Shown here: positions 1-64,000 of the stretch, piece after piece
How the letters are laid out: each line of letters opens with the position of its first letter
Position numbering within the stretch: the stretch's first letter is position 1
Source: Gemmatimonadota bacterium
GTDB taxonomy: Bacteria > Gemmatimonadota > Gemmatimonadetes > Longimicrobiales > Gaopeijiaceae
Reading direction: 5' to 3'
Length of the DNA: 64,000 nt
NCBI GenBank assembly: GCA_022560615.1
Contig: JADFSR010000001.1
Coordinates: 62,001-126,000 of the forward strand
Notes under the pieces: model-generated
Seen by the model: only the letters and a program-made list of their open reading frames with translations
Told to the model about the DNA's origin: nothing
Databases searched by the model: none
Program-made: the position numbers and the translations under genes

Positions 1-2016
1 TCCTCGCGACTCCTCTGGTACATCCCGGCCGTTCTTCTGGGATGGAACGGCGCCGCCGCCGCGCAACGCGCCGAGCTTTGGAACGATGCCAGAGTACTCG
101 AGCTGATCGGTGAGGCGCGGGCCAAGAGGCATTCGGTGGCGGTCGACACCGCGTTTCGGTCCTACGTGGGTCAGGCGAGAGGGTACGTCTACTTTTTCAT
201 CGATCGCCCGGACTCCAACGAGCGTACGCTCCTGAAGGCGGACCAGATCGCGCTGGAGGTGTTCTGGCGGGCGCCCCACCAGACCGGCCAGCGGATCGTT
301 GGACGCAGAGACGAGAGGATGCTACCAACGAACATCAGGTACCACCTCGATCACCTCACCGTGGTGCAGGACGACTTCGGCGACTTCATCCGTCTGGGGG
401 ACGGAGACGAGGTCGAGCAGGTTCTCCACCCGCTGGGTCCGGACGCCGAGAGCGTCTACGACTTCCTGTTGGCGGACTCTCTCTCGATCGGCTATGGGGA
501 CGGCGTCGAACAAACCCGCGTGTACGAAGTCCGCGTGCGCCCAAAGGAGTACAATCGACCCGGGCTCATCGGGTCGATATTTCTCGACCGCGGAACGTCA
601 TCGATTGTGCGCATGAACTTCACGTTCACACCCGCGTCCTATGTCGATCCGTACCTGGACTACATTCGGATCTCGCTCGACAACTCACTGTGGGAGGGCA
701 AGTACTGGCTTCCCTATCGACAGGAAGCCGAGCTTCGCCGAGAGCTGCCCGAGCTCGACTTCATGGTGGGTAGCATCATCCGGGGCCGGTACGAGATCGG
801 CCGCTACGAGTTCAACGCGGAGATCACGAATCCGGCGCTGCTCGGCCAGCGCGTGACGGCGCTACCCCAGGAGCAGTTGGAGGCATTCCCGTTCGAACGG
901 GGCCTCTTCGACGACCTCGACGACCACGGCCTCGCGCCGTCACCGACAATGGAGGAGATCCGGGCACAGGCCAGACAGGCGTTTCAGGATCGCTACCTCA
1001 GTGGCCTCGGTCCGCTACGCTTGTATCTCGGATCGGCGTCCAGCGCGGCCCGCTATAACCGGGCAGAAGGGAGCTATCTTGGGGCCGGCGTGACCGCGCG
1101 CACTACCGGCGACGTGCGGCTGAGGGCATCCGCAGGCTACGCGATGGGACGCCGCAAAGCCTCGTTCGCGATGACGATGACGGGCGGGCCCGATCCAGTG
1201 GTACCGACGGTGGAGGTGTATTGGAATCGGATCCGCGACTTCGGACCGGCCAGGACGGCCTCCGGGTTCACGAACACACTCGCTGCCAGCGCCGGCATCA
1301 ACGACTACCTGGATCCCTTCTTCTCGCGCGGAATGAGCCTCGCATTCAACTCCCGTGAGGCGGGGACGCCGAGCGTGGCTCTGCGGTGGGAGCGTCACGA
1401 ATCTGCGGAGGACGTCGTGTCGGAGGTGCCGGGCACGGACCTCCGGCCGGTTCGCACTATCGATGAGGGCATCCTGGGCGCGGTGGAGGTCAAACTGCCC
1501 GTCGGGCTTCCCGCGAACGGAACCGGCACACTCGCTGCAACGGGAGCGCGTTTCGAAACTCACACGTTCGCCACGCTCCAGGGAAACGCGCGCTGGACGC
1601 TCCAAGACCGGGATGAGCGCTGGCACGCGGAGCTCCACGCTTCCGCCGGGCTGGTGACCAACGAGGCTCCCGTCCAGGCGCTCTTCCTGCTCGGTGGCCG
1701 GGAGACACTTCCTGGCTACCACTACCGGGACTTCGTCGGAGACCGCTTCTGGCTCGTGCGAGCAGAGGGCACGTTCCCGCTGCGATCACCGTGGGTGAGC
1801 CTGCGCATTTTCGGTGGAATGGGAGCCACCTACCTCGATGCACGCGTCGTGCCGACCGAATGGCAGGCCAGAGACTCGGACGGCCTCCGTGCCACCCTGG
1901 GCGCCGGACTCGCGTTGGGGTGGGACGTGCTTCGGTTCGACGTGGGCCGCGGTCTCCGCGACGGAAAGTGGGAGCTGATCTTCTCGATCGAGCCGCGGTT
2001 CCGCGGGTGGCTGTAG
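1..2016 (+). CDS. Outer-membrane beta-barrel protein, 5' end cut by the window
   Basis: The frame is open from base 1, so the start lies upstream of the window. The first visible residues (LLWYIPAVLLGWNGAAAAQ) look like the hydrophobic core and cleavage region of a signal peptide, so only a few residues are probably missing. An N-terminal soluble half is followed by many alternating, aromatic-rich strands. Near the end the motif LLGGRETLPGYHY resembles the conserved Gly-Arg-Gly-Tyr region of Omp85/bacterial surface antigen barrels, and the protein ends in ...RFRGWL, as expected for a barrel. I infer an outer-membrane protein of unknown ligand. An ATG or GTG further inside (GTG at 136) would remove the signal peptide and is less likely. 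Confidence 0.75.
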   Translation, partial: SSRLLWYIPAVLLGWNGAAAAQRAELWNDARVLELIGEARAKRHSVAVDTAFRSYVGQARGYVYFFIDRPDSNERTLLKADQIALEVFWRAPHQTGQRIVGRRDERMLPTNIRYHLDHLTVVQDDFGDFIRLGDGDEVEQVLHPLGPDAESVYDFLLADSLSIGYGDGVEQTRVYEVRVRPKEYNRPGLIGSIFLDRGTSSIVRMNFTFTPASYVDPYLDYIRISLDNSLWEGKYWLPYRQEAELRRELPELDFMVGSIIRGRYEIGRYEFNAEITNPALLGQRVTALPQEQLEAFPFERGLFDDLDDHGLAPSPTMEEIRAQARQAFQDRYLSGLGPLRLYLGSASSAARYNRAEGSYLGAGVTARTTGDVRLRASAGYAMGRRKASFAMTMTGGPDPVVPTVEVYWNRIRDFGPARTASGFTNTLAASAGINDYLDPFFSRGMSLAFNSREAGTPSVALRWERHESAEDVVSEVPGTDLRPVRTIDEGILGAVEVKLPVGLPANGTGTLAATGARFETHTFATLQGNARWTLQDRDERWHAELHASAGLVTNEAPVQALFLLGGRETLPGYHYRDFVGDRFWLVRAEGTFPLRSPWVSLRIFGGMGATYLDARVVPTEWQARDSDGLRATLGAGLALGWDVLRFDVGRGLRDGKWELIFSIEPRFRGWL

Positions 2017-2026
2017 CCATGAAGAA

Positions 2027-2057
2027 GGGGGCCCGAGAGAAACACTCTCGAGCCCCT
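2027..2057. terminator. Hairpin between convergent genes
   Basis: GGGGC-C-CGAGAG at 2028-2039 pairs with CTCTCG-A-GCCCC at 2045-2056 around a 5-base loop (one mismatch). It lies between the convergent barrel gene and ssb, so it may terminate both. There is no clear T-run on either side. Confidence 0.6.
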
Positions 2058-2096
2058 GTAGCGGGGCGCTGTACCACGCCAGGCCACGGAAACGGG

Positions 2097-2462
2097 CTAC
2101 GCCGCCTCCTCTAGCTCCTCGTCCGATACGCCCACCTTCGACGACAGCATGACGACCGTGTGAACGATGATCTCTGCGGTCGGAATCGTCACGCCATCGC
2201 GCTCGTACGAGTCGTACTCGAGGCGGCCCTCGACGTAGATCCGATCGCCGACCCGGACGTAGTCCTCGGCGAACTGCGCTTGACGGTTCCACAGCGTCAG
2301 CCGGTGCCAATCGGTGCGCTCTTCCTGCTCTGCGTCCCCGGGCTTGCGGCGGTTCGTCGCCAGTGAGAAGTGGGCGACCTTCGTGCCGCTCTTGGTCTGC
2401 TGGATGTCCGGATCACGCCCCACGTTCCCGATGAGAGTGATCTTGTTCACGGACCGGCTCAT
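2097..2462 (-). CDS. ssb: Single-stranded DNA-binding protein
   Basis: A 121-residue protein with a complete N-terminal OB fold: MSRSVNKITLIGNVGRDP, then KVAHFSLATNRR, DWHRLTLWNRQAQFAEDYV and GDRIYVEGRLEYDSYERDG. It would coat single-stranded DNA in replication, repair and recombination. It lies 246 bp downstream of polA on the same strand. The usual glycine-rich linker and the acidic Asp-Asp-Asp-Ile-Pro-Phe tip that recruits partner proteins are absent: the protein stops right after the OB fold with SDEELEEAA. It could be a second, accessory SSB rather than the main one. The ATG start is well placed by homology. Confidence 0.93.
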   Translation of the reverse strand: MSRSVNKITLIGNVGRDPDIQQTKSGTKVAHFSLATNRRKPGDAEQEERTDWHRLTLWNRQAQFAEDYVRVGDRIYVEGRLEYDSYERDGVTIPTAEIIVHTVVMLSSKVGVSDEELEEAA

Positions 2463-2602
2463 GCGAATCCCTCCGCTGTTGGTTCGACCTGCTCGGAGCG
2501 ATCCCCGAGCGTTCCCTGCGACCGAAGGATGGGGGCGGAATCGGGGCGGGCAGATGGTGGAACGGGACTATTTCAACCTCACTAGCCCGCGGGGGTCGTG
2601 GT

Positions 2603-2687
2603 GTGCGCTCCCCACGCAGCGACATTGGATCGCGGCGGGGAAACGGGAGGAAGGGAAAGCGATCCCTGAGCGAAGTGGGGAGCGCAC
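2603..2687. repeat. Nested inverted repeats between polA and ssb
   Basis: GTGCGCTCCCCAC (2603-2615) is repeated exactly inverted at 2675-2687. Inside it GGATCGC (2627-2633) pairs with GCGATCC (2659-2665). Together they could form an 85-base structured element 20 bases after the polA stop. It may be a terminator/attenuator or an RNA element upstream of ssb; no function is shown. Confidence 0.55.
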
Positions 2688-2708
2688 ATCGCGATCCCCC
2701 ACGGCCTG

Positions 2709-5489
2709 CTAGCCTTTGCACTCGTACCAGTTGGCACCGATACCCCAGTCGGTCACGAGCGGCACGTTCAGTTCAACGGCGTCTTCCATGCGGGCGATCA
2801 CGAGATCGCGGACGGCATCGACCTCGACTTCTGGCACCTCGAAAAGCAGCTCATCATGCACTTGCAGAAGCATCTCCGCTCCTGTGTCGGCTCCGTCCAA
2901 CGCGGCCTGCACGTCTATCATGGCCTTCTTCATGAGGTCCGCGGCGGTGCCCTGGATCGGCGTATTCTGGGCCACGCGCTCACCGAACTGGCGTACGTTC
3001 CAGTTCTCGGCCCGCAGCTCGGGCACGTACCGCCTCCGCCCCATGAGCGTCTCCACATACCCCTGTTCCCTGGCCATCTCGACTTGGGCGTCGAGGAAGT
3101 CACGGACGCCGCTGAAGCGTTCGAAGTACGTGGCGATGAACTCCTTGGCCTCTTCACGCGTGATGCCGAGCTGTCGCGCGAGAGAGAACGGCCCCTGACC
3201 GTACAGCGTTGCGAAGTTCACGGTCTTGGCCTGTGCGCGCATGTGCGCGGTCACGTCGTCAATCGGTACTTCGAAGACGACCGACGCGGTCTGCCGGTGC
3301 ACGTCGATGCCCTGGGTGAAGGCCGTGACGAAGGCCTCGTCTCCCGAGAAGTGCGCCATCACGCGCAACTCGATTTGTGAGTAGTCGACCGCGAGGAAAA
3401 CCGTACCCGGTGCTGCGACGAAGCCCTTCCGGATCTCACGTCCCATAGCGGTGCGAATGGGGATGTTTTGGAGATTCGGGTCGCTCGACGACAGCCGTCC
3501 AGTAGCGGCTACGGTCTGGTTGAAGCTCGTGTGGATACGATGGGTTCGGCTGTTCACCAGTTGCGGCAGCGCGTCCACGTAGGTCGACCTCAGCTTCTCG
3601 AGCTCGCGGTACTCCATCATGAGTTTCGGGATCTCGTGACCCTGCTCTGCCAGCTCCTCCAGCACCGACGCATCCGTCGACGGGCCGGTCTTGGTCTTCT
3701 TGAGGACCGGCAGATCCAGCTTCTCGAACAACAGCTGCCGGAGTTGCTGCGTCGAGTTCAGATTGAAGTCGCCGCCCGCGACTTTGAATATCTCCTCTTG
3801 GATCAGATCGAGCTCGCGCTTCAGCCTCGACCGCATGGTGCGGAAGAAGTCTTCGTCGATGCCGATGCCCGCGAGCTCCATGCGCGTCAGGATCGGCAGC
3901 AGCGGCATTTCGAGATCGGCCATGAGGTCGGTGAGTCCCTGCTCGTCCAGTTGCTCGTCGAAGTGCTGGGCTAGCTGGAACGACAGATCCACCGTCTCGC
4001 ACACGAAGTCCCGCGCGCGTTCGATGGGTGCTTCTGCGAACGGCACCCTCTTGCGGCCGCTACCTACGACGTCCGCGTACGAGACCGGCTTGTGGGAGAA
4101 AATCTCCACCGAGAGTGTCGCGAGCTCGTGGCCTCGCCGCCCCGGGTCGAGCACGTAGCTCGCGACCATCACATCGCATGTGATGCCGTCGAGCTTCACT
4201 CCAGCGCGCGAGAGCGTGAGCGCGGTACGCTTCAGGTCGTGGCCGACCTTCGCCACCTTCGGATCTTCCAGCAACGCCTTGAGCCCGGACATCTCGCTGG
4301 TCGCCAAGCTGGGCAGGTTTCGGACCTCCCCAGACCCCTCCCCTTCGAACGTCAGCTCGAACGGCAGGTGGTGAGCGAAGGGTAGATACCACGCCGTACC
4401 GCCTTCGAGGGAGAGTCCGACAGACACCAGCTCCCCACGAAGAGGGTCTTCCGTGGCCGGCTCCGCGGCGATCGCCACCCGCCCAGCGGCCCGGATCACA
4501 TCGATGAGATTCTGGACTTCCGACAGCTCGTCCACCACCGAGTAGGTCACTTCGGCCCTTTCGAGCTCGGCCGTCGCGACACCGCTGACTTGCGCAAGCG
4601 CAGCGAACTGCTCGGCGAGCGATCTGAACTCGAGCTCCACGAAGATGTCGCGCAGCGCCTCGTTGTTGGGCTCCCCGACCTTGAGCGACTCGAGATCCAA
4701 CTCGACGTCGAGGTCGGTCATGATCGTGACGAGCCGTTTCGAGAGCCGGACCGCCTCAGCATTTTCCCGAAGCGACTTGGACGCACGCGGCGGCTTCAGT
4801 CCCTCTGCATTCGCGATCAGCGCCTCGATATCCCCGTGCTGCTGCAGTAACGCCACCGCGGTCTTTGGACCCACTCCGCGCGCGCCGGGGATGTTGTCCG
4901 AGGAATCCCCGACCAACGCGAGATAGTCGACCACCTGCGAAGGTGGGATACCGAACTTCTCATCTGCATTCTCCTCGGTGACCCAGTCGGCCGCGACCCC
5001 GCTCGAGCCCCCTCTCCCCGGGTTCATCAGGTGGATGTCCGGCCCCACGAGCTGATAGAAGTCCTTGTCGCCGGATACGATCACGACCTCGAGTCCCGCA
5101 TCCCTCGCGCGCATAGCAAGCGTCCCGATGACGTCGTCGGCCTCGTAGCCGTCGAGCTCGACGATCGGATCGTTGAACGCTTCCACGATGTCACGGATCC
5201 GGCCGAGGCTGGAGCGCAGGTCGTCGGGCATCTTCTCTCGTGTCGCCTTGTACTCCGGATATTCCTGCGCCCTGAACGAATCTCCCGCATCGAAAACGAC
5301 GGCCAGGTAGTCCGGCTCGAAGTCCTCGCGGATGTCGAGCAGGAAACGCGTGAACCCGAAGGGCGCCGACGTGTTTTCACCGGCGGAGTTGGTAAGGGGC
5401 CGCTGAATGAACGCAAAATACGATCGGTAGATGAGCGCATACGCATCGATGAGAAAGATGCGAGGCTTGGTCTTGGGGGGGATCTTCAA
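2709..5489 (-). CDS. polA: DNA polymerase I
   Basis: At 926 residues this is full length. Residues about 1-300 form the 5' nuclease (IFLIDAYALIYRSYFAF; DGYEADDVIGTLA; GDSSDNIPGARGVGPKTA). Residues about 320-510 are the DnaQ-like domain. The rest is the polymerase with motif A (VDYSQIELRVMAHFSGDE), the O-helix region (AKTVNFATLYGQG) and motif C (QVHDELLFEV). It fills gaps and removes RNA primers in replication and repair. In the proofreading domain, key acidic positions look lost (VAIAAEP where Klenow has an Asp-Thr-Glu motif; KVGHDLKRTAL where the next Asp is expected), so it probably has no 3'-5' exonuclease. The assigned start is TTG (5487-5489), preceded by AGAAGG. Confidence 0.97.
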   Translation of the reverse strand: MKIPPKTKPRIFLIDAYALIYRSYFAFIQRPLTNSAGENTSAPFGFTRFLLDIREDFEPDYLAVVFDAGDSFRAQEYPEYKATREKMPDDLRSSLGRIRDIVEAFNDPIVELDGYEADDVIGTLAMRARDAGLEVVIVSGDKDFYQLVGPDIHLMNPGRGGSSGVAADWVTEENADEKFGIPPSQVVDYLALVGDSSDNIPGARGVGPKTAVALLQQHGDIEALIANAEGLKPPRASKSLRENAEAVRLSKRLVTIMTDLDVELDLESLKVGEPNNEALRDIFVELEFRSLAEQFAALAQVSGVATAELERAEVTYSVVDELSEVQNLIDVIRAAGRVAIAAEPATEDPLRGELVSVGLSLEGGTAWYLPFAHHLPFELTFEGEGSGEVRNLPSLATSEMSGLKALLEDPKVAKVGHDLKRTALTLSRAGVKLDGITCDVMVASYVLDPGRRGHELATLSVEIFSHKPVSYADVVGSGRKRVPFAEAPIERARDFVCETVDLSFQLAQHFDEQLDEQGLTDLMADLEMPLLPILTRMELAGIGIDEDFFRTMRSRLKRELDLIQEEIFKVAGGDFNLNSTQQLRQLLFEKLDLPVLKKTKTGPSTDASVLEELAEQGHEIPKLMMEYRELEKLRSTYVDALPQLVNSRTHRIHTSFNQTVAATGRLSSSDPNLQNIPIRTAMGREIRKGFVAAPGTVFLAVDYSQIELRVMAHFSGDEAFVTAFTQGIDVHRQTASVVFEVPIDDVTAHMRAQAKTVNFATLYGQGPFSLARQLGITREEAKEFIATYFERFSGVRDFLDAQVEMAREQGYVETLMGRRRYVPELRAENWNVRQFGERVAQNTPIQGTAADLMKKAMIDVQAALDGADTGAEMLLQVHDELLFEVPEVEVDAVRDLVIARMEDAVELNVPLVTDWGIGANWYECKG

Positions 5490-5516
5490 CAGCCTTCTGG
5501 GCCTCGAGTGCGTGTC

Positions 5517-5550
5517 AAAAAAAGCGCCCCCGGCTTTGGCCGAGGGCGCT
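5517..5550 (-). terminator. Rho-independent terminator of the cold-shock gene
   Basis: On the minus strand GCGCCCTCGGCC, loop AAA, GCCGGGGGCGC is followed by seven T. It sits between the csp stop and the polA start, so csp is probably a separate transcript. Confidence 0.9.
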
Positions 5551-5573
5551 TGGGACCTATTCGGAAGAGAGCG

Positions 5574-5771
5574 TCAGGCTCGAATCACGTTGGTCGCCTG
5601 CTTACCCCTCTCCGACTCGCGGACCTCGAATTCCACAGCGTCGCCTTCGTGAAGAGTCCGAAACCCGTCACCGACGATCTCTGAGAAGTGGACAAATACG
5701 TCGTCACCCTCCGTGTGTTGGATGAAGCCGTACCCCTTCGAGTCGTTGAACCATTTTACGGTCCCCTTCAT
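5574..5771 (-). CDS. Cold-shock protein, CspA family
   Basis: A 65-residue single cold-shock domain: [17 protein letters not shown] followed by DVFVHFSEI, the two RNA-binding motifs, and a typical end. It binds single-stranded RNA or DNA as a chaperone in the cytoplasm. The ATG is preceded by GGAGGT and by a TATAAT box, and a strong terminator follows, so this is a monocistronic gene. Whether it is cold-induced or constitutive cannot be read from the sequence; the leader is too short for the long cold-responsive leader of E. coli cspA. Confidence 0.96.
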
Positions 5772-5777
5772 GCTTCT

Positions 5778-5797
5778 ACCTCCGACTGAGTATTATA
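5778..5797 (-). promoter_or_regulatory. Likely -10 box and ribosome-binding site of the cold-shock gene
   Basis: On the minus strand TATAAT (5797-5792) is followed by GGAGGT (about 5783-5778) and then the ATG at 5771. The matching -35 (GATCAC, 17 bp upstream) is weak. The implied leader is short. Confidence 0.5.
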
Positions 5798-5907
5798 CCT
5801 CCGCGCTTCACGCGGTGATCCACGTTAGGACGCGATCCACGCGGCGGCAAGCGACCTGCGCGCGAGCGCTGAAGCGGAGATCGCACGTCGCGCGTCGCCG
5901 GCCGCGA

Positions 5908-8226
5908 TCAGTCTCGCCCGTAGAGCACGCGATAAAGACCGAGATTTCGGCGCACGTTCTTGACGTAGCCGCGGGTCTCGACGATGGGGATCCGCTCCGT
6001 GAAGCGGAGTGGATCGGAGGCCTCCGGGTAGCGCCGCCACCGGTTCGCGCGTGTCGGGCCAGCGTTGTACGCCGAGAGCACTAGCGGCAGGTCGCCGTCG
6101 TAGCGGGCACTCATCTCCACGAAGAACGCGGCACCGAGGTGCAGGCTCACCTCCGGAGCCGTCAGGTTCGCCGGACGAAAGCCGCGCGGTCCGTGTGTCC
6201 GTGCGAGCTCGGCACCCGTCAGCGGCATGACCTGCATGAGGCCGACCGCGCCGGCTTGACTGACGATGTCCGCCTTGAACGCCGACTCCTGCCGGATGAT
6301 CGCTGCCATCACGAGCGGGTCGAGGTCCCACTCTTCGGCCTCCCTGCGCACCAGCTCCCGGTACGGGAACGGGAAGGCCACTCGGATGAGGCGCGCGTCC
6401 CACTCATGCCCGTCGTCGCGAAGCGCCCAAGCAAGGTTGATCCCGTCGATGGTATGGCCACGGTCTATGAGTGCCTCGGCAAGGCTCAGCATGTCGTGCG
6501 GCGAGCTGCCGGCGAGATCGGTCAGCCGTCCGATTTCAGCGCTCGCGGCGCGCGCGAGGCTCGCTTCGGTGAACAGATCCAGCTGTGCAAGACCGTCCCT
6601 CAACCAGGTCGGAGCCGGTGGTGCCTCCGCGTCGGGCAGGTCCATCTCGTATTCCACGCCGAGCAGGTCCGCACCCATTACCGCATAGTAGGAGACTGGG
6701 TCACCGGCCCAGACGCGATCGATGTGCGCCTGCGCTTCGGCCGTATCACCCAACTCGAGACGGACGCGTCCGGCCCAGTACGAAGCCTCCTGCCACCTCC
6801 GCCCGCTCGGAAAGTCCGCCAGGTACTGCTCGTAGACTAGCACCGCGCCAGCCAGGTTCGACTGTCCCAGATGGATCTGCCCGGAGCGCATTCGCGCTTG
6901 GCCAGCCCGCGCGTGCGTGCGGGCGTTCTCGGCGAGGAAGGCGTACTGGGCGAGCGCGGAGTCGACGCTGCCTCTCATGTCCGCGGAGCTGGCGCGAGAC
7001 CACACGACCTCGGCCGCCTGTCCGCTGCTCGGATATTCCTCGATCAGCCACCGTCGCAGCGTGCTCACCTGGTTGCTCAGGCCCTGGCGACGCCTCAGTT
7101 GTGCCCACAACTCCAGGTTACGTGCACCGATGGACACGTCATCCGCCGCCTCCCGGATCGCGCGGAACTCTTCGATCGCGGCTTGCTGGCGAACCCGCAC
7201 CGTACCCATGAGCCGCGCCCGTTCGACGCGCATCGCGAGCGGAGGCTCCCCGCCCTCCTCTCGGGACATCGCCATCACACGGTCGTAGCCGCGCAGAGCC
7301 CGCCTGCCATCTCCGGCTCGATCCAAAAGCCGCGCGATACGCAGCGTCAGTTCTCGGTCCGAGGTACCCATGTCCGAAAGCGAGGCCGCCGCGCGGGCTT
7401 GGGACGCTCGGGGCGTGTTTTCGAGGCCCTCCAACAGCCACCGTCGCGCCTCCATCGTGTCACCGGCCGCCAGCCTGAGGCGGCCCAATTCGACCGTCAC
7501 GACGGCACGACGACTCCCGCTGGTTCCGGCGCGAATGGACTCGAAGGTCGCCGCCGCTGAAAGTGAGTCGCCGGCCGCGAGCAGGGCATCGGCGCGCATG
7601 CGCCACGCTTCGTCGAGCGGCAGCGGATCGCTCACATGCTCGAGCAAGGACTCCAACGCGTCGAGGTCACCCACCTCGGCCATCTGCTGAGCCAGCTCGA
7701 GCGCGATCCAACTGGCCGCTTCGGGCGCGTAGGCCAGACTGGTGAGCCCCGTGAGGGCCTGGGCCTGCGACCGCTGGTCGACCTTCCACAGCGCGCGGAT
7801 TCTCCGGACCGACGCAGCCTGGTGCCGTCTCGCGGCGGCGGGCGTGATCAGCCTGTACGACTCGTAGGAGTCGGCGGCCGCCTGCCACCTTCCCGCGTCT
7901 TCCTGGGCCCGCCCCAGCAGGTACAGTCCGCCACCCCCCCACACATCATCGAGCCAGCCGGCGCCGCCTAGCAGACTCTCGACCGCCGGCCAGTTGTTCC
8001 AGCCCGCTTCCGCCCGAGCCAGCAACAAGACGTCGGCGGGCTCGCCGTTCGCGGATCCCTCGGCCCGCAGCATGCGAGCCGAGTGCCAGAATCGCCCTGC
8101 CTCGAACTCGGCGATCGCCGAATCGGACGCGGTCGGCATCGGCACCCCCCGAACGACGCGGGTAGGGCTCGAGGCAGCGGAAACCGCGGCGACGGCCAGG
8201 ACGCAAAGTGAGAATCGGATCGTCAT
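5908..8226 (-). CDS. Periplasmic soluble lytic murein transglycosylase with TPR-like region
   Basis: A 772-residue protein with an N-terminal signal peptide (MTIRFSLCVLAVAAVSAASS), a long alpha-helical tetratricopeptide-type superhelix (about 40-600) and a C-terminal SLT domain. The catalytic Glu is in MAAIIRQESAF; other family motifs are AGAVGLMQVMP, NLTAPEVSLHLGAAFF and LSAYNAGP. It matches the Slt70 architecture: cleavage of peptidoglycan with 1,6-anhydro product formation during wall turnover. It is separated from the upstream channel gene by a terminator. Confidence 0.93.
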   Translation of the reverse strand: MTIRFSLCVLAVAAVSAASSPTRVVRGVPMPTASDSAIAEFEAGRFWHSARMLRAEGSANGEPADVLLLARAEAGWNNWPAVESLLGGAGWLDDVWGGGGLYLLGRAQEDAGRWQAAADSYESYRLITPAAARRHQAASVRRIRALWKVDQRSQAQALTGLTSLAYAPEAASWIALELAQQMAEVGDLDALESLLEHVSDPLPLDEAWRMRADALLAAGDSLSAAATFESIRAGTSGSRRAVVTVELGRLRLAAGDTMEARRWLLEGLENTPRASQARAAASLSDMGTSDRELTLRIARLLDRAGDGRRALRGYDRVMAMSREEGGEPPLAMRVERARLMGTVRVRQQAAIEEFRAIREAADDVSIGARNLELWAQLRRRQGLSNQVSTLRRWLIEEYPSSGQAAEVVWSRASSADMRGSVDSALAQYAFLAENARTHARAGQARMRSGQIHLGQSNLAGAVLVYEQYLADFPSGRRWQEASYWAGRVRLELGDTAEAQAHIDRVWAGDPVSYYAVMGADLLGVEYEMDLPDAEAPPAPTWLRDGLAQLDLFTEASLARAASAEIGRLTDLAGSSPHDMLSLAEALIDRGHTIDGINLAWALRDDGHEWDARLIRVAFPFPYRELVRREAEEWDLDPLVMAAIIRQESAFKADIVSQAGAVGLMQVMPLTGAELARTHGPRGFRPANLTAPEVSLHLGAAFFVEMSARYDGDLPLVLSAYNAGPTRANRWRRYPEASDPLRFTERIPIVETRGYVKNVRRNLGLYRVLYGRD

Positions 8227-8264
8227 GAGTTCAAAGCTAAGACACAGCCCTTTGGGATAGTGCT

Positions 8265-8296
8265 AAAAAAGAGGCCGCCCCGTCTGGGGCGGCCTC
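8265..8296 (-). terminator. Rho-independent terminator of the TolQ/MotA-type gene
   Basis: On the minus strand a perfect 11-bp stem GAGGCCGCCCC / GGGGCGGCCTC with a 4-base loop is followed by six T. It ends the 8320-9012 gene. Confidence 0.92.
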
Positions 8297-8319
8297 TTGT
8301 AGCCTTGCGGCGCCTGCCG

Positions 8320-9012
8320 TCAGCTCTTCCGGCCGTGCTCGATGGCATGCAGCGTATCGACCATCTTCTGGGCCGACTCCTCCATATCGACGACCAGACC
8401 GTCGATCTTGGCGACGAAGTAGTTGTGCCCGATCGAAACGGGAATGGCGATCATCAGGCCCGCGGCCGTCGTCTGCAGCGCGACCCTGATACCACCCGCC
8501 ACCAGCGTCGCCTCGACCTCGCCGGCGGCCTCGATCGACTGGAAAGCGACGATCATCCCGATCACGGTGCCGAGGAAGCCGAGCAGCGGCGCGATGTTGG
8601 TCAGCGTCGCGAGGATCGTCAGTCCCGACTCGAGCTTGCTCATCTCGAGAAGGCCTTGGTTCTCGATGGCCTTCATCACGCGTTCGGTGCCCTCCTCGTG
8701 CCGCTCAAGGCCAGCGTAGAGGATGTTGGCGGCCGGCGTGTCGGTGTCACGCGTCAACTCGAGAGCCTCACGAATGCGCTGTTGCGTGAGCAGCTCATCC
8801 ACGTCCTTGAGAATCTTCGTCGTCTTCACAGCCTTACTCGTAAGGCTGATGAATTTGATGATAATGACGACGATGCCCACGACCAGGCAGAAGGCGAGAG
8901 GCCAGATCATCCACCCCGTGGATTCCCAGAGCTCGAGCAAATATTCCGTCATGGAAGGCTCGACCTCCACGCCCGGGATCTGAAGAAGCGCACCGTAGAG
9001 TTGAATCGCCAA
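8320..9012 (-). CDS. MotA/TolQ/ExbB-family proton channel protein
   Basis: A 230-residue membrane protein with one N-terminal transmembrane segment (about 30-50), a cytoplasmic helical region, and two C-terminal segments containing the family signature (LESGLTILATLTNIAPLLGFLGTVIGMI, then TTAAGLMIAIPVSIGHNYF). Such proteins form the proton-conducting pentamer that energises TonB/Tol or motility systems. No ExbD/TolR partner follows: the gene ends at its own terminator. The partner must be encoded elsewhere, so the exact role stays open. Confidence 0.9.
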   Translation of the reverse strand: MAIQLYGALLQIPGVEVEPSMTEYLLELWESTGWMIWPLAFCLVVGIVVIIIKFISLTSKAVKTTKILKDVDELLTQQRIREALELTRDTDTPAANILYAGLERHEEGTERVMKAIENQGLLEMSKLESGLTILATLTNIAPLLGFLGTVIGMIVAFQSIEAAGEVEATLVAGGIRVALQTTAAGLMIAIPVSIGHNYFVAKIDGLVVDMEESAQKMVDTLHAIEHGRKS

Positions 9013-9150
9013 ACCGACCTCCAGCCAAGAGTTCTTTCCAGCTTCGCGTTATTTCGCCCCTCCGCCGCGCAGAGCGATGGAAGGGCGAGATTTTCTAGAG
9101 GTCCGGATTATGGTCTGCGTCCAGAGGGGTGTCAAGCCTGTTTCGACCGC

Positions 9151-10197
9151 CTATGAGACCTTGGGACACGCCACGAAGTGCCTTGTGCCCTTGGTCTCCA
9201 AGGAAGGTACCGACCGCATGCAAGACCCGTCCTTCGCGGGGTGCGGGCACCGGGTGTGAAAGGCGCATCCGGCCGGCGGGTGCACCGGGCTGGGGACATC
9301 TCCCGGCAAGACGATCCGTTCCCGATCGTCCCGTCGATCCGGATCCACCCGCGGTACAGCGGACAGCAACGCCCGCGTGTAGGGATGTTTCGGATTCCGG
9401 TACAGATCGGCTGCGTCCGCGACCTCCACAATGCGCCCTAGATACATCACCGCTATGCGATCGCTCACGTGCTCGACCAGCGCGAGGTCGTGTGCGATGA
9501 ACAAGTACGTCAGCCCCAGGTCACGCTGCAGCTCTTCGAGCAGGTTGACCACCTGAGCCCGGACGGATACGTCGAGCGCGCTGACCGGCTCGTCGAGGAT
9601 CAGGAACTCAGGCTCGACCGAGAGCGCCCTAGCGATGCCGAGCCGCTGCCGCTGACCGCCGCTGAATTCATGTGGGTACCGGTCGATGTGGTCCGCGCTC
9701 AGGCCGACTTTCTCGAGCAAGTCGATCGCCCGCGCGCGCGGGTCGGGCTGTCCGAGCCCATGCACGGTGAGCGCCTCCACGAGCATGGCACCGACGGACA
9801 TGCGTGGATTTAGCGATCCGAACGGATCCTGAAACACGAACTGCATGCGTCTGCGCAGCGCTCGTAGGCCGTTCCGATCCAGAGAACCTACGTCGATCCC
9901 GTCGAATCGTACTTCGCCTTCCGTGGGTTCGATCAGCCGGGCCACCGCACGCCCGGTCGTCGTCTTCCCGCAACCCGACTCTCCGACGAGCCCGAGTGTC
10001 TCTCCGCGCCAGAGATCGAAGCTCACCCCGTCCACGGCTTTCAGGACGGAATGCGCGCGCGCAAATGTGCCCCTCCGGACCGGGAAGTGCTTCTTCAGTC
10101 CACGCACCGAGAGTAGTGGCTCGATGCTCCGGTCGATCTCGCTTCGAGCGAGCAAGCCGGAAGCTGACTCACGCGTGTTCAGGGTGTCAGAGGTCAC
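9151..10197 (-). CDS. Oligopeptide/dipeptide ABC transporter ATP-binding protein (OppF/DppF type)
   Basis: A 348-residue ATPase with Walker [19 protein letters not shown]-loop [18 protein letters not shown], signature [15 protein letters not shown], Walker [14 protein letters not shown] and H-switch [15 protein letters not shown]. The C-terminal oligopeptide/dipeptide extension contains the Cys-rich segment ([11 protein letters not shown]) that binds an iron-sulfur cluster in this family. It is the last gene of the importer operon and overlaps the upstream ATPase gene by 4 bp. It pairs with OppD on the cytoplasmic face to drive peptide (or other solute) uptake. Confidence 0.95.
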
Positions 10198-11195
10198 GGC
10201 CCCTCCTCATCGTGTTCGTGCATTGCTTCAGACCTCCAGCACCGGACGGTGCGCCCGGTCCCACCCTCTTCTACGAGTGACTGGGCTTCTTCACATCCCG
10301 GCCCGTTCAACGGACAGCGCTCCGCGAAGCGGCAGCCGTCCGGCCACGCCGTCGAGCTCGGCACCGTGCCGGGGATAGGGATCAGGCGACGACCCCTCCT
10401 CTCGAGCGAAGGGACGGACTCGAGCAGCCCTCTCGTATACGGGTGCTGTGGATCGTTGAGCACCTGGCGAACCGAGCCGGTCTCCACGACTTGCCCGGCG
10501 TACATCACGACGACCCGGTCGCATACCTCCGCGACGACGCCCAGATCGTGCGTGATCAGCAGTACCGCCATGCCTCGTCGTTCCCTCACCTCGGCGAGCA
10601 ACTCGAGGATCTGTGCCTGGATCGTGACATCGAGCGCCGTCGTTGGCTCATCGGCGATCAACAGGTTGGGCTCACACGAGAGCGCCATCGCGATCATCAC
10701 GCGTTGGCGCATGCCACCGGACAGCTGGTGCGGGTATTCGTCGAGCCGCGCTGCCGCCTCGGGGATCCCGACCTCCTGAAGGAGGCGAGCCGACTCCGCA
10801 CGCGCCGCCTTCCGGCTGAGGCCACGGTGGAGCCGGAGGACCTCGCTGATTTGATTTCCGATGGAGTACACTGGATTCAACGAACTCATCGGCTCCTGAA
10901 AGACCATGGCGATCTCGTTGCCCCGGAGCGCACGCAGCCTCGCCTCGCCCGCGTCGACCAGCTCCTCGCCAAGGAAGCGGATCGAGCTTCCCTCCATGAT
11001 GCGGGCAGGGGGTTGAGGTAGTAGCCCGAGCACCGATAGGGCGGTCACGGTCTTGCCACACGCCGACTCCCCAACGATGCCCAGCGTCTCCCCCGCGCGC
11101 ACATCGAACGAGACGCCATCCACCGCTTTGGCGACACCTTGGTCCGTGAAGAACCAGCTGCGGAGGTCGGTGACCGAGAGCAACGCTTCGCTCAC
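10194..11195 (-). CDS. Oligopeptide/dipeptide ABC transporter ATP-binding protein (OppD/DppD type)
   Basis: Starting at GTG 11195, which overlaps the oppC stop (GTGA), gives 333 residues beginning [15 protein letters not shown]. Walker A is [17 protein letters not shown], the signature [15 protein letters not shown] and Walker [14 protein letters not shown]. The C-terminal extension contains [17 protein letters not shown]. The reading frame is open further upstream, but that part is antisense-like composition lying over oppC and is not coding. It forms the ATPase heterodimer with the OppF-type protein. Confidence 0.94.
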
Positions 11196-12328
11196 GAGCG
11201 TAGCCTCGGATCGAGCGCGTCCCGAAGACCGTCGCCGACCAGGTTGAACGACAGGACGGTGAGCACGATCGCGAGCCCCGGGAACGTAGAGAGCCACCAC
11301 GCGTCCAACAGAAAATTTCTCCCGTCGGCGAGCATTGACCCCCACGAGGGAGTGGGCGCTTGCACCCCCAGGCCGAGAAACGAGAGCCCCGCTTCGAGTA
11401 CGATCGTATTCCCGATGCCGAGTGTGGCCGCCACGATCACCGGACCTAGCGCGTTGGGGATGAGGTGGCGGAAAATGATCCGCCGCCGAGAGTAGCCCAG
11501 AGCTTCCGCGGCTTGCACGAACTCCCGCTCTTTGAGGCTGAGCACCTCCCCCCGCACGATTCTCGCCGTGCCGGGCCACAGCGTGAGACCGAGCACGGCG
11601 ATGATGAGGAAGATCGAGGGCTCGAATGCCGCTACGATGATGATGAGCAGAATCAGGCGGGGGAACGAGATGACCATATCGACGAAGCTCATGATCAGGC
11701 CGTCGACGATGCCGCCCACGTACCCGGCCACCGCGCCCAAGAGCGTGCCCAGCGTCACGCTGATCCCCACAGCCACGAAGCCGATCGTGAGCGAGATACG
11801 AGCGCCGTAGAGCACGCGGGCGAGCACATCCCGCGAAAGGTGATCGGTCCCGAGTGGGTGCGCTCCGGACATACCCTGGAGGCGAAACTGAAGGGGACCC
11901 TGCTCGAGCGCTTCAGCCGGCGTGATCAGCGGAGTGATGAGCGCGATCAGATAGATCGCGACCACCACCATCAGGCCCACGACAGCGGTTCTGTCCTTGG
12001 AAAACGCCCGGACGGTGAGGTGCCACTGCCCCACCCCTACCTGCGCCCTTCTGCCGACTAGTCCCACATCCCGCCACGACCAGGACCACACTGCGACCAG
12101 GCCTGCTGCAAGGGAAACAACCGCGACACGCTCGTCCCAGCCACCCGAGATCGCCTGCAAGACGAGGCGCCAGTGAGAAACGAGCACTCCAACCAGACCG
12201 AGCCATATCGCCAACGCCATGGTTCCGACGCCCCAGCGGCCGGCGAGCAGTTGCCCAAGTCCAGGCAGGACGGCAGAGAGGCCGGGTCCACCTCTGACGC
12301 GGGCTCGCGCCGCCACTGACTCACTCAT
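11192..12328 (-). CDS. Peptide ABC transporter permease, DppC/OppC type, with extra N-terminal membrane region
   Basis: Residues about 105-378 are a standard OppC/DppC permease: AFSKDRTAVVGL, GAHPLGTDHLSRDVLARVLYG, and the EAA loop EFVQAAEALGYSRRRIIFRHLIPN. The first about 100 residues are unusual. They contain three hydrophobic stretches with a PGLGQLLAGRWG motif resembling TM2/DUF5683-type small membrane domains, suggesting a domain fusion. The start overlaps the upstream permease stop by 8 bp. With OppB it forms the inner-membrane channel. Confidence 0.93.
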   Translation of the reverse strand: MSESVAARARVRGGPGLSAVLPGLGQLLAGRWGVGTMALAIWLGLVGVLVSHWRLVLQAISGGWDERVAVVSLAAGLVAVWSWSWRDVGLVGRRAQVGVGQWHLTVRAFSKDRTAVVGLMVVVAIYLIALITPLITPAEALEQGPLQFRLQGMSGAHPLGTDHLSRDVLARVLYGARISLTIGFVAVGISVTLGTLLGAVAGYVGGIVDGLIMSFVDMVISFPRLILLIIIVAAFEPSIFLIIAVLGLTLWPGTARIVRGEVLSLKEREFVQAAEALGYSRRRIIFRHLIPNALGPVIVAATLGIGNTIVLEAGLSFLGLGVQAPTPSWGSMLADGRNFLLDAWWLSTFPGLAIVLTVLSFNLVGDGLRDALDPRLRS

Positions 12329-13307
12329 GCCGGATGCGGGGGTCGACGACCGCGTAGAGTACGTCCGCGAGCAGGTTCCCGAGCACTACCAAGATCGCGA
12401 AGATGAAGCTGCACGCCATGACGAGCGGGTAGTCGCGCGATGCGATCGCGTCCACCATGAGGCGCCCCATCCCGGGCCAGGCGAACACGTGCTCGATCAG
12501 GACGGCCCCGCTAAAGAGCACAGGGATGTACAGCCCGAGCAACGTCACGATCGGAATCAGCGCATTCCTGAGGGCGTGCTTGAAGATCACGCTGCTCTCG
12601 GGCAGGCCCTTGGCGCGGGCAGTACGCACGTAGTCCTGCCGGATCACGTCGAGCATGCTGCCCCGCATGTACCGGGCAATGCCGGCGCTGAGCGCGAGCG
12701 CGAGCGAAATCGTGGGAAGCACGAGGTGCCAGAGCCGGTCCTTCACTTGCGCACCGAAGGACAACAGGTCGTAGTCGGTCGAGTACATCCCCGACGCCGG
12801 GAACCACAGCGGCCACTCCCAGACGTTGCGCGCGAACAGGCTGAGCGAGAGCACGAGCATCAGCGCGAGCCAGAACGACGGCATCGAGTAGAAGAAGAGC
12901 AGCACGACGCTCAGGGTCGAATCCAACGCTGAATACTGGCGTACGGCCTGGATCGCCCCGAGTACGATCCCGAAGAGGAACGCGACGAAGAGGGCGCACG
13001 CGGAGAGCAGTAGCGTGTTGGGCAAGACGTCCATCACGACGTCGAGCGTCGGTTGGCCATAGGTGATGCTGTGCCCGAAGTCCCCCGTGAGCATCGAGCC
13101 GAGCCACTTCACGTAGCGGATCGGGATCGGGTCATCGAGCCCGTAGTTCGCCCTCAACTGGGCCGCCGCCGCCGGGGTGAGGCCCGGCCTTACCAAGGTA
13201 GTCGCGGGGTCACCTGGAGCGGCATGCACCACGAAAAAAATGATCGTGGCGATGCCGAGCACCAGAGGCACGGACCCTACGACGCGGCGAACGACGTACC
13301 TCGTCAC
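12321..13307 (-). CDS. Peptide ABC transporter permease, DppB/OppB type
   Basis: A 328-residue integral membrane protein with about six transmembrane segments. It shows the family N-terminus (TRYVVRRVVGSVPLVLGIATIIFF), APGDPA, NYGLDDPIPIRYVKWL and the EAA loop (YVRTARAKGLPESSVIFKHALRNALIP). It ends 8 bp inside the next permease gene. It is the first permease after the binding protein in the operon order A-B-C-D-F. Confidence 0.95.
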   Translation of the reverse strand: MTRYVVRRVVGSVPLVLGIATIIFFVVHAAPGDPATTLVRPGLTPAAAAQLRANYGLDDPIPIRYVKWLGSMLTGDFGHSITYGQPTLDVVMDVLPNTLLLSACALFVAFLFGIVLGAIQAVRQYSALDSTLSVVLLFFYSMPSFWLALMLVLSLSLFARNVWEWPLWFPASGMYSTDYDLLSFGAQVKDRLWHLVLPTISLALALSAGIARYMRGSMLDVIRQDYVRTARAKGLPESSVIFKHALRNALIPIVTLLGLYIPVLFSGAVLIEHVFAWPGMGRLMVDAIASRDYPLVMACSFIFAILVVLGNLLADVLYAVVDPRIRHE

Positions 13308-13366
13308 GCGCTACTCACTGTCGCTATGCCACCCGTCTCGCGGACGCGGACGCGGTCGCGTCCGTC

Positions 13367-15076
13367 TCACCGGCTCGCGGGATCCAGGTACCAGTCTTTG
13401 ATGTTCAGCAAATCCCCACGCGCATCCATCTCCACTCCACGCAGCCGCTTGGTGACTCCGTGAATGAGTGTCGGAAAGAAGAGATATGTGTAGGGGTGCA
13501 CCTCGTTCATGACTTGGTAGTACTCAGCCCAGAGCGGCCGCGCGGCGTCACGATCCACGGTGGCACTGAGCTCCCCGAGCAGACGGTCGACCTCGGGGTC
13601 GCTGATGCCGGACAGCGCCCAAGGGTAGTCGCTGCGGCTCGAATGGAAGAGATCGGTCTCGTCTAGGCGGTAGTCCGGGACCCAGCGGAATAACACGCCG
13701 TCGAAGTCACGCTCCGCCGTAACACTGATCTGGTCGAGCAACGTCCCCCATTCGACATTTTCGGCTCGCACTTCGACGCCGATCCGGGCGAGTTGCGACT
13801 GCATGATTTCTACGAGCGATCGTTGATACTGGCTTCCCGATCTGAACTTGATCGAGATTGAGAGTCGTGCGCCCTGATCGCTCTCCCGGACCCCGTCTCC
13901 ATCCCGGTCACGCCAACCCGCTTCGTCCAGGAGAGCAGCAGCAGCTTGTGGATCGTAGCCGACCGACGCGGCCGCGTCTTGATCGAACGCCCAGTGCGAC
14001 GGCGGTACCCCCGAGTACGCGACGGTGCCATAGCCCAGCAGGATCTCTCGAACGATCTCGCGGCGATTGATACCCAACGTCAGCGCCCGGCGTACACGAG
14101 CGTCGGCGAGCTGGGACCTGCGTGAGTTCCAAGCCACGAAGTCATAGTGTCGCGGCTGGAAGCTGACGATATCCACGCCGAGATCGTCGACGATCCGCTG
14201 GGCCTGACCTGGCGGTACCGAGATGTACACGTCGAGGTTCTGGATGAGCAGCTCGGTCAACAACGTCGTCTGATCAGGGATGATCCGGTAGACGTATCGA
14301 TCGATGAACGGGCGGCCGCCCAGGCCCTCCGGAAACGCGGGGTTCGCCGTGAAGACCCAGCGGTCTTGCGGCGCGTGCGACGCGAAGACGAAGGGCCCGT
14401 TCCCGACGGGACACTCCGTAGCGTACGGGTGCTCAGCCAGCGTCTGCGGCGGCACGTCGCCCAGCAGGTGCTCGGGCAGCATGCCCACTACACGCCACGG
14501 GTCGAGGAAGTCCGCGTGAGGCCGCATGCGGATCTTGACGGTGAAGTCGTCGACGACCTCGACGCCCTCCTCACCTTGCTCGTAGTAATCCCAAAAACCC
14601 GCGTTGCCAAACCCGACCACGGGATTCGTGAACAACCGGTACGAAAACGCCACATCGTGCGCATCCGTCTGCTCGCCATCGTGCCAGAAAACGTCACGCC
14701 GGATGTGGAAGGTGATCTCGCTTTCGTCGTCGGAGATTTCCCACGACTCCGCGAGGTATGGGCGGGGGGTCGCGTCGCGATCGTAGTCGAGCAACGTCAT
14801 CAGGTTCACGAACTGCTGATGCTGGAGCGCGTGGTAGTCCATACTCCCCGCCGCGTTCATCCCGCCCACCAGTTCGGCTCGTCCGCCAACGACGACCGTC
14901 CCGCCGTAGCGGTCATCCGACGGTGTCGGACGGGCGGCCTCTGTCTCAGACATGAACGCCTCGACCGCCGGAATGACCTGCTGGCAAAACGGGCTGGCCG
15001 AAGCGAGATCGATGCCTCCGTCACCACCGCAGGCAGCGAACAAGATCGCGGCCCCGAGCGTAATGGGCTTTCTCAT
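13367..15076 (-). CDS. Peptide-binding lipoprotein of ABC importer (SBP family 5)
   Basis: The ATG at 15076 gives a 569-residue lipoprotein: MRKPITLGAAILFAACGGDG, with Cys-16 as the likely lipidation site. The family signature lies in the first third (RPYLAESWEISDDESEITFHIRRDVFWHDGE, TDAHDVAFSY). Later segments (RRALTLGINRREIVREILLG) are typical of OppA/DppA/NikA proteins. It captures peptides or related solutes outside the inner membrane for OppBCDF. The frame is open further upstream, but this start is the only one that gives a signal sequence. It begins 17 bp after the lipM-like gene, so it may share its transcript. Confidence 0.93.
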   Translation of the reverse strand: MRKPITLGAAILFAACGGDGGIDLASASPFCQQVIPAVEAFMSETEAARPTPSDDRYGGTVVVGGRAELVGGMNAAGSMDYHALQHQQFVNLMTLLDYDRDATPRPYLAESWEISDDESEITFHIRRDVFWHDGEQTDAHDVAFSYRLFTNPVVGFGNAGFWDYYEQGEEGVEVVDDFTVKIRMRPHADFLDPWRVVGMLPEHLLGDVPPQTLAEHPYATECPVGNGPFVFASHAPQDRWVFTANPAFPEGLGGRPFIDRYVYRIIPDQTTLLTELLIQNLDVYISVPPGQAQRIVDDLGVDIVSFQPRHYDFVAWNSRRSQLADARVRRALTLGINRREIVREILLGYGTVAYSGVPPSHWAFDQDAAASVGYDPQAAAALLDEAGWRDRDGDGVRESDQGARLSISIKFRSGSQYQRSLVEIMQSQLARIGVEVRAENVEWGTLLDQISVTAERDFDGVLFRWVPDYRLDETDLFHSSRSDYPWALSGISDPEVDRLLGELSATVDRDAARPLWAEYYQVMNEVHPYTYLFFPTLIHGVTKRLRGVEMDARGDLLNIKDWYLDPASR

Positions 15077-15093
15077 CCCGTCCTCACAAGGTG

Positions 15094-15879
15094 TCACTGT
15101 CGCCAGGTCCACTCGTCTTTTCCGTAACGCTCCTTCTCCAGCCATTCAGCCTCTTCGAGCTCGCCCGAGCGATACTCACCCTCGTTCCACTCGCCGCCCA
15201 ACGTAACTTGAAGTCCGTTTGTGATCGCTTCGGCAAGGTCCCAGGTGCTCACCTTCCCGACCAACGCTCGAAGCGTCGCGGGAGTCGGGATCGGACCAGC
15301 AGCCGAATTGAGCCGATTCAATTCGCTCTGGTCCCCGTCCAAGATGATCGAACCGTGCTGGAGTAGGGCGTTCCCGATCCTGACCTGAGCGCTGCCCACG
15401 AGTTTCTGTCCACCGGCCACGACCTCCCCCGGCGCCGGGACCTTGAAGCACGGGCCCGCGTCCGGCGTGAGCACGACGCCGCCTGCCGCGACCTCAGCAT
15501 CGACCCCCAACAGTTTCAGGCCGTGCGCCAGGCCCTCGTGGATCTTCGCATACACGCCCTTCGGCCCACCATAGGTCCGGTCGGGAAGCACCAACCCGTA
15601 GGTCAGCTCGGCGTGGTGAAGAACGGCCCGCCCGCCGGTCGGCCGCCGCACGAACTCGATCCCGGCCGCATCTGCGGCACTCCTGTCGTAGACTTCGTTC
15701 GCCGGCTCGTGTCTGCCGAACGACACGGTCTTGGACGACCACGAGTACAGTCGCAGCACGCCGTCTCCGCGTCGCGCCGACATGGCCAGTGCGTGGTCCA
15801 GCGCCATGTTGTGCGCGCCGGACCCCGGCTCGTCGAAGATCACGCGCCAGGTGAGGCCGCTCCCATCCGGACTCGCCAT
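15094..15879 (-). CDS. Lipoyl biosynthesis octanoyltransferase, LipM-like (BPL/LplA fold)
   Basis: A 261-residue member of the biotin/lipoate ligase fold: NMALDHALAMSA, then RRPTGGRAVLHHAELTYGLVLP and CFKVPAPGEVVAGGQKLVGSAQVR. The Cys in GPCFKVPAP sits where LipM has its catalytic Cys, and VVAGGQKLVGSAQ holds the family Lys. LipM moves octanoyl from acyl carrier protein to GcvH, which fits its place two genes downstream of gcvP in a cluster with gcvH. A lipoate ligase role (LplA) is the main alternative. It overlaps the upstream hydrolase stop by one base. Confidence 0.85.
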   Translation of the reverse strand: MASPDGSGLTWRVIFDEPGSGAHNMALDHALAMSARRGDGVLRLYSWSSKTVSFGRHEPANEVYDRSAADAAGIEFVRRPTGGRAVLHHAELTYGLVLPDRTYGGPKGVYAKIHEGLAHGLKLLGVDAEVAAGGVVLTPDAGPCFKVPAPGEVVAGGQKLVGSAQVRIGNALLQHGSIILDGDQSELNRLNSAAGPIPTPATLRALVGKVSTWDLAEAITNGLQVTLGGEWNEGEYRSGELEEAEWLEKERYGKDEWTWRQ

Positions 15880-16562
15880 CAGAACTCGAAGAGACCCGTG
15901 GGCGTCATCACTTCAACGCGCGCGCGGTCACCGACGGCATCCACGAACGCCTCGGCGTCCTGTTCGATCGGTGGCCACGTGTTGTAGTGGCACGGGATCA
16001 CCACGTCCGGCTCGATGAAGTCGACGGCTCGGACCGCGTCGGCCGGACCCATCGTAAAGCGGTCGCCGATGGGCAGAACAGCCACGTCGACCAGGCCCTT
16101 GAGCAGCTGCATATCCGTGAGCAGGCTCGTGTCCCCAGCGTGGTAGAAGCGCTGTCCGCTCGCGAGGTTGATGAGGAAGCCTCCGGGCATTGTGGTGAAC
16201 GCTTCGCCGCCAGGGAGATCGAGCTTACCACCGTGCAGCGCGGGCGTCATCTTCACGTAGCCGAACGGGTACTCGACGCCTCCTCCGATATGTTGAGGAC
16301 TCACGGACCGTCCCTTCTCCTCCATGTAGGTCGCGATCTCGAACGATGCGATGATCGTCGCGCCGGTCTTCTCGGAGAGGGGAATCGCGTCCGCCACGTG
16401 GTCATAGTGGCCGTGGGTCAGCAAGATGAAGTCGGCTCCCACGTCGTCCAGCGATACGTCGCACGCGGGATTGTCCCCGAAGAAGGGGTCGATCACGAGC
16501 CTCGTGCCGTCGTCCGTCTCGAGCCCGAAGGTGGCGTGACCGTAGAAGGTAAGCTTGGCCAT
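15879..16562 (-). CDS. UPF0173-type metal-dependent hydrolase (metallo-beta-lactamase fold)
   Basis: The ATG at 16562 gives a compact 227-residue protein beginning MAKLTFYGHATFGLETDDG. It has the metal-binding LTHGHYDHVAD motif, GHAT near the start, YHAGDTSLLTDM in the middle and VIPCHYNTWP near the end, all marks of UPF0173. The substrate is unknown. The frame continues upstream to 16988, but that part has no homology and overlaps gcvP, so I exclude it. It lies between gcvP and lipM in one direction. Confidence 0.92.
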   Translation of the reverse strand: MAKLTFYGHATFGLETDDGTRLVIDPFFGDNPACDVSLDDVGADFILLTHGHYDHVADAIPLSEKTGATIIASFEIATYMEEKGRSVSPQHIGGGVEYPFGYVKMTPALHGGKLDLPGGEAFTTMPGGFLINLASGQRFYHAGDTSLLTDMQLLKGLVDVAVLPIGDRFTMGPADAVRAVDFIEPDVVIPCHYNTWPPIEQDAEAFVDAVGDRARVEVMTPTGLFEF

Positions 16563-16785
16563 TGAGCAGCAGTTCCGAACGTGGCTTGGGGGTGAGCCTT
16601 GATGGGAAGATGGAGTTCGCGCGAGTCGGCGGCAACGCTGGTAATGAACCGGCCATTGACGTCGCGCCGACTTCACCAACTGGTCGCGCTGGAATCCGTC
16701 GATGAGGAAGGCGACCCCCTCGACAAGCTGTTTTGGGCGGAAGGCATTACGGTCGCACGCCGCCGGCCGCGCACGTCGTCGGCTC

Positions 16786-19665
16786 CTACACGCCCTCGGT
16801 CTCCGCGTACACCTCGACCGGTGGGCACGAGCAGACGAGGTTCCGGTCTCCGTACGCGTTGTCCACGCGTCGTACCGGCGGCCAGAACTTGAACTCGCGC
16901 GTCCACGGAGCCGGGTAGGCCGCCTGGGACCTCGAGTACGCGTGGACCCACTCGTCCGCCGTACACATCGCGGCGGTGTGCGGCGCATTCTTGAGCGGGT
17001 TGTCCTTGGCGTCTGCGATGCCCATCTCGACCTGCTGGATCTCCGCGTGAATCGAAATGAGTGCGTCGACGAAGCGATCCAACTCCTCCTTCGGCTCGCT
17101 CTCGGTCGGCTCGATCATTAGCGTGCCGATCACCGGAAACGATACCGTCGGCGCGTGAAAGCCGTAGTCGATGAGCCTCTTCGCGACGTCTTCTTCTGTG
17201 ATGCCCGTGGCGCGCTTGAGCGGGCGCAGGTCAACGATGAACTCGTGGGCGACGAGCCCGTTCTCACTCCGGTACAGGATGTCGAAGTGGTCCTCGAGGC
17301 GCTTCGCCATGTAGTTGGCACTGAGAATCGCGAGCTCGGAGGCGCGGCGTACACCGTTCGGGCCCAACATGGCGATGTAGGCCCAGGAGATCACGAGGAT
17401 ACTCGCGCTTCCCCACGGAGCCGCCGACACCGCGCCGATCGCTTTCTCCCCGCCTACTTTGTGCATCGGGTGGCGCGGCAAGTACGGCGCGAGCTTCTCG
17501 TTCACGCAAATCGGACCCATGCCCGGGCCGCCCCCGCCGTGAGGGATCGCGAACGTCTTGTGCAGGTTGATGTGACACACGTCCGCACCGTAGTCGCCGG
17601 GACGCGCGAGGCCCACCTGTGCGTTCAGGTTGGCTCCGTCCAGGTAGACGAGTCCTCCGTGCTCGTGGACGATGCGGCAAACGTCACGGATCTCTTCCTC
17701 GAAGACACCGTGCGTGGAGGGGTAGGTGACCATGATCGCCGCGAGGTCGTGGGCGTGCTCGCTCGCCTTGGCCTCCAGGTCCGCGACGTCGATCGTGCCT
17801 TCGTCCGTGCTCTTCACGACGACGACCTTCATCCCGGCCATGACCGCGCTCGCGGGGTTCGTTCCGTGGGCCGACGCCGGGATGAGACAAACATTCCTGT
17901 GATGCTCACCCCGGTCCTCGTGGTACGCCCTGATCGTCAGCAGGCCTGTGTACTCGCCCTGTGCGCCCGAGTTGGGCTGCAGTGACGTGGCGACGAAACC
18001 ACTGATCTCCGCGAGCCACTGTTCGAGTTCGGCGAAGAGCGTGGCGTAGCCTCGAGCCTGGTCCACCGGCGCGAAGGGATGGAGGCGGCCGATCTCAGGC
18101 CACGTCACGCCGGCCATCTGGCTGGTCGCGTTCAGCTTCATCGTGCACGAACCGAGGGGAATCATGCTCGTATTCAACGAGAGGTCGCGCGACTCCAGCC
18201 TGTGCAGGTACCGCAGCATCTCGGTCTCGGAATGGTACCGGTTGAAGACCTCGTGCTCGAGATACGGCGTGGTTCGACGAGCCCAAACAGGCAACTCGGG
18301 GGCCCCTCCGCGCTGCGCAAGGTCTCGGGCGAAAAACTCCGCTTGCGAGCCACGGTTGAAGATCGTGAAGAGGTCGTCCACGTCGTCGGCGGTCGTGACT
18401 TCGTCGAGGGCGATACCCAGCGACCCGTCACCGAAGTCCCGCAGGTTGATGCCGGCCTCGACCGCACGCGCGAGTACGTCGCCAGCATCCAACTTCGGAC
18501 GCACGCGAACGGTGTCGAAGAACGTCTCCGTAAGCAGTTCGTGTCCGAGCAAGCCGAGTCCGGCCGAAAGAACTCCTGCCAGGTCGCGGATCCGTTCAGC
18601 GATCGTCTTGATACCGTCCGGACCGTGGTACACCGCGTACGCACCAGCCATGATGGCAAGCAGCACCTGCGCGGTGCAGATGTTCGACGTGGCCTTCTCC
18701 CGACGGATGTGCTGCTCACGGGTCTGCAGCGCCATGCGCAGCGCCCGGTTGCCGTCGGCGTCCACGGAGACCCCGATGATGCGGCCGGGCATCTTCCGCT
18801 TGAAGGACTCCGTGGCGGACATGAACGCGGCGTGCGGCCCCCCGAAGCCCATCGGCACGCCGAAGCGCTGCGAGTTGCCAACGACGACGTCGGCGCCCCA
18901 CTCCCCAGGTGGAGTGAGCAACGCGAGCGCCATGAGATCGCTCGCTGCCACGATGACCGCACCGAGGGCCTTGGCCCGAGCCACGAACGGGCGGTAGTCG
19001 ATCACGCTGCCGTCCGTACACGGATACTGGAGCAACACACCGAAGACGCCGTCGTGCAGCCCGAAGACGTCGTGATCCCCCACGACCACCTCGATCCCGA
19101 GCGGCCAGGCGCGTGTCTTCACGACCTCGATCGTCTGTGGGTGGCACGATTCGGAGACAAAGAAGGTGTTTGCGTCCCCCTTGGCTTCGGCGTGCGCGAG
19201 GTGCATCGCCTCCGCCGCGGCGGTCGCCTCATCGAGCAACGACGCGTTCGCGATGTCGAGGCCTGTGAGATCGATCACCATCGTCTGGAAGTTGAGCAGC
19301 GCTTCCAGACGGCCCTGGGCGATTTCGGCTTGGTAGGGCGTATACTGCGTATACCAGCCAGGATTCTCCATGATGTTCCGCAGGATCACCCCTGGCACGA
19401 ACGTGTCGCTGTACCCCATGCCGAGATAGGACCGGAAGACGCGGTTCGTCGAAGCGATCTCGCGCAGCCTGGCCAGCAGCTGCGCCTCGGTCAGAGCCGG
19501 GGGCAACCGGAGCTCACCCTCCATACGGATGGAGGTCGGGACCGTGTCGTCCACAAGGCTGGCGAGCGAGTCGTATCCAAGCGCCTCGAGCATCGCGGCC
19601 ACGTCGGCGACGTCGGGCCCTAGATGGCGTGCCTCGAAGTCTGCGGGGGCATCGATCCGCGTCAT
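16786..19665 (-). CDS. gcvP: Glycine dehydrogenase (decarboxylating), P protein of the glycine cleavage system
   Basis: A full-length, undivided 959-residue P protein: [19 protein letters not shown] at the start, GYTPYQ-type segment [18 protein letters not shown], and the PLP-lysine motif [18 protein letters not shown] with the glycine-rich loop after it. It ends with [19 protein letters not shown]. It decarboxylates glycine and passes the aminomethyl group to the lipoyl arm of GcvH. It starts 40 bp after gcvH on the same strand. gcvT and lpd are not in this window. A 223-bp non-coding gap follows before the UPF0173 gene. Confidence 0.98.
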
Positions 19666-19705
19666 CGAGCGGCCGAGAAGGGCAGCGGGAAAGGGGAGCG
19701 GGCCG

Positions 19706-20092
19706 TCAGCTGACGTGGTCCGCGTAGCCGTCCGAAGTCAGCAGCCCGCGCACTTCCTCGTCATCATCGACCCTCAGCTTGATCATCCACCCCGCGCCGT
19801 AGGGGTCGGAATTGACCAACGACGGGTCGTCATCGAGGGCGGCGTTCACTTCCACGACCGTACCGTCCACCGGGCAGTATAGGTCGCTCACCGCCTTTAC
19901 GGCTTCGATCGTGCCGAAGACCTCCATCCGGTTGAATGAAGATCCCGCTTCCGGCAGCTCCACGAAGACAACGTCCCCGAGCTCCCCTTGGGCGTATTCC
20001 GTGATGCCCACGACGTAGACTCCATCGTCACCTGCCGCCTTCAGGTACTCGTGCTCTTCGGTATACCGAAGGTCGCTCGGAATGTCGGACAT
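19706..20092 (-). CDS. gcvH: Glycine cleavage system H protein
   Basis: A 128-residue lipoyl protein: [43 protein letters not shown], then [19 protein letters not shown] with Lys-66 as the lipoylation site. It shuttles the aminomethyl group between P, T and L proteins. It is the first gene of the minus-strand gcv cluster that also holds a LipM-like enzyme able to charge it. A leader of about 180 bp with two hairpins separates it from the divergent acyl-CoA dehydrogenase. Confidence 0.97.
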
Positions 20093-20115
20093 GCGCCTTC
20101 TCCAACGTTTTCTCG

Positions 20116-20160
20116 GGGCTCAGGAGCCCTGAGGATGACGGGCTTTTGACCGAAGGTCAA
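20116..20160 (-). promoter_or_regulatory. Two hairpins in the gcvH leader
   Basis: On the minus strand TTGACC-TTC-GGTCAA (20160-20146) could form a UUCG-type hairpin. It is followed by GGGCTC-CT-GAGCCC (20129-20116), which ends 23 bases before the gcvH ATG. They may be an operator or leader structure. I could not match the glycine riboswitch consensus. Confidence 0.35.
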
Positions 20161-20274
20161 CCGGGGCCGACGCCGGCGCGCGAGTGCACGCCATGGGTGC
20201 GTCGCACACCATGGCTATATTTTAGGGGGTTCCGCTCTACCCTCTTTTCGCCGAACGGGAAAAACGACCACACG

Positions 20275-21441
20275 ATGCAAACGCTGATCCACGATGCCCA
20301 GCGTGCGCTCACGAGCCTCAGTGCACAAGAAAGGATGTTCCAGGAGGCCGTGCGCAACTTCGCCGTCTCTGAGGTAGCCCCCAGAGCGATGGCTATGGAT
20401 CAGGCCCAACAGATGGACCAGGGGCTGATCGATCAGCTCTTCGAGCTCGGCCTGATGGGTGTCGAGATCCCCGAGATGTACGGGGGAACCGGAGCGGACT
20501 TCTTCACGTCGGTGCTGGTCGTGGAGGAGCTGTCGAAGGCCGACCCCGCGATCGGGGTCTTGGTCGACGTGCAGAACACCTTGGTCACCAATGCCCTCCG
20601 ACGTTGGGCATCAGACGATCAGAAGGCTCGCTACTATCCCCAGCTCGCTTCGGACACCGTGGGTGCGTACGCGCTCTCCGAGGCCGGTAGCGGCTCGGAC
20701 GCATTCGCGCTGGCGTGTCGGGCAACCCAGGACAACGACGGCTGGATCCTCAACGGCCAGAAGATGTGGATCACGAACGGAGCCGAGGCCGGTCTGTTCA
20801 TCGTCTTCGCGACCGTAGACCCTGATGCCGGCTACAAGGGAATCACTGCGTTCTTGGTCGAGCGAGACTCCGACGGATTCACGGTCGGCAAGAAGGAGGA
20901 CAAACTCGGCATTCGCGCGTCCTCGACCACGGAGTTGATCCTCGAAGACGTGCGAGTCGCTGCCGACAACGTGCTCGGCGAGGTCGGCTCAGGGTATAAG
21001 GTCGCGATCGAGACGCTCAACGAAGGACGCATCGGCATCGGCGCCCAAATGGTCGGGCTCGCGCAGGGGGCGCTCGACCACACCGTGCGCTACGTGAAGG
21101 AGAGAGAGCAGTTCGGGCGAGCGATCGGGTCGTTCCAAGGCGTTCAGTTCCAACTGGCCGAAATGGCCACGGAAGTCGAGGCCGGGCGGCTCTTGGTATA
21201 CAACGCCGCACGCCTGAAAGATGCGGGTCAGCCGTTCCTCACCCAGGCGGCGATGGCGAAGCTCTTCGCGTCCGAAATGGCCCAGCGGGTGGCGTCATTG
21301 TGCATCGACCTGCATGGTGGGTATGGATTCACGAAGGAGTACCCGGTAGAGAAGCTCTATCGGGACGCTAAGATCGGTACGATCTACGAGGGTACGTCGA
21401 ACATGCAAAGGCAGACGATTGCCAAGGCGCTCATGCGATGA
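20275..21441 (+). CDS. Acyl-CoA dehydrogenase
   Basis: The ATG at 20275 gives 388 residues with the short/medium-chain acyl-CoA dehydrogenase layout. There is an N-terminal helical domain, FAD/substrate motifs (YALSEAGSGSDAFALACRA, GQKMWITNGAEAGLFIVFA), RIGIGAQMVGLAQGALD, and the C-terminal signature with the catalytic Glu in IGTIYEGTSNMQ. It oxidises acyl-CoA to enoyl-CoA in the cytoplasm and feeds electrons to ETF. TATATT at 20216-20221 is a possible -10 box. The frame extends upstream to 20146 without homology. Its stop overlaps the tatA start (ATGA). Confidence 0.95.
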   Translation: MQTLIHDAQRALTSLSAQERMFQEAVRNFAVSEVAPRAMAMDQAQQMDQGLIDQLFELGLMGVEIPEMYGGTGADFFTSVLVVEELSKADPAIGVLVDVQNTLVTNALRRWASDDQKARYYPQLASDTVGAYALSEAGSGSDAFALACRATQDNDGWILNGQKMWITNGAEAGLFIVFATVDPDAGYKGITAFLVERDSDGFTVGKKEDKLGIRASSTTELILEDVRVAADNVLGEVGSGYKVAIETLNEGRIGIGAQMVGLAQGALDHTVRYVKEREQFGRAIGSFQGVQFQLAEMATEVEAGRLLVYNAARLKDAGQPFLTQAAMAKLFASEMAQRVASLCIDLHGGYGFTKEYPVEKLYRDAKIGTIYEGTSNMQRQTIAKALMR

Positions 21442-21629
21442 GCTATCTCACTCCATCCCTGGGGCTCTTCGTGTTCGGCTTCTGGGAGATCTTCCTGGTC
21501 TTCATGGTGATCATGCTGCTGTTCGGCGCGAAGAAACTCCCGCAGCTCGCCCGTGGGCTCGGTTCGGGCATCCGTAACTTCAAGGGCGAGCTGCAAAGCC
21601 CGGAAGATCCGGAAGACGAAGGGCAGTAG
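21438..21629 (+). CDS. tatA: Twin-arginine translocase subunit TatA/TatE
   Basis: A 63-residue protein with one N-terminal transmembrane helix (FWEIFLVFMVIMLLFGAKKLP), then an amphipathic helix (QLARGLGSGIRNFKGEL) and a short acidic tail. It forms the pore component for export of folded proteins, such as the Tat-signal protein ActB encoded at 46.9-49.9 kb. The overlap with the acyl-CoA dehydrogenase stop suggests translational coupling. TatB and TatC are not nearby. Confidence 0.92.
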   Translation: MSYLTPSLGLFVFGFWEIFLVFMVIMLLFGAKKLPQLARGLGSGIRNFKGELQSPEDPEDEGQ

Positions 21630-21698
21630 TCTCCCCCGCGCTCTCGCCACCTGGGCGCCCCTACGCATCTCCGGTCCAGCCGCGCCATTCTCCCGCCC

Positions 21699-22448
21699 AT
21701 GCCAAGAACCGGTCTCTCCAACGTCGTGATCGTGCTCGATCACCCCAAGGACGTAGTGAACATCGCCGGCGTGATCCGAGTCATGAACAATTTCGGGCTC
21801 AGCACACTCCGTCTCGTGAACCCCGACGAATTCAACGCATACCGCATCGAGGGAATCGCGCACCGGAGCGGCGAGCTCATCGAAGCGACCACGCGGCACG
21901 ATTCCCTCGAAGATGCGGTCGCAGACGTATCGTTCGTCCTGGGAACGACCGCCCGCCCGCGCACCGCCGGTCGTAGCTATCTCTGGCCTAGAGAAGCCGC
22001 AGCCAGAATAGCGGAACGGGCTCAGGACGGGACGGTCGCGATCTTGCTGGGCCGCGAGGATCGCGGCCTCACGAACGAGGGACTGGACCTCTGCCACGCA
22101 GTGTCGATCATCCCCACGGATTCCGAGTACTCGAGCCTAAACCTGGCTCAGGCGTGCCTCGTGCTTGCGTACGAGGTCTTCCTGGCCCTCGACGCATCGG
22201 ACCCGGACCTTCCGCAGGGCCGCAGGGCGACGCGGCCACCGACCCAAGCGGAGCTCGAGGAGACCTTCGCGGCGATCGAGCGCGGGTTGGGCCGCATCGA
22301 TTTCTACAAAGCCAGGGAGCCAGCGGCGGTGATGCGCACACTGCGCACCATCATCTCCCGGTCAGAACCCGACCTGCGGGAAGCCCGCCTACTCGGTGCC
22401 ATCGGCTACGAGATCGGGCACTACCTTGATCGCTTGCAGGACCGCTGA
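21699..22448 (+). CDS. SpoU-family RNA 2'-O-methyltransferase (TrmJ-like)
   Basis: A 249-residue SPOUT methyltransferase. Motif 1 is in FVLGTTARPRTAGR, motif 2 in VAILLGREDRGLTNEGLDLC and motif 3 in IPTDSEYSSLNLAQACLVLAYEV, which together form the knotted SAM site. The C-terminal helical extension (FAAIERGLGRIDFYKA...ETISRSEPDLREARLL-like) is the one seen in TrmJ/YfhQ proteins that modify tRNA position 32. The target RNA base cannot be proved from sequence. It follows tatA by 69 bp on the same strand. Confidence 0.88.
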   Translation: MPRTGLSNVVIVLDHPKDVVNIAGVIRVMNNFGLSTLRLVNPDEFNAYRIEGIAHRSGELIEATTRHDSLEDAVADVSFVLGTTARPRTAGRSYLWPREAAARIAERAQDGTVAILLGREDRGLTNEGLDLCHAVSIIPTDSEYSSLNLAQACLVLAYEVFLALDASDPDLPQGRRATRPPTQAELEETFAAIERGLGRIDFYKAREPAAVMRTLRTIISRSEPDLREARLLGAIGYEIGHYLDRLQDR

Positions 22449-22555
22449 TCCTCCCGCTCGGCCGGAAAATCGCCGTGTCGTGCACGCGGTCATTGTTGTG
22501 AGGCCTACCGCCGCCGACGTATTATGGTTCGAACAGGAATGTTTACTCCGCGACC

Positions 22556-24109
22556 ATGGAAGCTCGGCCGCAGAATCATCCATTGTCCATGCCCAAACCG
22601 GACGCTCGCACCGATCCAGCGAGTATCTCTGAGCGCTATCGAGTTCTTCTCGATACGACTCGGGCCCTAACGGGCACGCTCAGTTCGGATGAACTGTTCG
22701 CGGCAATCCACCGGGAGACCGAGGAGGTCCTGGAAGCCTCCGGGTTCTATATCTCCCTCTACGATCAGGGGCGAGACCTGGCGACCATCGTCTACTTCGC
22801 GGACAGGGGCGAAGTCAGTAGAGTCGGCGTGTCGTACCGGGGCTCTGATTCTGAGGTCATTCGCACACAGCGAGCCTCCATGGTCAACGAGCACCTGGAC
22901 GACAGGTCGCTACTCGTGCTCGGAGAGGACAGCACAGACATAACCAGCTCGGCCATCTCGGCTCCGATGATTCACAAGGGCCGCGTGATCGGTGCGATCA
23001 GCGCTCAGAGCTACGACACCGAGGCCTACTCGGAGGACGATCTCACGATGCTGCAGAGCATCGCGGACCTTTCCGCCGTCGCGATCGACAACGCTCAGCG
23101 GTTCGCCGAGCTCGAGCAGCGCCGGCGTGAGGCCGAACAGATCGAAAAAATCGGACGGGCGCTGACGAGCGAGCTCGATGCGACGGAGGTGCTGGGTAAG
23201 GTCATCGCCGCGGTACTCGACGTGCTAGACGTCGATGGGGCCTCGGTGTGGCTCTGTGAGGGACCAGACGGTAGGGTGGGGCGTATCGCGGAGGCCGGAG
23301 GCGAGATCACCCTGCCGGTCGGCCTCACCTGGGACCTGGACGACGAACTCGGCGAGAAACTGCTGGAGATGAGCAAGCCGGTCATCATCGACGACCTCGC
23401 CTCGAGTCCGCTCGTGCCCGACGCCCTCCGCAAGCATCTGGAGTCCGGCTCCGCCGTAGGTGCCCCGCTGATGATCGCCGGGCGGGTCGCGGGCATACTC
23501 GCCGCGGGTAGCCGGCGTCCGCGCCACTTCACGGATGACGACGCAGCCGTTCTGCAGCGACTGGCGAGTCAGGCATCGGTAGCGCTCGAAAACGCGAGAC
23601 TGCACGCCGACCTGCAGGCGCTCTCTCTGACCGACCCGCTGACCGGACTTCCGAACCGGCGCATGCTCCAGATTTATCTGGATAGGGAAGTCGCCGCGGC
23701 GCGACGGGGTCGTAGCCTGGTCGTCGTCCTCTTCGACCTGGACAACTTCAAACACTACAACGACACGCTCGGACACCTCGTCGGTGACGACATTCTGTGC
23801 GCGTTCGCACAGATCCTCGAAGACGAAAACCGCGAGATGAACCTGGTCGGCCGGTACGGCGGCGACGAGTTCATTTCGCTGCTCTCGGAGAGTCATGCGG
23901 ACGGGGCCCGTTCCTACGTGCACCGTGTCAAGGAGCGCCTCGACACCGATGCGATCATAGGCGAGTACGGCCTCTCAGTGAGCATCGGCCTCGCAGAGTT
24001 CGACCCTGCGACGATGAAGTCGACGGCGGACGTGATCCAGGCCGCCGACATGGACATGTATTCGGAGAAAGGCCGCCGCCTCGGAGCCTCTCGAACCGCT
24101 TCTCCCTGA
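22556..24109 (+). CDS. Diguanylate cyclase with two GAF domains
   Basis: A 517-residue cytoplasmic sensor. Residues about 25-170 and 190-345 are GAF domains (VLLDTTRALTGTLSSDELFAAI; AEQIEKIGRALTSELDATEVL). Residues about 355-517 are a GGDEF domain with LTDPLTGLPNRRML, the active-site VGRYGGDEFISLLSE and a following SIGLAEFD. It would make cyclic di-GMP in response to an unknown small ligand. An RxxD inhibitory site is not obvious. ATG 22556 is used; ATG 22589 (MPKPD) is an alternative. Confidence 0.9.
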   Translation: MEARPQNHPLSMPKPDARTDPASISERYRVLLDTTRALTGTLSSDELFAAIHRETEEVLEASGFYISLYDQGRDLATIVYFADRGEVSRVGVSYRGSDSEVIRTQRASMVNEHLDDRSLLVLGEDSTDITSSAISAPMIHKGRVIGAISAQSYDTEAYSEDDLTMLQSIADLSAVAIDNAQRFAELEQRRREAEQIEKIGRALTSELDATEVLGKVIAAVLDVLDVDGASVWLCEGPDGRVGRIAEAGGEITLPVGLTWDLDDELGEKLLEMSKPVIIDDLASSPLVPDALRKHLESGSAVGAPLMIAGRVAGILAAGSRRPRHFTDDDAAVLQRLASQASVALENARLHADLQALSLTDPLTGLPNRRMLQIYLDREVAAARRGRSLVVVLFDLDNFKHYNDTLGHLVGDDILCAFAQILEDENREMNLVGRYGGDEFISLLSESHADGARSYVHRVKERLDTDAIIGEYGLSVSIGLAEFDPATMKSTADVIQAADMDMYSEKGRRLGASRTASP

Positions 24110-24117
24110 AGAGCTCC

Positions 24118-24894
24118 GTGCCATCTTCAGACCAAGTCCGCGAGCTGTTGGAGTTCGCTACCGTTCTCGCCCATGAGGCTGGTGCACTTACACTCCGGTA
24201 CTTCGGAGGGATTGTGGATCACGACGCGAAAGGTGACGGCTCGCCCGTCACCATCGCAGATCGTGAAGCCGAAGAGCTGATTCGACGGAGGGTCGAGGAG
24301 CGGTTTCCTGAGCACTCGATCCTTGGCGAGGAGTACGGGGAATCCAACGCGGGTGCTCCCGTTCGGTGGATTCTCGATCCCATCGACGCCACGCGTTCCT
24401 TCATGCGTGGTGTCCCGCTCTACGGCGTGCTGATCGGCATCGAGATCGAGGCCGAGAGCGTGGTCGGTGTCGCGCACTTTCCTCCCCTGCAAGAGACCAT
24501 CGCCGCTGGAGCGGGGCTCGGTTGCACCTGGAATGGAGACCCTTGCAGCGTCTCACTCGTCGAGGCGATCGAGAGCGCCGTTATCTGCACGACGGACGTT
24601 GAGCGGATCCTGTCTCGCCCCGAAGGAGACGGATGGCGGCGCCTTCAGCAGCGCTGCTCGTACTCACGCACGTGGGGAGACTGCTACGGACACGCGCTCG
24701 TCGCGACCGGGCGCATCGAGGCGCAGGTCGATCCCGTCACGGCACCGTGGGATGCGGGCCCGTTCCTCACGATCGCGACCGAGGCCGGGGGGCGTTTCAC
24801 CACACTCGAGGGCGACGCGACTGTGCACGGTGGATCGGGAGTCAGCTCGAACGGCCTCTTGCACGACGAGATTCTGCGGGAGCTGGCCAGCTAG
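24118..24894 (+). CDS. Inositol monophosphatase-family phosphatase, probably histidinol-phosphatase
   Basis: The GTG at 24118 gives 258 residues. Metal-site motifs of the family are present: GEEYGE, then WILDPIDATRSFMRGVPLYGVLIGIE, and PWDAGPFLTIATEAGGRF near the end. Family members dephosphorylate inositol phosphates, histidinol phosphate or PAP; the DATRSF/GDCYGHALVATGRIEAQVDP pattern is closest to HisN-type histidinol-phosphatases. It begins 9 bp after the diguanylate cyclase stop. Its stop overlaps the convergent gene by 4 bp. Confidence 0.85.
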   Translation: MPSSDQVRELLEFATVLAHEAGALTLRYFGGIVDHDAKGDGSPVTIADREAEELIRRRVEERFPEHSILGEEYGESNAGAPVRWILDPIDATRSFMRGVPLYGVLIGIEIEAESVVGVAHFPPLQETIAAGAGLGCTWNGDPCSVSLVEAIESAVICTTDVERILSRPEGDGWRRLQQRCSYSRTWGDCYGHALVATGRIEAQVDPVTAPWDAGPFLTIATEAGGRFTTLEGDATVHGGSGVSSNGLLHDEILRELAS

Positions 24895-25394
24895 GGCCAA
24901 GGCACGCCTCTCAAGTAGACCTGCTCGATCCGGGGACGTCCGTCGCGCCCCACGCGAAGGCGCACGGTCAGCTCCGCCCAGTTCGGGGTCTCCGTGCCCT
25001 CCGGTACGAAGTAGCGCTCGATTCCGAACGCGAAGAGTCCTCGCTCGACCCTTCCGGCGATGGCCACCTGGCCCGGTGGCAGCCGGTCCGGCTGTCCGGC
25101 CTGCGCTCTCTGGGGCACATGAAAATCCCCGTCGGGACGCAACACCACCCAGATGCTCGAGCCGGGGCCCGGGCGGGGTGAGGTTACCAACGTCGAGTCC
25201 ATCCGACTGAACTCGTAACCCAGCTGCATGAACTGACCCCGCAACAGGTCGCGTGGATCAACGGGTCTCACCCTGACCAGGATCGAGGTTCCGACGTCCG
25301 GTCCGAAGCGAGCCTCCTCCAGCGATGCCCAGCCGACGAAAAAGCCGAGCTGGATTGCGACCCAAGCGGCGGCGACCTTGGCTCGGAGGCTCAT
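24891..25394 (-). CDS. GDYXXLXY-domain protein
   Basis: The ATG at 25394 gives 167 residues. A single N-terminal membrane segment (AAAWVAIQLGFFVGWASLEE) precedes an exported domain with VRPVDPRDLLRGQFMQLGYEF, which is the position of the family motif (here Gly-Gln-Phe rather than Gly-Asp-Tyr). These proteins are almost always encoded beside DUF2157 membrane proteins, as here, with a 4-bp overlap. The role of the pair is unknown; an envelope function is likely. Confidence 0.8.
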   Translation of the reverse strand: MSLRAKVAAAWVAIQLGFFVGWASLEEARFGPDVGTSILVRVRPVDPRDLLRGQFMQLGYEFSRMDSTLVTSPRPGPGSSIWVVLRPDGDFHVPQRAQAGQPDRLPPGQVAIAGRVERGLFAFGIERYFVPEGTETPNWAELTVRLRVGRDGRPRIEQVYLRGVPWP

Positions 25395-26632
25395 GACTCC
25401 CCCATCCGTGCGAGCGCCTGGCGCCGCCACTTCTCCGTCGCCCACGCCGTGCAGATCAGGACCAGGCCACCGACCACGAAGAGCAGGCCAGTGCCCGTCT
25501 GCCCACCGATGAGGTCGAAGAACCGCGTCACCACGCCCAGGCCGACTGCGGCAACACCGATGTCGAGATAGCGCTTGCGGCCCGAGCGGGTCCCAAACGC
25601 GACGCACCAGAAGGCGAGCAGGAACCAGATCGCCCATGCGGCAAACGTCACCAGGAGTTCCGCGAGCGAGAACGTCACACCGCCACCGAAGCTGAAGAAC
25701 CAGAGATTGGGCCCGGATGGCACGACACCGAGATCGAGCGCGAGCGCGAGCGCGGCAATCGAAAGCAGGATGACGAGCAACGAGTTCAGGCGATCCCGGA
25801 GCCACGGGGCCTCTTTCGCCAGGCTCTCACGAGCAATCCAGAGCCCGAGGCCTCCTAGCAGCAGCGCGGCCGACGGCAGGACCCATGCCCCGCCGCCCGG
25901 CTCGGTCACCGAGCGGGAGAAATAGCGGTAGAAGCCGAGGGCGTAGATGCTGTAGCCCAGCAGAGCCACCCCGAGCGAGCGCAAGATGTGTGCGATCTCC
26001 GGCTCGGCGTCCCGCACGGCGCTCGACGCCCCGAGCAGCGCAGTCCCGAGACCGACCTCCAGCATCAGATGGCCTGCGAACGTCGGCACTTCCATGGGGG
26101 ACCCGCCGAAGCTGCCCTCCATGTGTGCCCATAGGACGAGCGCGAAGACGGCCATCCCGCTGATAGGCGCAGAGCGAAGCAGGTACGCCAGTGGGACGAT
26201 AGCTGCGAGCCAGATCAGTACGCCATTCGGAGGGCGCGCGTCGAGATTGAAGATCTGAGAGATGAGTCCTACCCCAGCGATGACCAGCCCGGCGCCGATG
26301 AAGTGGAGTCCCTCCGCGGTACGGACGTACGGACGGTTCGTCGCTGTGATCCAGAACCCCACCGAGTGTGACCCGCCGAGCAGCAGCAAGAATCCGGCGA
26401 TCTTGGCTTCGTCTCCGATCCCCTGCCAGTTGGCCGCCACGAGCAGTACCACCCCGAGCGCTACGATGCCACCACCGAGAGATCCGAGCACAGAGGCCAG
26501 ACTTCGGACTCCGCCCTCGCGCTCGTGCTGCTCGGCCAGGGTCACAAGCGCGCTGGCGGTCGCCACGTCCACCACACCACGTTCGGTAGCGATCTGAGTC
26601 AGCCGCTTCAGCTTCGAGAGGAACGAGGCCAT
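25391..26632 (-). CDS. DUF2157 integral membrane protein
   Basis: The ATG at 26632 gives 413 residues. A cytoplasmic N-terminal helical segment (RGVVDVATASALVTLAEQHE) is the DUF2157 signature. About ten transmembrane helices follow (for example SVLGSLGGGIVALGVVLLVAANWQGIGDEAKI). It pairs with the GDYXXLXY gene that overlaps its stop. The frame extends to 26821 without homology and was trimmed. Function unknown. Confidence 0.85.
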   Translation of the reverse strand: MASFLSKLKRLTQIATERGVVDVATASALVTLAEQHEREGGVRSLASVLGSLGGGIVALGVVLLVAANWQGIGDEAKIAGFLLLLGGSHSVGFWITATNRPYVRTAEGLHFIGAGLVIAGVGLISQIFNLDARPPNGVLIWLAAIVPLAYLLRSAPISGMAVFALVLWAHMEGSFGGSPMEVPTFAGHLMLEVGLGTALLGASSAVRDAEPEIAHILRSLGVALLGYSIYALGFYRYFSRSVTEPGGGAWVLPSAALLLGGLGLWIARESLAKEAPWLRDRLNSLLVILLSIAALALALDLGVVPSGPNLWFFSFGGGVTFSLAELLVTFAAWAIWFLLAFWCVAFGTRSGRKRYLDIGVAAVGLGVVTRFFDLIGGQTGTGLLFVVGGLVLICTAWATEKWRRQALARMGES

Positions 26633-26863
26633 CACCTTCCGCCGGAACGGGTTCCAGGCGCCCCTGGAGGCGTGGAGAGACCGCGTTCCAGAGTCCCGAG
26701 GACGGTACGTCGGGCGTCTCGGGCCGGCAACCGAAGAGGCACGGTTGAAAGGTGTTGCGTGATCATCTCGCTTGCCCCCGACCGCTTCCCCGCTACAACA
26801 TGTTTCGGAGGATCGCGCCATCTCACCGCGCGCCCCACACCGCGATCACAGAGGAGGAACGAA

Positions 26864-27325
26864 ATGGTTGCCAAGCGACTTCTGATTCCCACCCTAATGG
26901 CGACCATCTTCGGCGCAGGCTACCTGCTCGGGACTACCCAGGGAGATCTCGTGCTTCAGGCCGAGGCGAGCGCCGCGCCGGTTGTCCAGACAGCGCAGGT
27001 TTTTGAACTGAGGACGTATACAGCTGCGGACGGCAAGATCGACGACCTCCTGGCGCGTTTCCGGAACCACACGCTCAGGATCTTCGAGAAGCACGGCATG
27101 ACGAACGTCGGGTACTGGACTCCGCAGGACGAGCCGCTCTCGCAGAACACGCTGATCTACATGCTCGCACATCCTTCGCGGGAAGCAGCCCAGGAGGCCT
27201 GGCGCAACTTCGGAAGCGACGCTGAATGGCAGAGCGTGGCCGAGGAATCCCGACGGGACGGGCGCCTGATCGTGGGCCTGGAAAGCGTGTTCCTCGAAGC
27301 GACGGATTTCTCGCCCATGCGGTAG
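26864..27325 (+). CDS. Exported NIPSNAP-family protein
   Basis: The ATG at 26864 follows GAGGAGG. The 153-residue product has an N-terminal hydrophobic segment (LLIPTLMATIFGAGYLLGTTQG), probably a signal anchor or signal peptide, and then one NIPSNAP ferredoxin-like domain (VFELRTYTAADGKIDDLLARFRNHTLRIFEKHGMTNVGYW, LIYMLAHPSREAAQEAWRNFGSDAEWQ). The enzymatic role of this family is unclear. The stop lies 11 bp before the first attC remnant, so it marks the array edge and might itself have been captured. Confidence 0.9.
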   Translation: MVAKRLLIPTLMATIFGAGYLLGTTQGDLVLQAEASAAPVVQTAQVFELRTYTAADGKIDDLLARFRNHTLRIFEKHGMTNVGYWTPQDEPLSQNTLIYMLAHPSREAAQEAWRNFGSDAEWQSVAEESRRDGRLIVGLESVFLEATDFSPMR

Positions 27326-27335
27326 GCCTGGGCTC

Positions 27336-27383
27336 TCTCAGTGAAGCGTAGCTGAGGGCCCGTGGGGGAGAGCGGCGTTACGC
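27336..27383. repeat. attC site 1, GTT-side half only
   Basis: TCAGTGAAGCGTAGCTGAGG followed by GCCCGTGGGGGAGAGCGGCGTTAC matches the right arm of class A sites. The left arm is absent. The core GTT is at 27377-27379. This is the outer edge of the array. Confidence 0.8.
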
Positions 27384-27668
27384 GACGATCCGTCGTCTGC
27401 CCGTACCCGAATCCTCGGGGTGTTGTGGGGGGGCTCTCAGCTCCCGAAGAAACGCCGTCTCGTCTCTCAGGCGCCTAAGGTCGGACCGCGTGTCTTCGAG
27501 CTCCCTTTCGAGGATGTCAATGCGACGCCCAAGACGATCGGGCGGCTCAGGTTCTGACATCCGCTTCCGGACGTTCCGGCCGAGGACGACCCCGAGCACC
27601 GAGCCGCAGCCCAAGACGAGAGCGCCGTAGAAGATCAGTAGAGCCTGAGGGATCACGATGAGGTCCAT
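27378..27668 (-). CDS. Small membrane-anchored coiled-coil protein (cassette 1)
   Basis: The ATG at 27668 follows GGAGGAGGAATTAGGA. The 96-residue product has one N-terminal membrane helix (LIVIPQALLIFYGALVLGCGSVLGVVLG), then a charged helix likely to form a coiled coil (LGRRIDILERELEDTRSDLRRLRDETAFLREL). Its TAA stop lies inside the GTTAC core of site 1, so the recombination core ends the gene. No known family recognised. Confidence 0.7.
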   Translation of the reverse strand: MDLIVIPQALLIFYGALVLGCGSVLGVVLGRNVRKRMSEPEPPDRLGRRIDILERELEDTRSDLRRLRDETAFLRELRAPPQHPEDSGTGRRRIVA

Positions 27669-27700
27669 TCCTAATTCCTCCTCCAGTCTGTCTCTGCAGG

Positions 27701-27737
27701 TTTGTCGCGCCACGAGCGGGAGAGCGGCGTTACATGG
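27701..27737. repeat. attC site 2, internally deleted
   Basis: The left core (TTTGTCGCGCCAC, matching the reverse complement of the site 1 core GTTACGCGACG with two changes) is joined directly to GAGCGGGAGAGCGGCGTTACATGG. More than 100 bp of the site interior is missing. Core GTT at 27729-27731. Confidence 0.75.
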
Positions 27738-27764
27738 CGTGCGCCTCCCGCCACCATGGTCACG

Positions 27765-28268
27765 CTAGCTACCAAGGACGTCCAGCAGTTCCCCGTCCGA
27801 CTGATACTCGCTGTCTCGCATCTCTTCGGGGGTCGGCGTGAGCCAGGCGAAAAACATAAGGACCGCAGTACTGAGCGCTACGAGGAACATCAGCCCAAGC
27901 AACCCAAGGCCGCTGGTGAACGGACCGACGAAGACGCCAGCCGCGAAGAAGGCCGCAGGGGCCATGAGACCGGCTACGAAGCTGCGGCGGCCGCAGACCT
28001 TGGCGTCCGGGTAGAGCCAACGCCGGAGAGCTTCGAGCCCCACGGCAAAGCCACCAGTGAGCGCCCCGACACCAGCTCCGAACATTGCCATTGCCTCAAG
28101 CCACTCCCCAGGGCCCGGAACCATTCCAAGGAACGCGAACACCGCCGCTAGGCTGATGACGCTGCCAGGGAGGAACCGAACTAGACTCGCCCTGATAGTG
28201 GTTTCCAGAGGCAATCCGGGCTCGTAGGGCACCAAGTCGGCACCTGGAACCTTCTCAAGTTCCTCCAC
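27765..28268 (-). CDS. Membrane protein of unknown function (cassette 2)
   Basis: A GTG start at 28268, preceded by GAGGAGGAGAG, gives 167 residues with about four transmembrane segments (SVISLAAVFAFLGMVPGPGEWLEAM; AMFGAGVGALTGGFAVGLEAL; SFVAGLMAPAAFFAAGVFV; GLLGLMFLVALSTAVLMFFAWL) and a short acidic C-terminus. I recognise no family. It stands alone in its cassette, on the minus strand like most others. Confidence 0.65.
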   Translation of the reverse strand: MEELEKVPGADLVPYEPGLPLETTIRASLVRFLPGSVISLAAVFAFLGMVPGPGEWLEAMAMFGAGVGALTGGFAVGLEALRRWLYPDAKVCGRRSFVAGLMAPAAFFAAGVFVGPFTSGLGLLGLMFLVALSTAVLMFFAWLTPTPEEMRDSEYQSDGELLDVLGS

Positions 28269-28415
28269 CTCTCCTCCTCGAACCGCGGCACACTTCGCGA
28301 TCTAGCTCGCATGGATAAGGCGACCGACGGATGCGCCGTTACTTGATCTCACCTACCGCAGTCATGAATTCCCGGATGGGAACTAGTAGCTGTGGGTACT
28401 CACGATAGTGCCTGC

Positions 28416-28470
28416 GCGCTCATCCCGCGAAGCGTATCTGAGGGCCCGAGCGGGAGCGCGGCGTCATGCG
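28416..28470. repeat. attC site 3, GTT-side half, core mutated to GTC
   Basis: CATCCCGCGAAGCGTATCTG and AGGGCCCGAGCGGGAGCGCG match the right arm of class A. The core reads GCGTCATGCG, so GTT has become GTC. The left arm is not recognisable. Confidence 0.78.
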
Positions 28471-28488
28471 AAGGTGCCGCCGCCGATC

Positions 28489-29052
28489 TCAATAGACGAG
28501 GTTAGGACCGAAATCCGGCACGGCACCTCTGCGGATCTCCTCAATCCAGCTGTCGAGTCGAATCTCACTCATCGTTGAGGATCGGTTCTTCGTCTCGCGA
28601 CACCAGAATCCACGGCACAGCTCTAGATACTCAAGCACCGCCTCTCGGCGTCCTTCGAGCAGAAGATCGTGAGCCAGGGTCAGGTTCGGGCCGAAGGAGT
28701 TGAGTTGCGGAGATCCCGGAGTCTGACCCGCCTTTAGCAGCTCGCGTTCCGCCGCGACAGGGTCCCCTCGCTTCATGTGAACAAGTCCGAGGATCTCGTG
28801 GCCGTTGTGGAGCGCGTTCCCGTAGTACCAATCGTCACGATACCTACCTGCGAGTTCGAGTAGTCCCTTCGCCAAGAACTCCGCGTCCTTCGTGTCACCA
28901 TTTGCCAGCGCCCGTTCCGCAGCAGAACGCAAGCCAAGCAGCCGTGCGTAGGGGGACCCGACCACGGCGCCCACCGCGTACACTCCGAGTTCGAGCGTTC
29001 GCCGTGCAAAGCGAGCAGCTCGGATTCGTACCGATTCACTTTCAGTGGGCAT
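28489..29052 (-). CDS. Small helical protein, TPR-like (cassette 3)
   Basis: The ATG at 29052 is preceded by GGAG and gives 187 residues. After an N-terminal region with a hydrophobic stretch (LGVYAVGAVVGSPYARLLGL), helical pairs follow (AERALANGDTKDAEFLAKGLLELAGRYRD; ALHNGHEILGLVHMKRGDPVAAERELLKAG; LTLAHDLLLEGRREAVLEYLELC) with tetratricopeptide character. Such proteins usually mediate protein contacts. An upstream in-frame start at 29085 is possible. Function unknown. Confidence 0.65.
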   Translation of the reverse strand: MPTESESVRIRAARFARRTLELGVYAVGAVVGSPYARLLGLRSAAERALANGDTKDAEFLAKGLLELAGRYRDDWYYGNALHNGHEILGLVHMKRGDPVAAERELLKAGQTPGSPQLNSFGPNLTLAHDLLLEGRREAVLEYLELCRGFWCRETKNRSSTMSEIRLDSWIEEIRRGAVPDFGPNLVY

Positions 29053-29138
29053 TGCCAAGCTCCGGAGGAAGACCGTCCGGCACACCGTTTCGATATCTCA
29101 AATCTAGCGGACGTTCGCGGCCACGTCTCAGCGCCTTT

Positions 29139-29297
29139 TGCAGAACCAGACGCTCCCGACGCGGAGGAGGGCATGTCAGTGCTCACCGGAGTGTCCCCGC
29201 AGGCGCCGGGCCCGTTTTTTTGTTGGTCATGACATATCCTACGCGCCGAATCAGCGAAGCGTATCTGAGGGGCCCGAGCGGGAGCGCGACGTTATGC
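29139..29297. repeat. attC site 4, class A
   Basis: Left arm GCAGAACCAGACGCTCCCGACGCGG; apical hairpin region GGAGGGCATGTCAGTGCTCACC; right arm ending GGAGCGCGACGTTATGCG. Arms GCGCTCCCG-type and CGGGAGCGC-type are complementary. An extra T-run (GTTTTTTTG, 29214-29222) sits in the centre. Core GTT at 29291-29293. Confidence 0.87.
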
Positions 29298-29345
29298 GTT
29301 ACCCGAGAACGTCACGTACCACCGCTCTGTTGCACCAAGAAAATA

Positions 29346-29369
29346 TGTACAGTATAGTTGTACAACTAT
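29346..29369 (+). promoter_or_regulatory. YefM operator upstream of yefM
   Basis: Two TGTACA cores (29346-29351 and 29359-29364) lie 13 bp apart. The second is the centre of a perfect 16-bp palindrome ATAGTTGTACAACTAT (29354-29369), 14 bp before the yefM ATG. Paired TGTACA palindromes are the known YefM/YefM-YoeB autorepression sites in E. coli, so this module probably keeps its own regulation. Confidence 0.8.
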
Positions 29370-29383
29370 TCGAGGAGTGCCCC

Positions 29384-29662
29384 ATGTTAGAGCAAGTCAC
29401 CTATAGCTATGCGCGCCAGAACCTCGCGAAGGTTTTGCAGGAAGCCGAGGAGCGCCGGGAGCCCGTCATCATTACAAGGCGGGGCCACGAAGACATGGCC
29501 CTGATTCCTGCGGACGAGCTCCGTAGCCTTGAGGAATCCGTACACCTGCTCCGCTCCCCGAAGAACGCTCAGCGCCTACTTCACGCGCTCCAGCGAGCTC
29601 TTGAGGAGGGCGGCGTCTCAGACTCGCCCGAATCGCTGAGGTCCAAGTTTGGCCTCGAGTAA
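29384..29662 (+). CDS. yefM: Antitoxin of YefM/Phd family (cassette 4)
   Basis: The ATG at 29384 (after GAGGAGTGCCCC) gives 92 residues: MLEQVTYSYARQNLAKVLQEAEERREPVIITRRGHEDMALIPADELRSLEE. This is the Phd/YefM DNA-binding fold with a C-terminal toxin-binding tail. It neutralises YoeB and, with it, represses the operon through the TGTACA sites upstream. It overlaps yoeB by 14 bp. It is one of only three intact cassette genes on the plus strand. Confidence 0.93.
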   Translation: MLEQVTYSYARQNLAKVLQEAEERREPVIITRRGHEDMALIPADELRSLEESVHLLRSPKNAQRLLHALQRALEEGGVSDSPESLRSKFGLE

Positions 29663-29933
29663 GGAAGCCAGCACAGCCCGGGTCACGTTCTTTCAGGACG
29701 AGTTCAGAGAGGACCTGCGGTTCTGGATAGACACCAATCGGCGCATCGCACTCAAGGTCATGGACCTAGTGGAAGCCGTCACTCGAAATCCCTTCAAGGG
29801 AATCGGGAAGCCCGAGCCGCTCAAGCACCTCGGAGCAAATGTGTGGTCGCGCCGGATCACACAGGAACACCGCCTCGTGTACCTGGTGCGAACCGACCGC
29901 ATCGACTTCCTCCAGTGTCGCTACCACTACTGA
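29649..29933 (+). CDS. yoeB: mRNA interferase toxin YoeB/Txe (cassette 4)
   Basis: A TTG start inside yefM gives 94 residues. FQDEFREDLRFWIDTNRRIALKVMDLVEAVTRNPFKGIGKPEPLKHL and WSRRITQEHRLVYLV are the YoeB core, and the C-terminal RYHY holds the catalytic His/Tyr end. YoeB cuts mRNA in the ribosomal A site when YefM is degraded. The gene directly abuts a broken hicBA pair on the opposite strand. Confidence 0.93.
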   Translation: MASSKEASTARVTFFQDEFREDLRFWIDTNRRIALKVMDLVEAVTRNPFKGIGKPEPLKHLGANVWSRRITQEHRLVYLVRTDRIDFLQCRYHY

Positions 29934-29935
29934 GG

Positions 29936-30160
29936 CACACCTTAGCGGGCATCCTAGAGACCTCGACGATCTCTTCGCTGATCGAAGGGGAACAGGATCG
30001 CCATGCGCCTCTAGGCTCTCGAGTAAGCAGCAATCGCCTCGCGAGAATTCGCCAACGCCTCATCCCGCGTGGACCCCTGCGTGATGCATCCCGGAAGACT
30101 CGGGACCGCCGCCAGGAATACACCGTCCTCATCCTGCTCGATCAATCCTCGGTATTTCAT
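29936..30160 (-). pseudogene. Remnant of a HicB antitoxin with the start of hicA
   Basis: From an ATG at 30160 with GGAGGACC upstream, the minus strand reads MKYRGLIEQDEDGVFLAAVP and SLPGCITQGSTRDEALANSREAI, a clear HicB N-terminus. It then stops after AAYSRA. The rest continues in other frames: LEAHGDPVPL, then ISEEIVEVSR, the normal HicB end, so at least two frameshifts have occurred. MPAKV at the end resembles the start of the HicA toxin, which is cut off where yoeB ends. No functional antitoxin can be made from it. Confidence 0.75.
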
Positions 30161-30209
30161 TTGTGGTCCTCCACCTCACTATCTACCGTCACCCTAGCTT
30201 ACGCGGCAT

Positions 30210-30396
30210 GTCCTGTAACGGGCCAAGGTGCTCCCGACGCGGTGCCCAGCGATCATTATACGTATGAGCGGGTCACGATCGTACGTACGCTGGGTGTAGC
30301 GTCCCGAAGGGCCGGTCCCGTTGCTCATCGTGCAACCTACCCGCCGCATCAGCGAAGCGTACCTGAGGGCGCGAGCGCGAGAGCGGCGTTACAAGA
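30210..30396. repeat. attC site 5, class A arms, long apical variant
   Basis: Left core CATGTCCTGTAAC at 30207-30219, right core GTTACAAGATG at 30388. The centre has the long variant hairpin CCCAGCG ... CGCTGGG containing ATACGTATGA and TCGTACGTACG. The left spacer is GGGCCAAGGT rather than GGACAGGC. Confidence 0.87.
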
Positions 30397-30419
30397 TGTG
30401 CCCCACCCGCGTAGTAGGG

Positions 30420-30974
30420 TCACCACATGAGGTGCGTTACAGCAGCATCGACGGTTCCTTCGAAGTCCGTGGAGCCGTCGACGTACGTGAGACCCAGCCG
30501 GTCGCACTCCTCGGAGAGATACGCACTGTATTCAATGCCGAACTGGACCACCGCGAGGATCTCCTCGTCGCTCTGCTCGTTCAGCCAGTCGTTGGCGTGC
30601 CCACGATGGCGGCGGATATCGGAAAGCTTCCGTTGCGGCTCGATATCGCGATAACCGACGAAGCACGATCGCACGTCGGCACCTGAAAGGCCTCGAAGCT
30701 CTGCGGCTTGCTTGGGCAGGACCATGTCCCCTTCAAAGACATAGTCGACGTCGGCCTCGAGCGCGTTCTCGGCCATCGCCCGAACTAGCGGCCACATGTT
30801 CTCGCCCACCTCGCGCGAGTGGGCGTTTGGGTCCACGCCCATTGAAGGGACGGCTCGGTGCAAACCCATCTTCAGCACGTCGAGAGACAGGAGCGCGATC
30901 CCCCTCTTCTGGACTAGCTCTCTTGAGATCATGCCCTTCCCAGCGCGAGGGGCCCCACCGAGTAGGATCAACAT
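30420..30974 (-). CDS. P-loop kinase-like protein (cassette 5)
   Basis: A 184-residue protein that opens with a Walker A loop, MLILLGGAPRAGKGMISREL. It later has YVFEGDMVLPKQAAEL and a Cys-Phe-Val-Gly-Tyr strand followed by a lid-like region (KLSDIRRHRGHANDWL). The size and layout suit a small nucleotide- or metabolite-kinase of the P-loop superfamily, possibly a resistance-type phosphotransferase. The substrate cannot be deduced. It is a single-gene cassette. Confidence 0.72.
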   Translation of the reverse strand: MLILLGGAPRAGKGMISRELVQKRGIALLSLDVLKMGLHRAVPSMGVDPNAHSREVGENMWPLVRAMAENALEADVDYVFEGDMVLPKQAAELRGLSGADVRSCFVGYRDIEPQRKLSDIRRHRGHANDWLNEQSDEEILAVVQFGIEYSAYLSEECDRLGLTYVDGSTDFEGTVDAAVTHLMW

Positions 30975-31021
30975 CCGGATACTTTCCGCCCCTTCTGAAG
31001 AACCCAGCTGCTCACGGGCAT

Positions 31022-31175
31022 GTCTTGTAACGGACAGGCGCTCCCGACGCGGAGGTGAGCATGTCAGTGCTCACCGCAGTGTCCGCGTAGCGGCCGAGCC
31101 GTTGCTCAGGGTGCGTCACATCAGCCTAATCGCGAAAGCGACCCGAGGCGACAGCTTGAGTCAGGCGTTACCAGA
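31022..31175. repeat. attC site 6, hybrid of class A and class B arms
   Basis: Left arm TTGTAACGGACAGGCGCTCC is class A. From GTGTCCGCGTAGCGGCCGAG onward the site is class B and ends GAGCTTGAGTCAGGCGTTACC. The outer arms therefore are not complementary as they are in other sites. Core GTT at 31167-31169. Confidence 0.87.
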
Positions 31176-31202
31176 CGTGAGCAGCCCGTCCGGCCCTACC
31201 GC

Positions 31203-31466
31203 CTAGGCCGCGACAAGTGGCGCTAATTCGCTCAGGTCGGGCCGGCTCAGTCCGAGCTCGTCGAATACGGCGAGAATCTCGTCGACGCTGGTGGCGCCCG
31301 GACTCACGATCTCAACACCGATCGGCCGCTCATCCCCGTCATAGTCGACCACGATCTCCCGTGCGACCTCTTCCGATCGGACGGCCTTCTGCCCCGGCGC
31401 ATGGTCGAGGCAGATGTACGCCGCGAAGGGCTGACCCTTCCGGTACGTGACTTGGAGAGAGATCAT
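31203..31466 (-). CDS. DUF2283-family protein (cassette 6)
   Basis: An 87-residue protein. YICLDHAPGQKAVRSEEVAREIVVDYDGDERPIGVEIVSPGA is a degenerate DUF2283 pattern (the family repeats a Val-Asp-Tyr-Asp...Gly-Ile-Glu-Ile element). These proteins are usually encoded next to DUF4258 proteins, as here with a 4-bp gap, and the pair is often found in mobile regions. A TA-like role is suspected but not shown. Confidence 0.75.
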   Translation of the reverse strand: MISLQVTYRKGQPFAAYICLDHAPGQKAVRSEEVAREIVVDYDGDERPIGVEIVSPGATSVDEILAVFDELGLSRPDLSELAPLVAA

Positions 31467-31470
31467 GGCG

Positions 31471-31662
31471 TCACACTTTCGGGTACGCGGTCACCACATA
31501 CGTAATCTGGTCGTCTGGGTCCGGCTCCACCACTATTACCCACGGAGCATCGCCAAGGTGCGTTGAGATCAGCCAGCGCCCGGAGCGTCGCGAAGATGTG
31601 ATCGCCGTTGCGTCGGCAAGCATGGTCCGAAGCTCGACTTCTGAGAATCCGCGCTCCTCCAT
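31471..31662 (-). CDS. DUF4258-family protein, possibly 5'-truncated (cassette 6)
   Basis: The ATG at 31662 gives 63 residues: MEERGFSEVELRTMLADATA, then HLGDAPWVIVVEPDPDDQITYVVTAYP, matching DUF4258 except that the usual first strand with a His is missing. The same frame continues upstream as WKWDLRFVSRVERRMEERG to a TAG, but without a standard start codon. The start has therefore been lost, or CTG (LRF...) is used. It is the first gene of the pair with DUF2283. Confidence 0.68.
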   Translation of the reverse strand: MEERGFSEVELRTMLADATAITSSRRSGRWLISTHLGDAPWVIVVEPDPDDQITYVVTAYPKV

Positions 31663-31751
31663 GCGACGCTCGACACGCGAGACGAAGCGCAGGTCCCACT
31701 TCCACTATTCAGGTCGATCCAACTACGCTCCTCACTAATGTCATCGCTCAT

Positions 31752-31907
31752 ATCTGGTAACGGACAGGCGCTCCCGACGCGGAGGTGAGCATGCGAGTGC
31801 TCACCGCAGTGTCCGCGAAGCGGCCGGGCCCGTCGCTCATGATACATCTTACCCGCTGAATCAGCGAAGCGTACCCGAGGGCCCGAGCGGGAGCGCGGCG
31901 TTACCAG
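31752..31907. repeat. attC site 7, class A
   Basis: Left core ATCTGGTAAC (to 31761) matches the reverse complement of site 6 core GTTACCAGAC. Apical hairpin GGTGAGCA / TGCTCACC. Arms GCGCTCCCG and CGGGAGCGC. Core GTT at 31900-31902. Confidence 0.9.
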
Positions 31908-31923
31908 ATGAAGCGCCGGTCGC

Positions 31924-32274
31924 CTACTCCTGATCTGGTACGTGCTCCAGAAGCGCTACGAGAAGAGGGTGCACTTCAGGCACGTCGACGGTGGCGGTGT
32001 CCCAGACGACGTCGAGCGCGACCACGAAATAGTCATGGATCAGCTTGTGGCGGAGCCCCGTGATTTCGCGCCAGGGAATCTCGGTGTGCTTCGTGGTGAG
32101 CCCGCGGGTCACGCGACCGGCGGCTTCACCAAGGACCTCAAGCTCGCGAATCAGGACGTCTTGGATCATCCAATCCAGTTCGAACTGCGCCTTCGTCGTC
32201 TTTGCCGTGACCTCTATCACTCGCTCAACCGCTTCTAGCATATGGCGGAGAAAGAGAGCGTCAGGCGGTGTCAT
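31924..32274 (-). CDS. hepT: HEPN-domain toxin, HepT-like (cassette 7)
   Basis: A 116-residue all-helical DUF86 protein. The HEPN catalytic motif Arg-X4-6-His is in GLRHKLIHDYFVVALDVVWDT. The N-terminus is LFLRHMLEAVERVIE. HepT proteins are RNases controlled by a paired MNT nucleotidyltransferase, which AMPylates the HEPN toxin. Here the MNT gene lies immediately upstream and overlaps by 14 bp. Confidence 0.9.
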   Translation of the reverse strand: MTPPDALFLRHMLEAVERVIEVTAKTTKAQFELDWMIQDVLIRELEVLGEAAGRVTRGLTTKHTEIPWREITGLRHKLIHDYFVVALDVVWDTATVDVPEVHPLLVALLEHVPDQE

Positions 32275-32551
32275 GGAAGATCACTCTCGCCTCAGCGAGG
32301 ACGTCGTCTCGCATGTACGGGCTCAGCCCGCCCTCCGTGAGAAGATCCACCGGCTGCCCAAAAAACTCGGCCAGCTCGTCCTCACAGCGAATGAGCCCGA
32401 AAAAGCCGGTCGGCCCGCCAAAATCTGCGATCAAGTCGATGTCGGACTCTGCGGTCTCCTCCCCGCGAGCAGCCGATCCGAAAAGGCGCAGCTGCGTCAC
32501 CCCATGCCGCCGGCATATCGCGGCGAGTCGAGAATCGTCGAATTGGACCAT
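32261..32551 (-). CDS. mntA: MNT-domain antitoxin nucleotidyltransferase (cassette 7)
   Basis: A 96-residue minimal nucleotidyltransferase with the active-site pattern LRLFGSAARGEETAESDIDLIADFG (Gly-Ser then Asp-X-Asp). MNT proteins AMPylate a tyrosine of the cognate HepT and silence it. It is the first gene of the pair. TTGACC and AGAATA (32585-32556) lie so close to the ATG that the message would be almost leaderless. Confidence 0.9.
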   Translation of the reverse strand: MVQFDDSRLAAICRRHGVTQLRLFGSAARGEETAESDIDLIADFGGPTGFFGLIRCEDELAEFFGQPVDLLTEGGLSPYMRDDVLAEARVIFHDTA

Positions 32552-32555
32552 ACCC

Positions 32556-32585
32556 TATTCTCTCAGACCACTGAAAATAGGTCAA
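32556..32585 (-). promoter_or_regulatory. Possible promoter of mntA-hepT
   Basis: On the minus strand TTGACC (32585-32580) and AGAATA (32561-32556) are spaced 18 bp. The mntA ATG is at 32551, so transcription would start at or very near the first codon. Confidence 0.42.
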
Positions 32586-32608
32586 CAGAACACACAGCCC
32601 TGAGCTTT

Positions 32609-32766
32609 GTCTGGCAACGGACAGGCGCTCCCGACGCGGAGTTGAGGTTGATAGACCTCGGCGCAGTGTCCCCGAAGGGGCCGGGCCCGTTGCTCATGAT
32701 ACACCTTACGCGCTGAATCAGCGAAGCGTACCTGAGGGCCCGAGCGGGAGCGCGGCGTTATAGGGC
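32609..32766. repeat. attC site 8, class A
   Basis: Left core GTCTGGCAAC (to 32618), near-complement of site 7 core GTTACCAGATG. Apical element GTTGAGGTTGATAGACCTCGGC. Right arm CGAGCGGGAGCGCGGCGTTATAGG. The stop codon of the next minus-strand gene lies inside it. Confidence 0.9.
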
Positions 32767-33095
32767 GTTGGTGCGGTCGTCGCCAGCCCTCCTGGTTCCC
32801 TCATCTGTTCGCGGTCGGCCCAATACTCTGGAGCTCGGCGATGGTGCATTACCGCCAGAACCCGAAGTCGCCCCTCTGAGGCCTTGTACAGTACGCTATA
32901 TGGGAATCGCGCGAGCAAACGCCGATGCACTCCGGGCCGAACGACGAACCCAGCGGCCGGATTCTCGGCGATGCCAGCAACGATGTCATAGACCTCGGCG
33001 CCCAGCGAGTCGCCGAGCTCAGACGCTTGACTATTGTAGAAGTCGATTGCCTCAGCCAATTCGACGCTGGCCGCATCATGGAATGTGACCAGCAA
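32718..33095 (-). CDS. RelE/ParE-family toxin (cassette 8)
   Basis: A TTG start at 33095 gives 125 residues. VTFHDAASVELAEAIDFYNSQA, PAAGFVVRPGVHRRLLARFPYSVLY and VLAVMHHRRAPEYW are the ParE/RelE core, about 92 residues. The last about 30 residues (ending ALPLGPSGTLR) are read from attC site 8, so the gene borrows its stop from the recombination site. The antitoxin gene ends 3 bp upstream. The target (gyrase or ribosome-bound mRNA) cannot be told. Confidence 0.87.
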   Translation of the reverse strand: MLVTFHDAASVELAEAIDFYNSQASELGDSLGAEVYDIVAGIAENPAAGFVVRPGVHRRLLARFPYSVLYKASEGRLRVLAVMHHRRAPEYWADREQMREPGGLATTAPTPYNAALPLGPSGTLR

Positions 33096-33098
33096 TCG

Positions 33099-33320
33099 CT
33101 ACCGCGTCCCACCTAGGCCGAGCGATTCGAAGACTTCCGACGCCGGAATCTCCGCGGCATCGCCGGACTCAAGATCGGACAGACGACGCTCGGCCTCATC
33201 ATACCAGGCCTGCTCGATTTCAGAATCCGCGTCGAGACTCGCGATGAGACGCTGCGCGAGGCGAGCTCGGTCCGGCTCGGACAACTTCAGGGCCTCGGCT
33301 TCCAGTTGATCTATTGTCAC
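33099..33320 (-). CDS. Addiction-module antidote protein (cassette 8)
   Basis: A GTG at 33320 gives 73 residues: MTIDQLEAEALKLSEPDRARLAQRLIASLD, then EIEQAWYDEAERRLSDLESGDAAEIPASEVF. This is the small helical antidote family (addiction module component) that pairs with ParE/RelE toxins. It is encoded directly before its toxin. The frame is open to 33347, but the extension shows no homology. Confidence 0.87.
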   Translation of the reverse strand: MTIDQLEAEALKLSEPDRARLAQRLIASLDADSEIEQAWYDEAERRLSDLESGDAAEIPASEVFESLGLGGTR

Positions 33321-33410
33321 CCCGGGCCTCCTCGGGCTTGGTCCCACATGATACCGCCGCCGAGTAGTCCAGTGCCATGCTCGAATCGGCCGTCCTCTGA
33401 AACCACGGCC

Positions 33411-33577
33411 CTCATAGAACGGACAAGGGACTCACGACGCGGAGAAGGGCGTGTCATCGCCCTTCGTAGTGTCCGCGAAGCGGCCGAGCCGTTGTCTAGG
33501 GTACGGCCACATCAGCCGAAGCGCGAAGCGCGTAGATAACCATCCGAGGCGAGAGCTTAAGTCAGGCGTTGGACGAC
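33411..33577. repeat. attC site 9, class B
   Basis: Left arm CATAGAACGGACAAGGGACT CACGACGCGG; apical hairpin GAAGGGCG / CGCCCTTC; subclass-specific CAGCCGAAGCGCGAAGCGCG (also in site 14); right arm GAGAGCTTAAGTCAGGCGTT. Core GTT at 33568-33570. Confidence 0.88.
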
Positions 33578-33929
33578 ATTCCTCACCGCCCGCTCCGATT
33601 CTCAAACACTGGCTCCGTAACGGGTTGCGATTCTGCTGCGGACCAGGATGCCAGCGAACGCCCGGAAGCTCAAGGAAGAAGCCCTCGGAGCCAGATCCGT
33701 CGGCAGCAATCGCGTGTCGCAATTGTACGCTCTTGGATGCGGTGCCCGCTGAGAGATTCCGACCGGAATATTTGCCACGATATAGAGTACTTTGTAAAGT
33801 AAAGCTTCGATACCCCTTGGCCGAAGTCACGATCTGCCCGTGCCGGAGGCCTCCAATGGTCGATTCTCGTGAGGTAGATCTGATCGGCAGAATCGGCGGT
33901 AGAAGGTCCAAGCACACAGGAAGGTAGCA
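33578..33929. other. Non-coding part of cassette 9
   Basis: About 350 bp between the site 9 core and the next gene. An open plus-strand frame runs through it but begins inside the attC site and has no convincing start or family. It is somewhat less GC-rich than its surroundings (TTTGTAAAGTAAAGCTTCG near 33791) and may hold the promoter of the next gene. Confidence 0.4.
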
Positions 33930-34436
33930 ATGAAGAAGTGGCTGAGACGCATCCGCGGCGCCATCGGGATGGGCCTGACCTGGGCAGTAGCATGGTTCGG
34001 CGCGGGCATGATCATGCTGCTGGGGCTTCTGCTGGTAACCGGTAGTACCGGCGCCGACGTCCCCTATCCCCTCGGGTTTGGCGCCTTCGGCTTTGTTGCC
34101 GGCGTCACCTTCTCAGGGGTCCTGGGTCTTGTTGAGGGCCGTCGCCGGTTTGATCAGATGTCCCTTCCACGCTTTGCTGGTTGGGGGGCCGCCGGAGGTT
34201 TCTTGCTGTCCGCGATCTTTGTCTTGGCCGTGGCCCTTGCAGAGGACCCCGCTTTCTTATGGAACCTGGTGGTCTTGGGCCCCATCTTCGCGGTGGCCGG
34301 CGCGGGCTCTGCCGCTGGTTCGCTGGCCCTAGCCAGAAGGGCGGAGGACCGAGAGTTGCTCGAGGCCAGTGAAGACGTGGCCGAGGTGGGGCCTTCCGAA
34401 GGTGAGGCGCGAGAGCTGCTCGGAGGCGGGGGCTGA
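33930..34436 (+). CDS. Membrane protein of unknown function (cassette 9)
   Basis: An ATG after AGGAAGG gives 168 residues with four transmembrane helices: TWAVAWFGAGMIMLLGLLLV, GFGAFGFVAGVTFSGVLGLV, GAAGGFLLSAIFVLAVALA and LVVLGPIFAVAGAGSAAGSLALA, followed by an acidic tail (ELLEASEDVAEVGPSEGEARELL). I recognise no named family. It is the only intact single-gene cassette on the plus strand. Confidence 0.72.
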   Translation: MKKWLRRIRGAIGMGLTWAVAWFGAGMIMLLGLLLVTGSTGADVPYPLGFGAFGFVAGVTFSGVLGLVEGRRRFDQMSLPRFAGWGAAGGFLLSAIFVLAVALAEDPAFLWNLVVLGPIFAVAGAGSAAGSLALARRAEDRELLEASEDVAEVGPSEGEARELLGGGG

Positions 34437-34654
34437 CCTCTCCACGTGGATCCAGTACGCAGCCTTGGAGAACGTTGCTCGTCCAGTTGTGTGCGGGTGG
34501 CCCGAGCGATGCCTAGCTATCCAATATGCCGCGAAGAGGCCGGTCGCTAATTCAGCGTGGAGGCCCCGATACATGACATACGTCGCAAGAACATGCCCTC
34601 CCGCGTGTAGAGCGGCTAGAGACTTCTCACGTCACACTCTGCCCGCCGTCAGGA

Positions 34655-34814
34655 ATGTCGTCCAACGGACAGGCGCTCCCGACGCGGAGGTGAGCATGTC
34701 AGTGCTCACCGCAGTGTCCGCGTGGCGGCGCCGGGCCGATAGGTCATGATACATCTGACCCGCTGAATCAGCGAAGCGTATCTGGGGCCCGAGCGGGAGA
34801 GCAGCGTTACCAGG
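34655..34814. repeat. attC site 10, class A
   Basis: Left core AATGTCGTCCAAC (to 34666) is the exact complement of site 9 core GTTGGACGACATT. Apical hairpin GGTGAGCA / TGCTCACC. Right core GTTACCAGGCG, GTT at 34806-34808. Confidence 0.92.
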
Positions 34815-34833
34815 CGTCCCCACCCCTCGCAGT

Positions 34834-35130
34834 CTAGTTCCCGATACGCCTGATCGCCGGACCCCCGAGGCGCAGCACCTCTTGCCCTGCCGGAGTCTCG
34901 ATGAGGAGGCTTGACTCGGGACCAGCCAGCAGGACAACCGCCGGCGTACCGGCAGCGTCGGTCAACACGAGTCGCCGTCCTTGTAGCTCGTCGCGCTCTT
35001 GAGGGAGCATCGCGCTGAGTACGAGAATCGTGACCAATGAACCGAGCAAAGCCACGAACCTGCGGCTCCCGCGCAGCGACCGTTCAAGGTCATGAACTCG
35101 CGATTCAAGCTCAGATGGAGTGTCCGACAT
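34834..35130 (-). CDS. Membrane-anchored protein of unknown function (cassette 10)
   Basis: A 98-residue protein: a charged N-terminal helix (SELESRVHDLERSLRGSRR), one membrane segment (FVALLGSLVTILVLSAML), then a small beta-rich domain (RRLVLTDAAGTPAVVLLAGPESSLLIETPAGQEVLRLGG) that would face the periplasm. The tail is repetitive in character, with alternating hydrophobic strands. No family recognised. Confidence 0.68.
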   Translation of the reverse strand: MSDTPSELESRVHDLERSLRGSRRFVALLGSLVTILVLSAMLPQERDELQGRRLVLTDAAGTPAVVLLAGPESSLLIETPAGQEVLRLGGPAIRRIGN

Positions 35131-35187
35131 CGATGAGCCTCCGAGGATTGGGGTTACCCCTTCGACTCATCACTCCGCCTCCGGGGA

Positions 35188-35368
35188 TGTCTGGTAACGG
35201 TCCAGGCGCTCCCGACGCGGAGCACCGCGACCCATACGTATGATTCAACGCCAATCGTACGTACGCGGTGCGGAGTGTCCGCGAAGCGGCCGGGCCCACG
35301 TTGGGATCAACCTACGATGTCCGCAGCAAATACACTAAGGGCCCGAGCGGGGGCGCGGCGTTAGCAGG
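35188..35368. repeat. attC site 11, class A arms, long apical variant
   Basis: Left core GATGTCTGGTAAC (to 35198). The centre has CACCGCG ... CGCGGTG around CATACGTATGATT and ATCGTACGTACG. Right arm GAGCGGGGGCGCGGCGTTAGC, GTT at 35360-35362. Confidence 0.88.
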
Positions 35369-35387
35369 CGTTGTGATCCGCACGGTC

Positions 35388-35861
35388 TTAGGACCGAGTG
35401 CGCCACACCGCGAGATGTTGGAAGTCCTTTCCGGTCAGAGATGTCCTCTTGACGAGCTTGTGCCCGAGGAGGTCGTGCCGAATCGCCGCAACGAGTTCGC
35501 CTGCGGCCTCAGCTTTCTCCTTCGCTGTCGCCGTCGCTCCGACGCGAACGGTCTCGAGAAAGGCGTACGCTTTGTCTATCACTTTATCGGGGCAGTAAAG
35601 CCACGAGATGTTCAATTCGTCTAGAAACTGTCTTTTAAGCCGATGGATCTCTTTCGCGTCTTCATCTACAAGTGTCCCGTCGGGATCGTCGACATAGAAG
35701 CCTCGCAAACCCTGTAGAAAGGACGTGTACCGCTCTTCCTTCCGCGCATGTTGTTCGGCTCGCCATCGCCTCCGTTCGTTCAACATCCAGGCTACGACAG
35801 CACCAACGAGCGGAACAAAGAACTTAAGGAAGTCTGGCGCGAGGAATTCGGTTGGGGTCAC
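35388..35861 (-). CDS. Membrane-anchored helical protein of unknown function (cassette 11)
   Basis: A GTG at 35861 gives 157 residues. One N-terminal membrane segment (FLKFFVPLVGAVVAWML) is followed by a cytoplasmic helical domain rich in Arg/Glu (NERRRWRAEQHARKEERYTSF; EIHRLKRQFLDELNISWLYC; AAGELVAAIRHDLLGHKLVK). No family recognised, although the layout recalls small cassette proteins seen in other chromosomal integrons. Confidence 0.68.
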   Translation of the reverse strand: MTPTEFLAPDFLKFFVPLVGAVVAWMLNERRRWRAEQHARKEERYTSFLQGLRGFYVDDPDGTLVDEDAKEIHRLKRQFLDELNISWLYCPDKVIDKAYAFLETVRVGATATAKEKAEAAGELVAAIRHDLLGHKLVKRTSLTGKDFQHLAVWRTRS

Positions 35862-35894
35862 GCGTCACCTCGAATCCAAAAGACGCTCTCCACA

Positions 35895-36052
35895 ATGTCT
35901 GATAACGGACAAGGGACTCACGACGCGGAGGTGAGGATGATAGCCCTCGCCGGAGTGTCCGCGTAGCGGCCGAGCCGTTGCTCAGGGTACGTCACATCAG
36001 CCTAATCGCGAAAGCGAGCTGAGGCGAGAGCTTGAGTCAGGCGTTGAGCGGC
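35895..36052. repeat. attC site 12, class B
   Basis: Left core AATGTCTGATAAC (to 35906), near-complement of site 11 core GTTAGCAGGCGTT. Left arm GGGACTCACGACGCGG, apical GGTGAGGATGATAGCCCTCGCC, right arm GAGCTTGAGTCAGGCGTTGAGC. GTT at 36043-36045. Confidence 0.9.
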
Positions 36053-36070
36053 GTTCCTCGCCCCGTCGCC

Positions 36071-36340
36071 TTAAACTGCCACACCCGGAGAAGGTGCTCC
36101 GCGAAGAAGGCCTTCGACGCTCAGGTCCTCGTCGATCGATGGCCAGTGTATCGCGTAGCCGCCGCCAGAGATCTCCCAGTCGGCTCGCTTAGCATCCGAG
36201 GCGTTCAGGAGTCGAGGATACCACGCCAGCGGCGCCGAGATCGTACGCCCGTCGGCGAGATCCACTCGGATGGAGTCCTCGCTGAACTGAACGTTTGCCA
36301 CGCGGGCGCCCGCACTATGTGAAGAAGCCGTTCCAGGCAT
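36071..36340 (-). CDS. DUF2442 protein (cassette 12)
   Basis: An 89-residue protein. VANVQFSEDSIRVDLADGRTISAPLAWYPRLLNASDAKRADWEISGGGYAIHWPSIDEDLSVEGLL is a complete DUF2442 domain. DUF2442 and DUF4160 genes occur side by side in many bacteria and are suspected to form a TA-like pair. Here they overlap by 26 bp. Confidence 0.87.
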   Translation of the reverse strand: MPGTASSHSAGARVANVQFSEDSIRVDLADGRTISAPLAWYPRLLNASDAKRADWEISGGGYAIHWPSIDEDLSVEGLLRGAPSPGVAV

Positions 36341-36548
36341 CTACCAATTCCTTCTCATGCCGCTGAACCAAGCGGAACAGCGTCGTAAGCTCATGCGACT
36401 TGAACCCCAGGCTTGACGCCAGGTTCACCGGAGACAGCCAGAACTTGGCAGTCGCCTCGTCGCGGTCCACGTGAACATGGGGCGGTTCGTTCGGCTCGTG
36501 ACTATAGAAATGGAAGCGATATGGGCCGGACCGAAGAACTGTTGGCAC
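36315..36548 (-). CDS. DUF4160 protein (cassette 12)
   Basis: A GTG at 36548 after GGGAGGAAGG gives 77 residues: MPTVLRSGPYRFHFYSHEPNEPPHVHVDRDEATAKFWL, the DUF4160 signature with its conserved His residues (EPPHVHV). It is the first gene of the pair with DUF2442. Function is unproven. Confidence 0.88.
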   Translation of the reverse strand: MPTVLRSGPYRFHFYSHEPNEPPHVHVDRDEATAKFWLSPVNLASSLGFKSHELTTLFRLVQRHEKELVDAWNGFFT

Positions 36549-36605
36549 TCGGCCTTCCTCCCTGAGCTCCGTGGACTCCTACGAATCTACACCAAGCTCC
36601 TCAGG

Positions 36606-36794
36606 AATGCCGCTCAACGGACAGGCGCTCCCGACGCGGAGCCCAGCGACATATACGTATGAATACATCCCGATCGTACGTATGCTGGGCGCAGTGTCCG
36701 CGAAGCGGCCGGGCCCTAGGTGCATGGTACACCTTACCAGCTGAATCAGCGAAGTGTACCTGGGGCCCGAGCGGGAGAGCAGCGTTACAGGATG
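36606..36794. repeat. attC site 13, class A arms, long apical variant
   Basis: Left core AATGCCGCTCAAC (to 36618), near-complement of site 12 core GTTGAGCGGCGTT. The centre has GCCCAGCGAC ... GCTGGGC with ATACGTATGAATAC and TCGTACGTATG. GTT at 36784-36786. Confidence 0.9.
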
Positions 36795-37108
36795 TCCCAA
36801 TCCACGAACATTCACCACCCGGCCCGCCGAAGGGATCCGCCCACAGGAGTCGAGCGCGGACAGCGAACCCTGAGATTCCGTGAACCCAGTTTCGGGCCAC
36901 CGAGGGCGCGGCCAGTGACGACGGCAGCGCCGCGCGCGATTACTGATTCGCGAGGAGCCTGAACTCAGATTGTACCTGATCTAGGAATTCGCCGCTCGAA
37001 TGAAGGATCGCGCGTCGACGCCCCACCTTACTTCCTCTTTTGGACGCGCCGTGATTCAGCTTGGCGATCGACTCCGCTCCTTACTCTCCCCACATGTCTT
37101 CGTTTGGG
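36795..37108. other. Cassette 13 without a convincing gene
   Basis: About 314 bp between two complete sites. No ORF has both a start and a recognisable product. On the minus strand a frame reads ESIAKLNHGASKRGSK and later AILHSSGEFLDQVQSEFRLL before a stop; it looks protein-like but lacks a standard start codon, so it may be a small-gene remnant. An RNA function is equally possible. Confidence 0.45.
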
Positions 37109-37278
37109 ATGTCCGATAACGGACAAGGGACTCACGACGCGGAGCTCGGGGTGCTAGCCCCGAGCGGAGTGTCCGCGCAGCGGCCGAGCCGTTGTCTAGG
37201 ATACGGTCACAGCAGCCGAAGCGCGAAGCGCGTAGGTAACCAACCGAGGCGAGAGCGTGAGTCCGGCGTTATACGTCG
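37109..37278. repeat. attC site 14, class B
   Basis: Left core GATGTCCGATAAC (to 37120). Apical hairpin CTCGGGG / CCCCGAG. Shares CAGCCGAAGCGCGAAGCGCG with site 9. Right arm GAGAGCGTGAGTCCGGCGTTATACG. GTT at 37268-37270. Confidence 0.9.
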
Positions 37279-37449
37279 TTTCTCACTGCCCGCGGAAAGA
37301 AGACTCACCTAGCGCCTTTGGATTCCCGTAGCGCGAACACGATAGCTTATCCGCGCACGTAACTTGCGGCTACATGAGCTTCCCGCGACTACAGCAAGTC
37401 CTTGTTTGAAGGCCCGCAGCAGACTGGGCCAATGACTGGTCGCCGCGGG

Positions 37450-40122
37450 CTACTCCGCTTTCAGGGTCGTGACCGGGTCCAACCTCACCGCCTCTCGTGC
37501 TGGGATCCAGCTAGCGGCAAGCGCGACACCGAGGAGGATCGTCGCGACCGCGGCGAGCGTCGCGGGGTCGGTCGGCGTGACGCCCCAAAGGTATTGCACC
37601 ATGATCCGCGAAAGCCCGAGAGAGGCCGCCAGGCCGAGCAGGAGGCCGACGAGCACGGGCGTGATCCCTTGACGGAGTACCATCTGCCGCACCTGTAGCC
37701 CCCCGGCTCCGAGTGCCATGCGGATCGCGATCTCGCGGTACCGTTGTCGTACGGTGTAGGCCAGCACGCCGTAGACACCGACGGCGGTCAGCGCGAGGGC
37801 GAGCGCGGCGAACACAGAGAGGAGCACAGCGCCGAAGCGTTCTCGAGCGAGTGAGCGAGTCACCACGTCATCTAACGGAAAGACCTGAGGTCTGGGGAGG
37901 GCCGGATCCACAGCGCGGAACGCCTCCACGAGCGCTCGCTCGATGCTCCCGCCTCCTGGCCGGCCCTGAGCGATGAAGACGGGCATCGTACCGAGCACAT
38001 TCGAGATGCGGGTCGGAGCCTGAGCCTGCGGCACGTACATCGTCCGGCGCGGATCGGCACGCAAGGACACCTCTCGGATGTCGCCGACCACACCGACGAT
38101 CTCGGCGCCCAGGCCAGCTAGCGACGGATCGATGAACTCATCTCGAATCCGACCGATCTCGATCCGTTGACCGATCGGATTCTCGTCAAGGAAGTACCGC
38201 CGAACGAAGGCCTCGTTCACGATCACGACGGGGGGGCCTTTCTCGACGTCCGTGTCCTCGAATGGACGACCTGCGACGATCGGAACGCCGAGCGTGCGAA
38301 AGTAGTCGGGCGTCACGGCCCGCCACTCGACCGCTCCTTCGAAGTCGCCAGGGCGACCGCCGATCGTCATTGGGAAGTTGATGCCACGCTCGAGTGGCAG
38401 GTTGGTCGCCCCGACTATCGATGCGATCGCTGCGGAGCCCTGCACCTGCTCTCGCACGCGCTGCTGAAGATCCCAAAGGTCCTGCGACGACTGGTATTCT
38501 GGCGGCCTAACGGGGAAGCGGACGGCGACGAGCCCCTCGGGGTCAAAGCCCGCGTCGACACGCGCCAGGCTAAACAGCGTCACCATGAGGAGGCCTGCGC
38601 CGGCGAGCAGCACCATCGATATCGCCGACTGCACGACCAGAAGGCCCTCCCGGGTGCGGCCGCGCCCGGAAGCTCCCCGAGCGCTCTGCTTAAGCACCTC
38701 CGAGAGCCGACCGCGAGCCGCAGGCCAGGCGGCCCAGGCGGCCGCCCCGCCGAAGAAGATGCTCGCAGCGAGCGCGGCGACGTACGTGAACAGCATGACC
38801 CGCCAGTCGACTGCGATCGTCCCCATGCGGGGAAGCTCGGAGGGCGCGAGCGAGACCAAGAGGCTCACGGCCCACCTTGACATCAGGAGACCGAGTGAGC
38901 CGGCGGCCAACGCAACGAGAACGGCCTCCGTGAGGACGAGGCGTGCGAGGCGTCCACGACTTGCCCCGAGCGCCGCCCGCAGCGCAGTCTCACCCCGACG
39001 CTGCATTGCACGCGCCAGGAAGAGGTTCGCAACGTTGGCACAGGAGATCAGAAAGACCAGCACGACAACGCCCATGAGGATCCATAGGGCCTTCGCTGAC
39101 TCGCCGACGTAAAGCTCGCTGAACGTCGCAAGCTTCATCCCGAGGTCTCGTCGGTATACGAGGTCGGGGTACTCCGCCGCGAAGGATGCGGTGAGCGACG
39201 ACACGTCCGTCTGGGCCTCCTGACGCAGGACGCCCTCGCGGAGGCTCGCGATCGTGGGCCAATTCTCGCCCTCGTCCATGGGATCGACGGAGAGGCCAAG
39301 AGGGACTAAGACTCGTACGGGCTCGTCGACGTATGGGAACTGGAAGCTCTCGGGGAGCACGCCGACGACGACGTAGGGTTCCTCGTTCAGATGGAGCATG
39401 CGACCTACGACGTCGGACGCGCCTCCGAAACGGGACTGCCAAATCTCGTGGGAAACGATCGCGACCTTCGCGCCGCCCGAAACATCTTCAGTGGCCATGA
39501 AATCTCGGCCTTGCCCAAGCGAATAGCCCAGGACGCCCAAGAATTCACGGCTGACCCGCAGCCCAGTGACGACCGAGACTTGACTGGCTTCGCCCACACG
39601 TCCATGGAAGTCCCGCCACGTCGCCACGGCATCGAATGAACGGACGTTGTCGTGCCAGTACTGGTACTTTCCGCGGGTCAGGTACGACTGGACGTGCGTA
39701 CCGCCGTCCCAGGCGAGGTGCACCACACGGTCGGCGTTGGGGAACGGGAGTGGCTGCAGGAGCACCGCATCTACGACGCTGAAGACCGCGCTGTTGGCAC
39801 CGATTCCGAGTGCCAACGTCAGGACGACAGCGGTCGTGAAGTGGCCCGCCTTGAGCAGCGACCTGAGACTGCGCGTAACGTCCTGTCCGAGCCCGTCCAT
39901 GCTCCACCTCCCGCCCCCGCGGCTTCTCAGCCGCTCGTAGACTCCTCTCTGAACAACGTCCCACACCGCTCTTGCTGCGGCGAGCCCCCCACGCACCCGT
40001 CCTCTTTCGCGGGCCTGCCTGACCTCGTGAGCGAAGAGCGCCTCCATAGCGGAGCCGTGCTTGCGGCGGAGATCCGGCGGGAGCGCCCGTAAGGCCACGC
40101 GGTAGATCCGCGCCCAGCTCAT
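37450..40122 (-). CDS. ADOP-type ABC transporter permease (MacB/FtsX family) in a cassette
   Basis: The ATG at 40122 (MSWARIYRVALRALPPDLRRKHG) gives about 890 residues with the duplicated-permease layout. A first membrane helix and MacB periplasmic core (VLTLALGIGANSAVFSVVDAVLLQPLPF, MLHLNEEPYVVVGVLPESF) are followed by an FtsX domain, then a second copy of both ending in LAASWIPAREAVRLDPVTTLKAE. The conserved last motif is that of this family. No ATPase gene is adjacent. A PadR regulator precedes it in the same cassette, the usual partner in Acidobacteria- and Gemmatimonadota-type genomes. Substrate unknown. Confidence 0.9.
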   Translation of the reverse strand: MSWARIYRVALRALPPDLRRKHGSAMEALFAHEVRQARERGRVRGGLAAARAVWDVVQRGVYERLRSRGGGRWSMDGLGQDVTRSLRSLLKAGHFTTAVVLTLALGIGANSAVFSVVDAVLLQPLPFPNADRVVHLAWDGGTHVQSYLTRGKYQYWHDNVRSFDAVATWRDFHGRVGEASQVSVVTGLRVSREFLGVLGYSLGQGRDFMATEDVSGGAKVAIVSHEIWQSRFGGASDVVGRMLHLNEEPYVVVGVLPESFQFPYVDEPVRVLVPLGLSVDPMDEGENWPTIASLREGVLRQEAQTDVSSLTASFAAEYPDLVYRRDLGMKLATFSELYVGESAKALWILMGVVVLVFLISCANVANLFLARAMQRRGETALRAALGASRGRLARLVLTEAVLVALAAGSLGLLMSRWAVSLLVSLAPSELPRMGTIAVDWRVMLFTYVAALAASIFFGGAAAWAAWPAARGRLSEVLKQSARGASGRGRTREGLLVVQSAISMVLLAGAGLLMVTLFSLARVDAGFDPEGLVAVRFPVRPPEYQSSQDLWDLQQRVREQVQGSAAIASIVGATNLPLERGINFPMTIGGRPGDFEGAVEWRAVTPDYFRTLGVPIVAGRPFEDTDVEKGPPVVIVNEAFVRRYFLDENPIGQRIEIGRIRDEFIDPSLAGLGAEIVGVVGDIREVSLRADPRRTMYVPQAQAPTRISNVLGTMPVFIAQGRPGGGSIERALVEAFRAVDPALPRPQVFPLDDVVTRSLARERFGAVLLSVFAALALALTAVGVYGVLAYTVRQRYREIAIRMALGAGGLQVRQMVLRQGITPVLVGLLLGLAASLGLSRIMVQYLWGVTPTDPATLAAVATILLGVALAASWIPAREAVRLDPVTTLKAE

Positions 40123-40159
40123 CCGTAGCAGCTTCACCACTCCTGAGAGCCCCGAGCCT

Positions 40160-40486
40160 TCACGCGCCCGCCCGACGTTGCTCGAGGCGCGCGCGCGCCA
40201 CACCCGCTAGCGACTGCATGCGCGCGACCTCGGCCTCCAGGGCGGTACACCCAGCCCCAGTTAGCCGGTAGTACCGCTCCCGCCCCCCGATTCCCGCCGG
40301 CCGTTCTTCCTCGTCGATCTCCTCAAGCCACCCGAGGGCGGTGAGCTCCTCGAGAGATCCGTACAGTGTCGCAGGCCAAAGGCGCACCCGACCGTCGCTG
40401 AGCTGCCGGACGTCTTCCTGAATGGCGGTTCCGTAGCGTGGCGCTGAAGAGACGGACAGTAGAACGAAGAACCAGTGCCGCTTCAT
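40160..40486 (-). CDS. PadR-family transcriptional regulator
   Basis: A 108-residue PadR protein. The winged helix includes FFVLLSVSSAPRYGTAIQEDVRQLSDGRVRLWPATLYGSLEELTALGWLEEI and the wing ERYYRLTGAGCTALEAEVARMQ. PadR repressors lose DNA binding on sensing a ligand. It is transcribed ahead of the ADOP permease with a 37-bp gap, so the two form an operon. Palindromic sequences just upstream are likely operators. The N-terminus seems slightly atypical (MKRHWF...). Confidence 0.92.
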   Translation of the reverse strand: MKRHWFFVLLSVSSAPRYGTAIQEDVRQLSDGRVRLWPATLYGSLEELTALGWLEEIDEEERPAGIGGRERYYRLTGAGCTALEAEVARMQSLAGVARARLEQRRAGA

Positions 40487-40520
40487 GGCACCCCCTCAAG
40501 CCTAGGCTTGCGACACAAAC

Positions 40521-40545
40521 TATGCATTCATAGTATGGCTGCATA
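40521..40545 (-). promoter_or_regulatory. Likely PadR operator
   Basis: TATGCA (40521-40526) and TGCATA (40540-40545) form an inverted repeat, with a smaller TATG-CATT-CATA inside. It lies 35 bp upstream of padR. PadR-family sites often carry such ATGCAT half-sites, so autorepression is plausible. Confidence 0.5.
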
Positions 40546-40730
40546 CAAAAGCGTGCAAGGTGTTCCCGGCAGCTGAGGCCACCGAAGTAGAGTGTGCGCG
40601 GGAGAGGTCTGCAGGACAGAACCGCAGCGTCAGAGGGACCTTATGATGGCGGACTATGCTGCGAAGACCACGCACTCTGCCGAGCAGCGCGGCCATCTCG
40701 TTCCTCGATCCCACCGTCCCGTCATCAGAA

Positions 40731-40889
40731 ATGACGTATAACGGACAATGGACTCACGACGCGGAGGAGGGCATGTCAGTGCCCTCCGTAGTGTCCGCGT
40801 AGCGGCCGAGCCGTTGCTCAGGGTACGTCACATCAGCCTAATCGCGAAAGCGACCTGAGGCGAGAGCTTGAGTCAGGCGTTATAGGGCG
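40731..40889. repeat. attC site 15, class B
   Basis: Left core AATGACGTATAAC (to 40742) complements site 14 core GTTATACGTCGTT across 3.4 kb. Apical hairpin GGAGGGCA / TGCCCTCC. Right arm GAGCTTGAGTCAGGCGTTATAGG. GTT at 40879-40881. Confidence 0.92.
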
Positions 40890-40943
40890 TAGTCCGCCTG
40901 CCACTTCACCGTGCTTCGCGCAGCCGTACCTGTGGCGTCCAGC

Positions 40944-41633
40944 CTAGTCGTTGCTAGGCGATGAGCCAGTTGCCGCCCATGTCCGAACGATCCGCAGGAT
41001 CTCTGGCCCCGGGAACCTCTCAAGCATCGCCATCGGACCGCTCCGGTAGACATCTTCGAGTCGCTTCAGTTGCTCGGCACGAGTGTCTGAGCTATCCGGA
41101 CGCGGGGCGTTCGACAGGATCTGAAATACTACGGACGCAGGCAGCCACTCGTCGATGTCGGTGGGCGCATTCAGGGAGTCACCCCGACCCAGCAGCCTTC
41201 CAAACGGATAGGGATCATGCCAGCCCAAGACATCAATCACGCGCCTCCTCTCGTGCTTCCGGGCTACATCGACTCGAAAGACGACCGCCGCTCCACTGGG
41301 TACCCATCCAGACTCCTCCCAGACGTCGCGGTTACATGTCGTGTCATACGCCCAGGGAACCGCCAAGAAGGTGTCCGCTGGCGCTAGGGTACCCCACGCA
41401 TCGCGCATCGGGTCGGGGCGACTAGCCATACGGACGACGAACTCATGCGCGACAACGCTTGAATCTGCCGCACCTATAAGTAGCTGGTCCCACGGCACCG
41501 GGACGGACTCGACGCGGCCCGTCGCAACCGCGAGCACGATTGATTCGCCCGCTGCTGGACCCAGAGAACCGGATTCGGATGAACACTGACTGGGGAGCAC
41601 AGACGACAGCACGACGGCGACCTGAAGCAGCAT
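40944..41633 (-). CDS. Exported protein of unknown function (cassette 15)
   Basis: A 229-residue protein with a short hydrophobic N-terminus (MLLQVAVVLSSVLPSQCSSES), which looks like a signal peptide with a possible lipidation Cys at 17, although the box is not canonical. The rest is a beta-rich domain (VAHEFVVRMASRPDPMRD, DTFLAVPWAYDTTCNRDVWEESGWVPSGAAVVFRVDVARKHE) and a helical end. No family recognised. It is the cassette nearest the recombinase, which in an integron would be the most recent arrival. Confidence 0.65.
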   Translation of the reverse strand: MLLQVAVVLSSVLPSQCSSESGSLGPAAGESIVLAVATGRVESVPVPWDQLLIGAADSSVVAHEFVVRMASRPDPMRDAWGTLAPADTFLAVPWAYDTTCNRDVWEESGWVPSGAAVVFRVDVARKHERRRVIDVLGWHDPYPFGRLLGRGDSLNAPTDIDEWLPASVVFQILSNAPRPDSSDTRAEQLKRLEDVYRSGPMAMLERFPGPEILRIVRTWAATGSSPSND

Positions 41634-41676
41634 GTCTTTCGTCCCTCCCCGCTCCGAACTCTATACGCTCTCAGAC

Positions 41677-41705
41677 TATGCCATATAACGGATAACTCAC
41701 GAACC
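41677..41705. other. Half-site between array and recombinase, possible attI
   Basis: GACTATGCCATATAACGGAT followed by AACTCACGA matches the left arm of class B sites, with a short deletion in the spacer. The rest of an attC is absent. Its core complements the site 15 core GTTATAGGGCGTAGTC. It lies 128 bp from the 3' end of the recombinase gene. It is either a truncated attC or the insertion site for new cassettes. Confidence 0.6.
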
Positions 41706-41833
41706 GTATCGCCTATTGGGCCTGACAGCCAGAATCGCGAAGATCGCCAATGGGGCAATCGCGCAGCGGGTCGCGAAGGCAGACAATTCACCTCTTGTCG
41801 CGCCACTCCCAATCCATGACGTCCCAACCCGCC

Positions 41834-42715
41834 CTATTCGTCGTCTTCGAAGAGCTGGTCGATGGGGCTCTTTATCTTCCGGAGATCACGCTGGGCCACG
41901 TGCGTGTAGATGACCGTCGTGGAGATCTTCGCGTGTCCGAGCAGTTCCTGGATGCTCCGCAGGTCCGTTCCGCCCTCTAGGAGATGGGTCGCGAAGCTAT
42001 GCCGCAGCATGTGCGGGGTGACCCGCTTTCTGATACCGGCTCTCTTCCCGGCCCGGGCGACCTGCTTCTGGATGGATCTGGTGGTGATGTGTCTGTCCCG
42101 TCTGTGCCCGCCTGGGAAGAGCCAGTGCGCGGGTCGTTCCACGCGGACGTATTCCCTCAACACGCCGAGTACCACCGGCGACAGCATGACGTAGCGGTCC
42201 TTGCGACCCTTCCCCTGTCGGACATGGATCTGCCCTCGTTGAGAATCGACGTCCTCCACCCGCAGCCGTGAGACCTCGCCCACGCGGAGCCCGGCGGAAT
42301 ACAGAATGAACGCGATGGCTCGGTGCTTGGGTGACCCGAGCTCGTTCAGGAAGCGACGTGCCTCCAGCGCGCTGAGAACCTTGGGCAGCGTCTTCCCGCG
42401 TTTCGGCCGTGGGATGCCGGCCACGGGAGCAGGCGCGTTCAGGACGTATCGGTGCAGGAACCTGAGAGCGCTCAGCGCTTGGTTGGCATAGCTGTGCGAC
42501 AAGCCTGACCGGAGCATACCCAGCAACCAGGCGCGGACCTCCCCGTCCGTGGCCACTTGATCCTCGGCCGCTCTCCCCGCATAGAATCGTCGCGCGTGGG
42601 CGGAATAGAGCGATCGTGTTTGTCGGGCATATCCGCGGAGCACCATCTCGTCGTCGAGGCGCCGCAAGAGCTCCCGCAGCCAGTCAGGGAGTGTCGCTCG
42701 GGTCTTGGAATTCAT
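41834..42715 (-). CDS. Tyrosine recombinase beside the cassette array
   Basis: The ATG at 42715 gives 293 residues. Residues about 10-95 are a core-binding SAM-like domain and 115-285 the catalytic domain. Catalytic residues are visible: Arg-144 (SAGLRVGEV), Lys-172 (GKGRKDR), His-235 and Arg-238 (HMLRHSFATHLL), His-261 (LLGHAKISTT) and Tyr-270 (VIYTHV). The end IKSPIDQL recalls the IntI and IS91-associated recombinases. The extra block that defines IntI integrases between the Lys and His motifs is absent: only WLFPGGHRRDRH lies there. It could be a non-canonical cassette integrase or an unrelated neighbour. The gene's 3' end faces the array. Confidence 0.9.
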   Translation of the reverse strand: MNSKTRATLPDWLRELLRRLDDEMVLRGYARQTRSLYSAHARRFYAGRAAEDQVATDGEVRAWLLGMLRSGLSHSYANQALSALRFLHRYVLNAPAPVAGIPRPKRGKTLPKVLSALEARRFLNELGSPKHRAIAFILYSAGLRVGEVSRLRVEDVDSQRGQIHVRQGKGRKDRYVMLSPVVLGVLREYVRVERPAHWLFPGGHRRDRHITTRSIQKQVARAGKRAGIRKRVTPHMLRHSFATHLLEGGTDLRSIQELLGHAKISTTVIYTHVAQRDLRKIKSPIDQLFEDDE

Positions 42716-43035
42716 CGCAAACCATGTTCGCCACTCCCGCGAGCCACCGGAATACGAGGATCGGCCACCCACCCGACCCAACAAGGAAAAACGGTAATGA
42801 GACCGACGGATGGGTTCTGCTCAGAGCGCGCAGGCGTACCCCGCGAACAAGCGACGAAGACGGAAACCGGAGTCCGGCAAAGCCGGCCTCCGGGCGAGCA
42901 AAGCGAGCGAATTTCCGCGCAGGAGCTTAGCCCCCCGCGAACCCAAACCAAGCGCCCACAGCCAGCGTCCCCCAGAGACCCCGATTAAGCCGAAGCGCGG
43001 CGAGTAGAGCCCATCCGGCGGTCCCTGCACAGAGG
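42716..43035. other. Intergenic region between actF and the recombinase
   Basis: This 320-bp stretch has no supported gene. It contains the strong hairpin annotated separately at 42867-42893 and small repeats GCGAGCAAAGCGAGCG next to it. It should hold the recombinase promoter, but I see no convincing -35/-10 pair and no attC-like arm. Confidence 0.5.
42867..42893 (-). terminator. Hairpin after the alternative complex III operon
   Basis: CCGGAG-T-CCGGC, loop AAA, GCCGG-C-CTCCGG: 11 paired bases with one mismatch. On the minus strand it is followed only by TTT, so it is a weak intrinsic terminator at best. It lies 143 bp past the actF stop. Confidence 0.55.
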
Positions 43036-44337
43036 TTAGTCCGCAGCCACCAACTCAGCCTCGAAAACCTCCGGATCCACCATAGGCTGCCAGAGCTGCA
43101 TCGCCGGAAACGTGCTCAAGAACCACCGCACCGCCCCCAGATACAGTCCCAGGAACATGCACCCGATCAGCGGCTGCCAGATCGGGAAGACCTCTTCACC
43201 CTCGTGCCACAGCGAAGGTGCCACCAAGCCGTAGCGCTCCAACCAGAGGCCCACAACGATCACCGACGTGAAGAACGCCAGCAACTTCGGCTTCATCTTC
43301 GCTTTCCGGCCCAGCAGCCCTGCGAACGGGATCACGAAGCAGAGCACGATCACCATCAGCCAGTACGGGCCCCACGACGCCGGGTCCGACCGGGTCACGA
43401 TCCACGCCTGCTCCCACGGCAGCTTGCCGTACCAGATCACGAGGTACTGACCGAAGAACAGGTAGGTCCAGAATACGCAGAACGCGAAGGCGAGCTTGCC
43501 GATGTCGTGCCGCTGCTGCAGCCCGATGTGGTTCTTGAAGTCGTCGTGTTGAGTCCGCAGGTAAAGACTCCACAGCGCGGTGCATGCGATCCCGCCCCAG
43601 AACGCGCCCATGAAGAACCACGGACCGATCATCGTGCTGTACCAGTGCGGCTCGAGCGTCATCACCCAGTCGTACACGATGACGCTCATGACGAGGGCGT
43701 ACACGATGACAAACGCAGGAGCGATCGTGGTCATGCGCTTGTAGCTGTTGACCTCTTCCTGCTCCTGGCCCATCCAGCCCTGGGTGAGGCGCTCGCGCCA
43801 CGTCGCTCGTGCCCGGTCACCTCCCTCGGCGCCCCTCGTGAGCCCCATGTCCGGGCGCACCGCGTGGTACACGAAGTACAGCGCCATGCCGAAGAGCAGA
43901 AGCACGCCCACAAGGTTCCGTGTGACCAGGAACGGCATGTTCAGATACGCCGCCTTCTTCTGCACGATCGGGTCCGTCGCCATCATCTCGATCCAGGGGA
44001 AATAGTTCTCCCGGAGGAAGAGCAGCATCGGCAACATCAGCAGGAACGAGATCGGCAGGAACGCCACGAACGACTGGCTGACGCGGCGCATCGACCAGTT
44101 CCACTTGGCCTTGGTGATCCATGTCACGAACGCGAAGAGCACGCCGCCGACCGAGATGCTCGTGAAGTACAGCCAGTTCGACACGTAGCTGATCCAGGCC
44201 GACTCCGGATCCTGGCCGAGCCGAATCACGAATGCCGCGAGGCCGACCAAGAAGAGGCCTCCCGCCAGCATCGAAGCGTTCTTCGAACGCGGCAGGTACC
44301 GGACCGGAACTTCCGAGGGGATGTCGATGTTAGCCAC
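43036..44337 (-). CDS. actF: Alternative complex III subunit ActF (NrfD-type membrane protein)
   Basis: A 433-residue membrane protein with about ten helices: AGGLFLVGLAAFVIRLG, WLYFTSISVGGVLFAFVTWITKAKWNWSMRRVSQSFVAFLP, and the NrfD-like segment PHWYSTMIGPWFFMGAFWGGIACTALW. It is a quinol-side membrane subunit of alternative complex III. It is the last gene of the operon and abuts actE by one base. No actG or oxidase gene follows; the next gene is a recombinase. Confidence 0.94.
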   Translation of the reverse strand: MANIDIPSEVPVRYLPRSKNASMLAGGLFLVGLAAFVIRLGQDPESAWISYVSNWLYFTSISVGGVLFAFVTWITKAKWNWSMRRVSQSFVAFLPISFLLMLPMLLFLRENYFPWIEMMATDPIVQKKAAYLNMPFLVTRNLVGVLLLFGMALYFVYHAVRPDMGLTRGAEGGDRARATWRERLTQGWMGQEQEEVNSYKRMTTIAPAFVIVYALVMSVIVYDWVMTLEPHWYSTMIGPWFFMGAFWGGIACTALWSLYLRTQHDDFKNHIGLQQRHDIGKLAFAFCVFWTYLFFGQYLVIWYGKLPWEQAWIVTRSDPASWGPYWLMVIVLCFVIPFAGLLGRKAKMKPKLLAFFTSVIVVGLWLERYGLVAPSLWHEGEEVFPIWQPLIGCMFLGLYLGAVRWFLSTFPAMQLWQPMVDPEVFEAELVAAD

Positions 44338-44972
44338 TACTCGTCTCCTCCGGCAGGCGTGTTACCCGCCTGCCGTTGGAGCTGCCTGACGTAGTTCACG
44401 ACACTCCAACGGTCGAAGTGCGTGATCCGGCTGCCGTACTCGGGCATGAGCCCGCGCCCGACGCGAATTATCGCGTAGATGTACTGTTCGCTGTACGCGG
44501 CGACCTGCTCACCGGAGACGTTGTAGGCCGGAAGCAACGGGTGCTTATCCGCGATGTACGCGTTCGCGCCGACCCCGTCCGGGCCGTGACACACGACGCA
44601 GAAGCGCATGTACATCTCCTCGCCACGCGCCATCGACACCGCATCGTTCGGATCCATCGGGTTTACGAGCCCCTGGATCACCGGCCCGCCCTCACCCGGG
44701 GTGCCCAGATCCAACTGTGTGAACCGCGGCACGTCGACGCCCTCCGGCTGTCCGAGGTTGACCTCACCCGGCGCGGCTGGATAGTTGCCCGACGCGAATG
44801 CCACAGAGTTCTCAGGCGCGCCGCGCGGGTTCTCGTACGGGTCGAACGAGCGCTGATCGCGCATGCTGCGCCCGAAGACGAGGACCGCAACGTCGTCGAG
44901 CGGTTTGCAACCGGCCAGCGTCATGAGCGCGAGGGCCGCAACGAGCGGGCGGCTGAACCGGAAGTTAAGCAT
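44337..44972 (-). CDS. actE: Alternative complex III subunit ActE (monohaem cytochrome c lipoprotein)
   Basis: A 211-residue lipoprotein: MLNFRFSRPLVAALALMTLAGCKPLDD (lipobox LAGC). One haem site, CVVCH, is in EEMYMRFCVVCHGPDGVG, and a likely distal Met ligand is in GRGLMPEYGSRI. It would pass electrons from the complex to an oxidase or soluble cytochrome c on the periplasmic side. It overlaps actD by 8 bp. Confidence 0.94.
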   Translation of the reverse strand: MLNFRFSRPLVAALALMTLAGCKPLDDVAVLVFGRSMRDQRSFDPYENPRGAPENSVAFASGNYPAAPGEVNLGQPEGVDVPRFTQLDLGTPGEGGPVIQGLVNPMDPNDAVSMARGEEMYMRFCVVCHGPDGVGANAYIADKHPLLPAYNVSGEQVAAYSEQYIYAIIRVGRGLMPEYGSRITHFDRWSVVNYVRQLQRQAGNTPAGGDE

Positions 44973-45489
44973 CGGCCCCTCCTTCTCCCTCGCGAAGCTC
45001 GATCGGCTCCTGCCTGTTCAGGATGTTCCTCGCCTCGTCGAGGCGACCGCCCTCCGCCTCGACGTATACGCCGTAGCGCCCGGCCGTGAACTCGGGATCA
45101 TAGACCACTGCGGGTCTCAAATTGGGCAAGCGACTGAGAATGAAGAGGCCGATCAAAGTCGACAACGCCCCGAAGAGAATCATCAACTCGAACGCGATGA
45201 TGATGTAGGCCGGAATCGAGACGATGGGTTTGCCACCTACCACCAGAGGCCAGTCCATCGAGGTCCACGTGGTGAACGCAAAACCCGTCGCGGCTCCCGT
45301 GAGGCCACCTACCAGCGTCCAGACGCGAACCGGGCTCTGGTCGTAACCGAGCGCGTGCTCGATGTGGTGATCGGGGTACGGTGAGTACGCCTTCACCCCC
45401 TTGAATCCGGCTTTCTTGAGCTGCTCGATCGCGTCGACCGTGGAGTCGAGGTACTCGTACGAGGCGAGGAGCCCTGCAGTGCTACTCAT
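44965..45489 (-). CDS. actD: Alternative complex III subunit ActD (DUF3341)
   Basis: A 174-residue DUF3341 protein. A soluble N-terminal part (LASYEYLDSTVDAIEQLKKAGFKGVKAYSPYPDHHIEHAL) is followed by two transmembrane helices (LVGGLTGAATGFAFTTWTSMDWPLVV; AYIIIAFELMILFGALSTLIGLFIL) and a short C-terminal domain. It is a structural membrane subunit of the complex. Its gene sits between actC and actE with 4- and 8-bp overlaps. Confidence 0.94.
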   Translation of the reverse strand: MSSTAGLLASYEYLDSTVDAIEQLKKAGFKGVKAYSPYPDHHIEHALGYDQSPVRVWTLVGGLTGAATGFAFTTWTSMDWPLVVGGKPIVSIPAYIIIAFELMILFGALSTLIGLFILSRLPNLRPAVVYDPEFTAGRYGVYVEAEGGRLDEARNILNRQEPIELREGEGGADA

Positions 45490-46862
45490 GAGTGGGCCTC
45501 CTTCTGCCTACGCATCGGTGGTGGCAGGACCTCCTTGAGCTCTTGGATCGCGACGGGCGGAAGGAGTCTCGTGAAGAGCAGGAACCAGAAGCCGAACCAG
45601 CAGAAGCTGCCGATCAAGATCCCCATCTCGGTGAGGGACGGCCGGTAGATGCCCCACGCGAACGGCTCGTACTCGTGGTGTAGCGACGTGACGACGATCA
45701 CGTAACGCTCGAACCACATCCCGATGTTGATGAAGATCGAGATGACGAAGAGCGCCGGGATCGAGTGCCGCACCCGCTTGAACCACAGCATGACCGGAAC
45801 GAAGACGTTGCACGTCAGCATGATCCAGGTCGCCCACCAGTAGGTGCCGAAGAGGCGGTTCCAGAAGGCGGTGCGCTCGATTTCCTCACCGCTGTACCAC
45901 GCCATGAAGAACTCGGAGATGTACGCGTAAAACACGATCAGCGACGTCAGCAAGCAGAGCTTGGCCATCGCGTCGAAGTGCTTCGTGGTGAGGTACGCTT
46001 CGAGGCCGAAGGCCTTCCGGATCGGCACGACGAGCGTGATGACCATCGCCACGCCGGAGTAGATGGCTCCGGCGACGAAATACGGCGCGAAGATCGTCGC
46101 GTGCCAGCCCGGCACGATCGTCACGGCGAAGTCCCACGAAACGACCGAGTGCACCGAGAGCACCAGCGGCGTAGCGAGCGCCGCGAGGAACATGTACGCC
46201 TTGCCGAAGTGGTGCCACTGCTGGTCGGTGCCGCGCCAGCCCATCGAGATCACCTGGTACAGCTTCTTCCTCAGCCCCGTGGCTCGGTCACGCGCCGCCG
46301 CGAGGTCCGGGATCGTGCCCAGGTAGAAGAACGTCGCGGACACCGTGAAGTACGTTGTGATCGCGAATACGTCCCAAACCAGTGGTGACTTGAAGTTCGG
46401 CCACAGGAACCGGGAGTTCGGGTACGGCATGAGCCAATACCCGTGCCACACCCGCCCCATGTGGATCAGCGGGAAGAGGCCCGCGGTCATCACCGCGAAG
46501 ACCGTCATCGCCTCGGCTGCCCGGTAGATGGCCTGTCTCCAGGGCGCTCGGAAGAGGAATAGAATCGCAGAGATCAGTGTGCCCGAGTGCGCGATACCGA
46601 CCCAGAAGACGAAGGAGGTGATGTAGACGCCCCAACCGACAGGCGAGTTCAGACCCGAGACGCCGATACCCTTGTAGAGCTGCCAACCCCAACTGATGCC
46701 CAACAGGCCCACGCCCGCCACCGCCACCGCGAAGAGTGCCCACCATCCCTTGCCGGGGGTCTCGAGGGCTCGCAGGACGTCGCGGTTGACGTCGTCGAGC
46801 CTGGTGACGTCGGGGTGGGCTAGCGCTCCGCGAGCGATTGGGTCTTTGGTGGCGGTGGACAC
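45486..46862 (-). CDS. actC: Alternative complex III subunit ActC (NrfD-type membrane protein)
   Basis: A 458-residue polytopic membrane protein of the NrfD/PsrC family: FWVGIAHSGTLISAILFLFRAPWRQAIYRAAEAMTVFA, LWDVF-type motif PLVWDVFAITTYF, and HSVVSWDFAVTIVPGWHATIFAPYFVAGAIYSG. It probably holds the quinol site next to ActB. It starts at the last base of the actB stop and overlaps actD by 4 bp, so expression is coupled. Confidence 0.96.
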   Translation of the reverse strand: MSTATKDPIARGALAHPDVTRLDDVNRDVLRALETPGKGWWALFAVAVAGVGLLGISWGWQLYKGIGVSGLNSPVGWGVYITSFVFWVGIAHSGTLISAILFLFRAPWRQAIYRAAEAMTVFAVMTAGLFPLIHMGRVWHGYWLMPYPNSRFLWPNFKSPLVWDVFAITTYFTVSATFFYLGTIPDLAAARDRATGLRKKLYQVISMGWRGTDQQWHHFGKAYMFLAALATPLVLSVHSVVSWDFAVTIVPGWHATIFAPYFVAGAIYSGVAMVITLVVPIRKAFGLEAYLTTKHFDAMAKLCLLTSLIVFYAYISEFFMAWYSGEEIERTAFWNRLFGTYWWATWIMLTCNVFVPVMLWFKRVRHSIPALFVISIFINIGMWFERYVIVVTSLHHEYEPFAWGIYRPSLTEMGILIGSFCWFGFWFLLFTRLLPPVAIQELKEVLPPPMRRQKEAHS

Positions 46863-49800
46863 TATTCGTGCCCTCCCGCGGGCAACTCGTGGAACGTCAC
46901 CTTCTTCAGGTAGTGCACGGCCGGCTGCGTGTTGACGATTTCGTCGAGAGCCCGGTACGTGCGCTCGCTCGAAATCACCTGCGACACGCGGGAGTTCGGG
47001 TCACGGACATTGCCGAAAACGATCGCCTCGGCGGGGCAGCTCTGCTCACAGGCCGGCACGATTTCACCGTCGTTGATCTCACGACCGCCCTCTAAAGCGG
47101 CACGGTTCTCGACCTCGCGGATGCGCTGCATGCAGAAGCTGCACTTCTCCATGACGCCGTTCGAGCGAACGGTGACGTCCGGGTTCCACTGCCAGTTCAT
47201 CGGCTCGGGTACGTTTTCGTCCGTATAGCGATACCAGTTGAAGACGCGGACCTTGTACGGGCAGTTGTTCGCGCAGTACCGCGTGCCCACACAGCGGTTG
47301 TAGATCTGCACGTTCACCCCTTCGGGCGTGTGGTACGTAGCGAACACCGGGCAGACCGGCTCACAGGGCGCGTTGCCGCAGTGCTGGCAGATCATCGGCA
47401 GGAAGCGCACGTCCAGATCGCCCGCCTGCGTTGCGTCGATCTGCTCGTAGTAGCGCTCGATCCGCACCCAATTCATGTCCCGGCCCATGACGATCTGATC
47501 CTCACCGACCCAGGGCACGTTGTTCTCGGCCTGGCACGCGGTCACGCAAGCGCTGCATCCCGTGCACTTGTCGAGGTCGATCGCCATCCCCCAGCGCGGA
47601 CGCTCGTGCGCATCGGCGTACTCACCGTGCCGGGCGCCCTCGAGCGGGAACGCCGTGGACGCGCCGCCCTCGGCTGGCACGGGCACGAATCCACCGGCGC
47701 CCTGCAGCTCCTGGAGTTCGCCGTGACCCTCCTCCTGCTCGCCTTCCACCGCGTGTCCGAGATCGGCGAGCGCCACGGCGGGCGCGATCTGCCGGTCGTG
47801 TTGATCGTTTGATCCCTCGATAGTCGCGATCCGGCGGCGCTCCCCGGTGGGAGTCACAGTGACGGTCGTCGCGAGCGTAACCATCGCGCCCGACGGTTGC
47901 TCCGACTCGGACGGCAGGAGCGCCAACGCGTTCACACCGCTTCCGTCGGCCCAGCGGCCCATGTTCGTGTGACCGCCGCCCATCGCGAGCGCGACCGCGT
48001 CCTCGCGGATGCCTGGATAGATCCAGACCGGAACGTCGACCGTGCCGTGCGGCGACGACACGGTGACGATGTCACCTTCGCGGATGCCGCGCTGCTCCGC
48101 AGTGTGCGGGTTCATCTCCAGCCACGAGTGCCACGTGATCTTCGAGACCGGATCCGGTAGCTCCAGGAGCCATGGGCTGTTCGAGAACTCACCGCCGCCG
48201 AAGCGCGGCGACGGGTGGACGAGAAGCGTCAGCTCCCCACCGAGATCGAGCGTCGGTGCGTCGAACGAGAGCGCGGCGTCCGGTGCCTGTAGCTGCGACG
48301 CCGCGGCCGTCGATCCCATTTCTTGTTCAACCGCGCCGGTGCGCAACGCCAGGCGCCACCAGGTCTCGAAGTCGCCCGTGGACGCGTCGTGCATCTCCAT
48401 GTGGCGGTTGCGCATGAAGTCGTAGAACGTCGCCGCGCCGAAGTCGTTGCCCAGCTCCACGGACACCGCTAGCAGCACGTCACCGGCCTGCTTGGAGTCG
48501 AAGTGCGGAACCGGCTGCATGACCGGCTGTTGGAGCGCCATCACGCCCTGTCGAGGCATCGAGTCGCCCCACGCCTCGAGGAAGTGGCGGTCCGGCAGAA
48601 TCAGGTCGGCCAGACCCGCGGTCTCGTCCATCGCCGAAGCGAAGGAAACTTTGAAGGTCACCTGATTGAACGCTTCCACGAAGCCGGACGCGGCCGGCAT
48701 CGAGTACGCGGGATTCGTGCCGTGCACGATCGCGACGCCGACCTGGCCGACGGCCATCGCGCTCACTGCGGACTCCATGTCCGCATACGCGCTCGCCGCG
48801 GCGGTCACGCCCGCATCATAGTGGACCGTACGACCGACGTTGCCGGCGACGTCGTTCAGGATCATGACCGCGATGTTCGCCGCGGTCGCGTTCCGATGGT
48901 GACCACCCACACCGGGACCCAGTGCGAGCGTCGGGCTCTCGGAAGCGAAGCGCTCCGCGAGCTCACGGATCGAATCCTCGCTGACGCCTGCTGCCTGAGC
49001 CGCCGCCGCCGGGCTGTACGAACGTAGTACGTCGGCGTAGGGGCCCGCGGCGCTGGCATCATCCGCGATCACTGAGGCCATGCCGAGCGCGACCGCAGCC
49101 TCGGAGCCCGGTCGGATGGGAATCCACTCGTCGGCGTTCAGCCCTGTCGTCGAGAGCCGCGGCCCGAGGTATACGAAGCGTCCTTTCGAGCCCGCCGCAT
49201 CCACCGCGCTCATCCGAGCGAGACCCTTGTTGTGGGCAACGGGCGAGGAACCGGTCTCGATGAAGTCGTTGCTGAACGACAGCAACAGCCTCGCGTTGGC
49301 GATGTCGTAGCGTGGCAGTCCCGCCGCGCCGTATGCGATGCGGGCCGCCTCTCGAAGCGGTGCGTCGGACACCGCGTCGTACTCGACGCGCGTACCGTTC
49401 ACCGCCGTGACGAACTGGTCGACCAGATTGTTCATCGAGGGACCCATGCGACCACCGATGAACATCACGTTGCCGGTCGCGCGGATTCGCGCCGCGAGCA
49501 ACTGCTCCGCCTCGTCCCACGTACCCTGCCGAAGGCTACCGCCCTCTCGGATCATCGGGCCGGGGAAGCGATCCGGGTTGTAGAGGTGCTGGAGCGTCGC
49601 ATGACCCTTGGAGCAGAGACCGCCTTGAGAGACGGGGTGGTTGGGGTTGCCCTCTACCTTTACCGCGCGACCCTCGCGCGTGCGCACCCACATGCCGCAC
49701 TGCGCGGAACAGCCGCCGCATACCGTCGTGTACCAGGTCGCGACACCCGGTGTGATCTCATCGGGGGCCACTACATATGGAAGCAGGCGTTCGACGTCCT

Positions 49801-49885
49801 TGGTGGAGCACCCTGCGAGGGTGGCACCGGCGCCCGAGACGCCGAGGACTTTCAGGAAGTCACGCCGCTTGATGCCATCGGTCAT
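46862..49885 (-). CDS. actB: Alternative complex III subunit ActB (molybdopterin-fold plus iron-sulfur protein)
   Basis: A 1007-residue fusion. A Tat signal (KRRDFLKVLGVSGAGATLAGC) is followed by a molybdopterin-oxidoreductase-like region with CGGCSAQCGMWVRTREGRAVKVEGNP. A C-terminal ferredoxin-like domain has four cysteine groups (CTGCSACVTACQ; CQHCGNAPCEPVCPV; CVGTRYCANNCPY; CSFCMQRI). ActB proteins carry iron-sulfur clusters and normally no molybdenum cofactor. It sits on the periplasmic side and links quinol oxidation to the cytochromes. It needs the Tat system; a tatA gene lies at 21.4 kb. Confidence 0.96.
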   Translation of the reverse strand: MTDGIKRRDFLKVLGVSGAGATLAGCSTKDVERLLPYVVAPDEITPGVATWYTTVCGGCSAQCGMWVRTREGRAVKVEGNPNHPVSQGGLCSKGHATLQHLYNPDRFPGPMIREGGSLRQGTWDEAEQLLAARIRATGNVMFIGGRMGPSMNNLVDQFVTAVNGTRVEYDAVSDAPLREAARIAYGAAGLPRYDIANARLLLSFSNDFIETGSSPVAHNKGLARMSAVDAAGSKGRFVYLGPRLSTTGLNADEWIPIRPGSEAAVALGMASVIADDASAAGPYADVLRSYSPAAAAQAAGVSEDSIRELAERFASESPTLALGPGVGGHHRNATAANIAVMILNDVAGNVGRTVHYDAGVTAAASAYADMESAVSAMAVGQVGVAIVHGTNPAYSMPAASGFVEAFNQVTFKVSFASAMDETAGLADLILPDRHFLEAWGDSMPRQGVMALQQPVMQPVPHFDSKQAGDVLLAVSVELGNDFGAATFYDFMRNRHMEMHDASTGDFETWWRLALRTGAVEQEMGSTAAASQLQAPDAALSFDAPTLDLGGELTLLVHPSPRFGGGEFSNSPWLLELPDPVSKITWHSWLEMNPHTAEQRGIREGDIVTVSSPHGTVDVPVWIYPGIREDAVALAMGGGHTNMGRWADGSGVNALALLPSESEQPSGAMVTLATTVTVTPTGERRRIATIEGSNDQHDRQIAPAVALADLGHAVEGEQEEGHGELQELQGAGGFVPVPAEGGASTAFPLEGARHGEYADAHERPRWGMAIDLDKCTGCSACVTACQAENNVPWVGEDQIVMGRDMNWVRIERYYEQIDATQAGDLDVRFLPMICQHCGNAPCEPVCPVFATYHTPEGVNVQIYNRCVGTRYCANNCPYKVRVFNWYRYTDENVPEPMNWQWNPDVTVRSNGVMEKCSFCMQRIREVENRAALEGGREINDGEIVPACEQSCPAEAIVFGNVRDPNSRVSQVISSERTYRALDEIVNTQPAVHYLKKVTFHELPAGGHE

Positions 49886-49905
49886 GTGTTGGATATCTCC
49901 GCCCT

Positions 49906-50520
49906 CTAGTAGTGGCAGACGGCGCAGTCCGTGGACGCCTGCGGCTCGCCGTTCTCATCCGGCTGCCGGTGGCAGTCCACACACCACCCCATGTTGTCAC
50001 CACCCCAGACCGGATCTTGTCCGAAAAACAACTCCTTCACTGGAACCCACCATCCGTCCGGTTTGCTCAGCACTTCCATCTCCTGGATCTCACCATGGCA
50101 CTGCTGGCACTCGAGACCGGCGTTGATGTGCCGCATGTGCGGGAAGTGCGCGTGGTCCGAGATCTTGTAGATCCTGACCCACGGAATCGGCTCGTCGCGC
50201 TCCATATACCCTTGGATTTTGGCCACCTCGTCCGGATTGTTCGTGCCGGGAATCGCCACGTGGCAGCCCCAGCAGGTCGCGACGGACGGGATGCCCGCGG
50301 CGACGGAACGCTCTGCAGAGAAGTGACAGAATTGGCAGTCCATGTTGTTCTGCCCAGGCTCGCTGCCGGCGTGCTGATTGTGGGGGAATGCGATGGGCTG
50401 CCCGGACTCGGACGGACTCTCGACTCCCTCTGCGCCCTGGCTACGTCCACCCTGGACGAACGCGAGACCGGCAAGCACAAAAACGCCGGCCAGCCCGCCT
50501 ATGAGCCAACGCTTTCTCAT
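49906..50520 (-). CDS. actA: Alternative complex III subunit ActA (pentahaem cytochrome c)
   Basis: The ATG at 50520 gives 204 residues: an N-terminal membrane anchor/signal (WLIGGLAGVFVLAGLAFVQG) and five CxxCH haem sites (CQFCH, CWGCH, CQQCH, CVDCH, CAVCH). That matches the five-haem ActA of alternative complex III. It is the first gene of the operon and lies 20 bp before actB. The frame is open further upstream, but those residues have no signal sequence. Confidence 0.95.
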   Translation of the reverse strand: MRKRWLIGGLAGVFVLAGLAFVQGGRSQGAEGVESPSESGQPIAFPHNQHAGSEPGQNNMDCQFCHFSAERSVAAGIPSVATCWGCHVAIPGTNNPDEVAKIQGYMERDEPIPWVRIYKISDHAHFPHMRHINAGLECQQCHGEIQEMEVLSKPDGWWVPVKELFFGQDPVWGGDNMGWCVDCHRQPDENGEPQASTDCAVCHY

Positions 50521-50843
50521 GCGGACCTTGTTCCTGAAGGCAGCAGAGCGCCCCCGGACGAGGGGCGCCGGAAGGGCCCTTCTGCGATCCATCGACTCCT
50601 TGTGACAGATCGGAACAAGCCCTAAATGCGGCCTGAAGCTACGTGAACGATCGGGGTAGGGTCAAGACGGTCGAGACCCCCTCCGAGAAACCTTTTTCTC
50701 CGCGTGGGTGTTATACTTTTTCCACTTTGGCCCACCTGATTTTCGAGGCGAGCGAACACCCCCGATGCGGGCTATCTTTGGGCCCGCGACAACGCGGGTC
50801 GGCGGATCGTTCCCGACCCTGGTACCGCACTACGTGACTTCCG
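50521..50843. promoter_or_regulatory. Divergent intergenic region between actA and moxR
   Basis: About 320 bp without a gene. It must carry the promoters of the act operon (minus) and the moxR operon (plus). TATACT at 50712-50717 in a T-rich stretch is a plausible plus-strand -10 box, with no good -35. No operator-like palindrome was obvious. Confidence 0.4.
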
Positions 50844-51827
50844 ATGCCTGAAACGACGGCGCCCGCACCATCGAGGGCGACCCAACCCTCGTTGGAGCTC
50901 CTGGACCGTTTGGTGCAGGAAGTCGAGAAGGTCTTCCACGGAAAGAGCGAGGTCGTCCGGCTCGCGCTCGCTTGTGTGCTGGCGCGTGGACACGTGCTAT
51001 TCGAGGACGTACCGGGAGTGGGCAAGACGACGCTTGCGCATGCGCTCGCCAAGACGCTGGGCGTGGGCTTCCGTCGTATCCAGTTCACCGCCGACCTGCT
51101 GCCGTCCGACGTTATCGGAGTCTCGGTGTACAACCCCAAGACCGCCGACTTCGAGACCCGTCGTGGCCCCCTCTTCACCAACGTCGTGCTCGCGGACGAG
51201 ATCAACCGCGCACCCCCACGAACGCAGAGTGGCCTGCTCGAGGCGATGCAGGAGGGCAGCGTCACCATCGACGACCAGACGCACGAGCTACCGAAGCCTT
51301 TCGTGGTCATGGCCACGCAAAACCCGCTCGAGCATCACGGCACCTATCCGCTGCCCGAAAGTCAGCTCGACCGGTTTCTGATGCGCATCACGATCGGGTA
51401 TCCGGGTCCCGAAGCGGAACGGCGCATCCTGACCGAGTCCTCAGCGACCGAGCCGATCATGGATCGCCTCCAGACCGTTCTCTCCACGGCACAGGTGCTG
51501 GCGCTGCAAGAGCGCGTCGAGGACGTCGAAGTCGACGATGCCATCCTCGACTATCTGATGGCGATCGTCGAGAAAACGCGCACGTCGTCTCAACTGCGTA
51601 TGGGCGTGAGCCCGCGTGGTAACATCCACCTCTTCCGCGCGGCCAGGGCCCACGCGCTGACTCAGGGCCGCACGTACCTCGTTCCGGACGATGTCCGTGA
51701 ACTCGTCGTGCCGTGCCTCGCTCACCGAATTCTGCCCACGGGCACCACCGGCTCCACCCTGGACGCGCACGAACAGGCAACCCGGATACTCGAGGGGATT
51801 CTCGACGAGGTGGAGGCTCCGGTTTGA
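50844..51827 (+). CDS. MoxR-family AAA+ ATPase
   Basis: A 327-residue AAA_3 protein with Walker A FEDVPGVGKTTLAHALAKTLG, Walker B VVLADEINRAPPRTQSGLLEAM, sensor VMATQNPLEHHGTYPLPESQLDRF and the C-terminal lid. MoxR proteins act as chaperones that activate partner complexes, typically with DUF58 proteins encoded next door, as here. The stop overlaps the TTG start of the DUF58 gene. Confidence 0.95.
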   Translation: MPETTAPAPSRATQPSLELLDRLVQEVEKVFHGKSEVVRLALACVLARGHVLFEDVPGVGKTTLAHALAKTLGVGFRRIQFTADLLPSDVIGVSVYNPKTADFETRRGPLFTNVVLADEINRAPPRTQSGLLEAMQEGSVTIDDQTHELPKPFVVMATQNPLEHHGTYPLPESQLDRFLMRITIGYPGPEAERRILTESSATEPIMDRLQTVLSTAQVLALQERVEDVEVDDAILDYLMAIVEKTRTSSQLRMGVSPRGNIHLFRAARAHALTQGRTYLVPDDVRELVVPCLAHRILPTGTTGSTLDAHEQATRILEGILDEVEAPV

Positions 51828-52903
51828 CTTCCGCGCTGTTCGCTGGGATCAAAGAGACATGGCGGAAATTCCGGGCCTGGCGGCGCATCAGCTTCACGTC
51901 GGGCGGGCTCGCCTTCACGATCGGCGCCTTGGCGGTCGGCTTCGCGGCGATGAACACGGGCAATAACCTGCTCTATCTGCTGCTCGGGTCGATGCTCGGC
52001 TTCATCGCCGTGAGCGGGTGGCTCTCCGAGCAAGCGATCTCGGGGCTGCGCGTGAAACGCCACCTGCCCCGCACGGTCACGGTGGGGCAACCGATGCGAC
52101 TCGGCTACCACGTGCGCAACCTCAAGAAGCGGCTACCGAGCCTCACGGTGGAGATCTTCGAGGAGGGCCTGCCGGAGGGCGCGTTCCTGGCGTACGTTCC
52201 GGCGGGCGGCACCGCGGAGGCTCGTTCGACGAACAGCTTCCTGCGGCGCGGTATCTACCCACTTGGGACCGTGACGCTCTCGACGGCGTTCCCATTCGGG
52301 ATGTTTGTGAAACAGCGGGACATCCAGGTCGCCGGAGAGGTCGTCGTGTGGCCGCGCTCGGACCGGCCGGTGCGCGCACCGTCACCTGGCGGTGGGCGCG
52401 CACCCAGGGTCGGCGTTTCGGCCCGGGGCGCCCTCGGCACCACCGGCGAGTACCGTACCCTGAGAGCCTACCGACCCGGCGACGACCCCCGTGACATCCA
52501 CTGGCGTTCTTCCGCACGGCTGCTTGAACCCGTCATTCGCGAGTATGAGCGCGACGGGGCAGAAACGCGCTGGATCTGCCTCGATACGCGGACAGAACCG
52601 ACGGACGCGGCCGAGGTAGCGGTCGAGGTCGCTGCGTCACTGGCCGCTCGCGCCATTGCCGAAGCCAGGCCCGTAGCGCTCGTGGCTGGAGACGTCGTCC
52701 TCGAGCCCGCCGAGGGCCCCGGTCAACTCGAGCGAATCCTCGATGCTCTGGCTCGGGTCGACTTCCTTCCGACGAACCCGGCGCCCGCCCCTCCAGTGGA
52801 TCCTGCGTCGTGCATCCTCGTCTGTGTCGAGGGCGGCGGCAGCTTCGGCGACGTCTTCGCGGTGGGCAGGGACGCGCACATGCACGTCGAGGAGGCCGCG
52901 TGA
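51824..52903 (+). CDS. DUF58 protein
   Basis: A TTG at 51824 overlapping the moxR stop gives 359 residues. Two membrane helices (ISFTSGGLAFTIGALAVGFAAM; GNNLLYLLLGSMLGFIAVSG) precede a periplasmic/cytosolic beta region. The DUF58 signature TLRAYRPGDDPRDIHWRSSARL follows and leads into a von Willebrand-like domain. It is the usual partner of MoxR and of the transglutaminase-type membrane protein downstream. No ATG start lies early enough. Confidence 0.9.
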   Translation: MTSALFAGIKETWRKFRAWRRISFTSGGLAFTIGALAVGFAAMNTGNNLLYLLLGSMLGFIAVSGWLSEQAISGLRVKRHLPRTVTVGQPMRLGYHVRNLKKRLPSLTVEIFEEGLPEGAFLAYVPAGGTAEARSTNSFLRRGIYPLGTVTLSTAFPFGMFVKQRDIQVAGEVVVWPRSDRPVRAPSPGGGRAPRVGVSARGALGTTGEYRTLRAYRPGDDPRDIHWRSSARLLEPVIREYERDGAETRWICLDTRTEPTDAAEVAVEVAASLAARAIAEARPVALVAGDVVLEPAEGPGQLERILDALARVDFLPTNPAPAPPVDPASCILVCVEGGGSFGDVFAVGRDAHMHVEEAA

Positions 52904-54909
52904 GTCTGAGGTTGCTCCACCGACGGCTCGCTGTCTCCATGGGCCTCACCGGTTTGCTCGCGTTCGCGGGTGGCGCAGGCTTCGAGCCGATCTCCGCTGC
53001 GCTTGCCGCGCTCGCGCTCGCCACTGCCCTCTTCTGGCACCCGGATCGCGACCTCTCCGCGCGCATGGAGAAGGCCTTCTTACCTCTCGCAGTATTGCTC
53101 GTGGCCCGCGCGCTGATCCACGTCTTCGTCATCCAGGACGACGTGGTGATCCCGGTCGTCGATCTGCTGCTGCTGCTGCTCGCGGCGGAAGCGTTGCGGT
53201 CGCTCGACGCTCCGAATGATGTCCGACTCTACGCGCTCTCTTTCGCGCTGATCCTGGCGTCCACCGCGTATCGCCCCGGTATCGTCTTCCTGATCGCCTT
53301 TGTCGCATACATCGGTCTCGCGACGCTCACGCTCATGGTCGGGCACCTGCGCCGGGAGGCCGAGGCCCACAAGGTTCGGGAGCTTCCGCTCAGCCGAGAA
53401 CTCGTTGCCACTACGGGAGCACTCGCCGGGGTGATCCTGATGGTGGCGCTCGTCGTCTTCGTCGCGTTCCCTCGCGTGTCTCAGGGATGGGCGGGACGCG
53501 GTGAGACGCTGGCTACGTCCATCGCGGGTTTCAGTGATCAGATCTCGCTCGGACAGTTCGGCTCGACGATTCTCGGCAACCCGGAGATCGTGCTCCGGGT
53601 CGAGTTCCCGGAGGGTCCGCCGGAGGACATCGCCTCGCTGCACTGGCGTGGTCGCTCGTACGACCTCTTCGACGGCATCCGTTGGGTGCGCTCGAGGGAC
53701 CTCCCTCCGTCGGCGCTGCCGGGCTTCTATCGGGAACGGTGGAGCGGTGGCCTCATCGAGCAGAGGATCTTCGCTGCTCCGCTCGACGTGCGTGTGCTCT
53801 TTGCACTCCACCCCGCCATCAACATCGAAGGGGAGAACGGGATCCAAGCCCTCTTCGACAACGCGGGCGACCACCTCTACTGGGGCCGCGGCCCGCCTTC
53901 GTATACCGCATACTCACGATCTCAGCCGCCCGGGCCCAATTCCTTACGGGTCGCTGAGGGTTATACCCCCCGCGCCCGGCACTTCGTGCAGCTGTCGAAC
54001 GATCTCGACCCACGCATCGCGGCCCTCGCGGACTCCTTGACCGCCGGAATCGACAACCAGTACGACCAGGCGGTCGCTATCCAACGGTATCTGCAAAGCT
54101 TCGAGTACACGCGTGAGCTGCCCGCCACCGCGCGCGAGGCGACGCTCGACTATTTCCTCTTCGAGCGGCAAGCCGGCCACTGCGAGTATTTCAGCACTGC
54201 GATGGCCGTCATGCTACGCACACTCGGTGTGCAGACCCGAAATGTGAACGGGTTCTTGGGCGGTCAGTGGAGCCGGTTCGGCGACTATCTGGTCGTGACG
54301 CAGAACGAGGCGCACTCCTGGGTCGAGGTTTGGTTCCCGAGCTACGGTTGGGTGATGTTCGACCCGACGCCCGCCGGCTCCGGATCGTCGGCCCAGCTCA
54401 CTTCCTGGTTCTGGCCGGGGCGGATCTTCTTCGACGGACTCCAGCACCGGTGGAGCAAGTGGGTGCTCAACTACGATTTGGAGGATCAGATAGGCATGTT
54501 CGATCGCTGGTCGGGACTGTTGGGAAGCAGGACGCGTGACTCCCTGACCGGCGCGGGCGGCGAATCTGGGCGAAGCCCCCTCGGTGTAGCGCTGCTCCTG
54601 CTTCTCCTCGTCGCAGGCCTCTTCTGGGCTCGCCGTGGCGGCCGTGAGCTAGCGCCCGCGACGCGCGCGTACCTTGAGCTGCGGGAAGCGTGCGCGCGTG
54701 CGGAGCTGGGCATCACCGCGGGGCTGACGCCGCTGGCATTGGTGGCCAGAGTCCGAGAGCGCCGAGCGACCGCGGGACGAGCCGCGGAACGCGTTGTCGA
54801 CCTGTACCTACGCGCACGGTACGGGCAGGAAGTGCTTGGTGAGTCGGAGCTTCGCGAGCTGAGCGAAGCGCTCGGGGTCGCGCGGAAGACCCTGCGCGCA
54901 CGAGGGTGA
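52900..54909 (+). CDS. TgpA-like membrane protein with transglutaminase domain
   Basis: A GTG at 52900 overlapping the DUF58 stop gives 669 residues. The N-terminal half has several membrane helices (DUF3488). The periplasmic transglutaminase-like core shows Cys in GHCEYFSTAMAVMLRTLGVQTRNVNGFLGG, His in NEAHSWVEVWFPSYGWVMFDPTPAG and the Asp after it. A late membrane helix and a cytoplasmic DUF4129-like tail complete it. The three-gene MoxR-DUF58-TgpA operon is widespread; its substrate is unknown. Confidence 0.92.
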   Translation: MSLRLLHRRLAVSMGLTGLLAFAGGAGFEPISAALAALALATALFWHPDRDLSARMEKAFLPLAVLLVARALIHVFVIQDDVVIPVVDLLLLLLAAEALRSLDAPNDVRLYALSFALILASTAYRPGIVFLIAFVAYIGLATLTLMVGHLRREAEAHKVRELPLSRELVATTGALAGVILMVALVVFVAFPRVSQGWAGRGETLATSIAGFSDQISLGQFGSTILGNPEIVLRVEFPEGPPEDIASLHWRGRSYDLFDGIRWVRSRDLPPSALPGFYRERWSGGLIEQRIFAAPLDVRVLFALHPAINIEGENGIQALFDNAGDHLYWGRGPPSYTAYSRSQPPGPNSLRVAEGYTPRARHFVQLSNDLDPRIAALADSLTAGIDNQYDQAVAIQRYLQSFEYTRELPATAREATLDYFLFERQAGHCEYFSTAMAVMLRTLGVQTRNVNGFLGGQWSRFGDYLVVTQNEAHSWVEVWFPSYGWVMFDPTPAGSGSSAQLTSWFWPGRIFFDGLQHRWSKWVLNYDLEDQIGMFDRWSGLLGSRTRDSLTGAGGESGRSPLGVALLLLLLVAGLFWARRGGRELAPATRAYLELREACARAELGITAGLTPLALVARVRERRATAGRAAERVVDLYLRARYGQEVLGESELRELSEALGVARKTLRARG

Positions 54910-54946
54910 CCTACCATCACGGGACCACGGCACGTATGGTCTAAGT

Positions 54947-55255
54947 ATGACGCCTGGTCAGCACCGCTCCGCCCCCGGGTCTGTCCCCGGTCTCCATGTC
55001 GCGACGATCGCGCACAGAAGACGGATCTGGGACGCATACCTCGAGTTCGACGATGACCCCCATCGGCCGGACCTCTACCGCGCACGTCTTCGGTTCGACG
55101 CCGCCGACTCGAGCGACTTCGCGAAGGAGCCAGTAAGGACAACCGTCATCGTCATCGAGCAGAGCTATGAGGAGGCAGTCGCCAAGGCACGCAGCTTCGA
55201 CGACCGTCAGTTGGAAGGGCTGCTCCGGTCCGCTCTACCGGATGACGAGGCATAG
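54947..55255 (+). CDS. Small protein of unknown function
   Basis: A 102-residue soluble protein: RRIWDAYLEFDDDPHRPDLYRARLRFDAADSSDFAKEPVRTTVIVIEQSYEEAVAKARSFDDRQLEGLLRSALPDDEA. It has mixed beta/alpha character and is acidic. It follows the TgpA-like gene by 37 bp, perhaps in the same operon. No family recognised. The ATG at 54947 is the only reasonable start. Confidence 0.7.
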   Translation: MTPGQHRSAPGSVPGLHVATIAHRRRIWDAYLEFDDDPHRPDLYRARLRFDAADSSDFAKEPVRTTVIVIEQSYEEAVAKARSFDDRQLEGLLRSALPDDEA

Positions 55256-55259
55256 TCCT

Positions 55260-56504
55260 TCAGGCCTCCCTCACCCATCGCAGTAGCTCGGGGAGCGTCG
55301 GCCGCTTGCCGGTCATGAGCATGCCGACCTTATAGATCCTTCCTGCGAGCCATGCGACGGCGAACAGAGCGCCCAGCATGAGGATGAACGACACGGCGAT
55401 CTGCCACACAGGTGCTGCCGAGGCGACCACGCGTGGCCACATCAGAATCGGCGAGAAGAACGGAAAGAGGGATAGACCGACCGACAGGGTGCTCGTCGGG
55501 TTCTCGATGACGGTGGAGAGGAACATGATCGGCGTGATGATCAAGAAGAGCACCGGAATCTGAGCCTGCTGCACCTCCTCTTCGCTGCTGCACATCGCGC
55601 CGACCGCAGCATACATGCCGGCAAAGATGAAGAAACCGAAGAGGAAATAGCCGACGAAGAGCGCCAAGGCCCCCTGGCCCGGAAGCATCTCAGGGACTCT
55701 CTCCAGCACCGCAAGCTCCGGGCGGGCCGCAACGATCGCGGGTAGCGCGACAACGAGGATGACCGCCAACGACCCGGCCCACACGAGCATCTGCGTGAGC
55801 CCCACGGCACCGACACCGACGATCTTTCCGAGCATCAGGTACATCGGCTTCATCGAGGAAACGATGATCTCGGCGATGCGGCTCGTCTTCTCCTCGAGCG
55901 TGGCACGCATGACCGCGACCGCCCAGAGCAAGATCACCATGTAGAGCATCATGGAGCCGATAAACCCGATTAGGAATTCCGGCGAGTCGTCGGAGATTTG
56001 ATCGCCGTTGAGCAACTCGATGCGCAGGTCCCCACCATCGAGCAACGCGCCGGCGTCGACCCCATCGACCTCGAGCGCCGCCTCCAGCACCGACCGCGTG
56101 ATGAGCGACTGCATCATCAGGCGGCGTAGAGACGACGGCCGCGACGTGGTGTAGAGAGACGCCGTCCCCGTCTGAAGCGTTTCGCTGTCCAGAAGAATGA
56201 ACCCCCCGAAATCGCCGTCTATCGCCTGTTGAGAGAGCCGCTCTCTCACACCTTCGCTCCAGCGCTCGATCCGCACCGCATAGCCTGCGTCCTCGAGCCT
56301 CGACGCGACCCGCTCCGCAAGGCGCTCCGTGGCGTCGGCGATGACCAGGTCACGATCCGTGGTCGCGCTGCGCGCCTGGAAATAGGCGGGTACGAAGATC
56401 ATCGCCGCCATGAGCAAGGGCCCGCCGAGCGTGGCGAAGAGGAACCACTTCGACCGCACCCGCTGCAGGTACTCCCGCCGCGTGACCGCCAGAAACGAGC
56501 TCAT
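55260..56504 (-). CDS. ABC-2 type transporter permease (NatB-like), copy 2
   Basis: The ATG at 56504 gives about 414 residues. An N-terminal helix after REYLQRVRSKWFLFATLGGPLLM is followed by a large extracytoplasmic loop. A C-terminal six-helix ABC-2 domain follows (MRATLEEKTSRIAEIIVSSMKPMYLMLGKIVGVGAVGLTQMLVWAG; EEVQQAQIPVLFLIITPIMFL). It is a close paralogue of the gene directly upstream. With the ATPase at 57.8-58.7 kb it likely forms a NatAB-type exporter. Confidence 0.9.
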   Translation of the reverse strand: MSSFLAVTRREYLQRVRSKWFLFATLGGPLLMAAMIFVPAYFQARSATTDRDLVIADATERLAERVASRLEDAGYAVRIERWSEGVRERLSQQAIDGDFGGFILLDSETLQTGTASLYTTSRPSSLRRLMMQSLITRSVLEAALEVDGVDAGALLDGGDLRIELLNGDQISDDSPEFLIGFIGSMMLYMVILLWAVAVMRATLEEKTSRIAEIIVSSMKPMYLMLGKIVGVGAVGLTQMLVWAGSLAVILVVALPAIVAARPELAVLERVPEMLPGQGALALFVGYFLFGFFIFAGMYAAVGAMCSSEEEVQQAQIPVLFLIITPIMFLSTVIENPTSTLSVGLSLFPFFSPILMWPRVVASAAPVWQIAVSFILMLGALFAVAWLAGRIYKVGMLMTGKRPTLPELLRWVREA

Positions 56505-56515
56505 GCCCGGCCCCC

Positions 56516-57766
56516 TCACGCTTCCCTCACCCAGCGCCACAGCTCCGGCAGACTGGGCCTCTTCCCGGCCATCAAGATCCCGACCTTGTAGATCCTACCT
56601 GCCACCCACGCCACGCCGAAGACGGTGGCGCCCATCAGCACGAACGAGAGCCCGACCTGCCATCCCGGAACACCTCCCCCGGCCACGCGCGCCCACATCA
56701 GCACCGGTGTGAAGAGCGGGAAGAGCGAGAGTCCGGTGACGAGAGGTGCCAGCGGATCTTGGATCGCCTGCATGACGAAAAGGATCGGCACTATGAGGAA
56801 CATCATGACGGGAAACTGTGCCTGCTGAGCCTCCTCTTCCGTGCTGCACATCGCCCCGACCGCGGCGTACAGCCCCGAATACATGAAGAACCCGAACAGG
56901 AAGAAGCCAACGAACAAGAGCAGCAGCGCGAGGCCGGGCAGGACCTGCACGACGTTCTCGAGCGATGCCAGTTCTGGCCGCGCGGCGATCAACATGGGAA
57001 CGCCCGCGCCGACGACGAGGACTCCCATGCACAACCACACCGCCATCTGCGTGAGGCTCACCGCGCCCACACCGACAATCTTGCCCAGCATCAGATGCCA
57101 CGGCTTCATCGAGGAAATGATCACTTCCACCATTCGAGTGGTCTTCTCTTCCAGCGTCGCGCGCATCACGGAGACCGCGTAAATGAGAATGACCATGTAG
57201 AGGAAGAGCGTCCCCATGTAGGCCACGAGGAACTGCGGATCGTCCATGTCGGAGCCGTCTTCGACGAGCATCTCGACCCGGAGCTCGCCGCCCGCCAGCA
57301 TCGCGCCGGCGTCGAGACCCTGCTCTTCTAGCCGGTACTCGAGCGCGGCGCGCACGATCGCGCTACGCAGCATCACGCGACGGATCGTGGACGGCCGATC
57401 GTTCGTATACATCACGGCTTCGCCCGTCTCGAGCGTCAGCTCGTCGAGTACGAGGAAGCCACCTATGTCCCCATCAGAGGCCTGCCGCCGCAGATCGGTG
57501 ATCACGTCGACCGTCCACCGCTCCTCGGCGACGGTGTAGCCGCCGGCCTCGAGGTCGGATACAAGTCGCTCGTACAGCACGTTCGAGCCGTCCACGACCA
57601 GGATGTTGCGGTCGGCCTGATCACCGCGTGCCGTGATGAACGCGGGCACGACGATCATCCCGATCATCAAGATCGGGGCCGCAAGCGTCACGATGATGAA
57701 CCACTTCGAGCGTACCCGTTGCAAATATTCCCGGCGGATGACCGCCCAGACGTTGTGCCACATCAC
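56516..57766 (-). CDS. ABC-2 type transporter permease (NatB-like), copy 1
   Basis: A 416-residue protein with the same plan as the downstream gene: REYLQRVRSKWFIIVTLAAPILMIG, a long loop, then MRATLEEKTTRMVEVIISSMKPWHLMLGKIVGVGAVSLTQMAVW and EEEAQQAQFPVMMFLIVPILFV. The two permeases probably arose by tandem duplication and could form a heterodimer. The start overlaps the ATPase stop by 4 bp. Confidence 0.92.
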   Translation of the reverse strand: MMWHNVWAVIRREYLQRVRSKWFIIVTLAAPILMIGMIVVPAFITARGDQADRNILVVDGSNVLYERLVSDLEAGGYTVAEERWTVDVITDLRRQASDGDIGGFLVLDELTLETGEAVMYTNDRPSTIRRVMLRSAIVRAALEYRLEEQGLDAGAMLAGGELRVEMLVEDGSDMDDPQFLVAYMGTLFLYMVILIYAVSVMRATLEEKTTRMVEVIISSMKPWHLMLGKIVGVGAVSLTQMAVWLCMGVLVVGAGVPMLIAARPELASLENVVQVLPGLALLLLFVGFFLFGFFMYSGLYAAVGAMCSTEEEAQQAQFPVMMFLIVPILFVMQAIQDPLAPLVTGLSLFPLFTPVLMWARVAGGGVPGWQVGLSFVLMGATVFGVAWVAGRIYKVGILMAGKRPSLPELWRWVREA

Positions 57767-58719
57767 GCGCTACCCATGCCCGCACCGAGGGGCATGCCCG
57801 CGTCACCGACGGCGTCAGCGCCCGCGTGACGTACGAAGATCTCGTGCAGCGTCGGCTCGACGAGGTCGAAGCGGAGGATGCGCGCTTCGGACTGAACGCC
57901 GCGTGCCAGAATCGCCTGGTGATCAGCCCCATCTCGCAGGATCAGATGGAGTGCTCCGTCGACCTCTTCCACATGATCCACCTCGGGGCCATGAATCCAC
58001 GTATCCGGACCCTCGAACTCGACCGCGACGACTCCCTTCCGCTCAGCGACCTTGAGCTCCTTGAGCTCGGCATCCAAGACCTTCTTCGAGTTCGAGATCA
58101 TGCAGACCCGCTCACACAGCCGTTCGGCCTGATGCATGAGGTGCGTCGAAAAGAGGATCGTCGTTCCCTTCGCATGGAAATCGCGCACGATTTCCTCGAG
58201 CACGTCCTGGTTGATCGGGTCGAGTCCGCTGAACGGCTCGTCGAGGATGAGCAACTCAGGCTCGTGGAGGACCGTTCCGATGAACTGGACCTTCTGCTGC
58301 ATGCCCTTCGAGAGGTCCTCCGCCCGTTTGTCGGCCCAGGCGGTCAGACCGAGGCGCTCGAGCCAGTCACTGGCGCGCTTCCGACCCTCCGACCGCTTCA
58401 CACCCCGGATTTCAGCCAGAAAGATGAGCAACTCCAGGACCTTCATCTTCTTATAGAGACCCCGTTCCTCCGGCAGATATCCGACCTTGGTTCGCCGCGT
58501 GACGTCGGGATCCGAGCCGAAGAGGCTGACCCGACCCTCGTCCGGGTGCAAGATGCCCATGATCATCCGCAGGATCGTCGTCTTGCCCGACCCATTCGGG
58601 CCAAGTAGTCCGCAGATCACGCCTCGTGGAACCTCGAAGTCGAAGTCGGAGACCGCGGCGTGCTTTCCGAAGCGCTTCGTAACGCCTTCTAGCCTCACCG
58701 CGAAACCGTTGTCGCTCAT
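57763..58719 (-). CDS. ABC transporter ATP-binding protein (NatA-like)
   Basis: A 318-residue ATPase with Walker A GLLGPNGSGKTTILRMIMG, signature LSKGMQQKVQFIGTVLHEP, Walker B LLILDEPFSGLDPINQDVL and H-loop FSTHLMHQAERLCERV. An extended C-terminal domain follows (WIHGPEVDHVEEVDGALHLILRDGADHQ). It is the first gene of a three-gene operon with two ABC-2 permeases. Family members export sodium, drugs or peptides; which one is open. Confidence 0.94.
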   Translation of the reverse strand: MSDNGFAVRLEGVTKRFGKHAAVSDFDFEVPRGVICGLLGPNGSGKTTILRMIMGILHPDEGRVSLFGSDPDVTRRTKVGYLPEERGLYKKMKVLELLIFLAEIRGVKRSEGRKRASDWLERLGLTAWADKRAEDLSKGMQQKVQFIGTVLHEPELLILDEPFSGLDPINQDVLEEIVRDFHAKGTTILFSTHLMHQAERLCERVCMISNSKKVLDAELKELKVAERKGVVAVEFEGPDTWIHGPEVDHVEEVDGALHLILRDGADHQAILARGVQSEARILRFDLVEPTLHEIFVRHAGADAVGDAGMPLGAGMGSA

Positions 58720-58872
58720 TTGGTCACGCTCATCTGAAGGGACGGAACAGGGTGGGTGGAGGCCCCATTCTCAGCTCTCGCAGTGCAGTACGCCGGCCAC
58801 GGCGACTCTCTTCAGAGCCATTGCGCTTTTGCTTAACTTATGTGGCTCTGGAACGAAACACGAGGAGGCTGA

Positions 58873-59070
58873 ATGGCCATCTTTCGTACCCTCTACTATA
58901 CCGATGTCACAGTCGGCGTCGGTGGGCGGGTGACGATTCCCCAGGATATGCGGGAAGACTTGGGGATCGATGAGGGGGACACCCTGACCGTCCGCGTTGA
59001 AGAGAATCCGCGCGGGGGGCGTCAAATGGTCATATGGCGGACTGAGCAACAGCCCGAGGAGGATGAATAG
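58873..59070 (+). CDS. AbrB/SpoVT-type DNA-binding protein
   Basis: A 65-residue swapped-hairpin domain: VTVGVGGRVTIPQDMREDLGIDEGDTLTVRVEENPRGGRQMVIW, preceded by ACGAGGAGG. Such proteins are transcription regulators or MazE-type antitoxins. There is no toxin gene next to it, so a free-standing regulator is more likely. It lies between divergent and convergent neighbours in its own short unit. Confidence 0.87.
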   Translation: MAIFRTLYYTDVTVGVGGRVTIPQDMREDLGIDEGDTLTVRVEENPRGGRQMVIWRTEQQPEEDE

Positions 59071-59092
59071 AGCGCACAGCTCCTCATCCTCC

Positions 59093-60493
59093 TCATCCGC
59101 TTCCGAGATCGACCCACCGCACCAGATCTCCCAGCGGGCTTCCTCCATCGTGATGCCACCACGGGGGAGGAAAGGGCATCTCACTAAGCGGTACCACCCG
59201 TGAGACCCCGGCGCGGCCCAAGCGCGACGCGAGTCCCTTTTCGCGATCTCCGAGTCCCGCGGTCCCCACGGTCTGTAGGTGTGCGCCCACACGAGCTAGT
59301 AGGTCGGGAAGCTGCTCCAAGTCCGTGAGTGGAACCACCCGAACCGTCCGGCCCAAGCACGGTGCAATGGCCGTGGGCCCACGATCGAAGATCACCGTCC
59401 AGGGGGCCTCACCTCCGTGATGGATCTCCGCCCCGGATTCGGAGGCTACCATCAGCTCGGCGGTTCCCCTGACCTGGTGAAGCGCGGAGGCTTCGGCTCT
59501 GTCGAGTGTCCCACTGGGGAGATCGCGTTCCAGGCCAGCGAGGCTTTGTGCCAGCAGGCTCGCGAACGCCCGTGGGCTGACCGTTCCACCCTCCTCGACG
59601 TATACGACCCGAGGCGAGACGCAGCCGCGTTGGTCGAAGATCGCCACAGCGTTCGCGAGAGACGCAGCGCTTGCCTTGGCCTGAGGTTGTCCGAGTGCCT
59701 CGACTCCCACGACGGCGACGCTGAAGCGATGGTGGTACGCGACGAAGCGGGTCGTAACCGGCGCTCGGCCGCGAAGCGCGGCCACGGTCTCGTCGCCCCC
59801 GTATGCGACGACCGCATCCGCCCGCAGGAGCGCGACGTTCTCGAGGACTTCGCTGCCACCCGGCCAATACACTACAGCGAGGGCGGCGGCGAGCTCCGGG
59901 TCTACCTCCTGAAGCGCCGAAGCGAACAGGACCGGAAGTACGGAGTCACCCCGACCCGGTTTCAGCAGCGTGGGTGACTTTACGAGCAGGCTCCGGATCA
60001 GTGCTGATACCCCAACGCCGGGCACGCTACCCGCGATGACCTGAAAGCAGAGACCAGGACCCATCGCCATGGAGCTCCGACCCTCCCGCTCGACGAAGCC
60101 ATCCAGATACGCGACGTCGCCGAACTCCGCGTCGAGTAGCGCTCGCAGGCGGTCCTCCGCCCAGTCGCGGGCCATGCCGTCGAGTACGACCGTCGCCATC
60201 TCGGGCGACAGCCCCGAATCGGCAGGCAGGTACTCGAGCGCCTTCATCCGGAGCGTGTCGTGAGGGTCGAGCAATCGCGCGCCGACCGCGCCGAGCTTCA
60301 CGCAGAGATCGCCGGCGCGCCGATCCACGAGCCCGGATCGCGAATCAACGAGCGCGTCGAGCACGCGCGCCAACCAATCGGGATCGGCGTCGAGGTAGCG
60401 GACCTGTATCGACCCACTCTCGAACGACAAGCTCGGCCGTTCGGGAAGGCCGACCCCGGGCGGCAGGGCCCATGCGTCGAAGACGTGGCTCAT
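59093..60493 (-). CDS. Acyl-CoA reductase, LuxC family
   Basis: The ATG at 60493 gives 466 residues: an aldehyde-dehydrogenase-fold LuxC protein with PGLCFQVIAGSVPGVGVSALIRSLLVKSPTLLKPG and the catalytic Cys in IFDQRGCVSPRVVYVEE. LuxC reduces a fatty acyl group, delivered by LuxE, to the aldehyde with NADPH. The LuxE-type gene overlaps its start by 4 bp, but no luxAB luciferase is present. The frame is open to 60766 without homology. The product could feed lipid, polyketide or signal synthesis. Confidence 0.9.
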   Translation of the reverse strand: MSHVFDAWALPPGVGLPERPSLSFESGSIQVRYLDADPDWLARVLDALVDSRSGLVDRRAGDLCVKLGAVGARLLDPHDTLRMKALEYLPADSGLSPEMATVVLDGMARDWAEDRLRALLDAEFGDVAYLDGFVEREGRSSMAMGPGLCFQVIAGSVPGVGVSALIRSLLVKSPTLLKPGRGDSVLPVLFASALQEVDPELAAALAVVYWPGGSEVLENVALLRADAVVAYGGDETVAALRGRAPVTTRFVAYHHRFSVAVVGVEALGQPQAKASAASLANAVAIFDQRGCVSPRVVYVEEGGTVSPRAFASLLAQSLAGLERDLPSGTLDRAEASALHQVRGTAELMVASESGAEIHHGGEAPWTVIFDRGPTAIAPCLGRTVRVVPLTDLEQLPDLLARVGAHLQTVGTAGLGDREKGLASRLGRAGVSRVVPLSEMPFPPPWWHHDGGSPLGDLVRWVDLGSG

Positions 60494-61689
60494 CGCGAAA
60501 CGTCTGAGGCGGCCATGAGGTCGTCCATCGCCCGCGAACAGCCGCGTGGCTCCGCCCCGACGACCCGACCCGCAAGACGGACTCGGCCGCGTCTGACGGA
60601 ACCCACGTCCTCGGTGAGCACGTGACACACCGAACCGGCGTTCGCCAGGTCGAAGAACGCGAGCAGGCCCTCGGCACCCTCCTCCACTTCCTCCAGCGTC
60701 GAGGGGTCGAGCGCGCGTACCCGCATCCACGGGGGCAACACGTGCGTGCCGGCGCCGTGCCCACATTCGCGCATCACAGGCGTGTAGAGCTGGGACTGCA
60801 ACTCCGTCATGCCGTACTCGTTCACGATGTGGTCGACGGTGACCCTCGTCTCCGACGAGAGAGCCCCGTACAACTCTACGCTCGGAACCTCCCGGGAAAG
60901 GCCCTTGAAGCCACCGGTTTCCATGATCCGGCTGCCGGGAGGCAGCGAGCCGAGCGCATCCTGGTCGAGCGCATGCACGAACGCGAACGCGGTTCCGAGC
61001 AGTAGGACCGCTTCACCCTCCCTGCTCGAGTCGTGTATCGCGCCGGTGAGGAGCTCACGATCGAGCACACCCGAGCCGTCGACCACCCAGTGCACGTCGC
61101 TCGCGAAGATCTGCGCAGCAGCTCCTACCATGTGCGACAACGATGATCGCGGCAGCTCGTCAGGTGAGGGGATGAGCGAAATGAACCGGAGCCTGTCCGC
61201 GTCGGGCAGCAAGTTCGCCTTGAAGGGCGGAAGCAGCGACGCCCTGTACAACGACAGCCGCGGAATGAGGTGCCGTCCTGGCGCGCCACTTTGCGTGTCG
61301 GTCCCGCTGGTGTGGAACACAGCTTCCACCGTGTGCGCTTCACCTGCCACCAGATCCAGATGCTTGAAGGCGCTTGTCGGGACAAGCGGAACGTCCCGCC
61401 ACGCTCGCACCGTTTTCGGAGTCGCACCGCGTCGCTCACTATAGCGCCGGTACGTCGGGTTGTGCGCGAACTGATACTCGAAGACCTGGAGCGCGAGGGC
61501 CCCGAAGTCGGTATCGCTCCACGGTGATTCCACACCCGCGGAGAAACGCCCAGCCAACTCCGTCGCCAGTGCGTCGAAGTCGACCGCAGCCGACCCGGCC
61601 TTCTTCGGGCTCGTCCCCTCGCTTAGCGTCATGCTCGAAAATGTACGAGTCCCTTCCCCCGCGCACCCGGAGGAGCCCAACAACGACAC
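60490..61689 (-). CDS. Acyl-protein synthetase, LuxE family
   Basis: A 399-residue LuxE protein: FEYQFAHNPTYRRYSERRGATPKTVRAWRDVPLVPTSAFKHLDL, HTSGTDTQSGAPGRH (nucleotide loop), GFKGLSREVPSVELYGAL and VNEYGMTELQSQLYTPVM. It activates a fatty acid with ATP and transfers it to its own Cys and on to LuxC. It precedes luxC with a 4-bp overlap. The ATG at 61689 is used; ATG 61632 (MTLSEGTSP) is an equally good start. It is divergent from the DUF5916 gene. Confidence 0.9.
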   Translation of the reverse strand: MSLLGSSGCAGEGTRTFSSMTLSEGTSPKKAGSAAVDFDALATELAGRFSAGVESPWSDTDFGALALQVFEYQFAHNPTYRRYSERRGATPKTVRAWRDVPLVPTSAFKHLDLVAGEAHTVEAVFHTSGTDTQSGAPGRHLIPRLSLYRASLLPPFKANLLPDADRLRFISLIPSPDELPRSSLSHMVGAAAQIFASDVHWVVDGSGVLDRELLTGAIHDSSREGEAVLLLGTAFAFVHALDQDALGSLPPGSRIMETGGFKGLSREVPSVELYGALSSETRVTVDHIVNEYGMTELQSQLYTPVMRECGHGAGTHVLPPWMRVRALDPSTLEEVEEGAEGLLAFFDLANAGSVCHVLTEDVGSVRRGRVRLAGRVVGAEPRGCSRAMDDLMAASDVSR

Positions 61690-61762
61690 ACCCGTACGTG
61701 TCTCGCATGATGTCCCCGGGTGCGAACGCGCTCCTGGGGAGAATCGTGACCGGAGCTACCGA

Positions 61763-64000
61763 ATGAAGCGAACGGCGCTGCCAGCCGTGACCACCATATG
61801 CCTCGCGCTGTCGGGTGCGTATTCCATTGCCGCCGCCCAACAGTCGAGTGCCGCCGCCCAACCGTCGGACGAGGACGAGCTTCCCGTGCTGGAGGCGTAC
61901 CGGCTGACCGACGGCACGGACGTCCAGCTCGACGGCCGGATCGTGGAGGAGTTCTGGTCGAGAGCGGTACCCATCTCGGACTTCACGCAACAGGATCCGG
62001 TGGAGGGCGGCGAACCGTCCGAGCGTACGGAGGTCTGGGTCGTCTACGACGAGGACAACCTGTACATCGGGGCGATCATCTATGACGACCCGGAAGGCAT
62101 CCTCGCCTTTCAGCGCGAGCGTGACGCCTCTCTCGGCACCGACGATCGCTTCATGTGGATCCTCGACACGTTCCGCGACGGGCGCACCGGCTACTTCTTC
62201 GAGATCAACGCGGCCGGACTCATGGGTGACGGCCTCATGAGCGGCAGTGGCGGCGGCCGAGGCGGCTTCGGCGGTGGCGGCGGTGGCGGCGGCTTCAGCG
62301 GCGGCAGCTCCAGCAAAGCGTGGGACGGCATCTGGGAGGCCCGCACGGCCCGCCGTCCCGACGGATGGTCCGCGGAGATCCGGATCCCGTTCCGGACGCT
62401 GAACTTCGACCCCAACTCGGACACGTGGGGCATCAACTTCCAGCGTACCATCCGACGCCGCAACGAGGAGATCCTCTGGCGCGGGTGGCGTCGGAACGAA
62501 GGACTTCGCCGACCCGTGTACGCCGGCGAGCTGAGGGGCCTCCATGGCATGTCCCAGGGACTCGGACTCGAGGCCGTGCCGTCCTCGATCGTGGGGTGGC
62601 GCGACGTGCCCACGAATGCCACCCCAACGACGTACCCGCGCGACATCAGCCTGGACCTGAACTACAGCGTTACGTCCAGCCTGCGCGCGTCGTTCTCGGT
62701 GAACACCGACTTCGCGGAGGTGGAGAGTGACCAGCGGCGCGTGAATCTCACGCGCTTCCCGACGCGTTTCCCGGAGCGGCGCGATTTCTTCCTGGAGGGA
62801 TCGGGCGTCTTCTCGTTCGCGCCGCGCAGCGGTCCGCAACCGTTTTTCTCCCGGCAAATCGGGCTCAAATCGGGGCAGCAGATCCCCATCGACTACGGTA
62901 CGCGGGTTACTGGCCAGGTGGGGCCGTACGAGGTGGGTTTCTATCAGATCGGGACCGGGGAGGAGACCTACTTCGACGAGCTGGACGGCAACACTCTGGT
63001 GCCCACGGAGCGATTCACGGCCGCCCGCGTGAAGAGGCGCATCTTCGAGCAGTCCGCCATCGGCGCGATCTATACGCGGCGTTCGACGTCGGAGGACGCG
63101 AGCGGGTTCACACCGGAGATCGGGCACACCGCGGGAATCGATCTCCAGATGGCTTCGCGCAGTTTCATGGGCAACAACAACGCCGAGCTCGAGGCGTTCG
63201 CCGTCTGGAACTCGAACCCAGATCCGACCGAGAACCTGTCGCTCGGTGACCTTTCGGCGCGGGGCCTTCGCTTCAACTTCCCAAACGATGTCTGGTCCGG
63301 CCATCTGTCCTATCGAGAGTTCGGCAGCGAATACCGACCTACCCTGGGCTTCGTTACTCGAAGGAATTACCGGCGTGTGGAGCCTCGGATCGGCTACTCT
63401 CCGCGCCCCGAGAGCATCGACTGGATCCGCAGCCTGAGTTTCTCGGCTCAATTCCGGAACCAGACCCAGTTGGGTACAGGGGTACTGGAAGAGCGGGAGT
63501 GGAACTTCACCGTGCTCGGCGTCCGCTTCGAGAGCGGAGACAACGTCAACTTCAGCGTCAAGCGGACCTACGAGTATCTGGATTTCGGGTACGACGTGAG
63601 TGAGGGCATCTCGATCGAACCCGGCGAATACACGAACTGGGAGTACTCGGTTCGAGGCGGGACCGCGGGCCGGCGGCGGGTTTCCGTCTTTGGAGGCATC
63701 AACCGGTCTGGGTTCTGGAACGGTACCCGCACTAACTTCGGAGGCCGGATCACATTCCGGCCAAGACCGGGGGTCAGCATCGGAACCAACCTCCAGATCA
63801 ACAAGGTGGCACTCCCGCAGGGGAGCTTCGACGCGAACCTTTACGAGGTCGAGACCGACTGGAGTCCGACTCCGTGGATCAGCACGACCGGCCAACTCCG
63901 CTACGACGACCAGACCCAACTCGTGGGTCTCTTTGCGCGCCTCCGCTGGATCTTGAAGCCCGGCAACGACCTTTTTCTGGTCTATACCCACAACTGGCAG
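61763..64000 (+). CDS. DUF5916 outer-membrane protein with carbohydrate-binding-like domain, 3' end cut by the window
   Basis: From ATG 61763 at least 746 residues are open to the window end. A signal peptide (MKRTALPAVTTICLALSGAY and SIAAAQQ) is followed by a CBM9-like domain (TDVQLDGRIVEEFWSRAVPI; RTEVWVVYDEDNLYIGAIIYDD). A glycine-rich insert lies near residues 155-180. Then come DUF5916 landmarks: LRASFSVNTDFAEVESDQRRVNLTRFPTRFPERRDFFLEGSG. Beta-strand repeats like an outer-membrane barrel complete what is visible. Substrate and role are unknown. A long minus-strand ORF covers the same bases and is a shadow. Confidence 0.93.
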   Translation, partial: MKRTALPAVTTICLALSGAYSIAAAQQSSAAAQPSDEDELPVLEAYRLTDGTDVQLDGRIVEEFWSRAVPISDFTQQDPVEGGEPSERTEVWVVYDEDNLYIGAIIYDDPEGILAFQRERDASLGTDDRFMWILDTFRDGRTGYFFEINAAGLMGDGLMSGSGGGRGGFGGGGGGGGFSGGSSSKAWDGIWEARTARRPDGWSAEIRIPFRTLNFDPNSDTWGINFQRTIRRRNEEILWRGWRRNEGLRRPVYAGELRGLHGMSQGLGLEAVPSSIVGWRDVPTNATPTTYPRDISLDLNYSVTSSLRASFSVNTDFAEVESDQRRVNLTRFPTRFPERRDFFLEGSGVFSFAPRSGPQPFFSRQIGLKSGQQIPIDYGTRVTGQVGPYEVGFYQIGTGEETYFDELDGNTLVPTERFTAARVKRRIFEQSAIGAIYTRRSTSEDASGFTPEIGHTAGIDLQMASRSFMGNNNAELEAFAVWNSNPDPTENLSLGDLSARGLRFNFPNDVWSGHLSYREFGSEYRPTLGFVTRRNYRRVEPRIGYSPRPESIDWIRSLSFSAQFRNQTQLGTGVLEEREWNFTVLGVRFESGDNVNFSVKRTYEYLDFGYDVSEGISIEPGEYTNWEYSVRGGTAGRRRVSVFGGINRSGFWNGTRTNFGGRITFRPRPGVSIGTNLQINKVALPQGSFDANLYEVETDWSPTPWISTTGQLRYDDQTQLVGLFARLRWILKPGNDLFLVYTHNWQ

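Follow-up and report, generated by a model that had tools for sequence, protein, structure and literature searches.

The padR and ADOP permease genes of this Gemmatimonadota genome sit together in a single integron-type cassette, whose two ends are marked by the sequences GTTATACGTCGTT and AATGACGTATAAC. They lie in the window, by which we mean the whole stretch of 64,000 nucleotides that was analyzed. Very probably this is a genuine gene cassette that occupies the second position, counted from the recombinase, of a 'reverse' integron in the chromosome, with the neighboring recombinase, which lacks the IntI-specific I2 insert, as its likeliest mover. The relevant features are the following:

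27352–41689, minus strand: whole cassette array, about 15 cassettes, with truncated or degenerate sites at the far left
37118–37270, minus strand: own attC-like site ('class B') of the padR-ADOP cassette, from alignment and fold; 85% like the site at 33418–33593
37120–40741, minus strand: padR-ADOP cassette, 3,622 bp if the usual G^TT crossover is assumed, from end pairing, flanking sites and absence at the orthologous locus of the congener G060
37450–40203, minus strand: ADOP permease open reading frame (TIGR03434, 774.8 bits, cut-off 622; two MacB_PCD and two FtsX domains)
40160–40486, minus strand: padR, PadR-family transcriptional regulator of 108 residues (PF03551, 42 bits)
40519–40534, minus strand: operator-like dyad ACTATG-N4-CATAGT upstream of padR
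40740–40881, minus strand: attC-like site of the neighboring, attI-proximal cassette, from repeat search, alignment and end pairing
40742–41688, minus strand: first cassette, with an open reading frame at 40944–41633 and ends (40879/41687) complementary at 11 of 14 bases
41687–41833, minus strand: attI-like region, from the recombinase stop to the first cassette, 85% colinear with G060 up to the GTT core at 41687
41834–42784, minus strand: I2-less tyrosine recombinase, transcribed in the direction of the array (TIGR02249, 217 bits, below the cut-off of 265)

Both cores were found where the preliminary description had placed them, GTTATACGTCGTT at 37268 and AATGACGTATAAC at 40730–40742, with 1 mismatch between them in 13. 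The 13-mer core alone was set aside as evidence (9 matches at ≤3 mismatches versus 6.6 expected) and a pairing test was used instead. What exceeds chance is core pairing in context, as each core edges a conserved attC-like site of ~150 bp. Beyond the core (GTT/AAC), the ends of the padR-ADOP cassette are complementary at 12 of 14 bases. Across 12 cassettes of the window array, ends match their own partner at a mean of 10.2 of 14 bases versus 5.8 for other partners, and none of 20,000 permutations reached the observed array-wide own-pair score. The unit carries an attC-like site with AAC and GTT edges and an inverted-repeat fold at its 3' end, while its 5' end is complementary to the outer arm of that same site, pointing to a shared circular origin. 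The fold is borne out by compensatory double changes at 10 of 30 pairs among 11 aligned sites, which in the window are long (~150–180 bp) and branched, with the core GTTR...GRMR.

We infer that the array reads on the minus strand, and therefore the cassette's own site would be the left one (37118–37270), the right one would belong to the next cassette, and padR and the permease gene would lie in the sense direction. The earlier extent of 37268–40742 was correct in its cores; assuming the usual G^TT crossover, the cassette spans 37120–40741. Site sequence asymmetry, tried as a guide to orientation, differs between the window and the related locus in G082, so we relied on where attI lies, on the direction of the genes and on relatives. 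Reading the sites on the plus strand, which would direct the array at the recombinase and put padR-ADOP in antisense, seems highly improbable. Plus-strand 3' ends read GCGTT, a sequence found at the 3' end of many known attC sites, and end pairing is symmetric and thus neutral on strand. However, a point that would serve as attI adjoins the recombinase, as in canonical integrons, with homology breaking at the GTT core at 41687; of 14 cassettes with genes that were picked by hand, 12 point along the minus strand, away from the recombinase; the far-left sites are decayed; and relatives have the same layout.

The permease belongs to the ADOP family, scoring above the curated TIGR03434 cut-off and showing duplicated MacB_PCD/FtsX domains. 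It probably starts at a GTG near 40137–40140, giving about 895 residues, close to the 890 first proposed. PadR belongs to the general PadR family and falls outside the acidobacterial PadR group TIGR03433 (41.2 bits, under the cut-off of 101.8). TACTAT/ATAGTA repeats like those of the operator-like dyad also occur 5' of padR homologs at three other loci (L007, L049 and L059). A strong sigma70 promoter 5' of padR, read by eye, was overturned by a consensus scan, which found no sigma70-like promoter before the gene; the dyad alone was retained. The open reading frame of the first cassette had no Pfam or NCBIfam match.

ADOP genes are normally ordinary chromosomal genes, as the preliminary description had held. 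A further 29 matches were retrieved from the same genome, the best 37% identical to the cassette permease, and the best homolog overall (54% identical, in G118) has a plain chromosomal setting with no attC profile match nearby. None of the closest relatives of the cassette permease was found inside a cassette, and capture of this permease has therefore been seen once. The padR-ADOP chromosomal operons of Gemmatimonadota resemble the window copy in gene order, families and TACTAT/ATAGTA repeats before padR, but the window copy lies within a cassette between attC-like sites.

Cassette genes are mostly small and single. With a body of 3.47 kb and two genes, the padR-ADOP cassette is far above the usual size, as first described: its 11 neighbors in the array measure 0.33–1.10 kb, and 110 cassettes of relatives have a median of 645 bp. 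Only one of those 110 is equally large, and it holds a GajA-GajB-like pair. The suggestion that this system moves large operons therefore holds in that such capture recurs, but it is rare. Apparent cassettes of 2–5.6 kb at L115, L132, L138, L144 and L160 proved to be nested over smaller ones or spurious. For sedentary integrons, a published median CDS length is 362 bp (PMC5371416).

Two other explanations of the unit were considered. Insertion of a chromosomal padR-ADOP operon into an existing small cassette by another mobile element would account for its exceptional size, but no transposase-like gene or repeats were seen around the genes inside the cassette, and padR and the permease gene fill it in the sense direction up to about 180 and 250 bp from its ends, leaving this account very little probability. 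Fusion of two or more cassettes after loss of an internal site, of which examples are on record (PMC8876359), is the least likely reading that we considered. Fusion would abolish the 12-of-14 pairing between the outer ends of the 3.6-kb unit, neither repeat search nor profile found an internal site remnant, and the operon also occurs outside arrays. Because its ends are complementary to their own partner, we conclude that the operon arrived as one cassette rather than as two fused.

The cassette also varies in presence between congeners. G060, the sole other species of the genus compared, has colinear flanks at the same locus, and colinearity stops on the right precisely where the attI-like core lies (window 41687) and on the left at 27325, in agreement with the array limits. 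Its cargo is different, with no cassette in common with the window array. According to the preliminary description, capture would be refuted if relatives had the permease at this position but no flanking sites; the G060 locus has no permease and holds a different array. That array has only one site of the window type, and the G060 recombinase is frameshifted. The layout recurs in G082, as does the end pairing (mean of 11.5 of 14 for own partners versus 6.0, over 6 cassettes), and G108 has related attC-like sites with matching ends, as read by eye.

That the neighboring recombinase lacks I2 was not foreseen in the preliminary description, and it alters the nature of the system. By sequence, this protein is without the I2 additional domain of canonical IntI, being about 40 residues shorter than IntI4 in that region. 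Because of this, we file the system as an integron-like variant and not as a canonical integron. The spacing from GKGxKxR to HxxRH is 66 in 62 of 80 relatives versus 107–108 in canonical IntIs. Canonical intI genes are divergent from their cassettes, whereas this recombinase points to its array, here and in relatives; at the canonical IntI loci of the phylum, repeats lie downstream in 6 of 8 and some upstream in 4 of 8. Its best PDB match by sequence is the XerC-like chain 4a8e, but the protein does not group with XerC/XerD. In a tree that includes rows C8 and C22 but not C6, and whose outgroup consists solely of two Xer-like proteins of the same genome, the window family is set apart from these two proteins (100/100) and groups with IntI. 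Canonical IntIs are nested among the I2-less recombinases, and the node joining IntI to the nearest I2-less rows has support of 89/73.

I2-less relatives, which range from Gemmatimonadota to Paenibacillaceae, likewise have hairpin-ended cassettes downstream of the recombinase 3' end, an association present in several phyla. Over 79 named-genome loci, the 347 kb downstream of the recombinase contain 117 end pairs, versus 6 in 668 kb upstream. L145, the eightieth locus, was left out of these counts as its 58 pairs resemble one long inverted repeat. End pairs occur at 40 of the 79 loci (41 of 80 counting L145); many contigs of the other 39 end shortly behind the gene. The core GTTR...GRMR is found at 92 of 110 cassette starts versus 5.6% of all GTT. 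A second I2-less recombinase in the same genome (C2) is followed, at about 1.85 kb, by a site of the window type. Among the hits listed by searches of the open-access PMC literature, we saw no earlier account of cassette arrays beside recombinases that lack I2.

It is conceivable, if unlikely, that the array is instead moved in trans by a canonical IntI of the same genome, with the I2-less neighbor a bystander. This genome and G108 each carry a canonical IntI (contig C30 here, C29 in G108). The C30 enzyme scores 295.7 bits, above the cut-off, with its own repeats downstream, and apparent ends of C30-type sites were seen by eye in the G060 array. However, C30-type sites are unlike the window sites in sequence. 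G082 has an I2-less recombinase and array yet no canonical IntI above the cut-off. Of the 15 array-bearing Bacillota genomes tested, none holds an IntI above the TIGR02249 cut-off, while 67 of 200 genomes of the window's phylum do. The end pairs lie downstream of the I2-less gene and almost never upstream. These points favor the neighboring I2-less recombinase as the mover.

In such a reverse integron, the recombinase gene points toward both attI and the cassettes. In the mechanism that we propose, a circular cassette would pair its two ends to form a long hairpin site, attC-like in form, and a tyrosine recombinase would connect this site through its G^TT core with attI or with a further site. 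The adjacent IntI relative without I2 is the likeliest candidate for this role; its action on the window sites, the choice of strand and the crossover base are all predicted. Neither a recombination product nor a cassette in circular form was observed. The cassette would bring a self-contained unit, with a PadR repressor, a putative operator before padR and a MacB/FtsX-like permease behind. PadR would presumably regulate its own operon, and because the unit has its own repressor and putative operator, a promoter in the array would not be required to express it.

The sedentary chromosomal integrons of the Vibrio and Xanthomonas type, which have a canonical IntI, share with this system tandem cassettes, hairpin sites edged by AAC...GTT, first cassette bases that pair with their own site, and an array beside a tyrosine recombinase and attI-like point. 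The window system differs in its I2-less recombinase, its long branched sites with the GTTR...GRMR core and its two-gene 3.6-kb cassette. In the reverse integrons of Treponema, intI is likewise transcribed toward attI in the direction of the cassettes, but those enzymes are described as integron integrases (PMC3607928). Xer recombinases (XerC/XerD, XerA) also have no I2 insert but act without cassette arrays, at one dif-like site.

A 2025 review describes integron defense systems as streamlined to small size, with larger multi-gene ones absent (PMC12409362). The padR-ADOP cassette indicates that putatively self-regulated two-gene operons can be built and kept as cassettes. Tentatively, and short of thinking it probable, we suggest that I2-less recombinases of Gemmatimonadota, Paenibacillaceae, Clostridia, Halanaerobiales and others may run a widespread integron class that recombines folded sites without I2, a domain regarded as necessary for this, takes up whole regulated or two-gene operons (padR-ADOP, the GajA-GajB-like pair) without the usual size limit, and is the stem group of canonical IntI; cassette arrays would therefore predate I2. 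IntegronFinder 2.0 reported one complete integron in Bacillota (PMC9024848), and many arrays there may go unnoticed, since searches for the integrase rely on IntI profiles. Acquisition of I2 has been described as the step that enabled integron integrases to use single-stranded attC sites, in a 2020 study that noted a lack of intermediates (PMC7790495). I2-less recombinases beside hairpin-ended arrays would be living candidates for such intermediates in culturable strains, among them Cohnella lupini CECT 8236 and Saccharibacillus sacchari DSM 19268, and the origin of integrons therefore becomes a testable question. Together, recombinase and array hint at an unrecognized, possibly older form of integron able to carry whole operons.

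The padR-ADOP cassette, second from the recombinase, lies in an array of attC-like sites (long hairpins at the cassette ends, with AAC/GTT edges). The window covers 62001–126000 of contig C1 in a 4.5-Mb genome, and the window recombinase has its named relatives in Gemmatimonadota. The interval under study is a single cassette body containing padR and the ADOP permease.

27.35–41.69 kb: array of attC-like sites, each ~150–180 bp, ending at the tyrosine recombinase
37450–40203, − strand: ADOP permease (TIGR03434, 774.8 bits against a cut-off of 622)
40160–40486, − strand: padR, within the padR-ADOP cassette body
41834–42784, − strand: tyrosine recombinase bordering the array

The opening bases of an integron cassette are complementary to the outer arm of the site belonging to that same cassette. 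We compared the 14 bases after GTT with the 14 before AAC in 12 window cassettes; own pairs averaged 10.2 matches versus 5.8 for other pairs, and none of 20,000 permutations matched the observed own-pair sum. The ends of the padR-ADOP cassette are complementary at 12 of 14 positions, which bears out the preliminary description of a cassette holding a PadR regulator and a permease. Because these outer ends match each other, a fusion of two cassettes is unlikely. One of the 12 cassettes (29291/30217) scored 4, like non-partners, and another (32757/33418) scored 7. Compensatory double changes occur in 10 of 30 predicted pairs of the site fold, and recurrent end mismatches at positions 7–8 appear as G.T when read on the + strand, as A.C on the − strand. 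The + strand, which is the bottom strand since the array is read on the − strand, folds more stably in 4/4 sites tested; known integrons use the bottom strand. A mosaic site at 31018–31178 has a 'class A' left half and a 'class B' right half, like a recombinant junction. At three sites (30217–30388, 35196–35360, 36616–36784) an additional stem around TACGTATG...CGTACGTA replaces the short hairpin seen in the others, and decayed or truncated half sites with a single arm (27377, 27729, 28463) lie at the array's far end.

The exceptional size claimed for this cassette also held: it is real and unusually large, with a 3472-bp body versus 334–1096 bp in 11 window neighbors. Among relatives (110 non-nested cassettes, 40 of 79 loci), the median was 645 bp and the 95th percentile 1.6 kb, in a survey biased against long cassettes by contig ends and a 10-kb limit. 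A single one reached 3.7 kb, in Halanaerobacter jeridensis (L137, 15449–19139), where the sequence between hairpin ends matches GajA (525 bits) and GajB (594 bits) of Gabija-type defence. PMC5371416 reports that a cassette carrying a 3-kb insert can still excise, with a lower rate for some sites. Other window cassettes encode a Phd/YoeB pair oriented opposite to the array (29384–29933), HepT with a nucleotidyltransferase (31924–32551), an addiction-module family antitoxin (33099–33347) and a weak zeta-toxin/AAA match (30420–30974).

End pairing is uninformative on array direction. However, three observations give it: the first cassette begins at 41687, with ~145 bp between it and the recombinase stop; 41687 is also the exact point at which colinearity with the congener G060 (85% over 11 kb) breaks off, to return at 27325; and 12 of 14 hand-chosen gene-bearing cassettes face away from the recombinase. 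The array therefore has a reverse layout, like the reverse integrons described for Treponema (PMC3607928). Canonical IntIs (integron integrases over the TIGR02249 cut-off) of this phylum also tend to this layout, with repeats downstream at 6/8 loci and fewer repeats upstream, at 4/8.

At the array locus G060, the sole congener in the comparison, carries a frameshifted recombinase and 6.3 kb of different cargo (methyltransferase, PhyH and others), with no permease of this ADOP subfamily. The counter-case raised in the preliminary description, a permease at the same place in relatives lacking flanking sites, was thus not found there. Among 121 family genomes the best permease match was 54% identical (G118), with padR in front, chromosomal genes around it and no window-type site nearby in the site search. 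Since the genome's other ADOPs reach at most 37% identity, sequence comparison indicates that the cassette permease was not recently copied from a resident gene. Homologs of padR stand beside at least 7 of 29 own-genome and at least 2 of 14 other ADOP loci, lower bounds from one tblastn query. TACTAT/ATAGTA repeats, a putative operator, precede padR in the window and in three other loci (L007, L049, L059).

The window recombinase scores 217 bits against the integron-integrase model, below the 265 cut-off, and lacks ~40 residues relative to IntI4 at the helix of I2, the IntI-specific insert. Among 80 relatives, the GKGxKxR-to-HxxRH distance is 66 in 62, 65, 67 or 68 in seven, 62 in one and 73 in one, nine having no correct reading; in canonical IntIs it is 107–108 (five of eight readable, plus the one on C30). 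In a tree rooted on the genome's two Xer-like proteins, IntI (13 rows) forms one clade (100/100) placed among I2-less rows, and IntI and I2-less rows together separate from Xer (100/100). IntI is likely, not firmly, nested among I2-less recombinases, because the node nearest IntI has support of 89/73; the I2-less state may possibly have arisen through loss of I2. Two further I2-less recombinases occur in this genome (C2:219819–222650, L099, with a window-type site behind it where the contig ends; C13:89479–90318).

Arrays lie downstream of I2-less genes in Paenibacillus, Cohnella (at least 12 sites in Cohnella lupini), Saccharibacillus, Clostridium, Halanaerobacter and Gemmatimonadota (window 41834–42784, L103–L182). 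Counting end pairs at ≥12/14 matching bases, we found 117 in 347 kb downstream (79 loci, 80 minus L145) and 6 in 668 kb upstream (L145 included); 39 of the 79 loci had no pairs at this threshold. In many of the drafts the contig breaks off shortly after the I2-less gene (L103–L182). GTTR...GRMR stands at 92 of 110 cassette starts versus 5.6% of all GTT, and many window cassette starts read GTTANNNGACAT. Window-type sites, single or paired, also lie away from the C1 recombinase (C23:28985–29118, C18:14709–15603, C2:193.6–194.6 kb, C34:1.3–4.4 kb; L072–L075).

A canonical IntI could possibly act in trans on the window array, since this genome holds one over the cut-off (C30:14037–14957, with a different site type several kb downstream; L097, L098) and the related genome G108 holds another; the integron-integrase model detects an IntI in 67 of the 200 genomes searched from the window's phylum. 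However, the related genome G082 has an array and an I2-less gene but no canonical IntI over the cut-off, and the same model finds none over cut-off in 15 Bacillota genomes with arrays. That the I2-less recombinase acts on these arrays we infer from their association only, and it is on this recombinase that the wider meaning of the padR-ADOP cassette depends.
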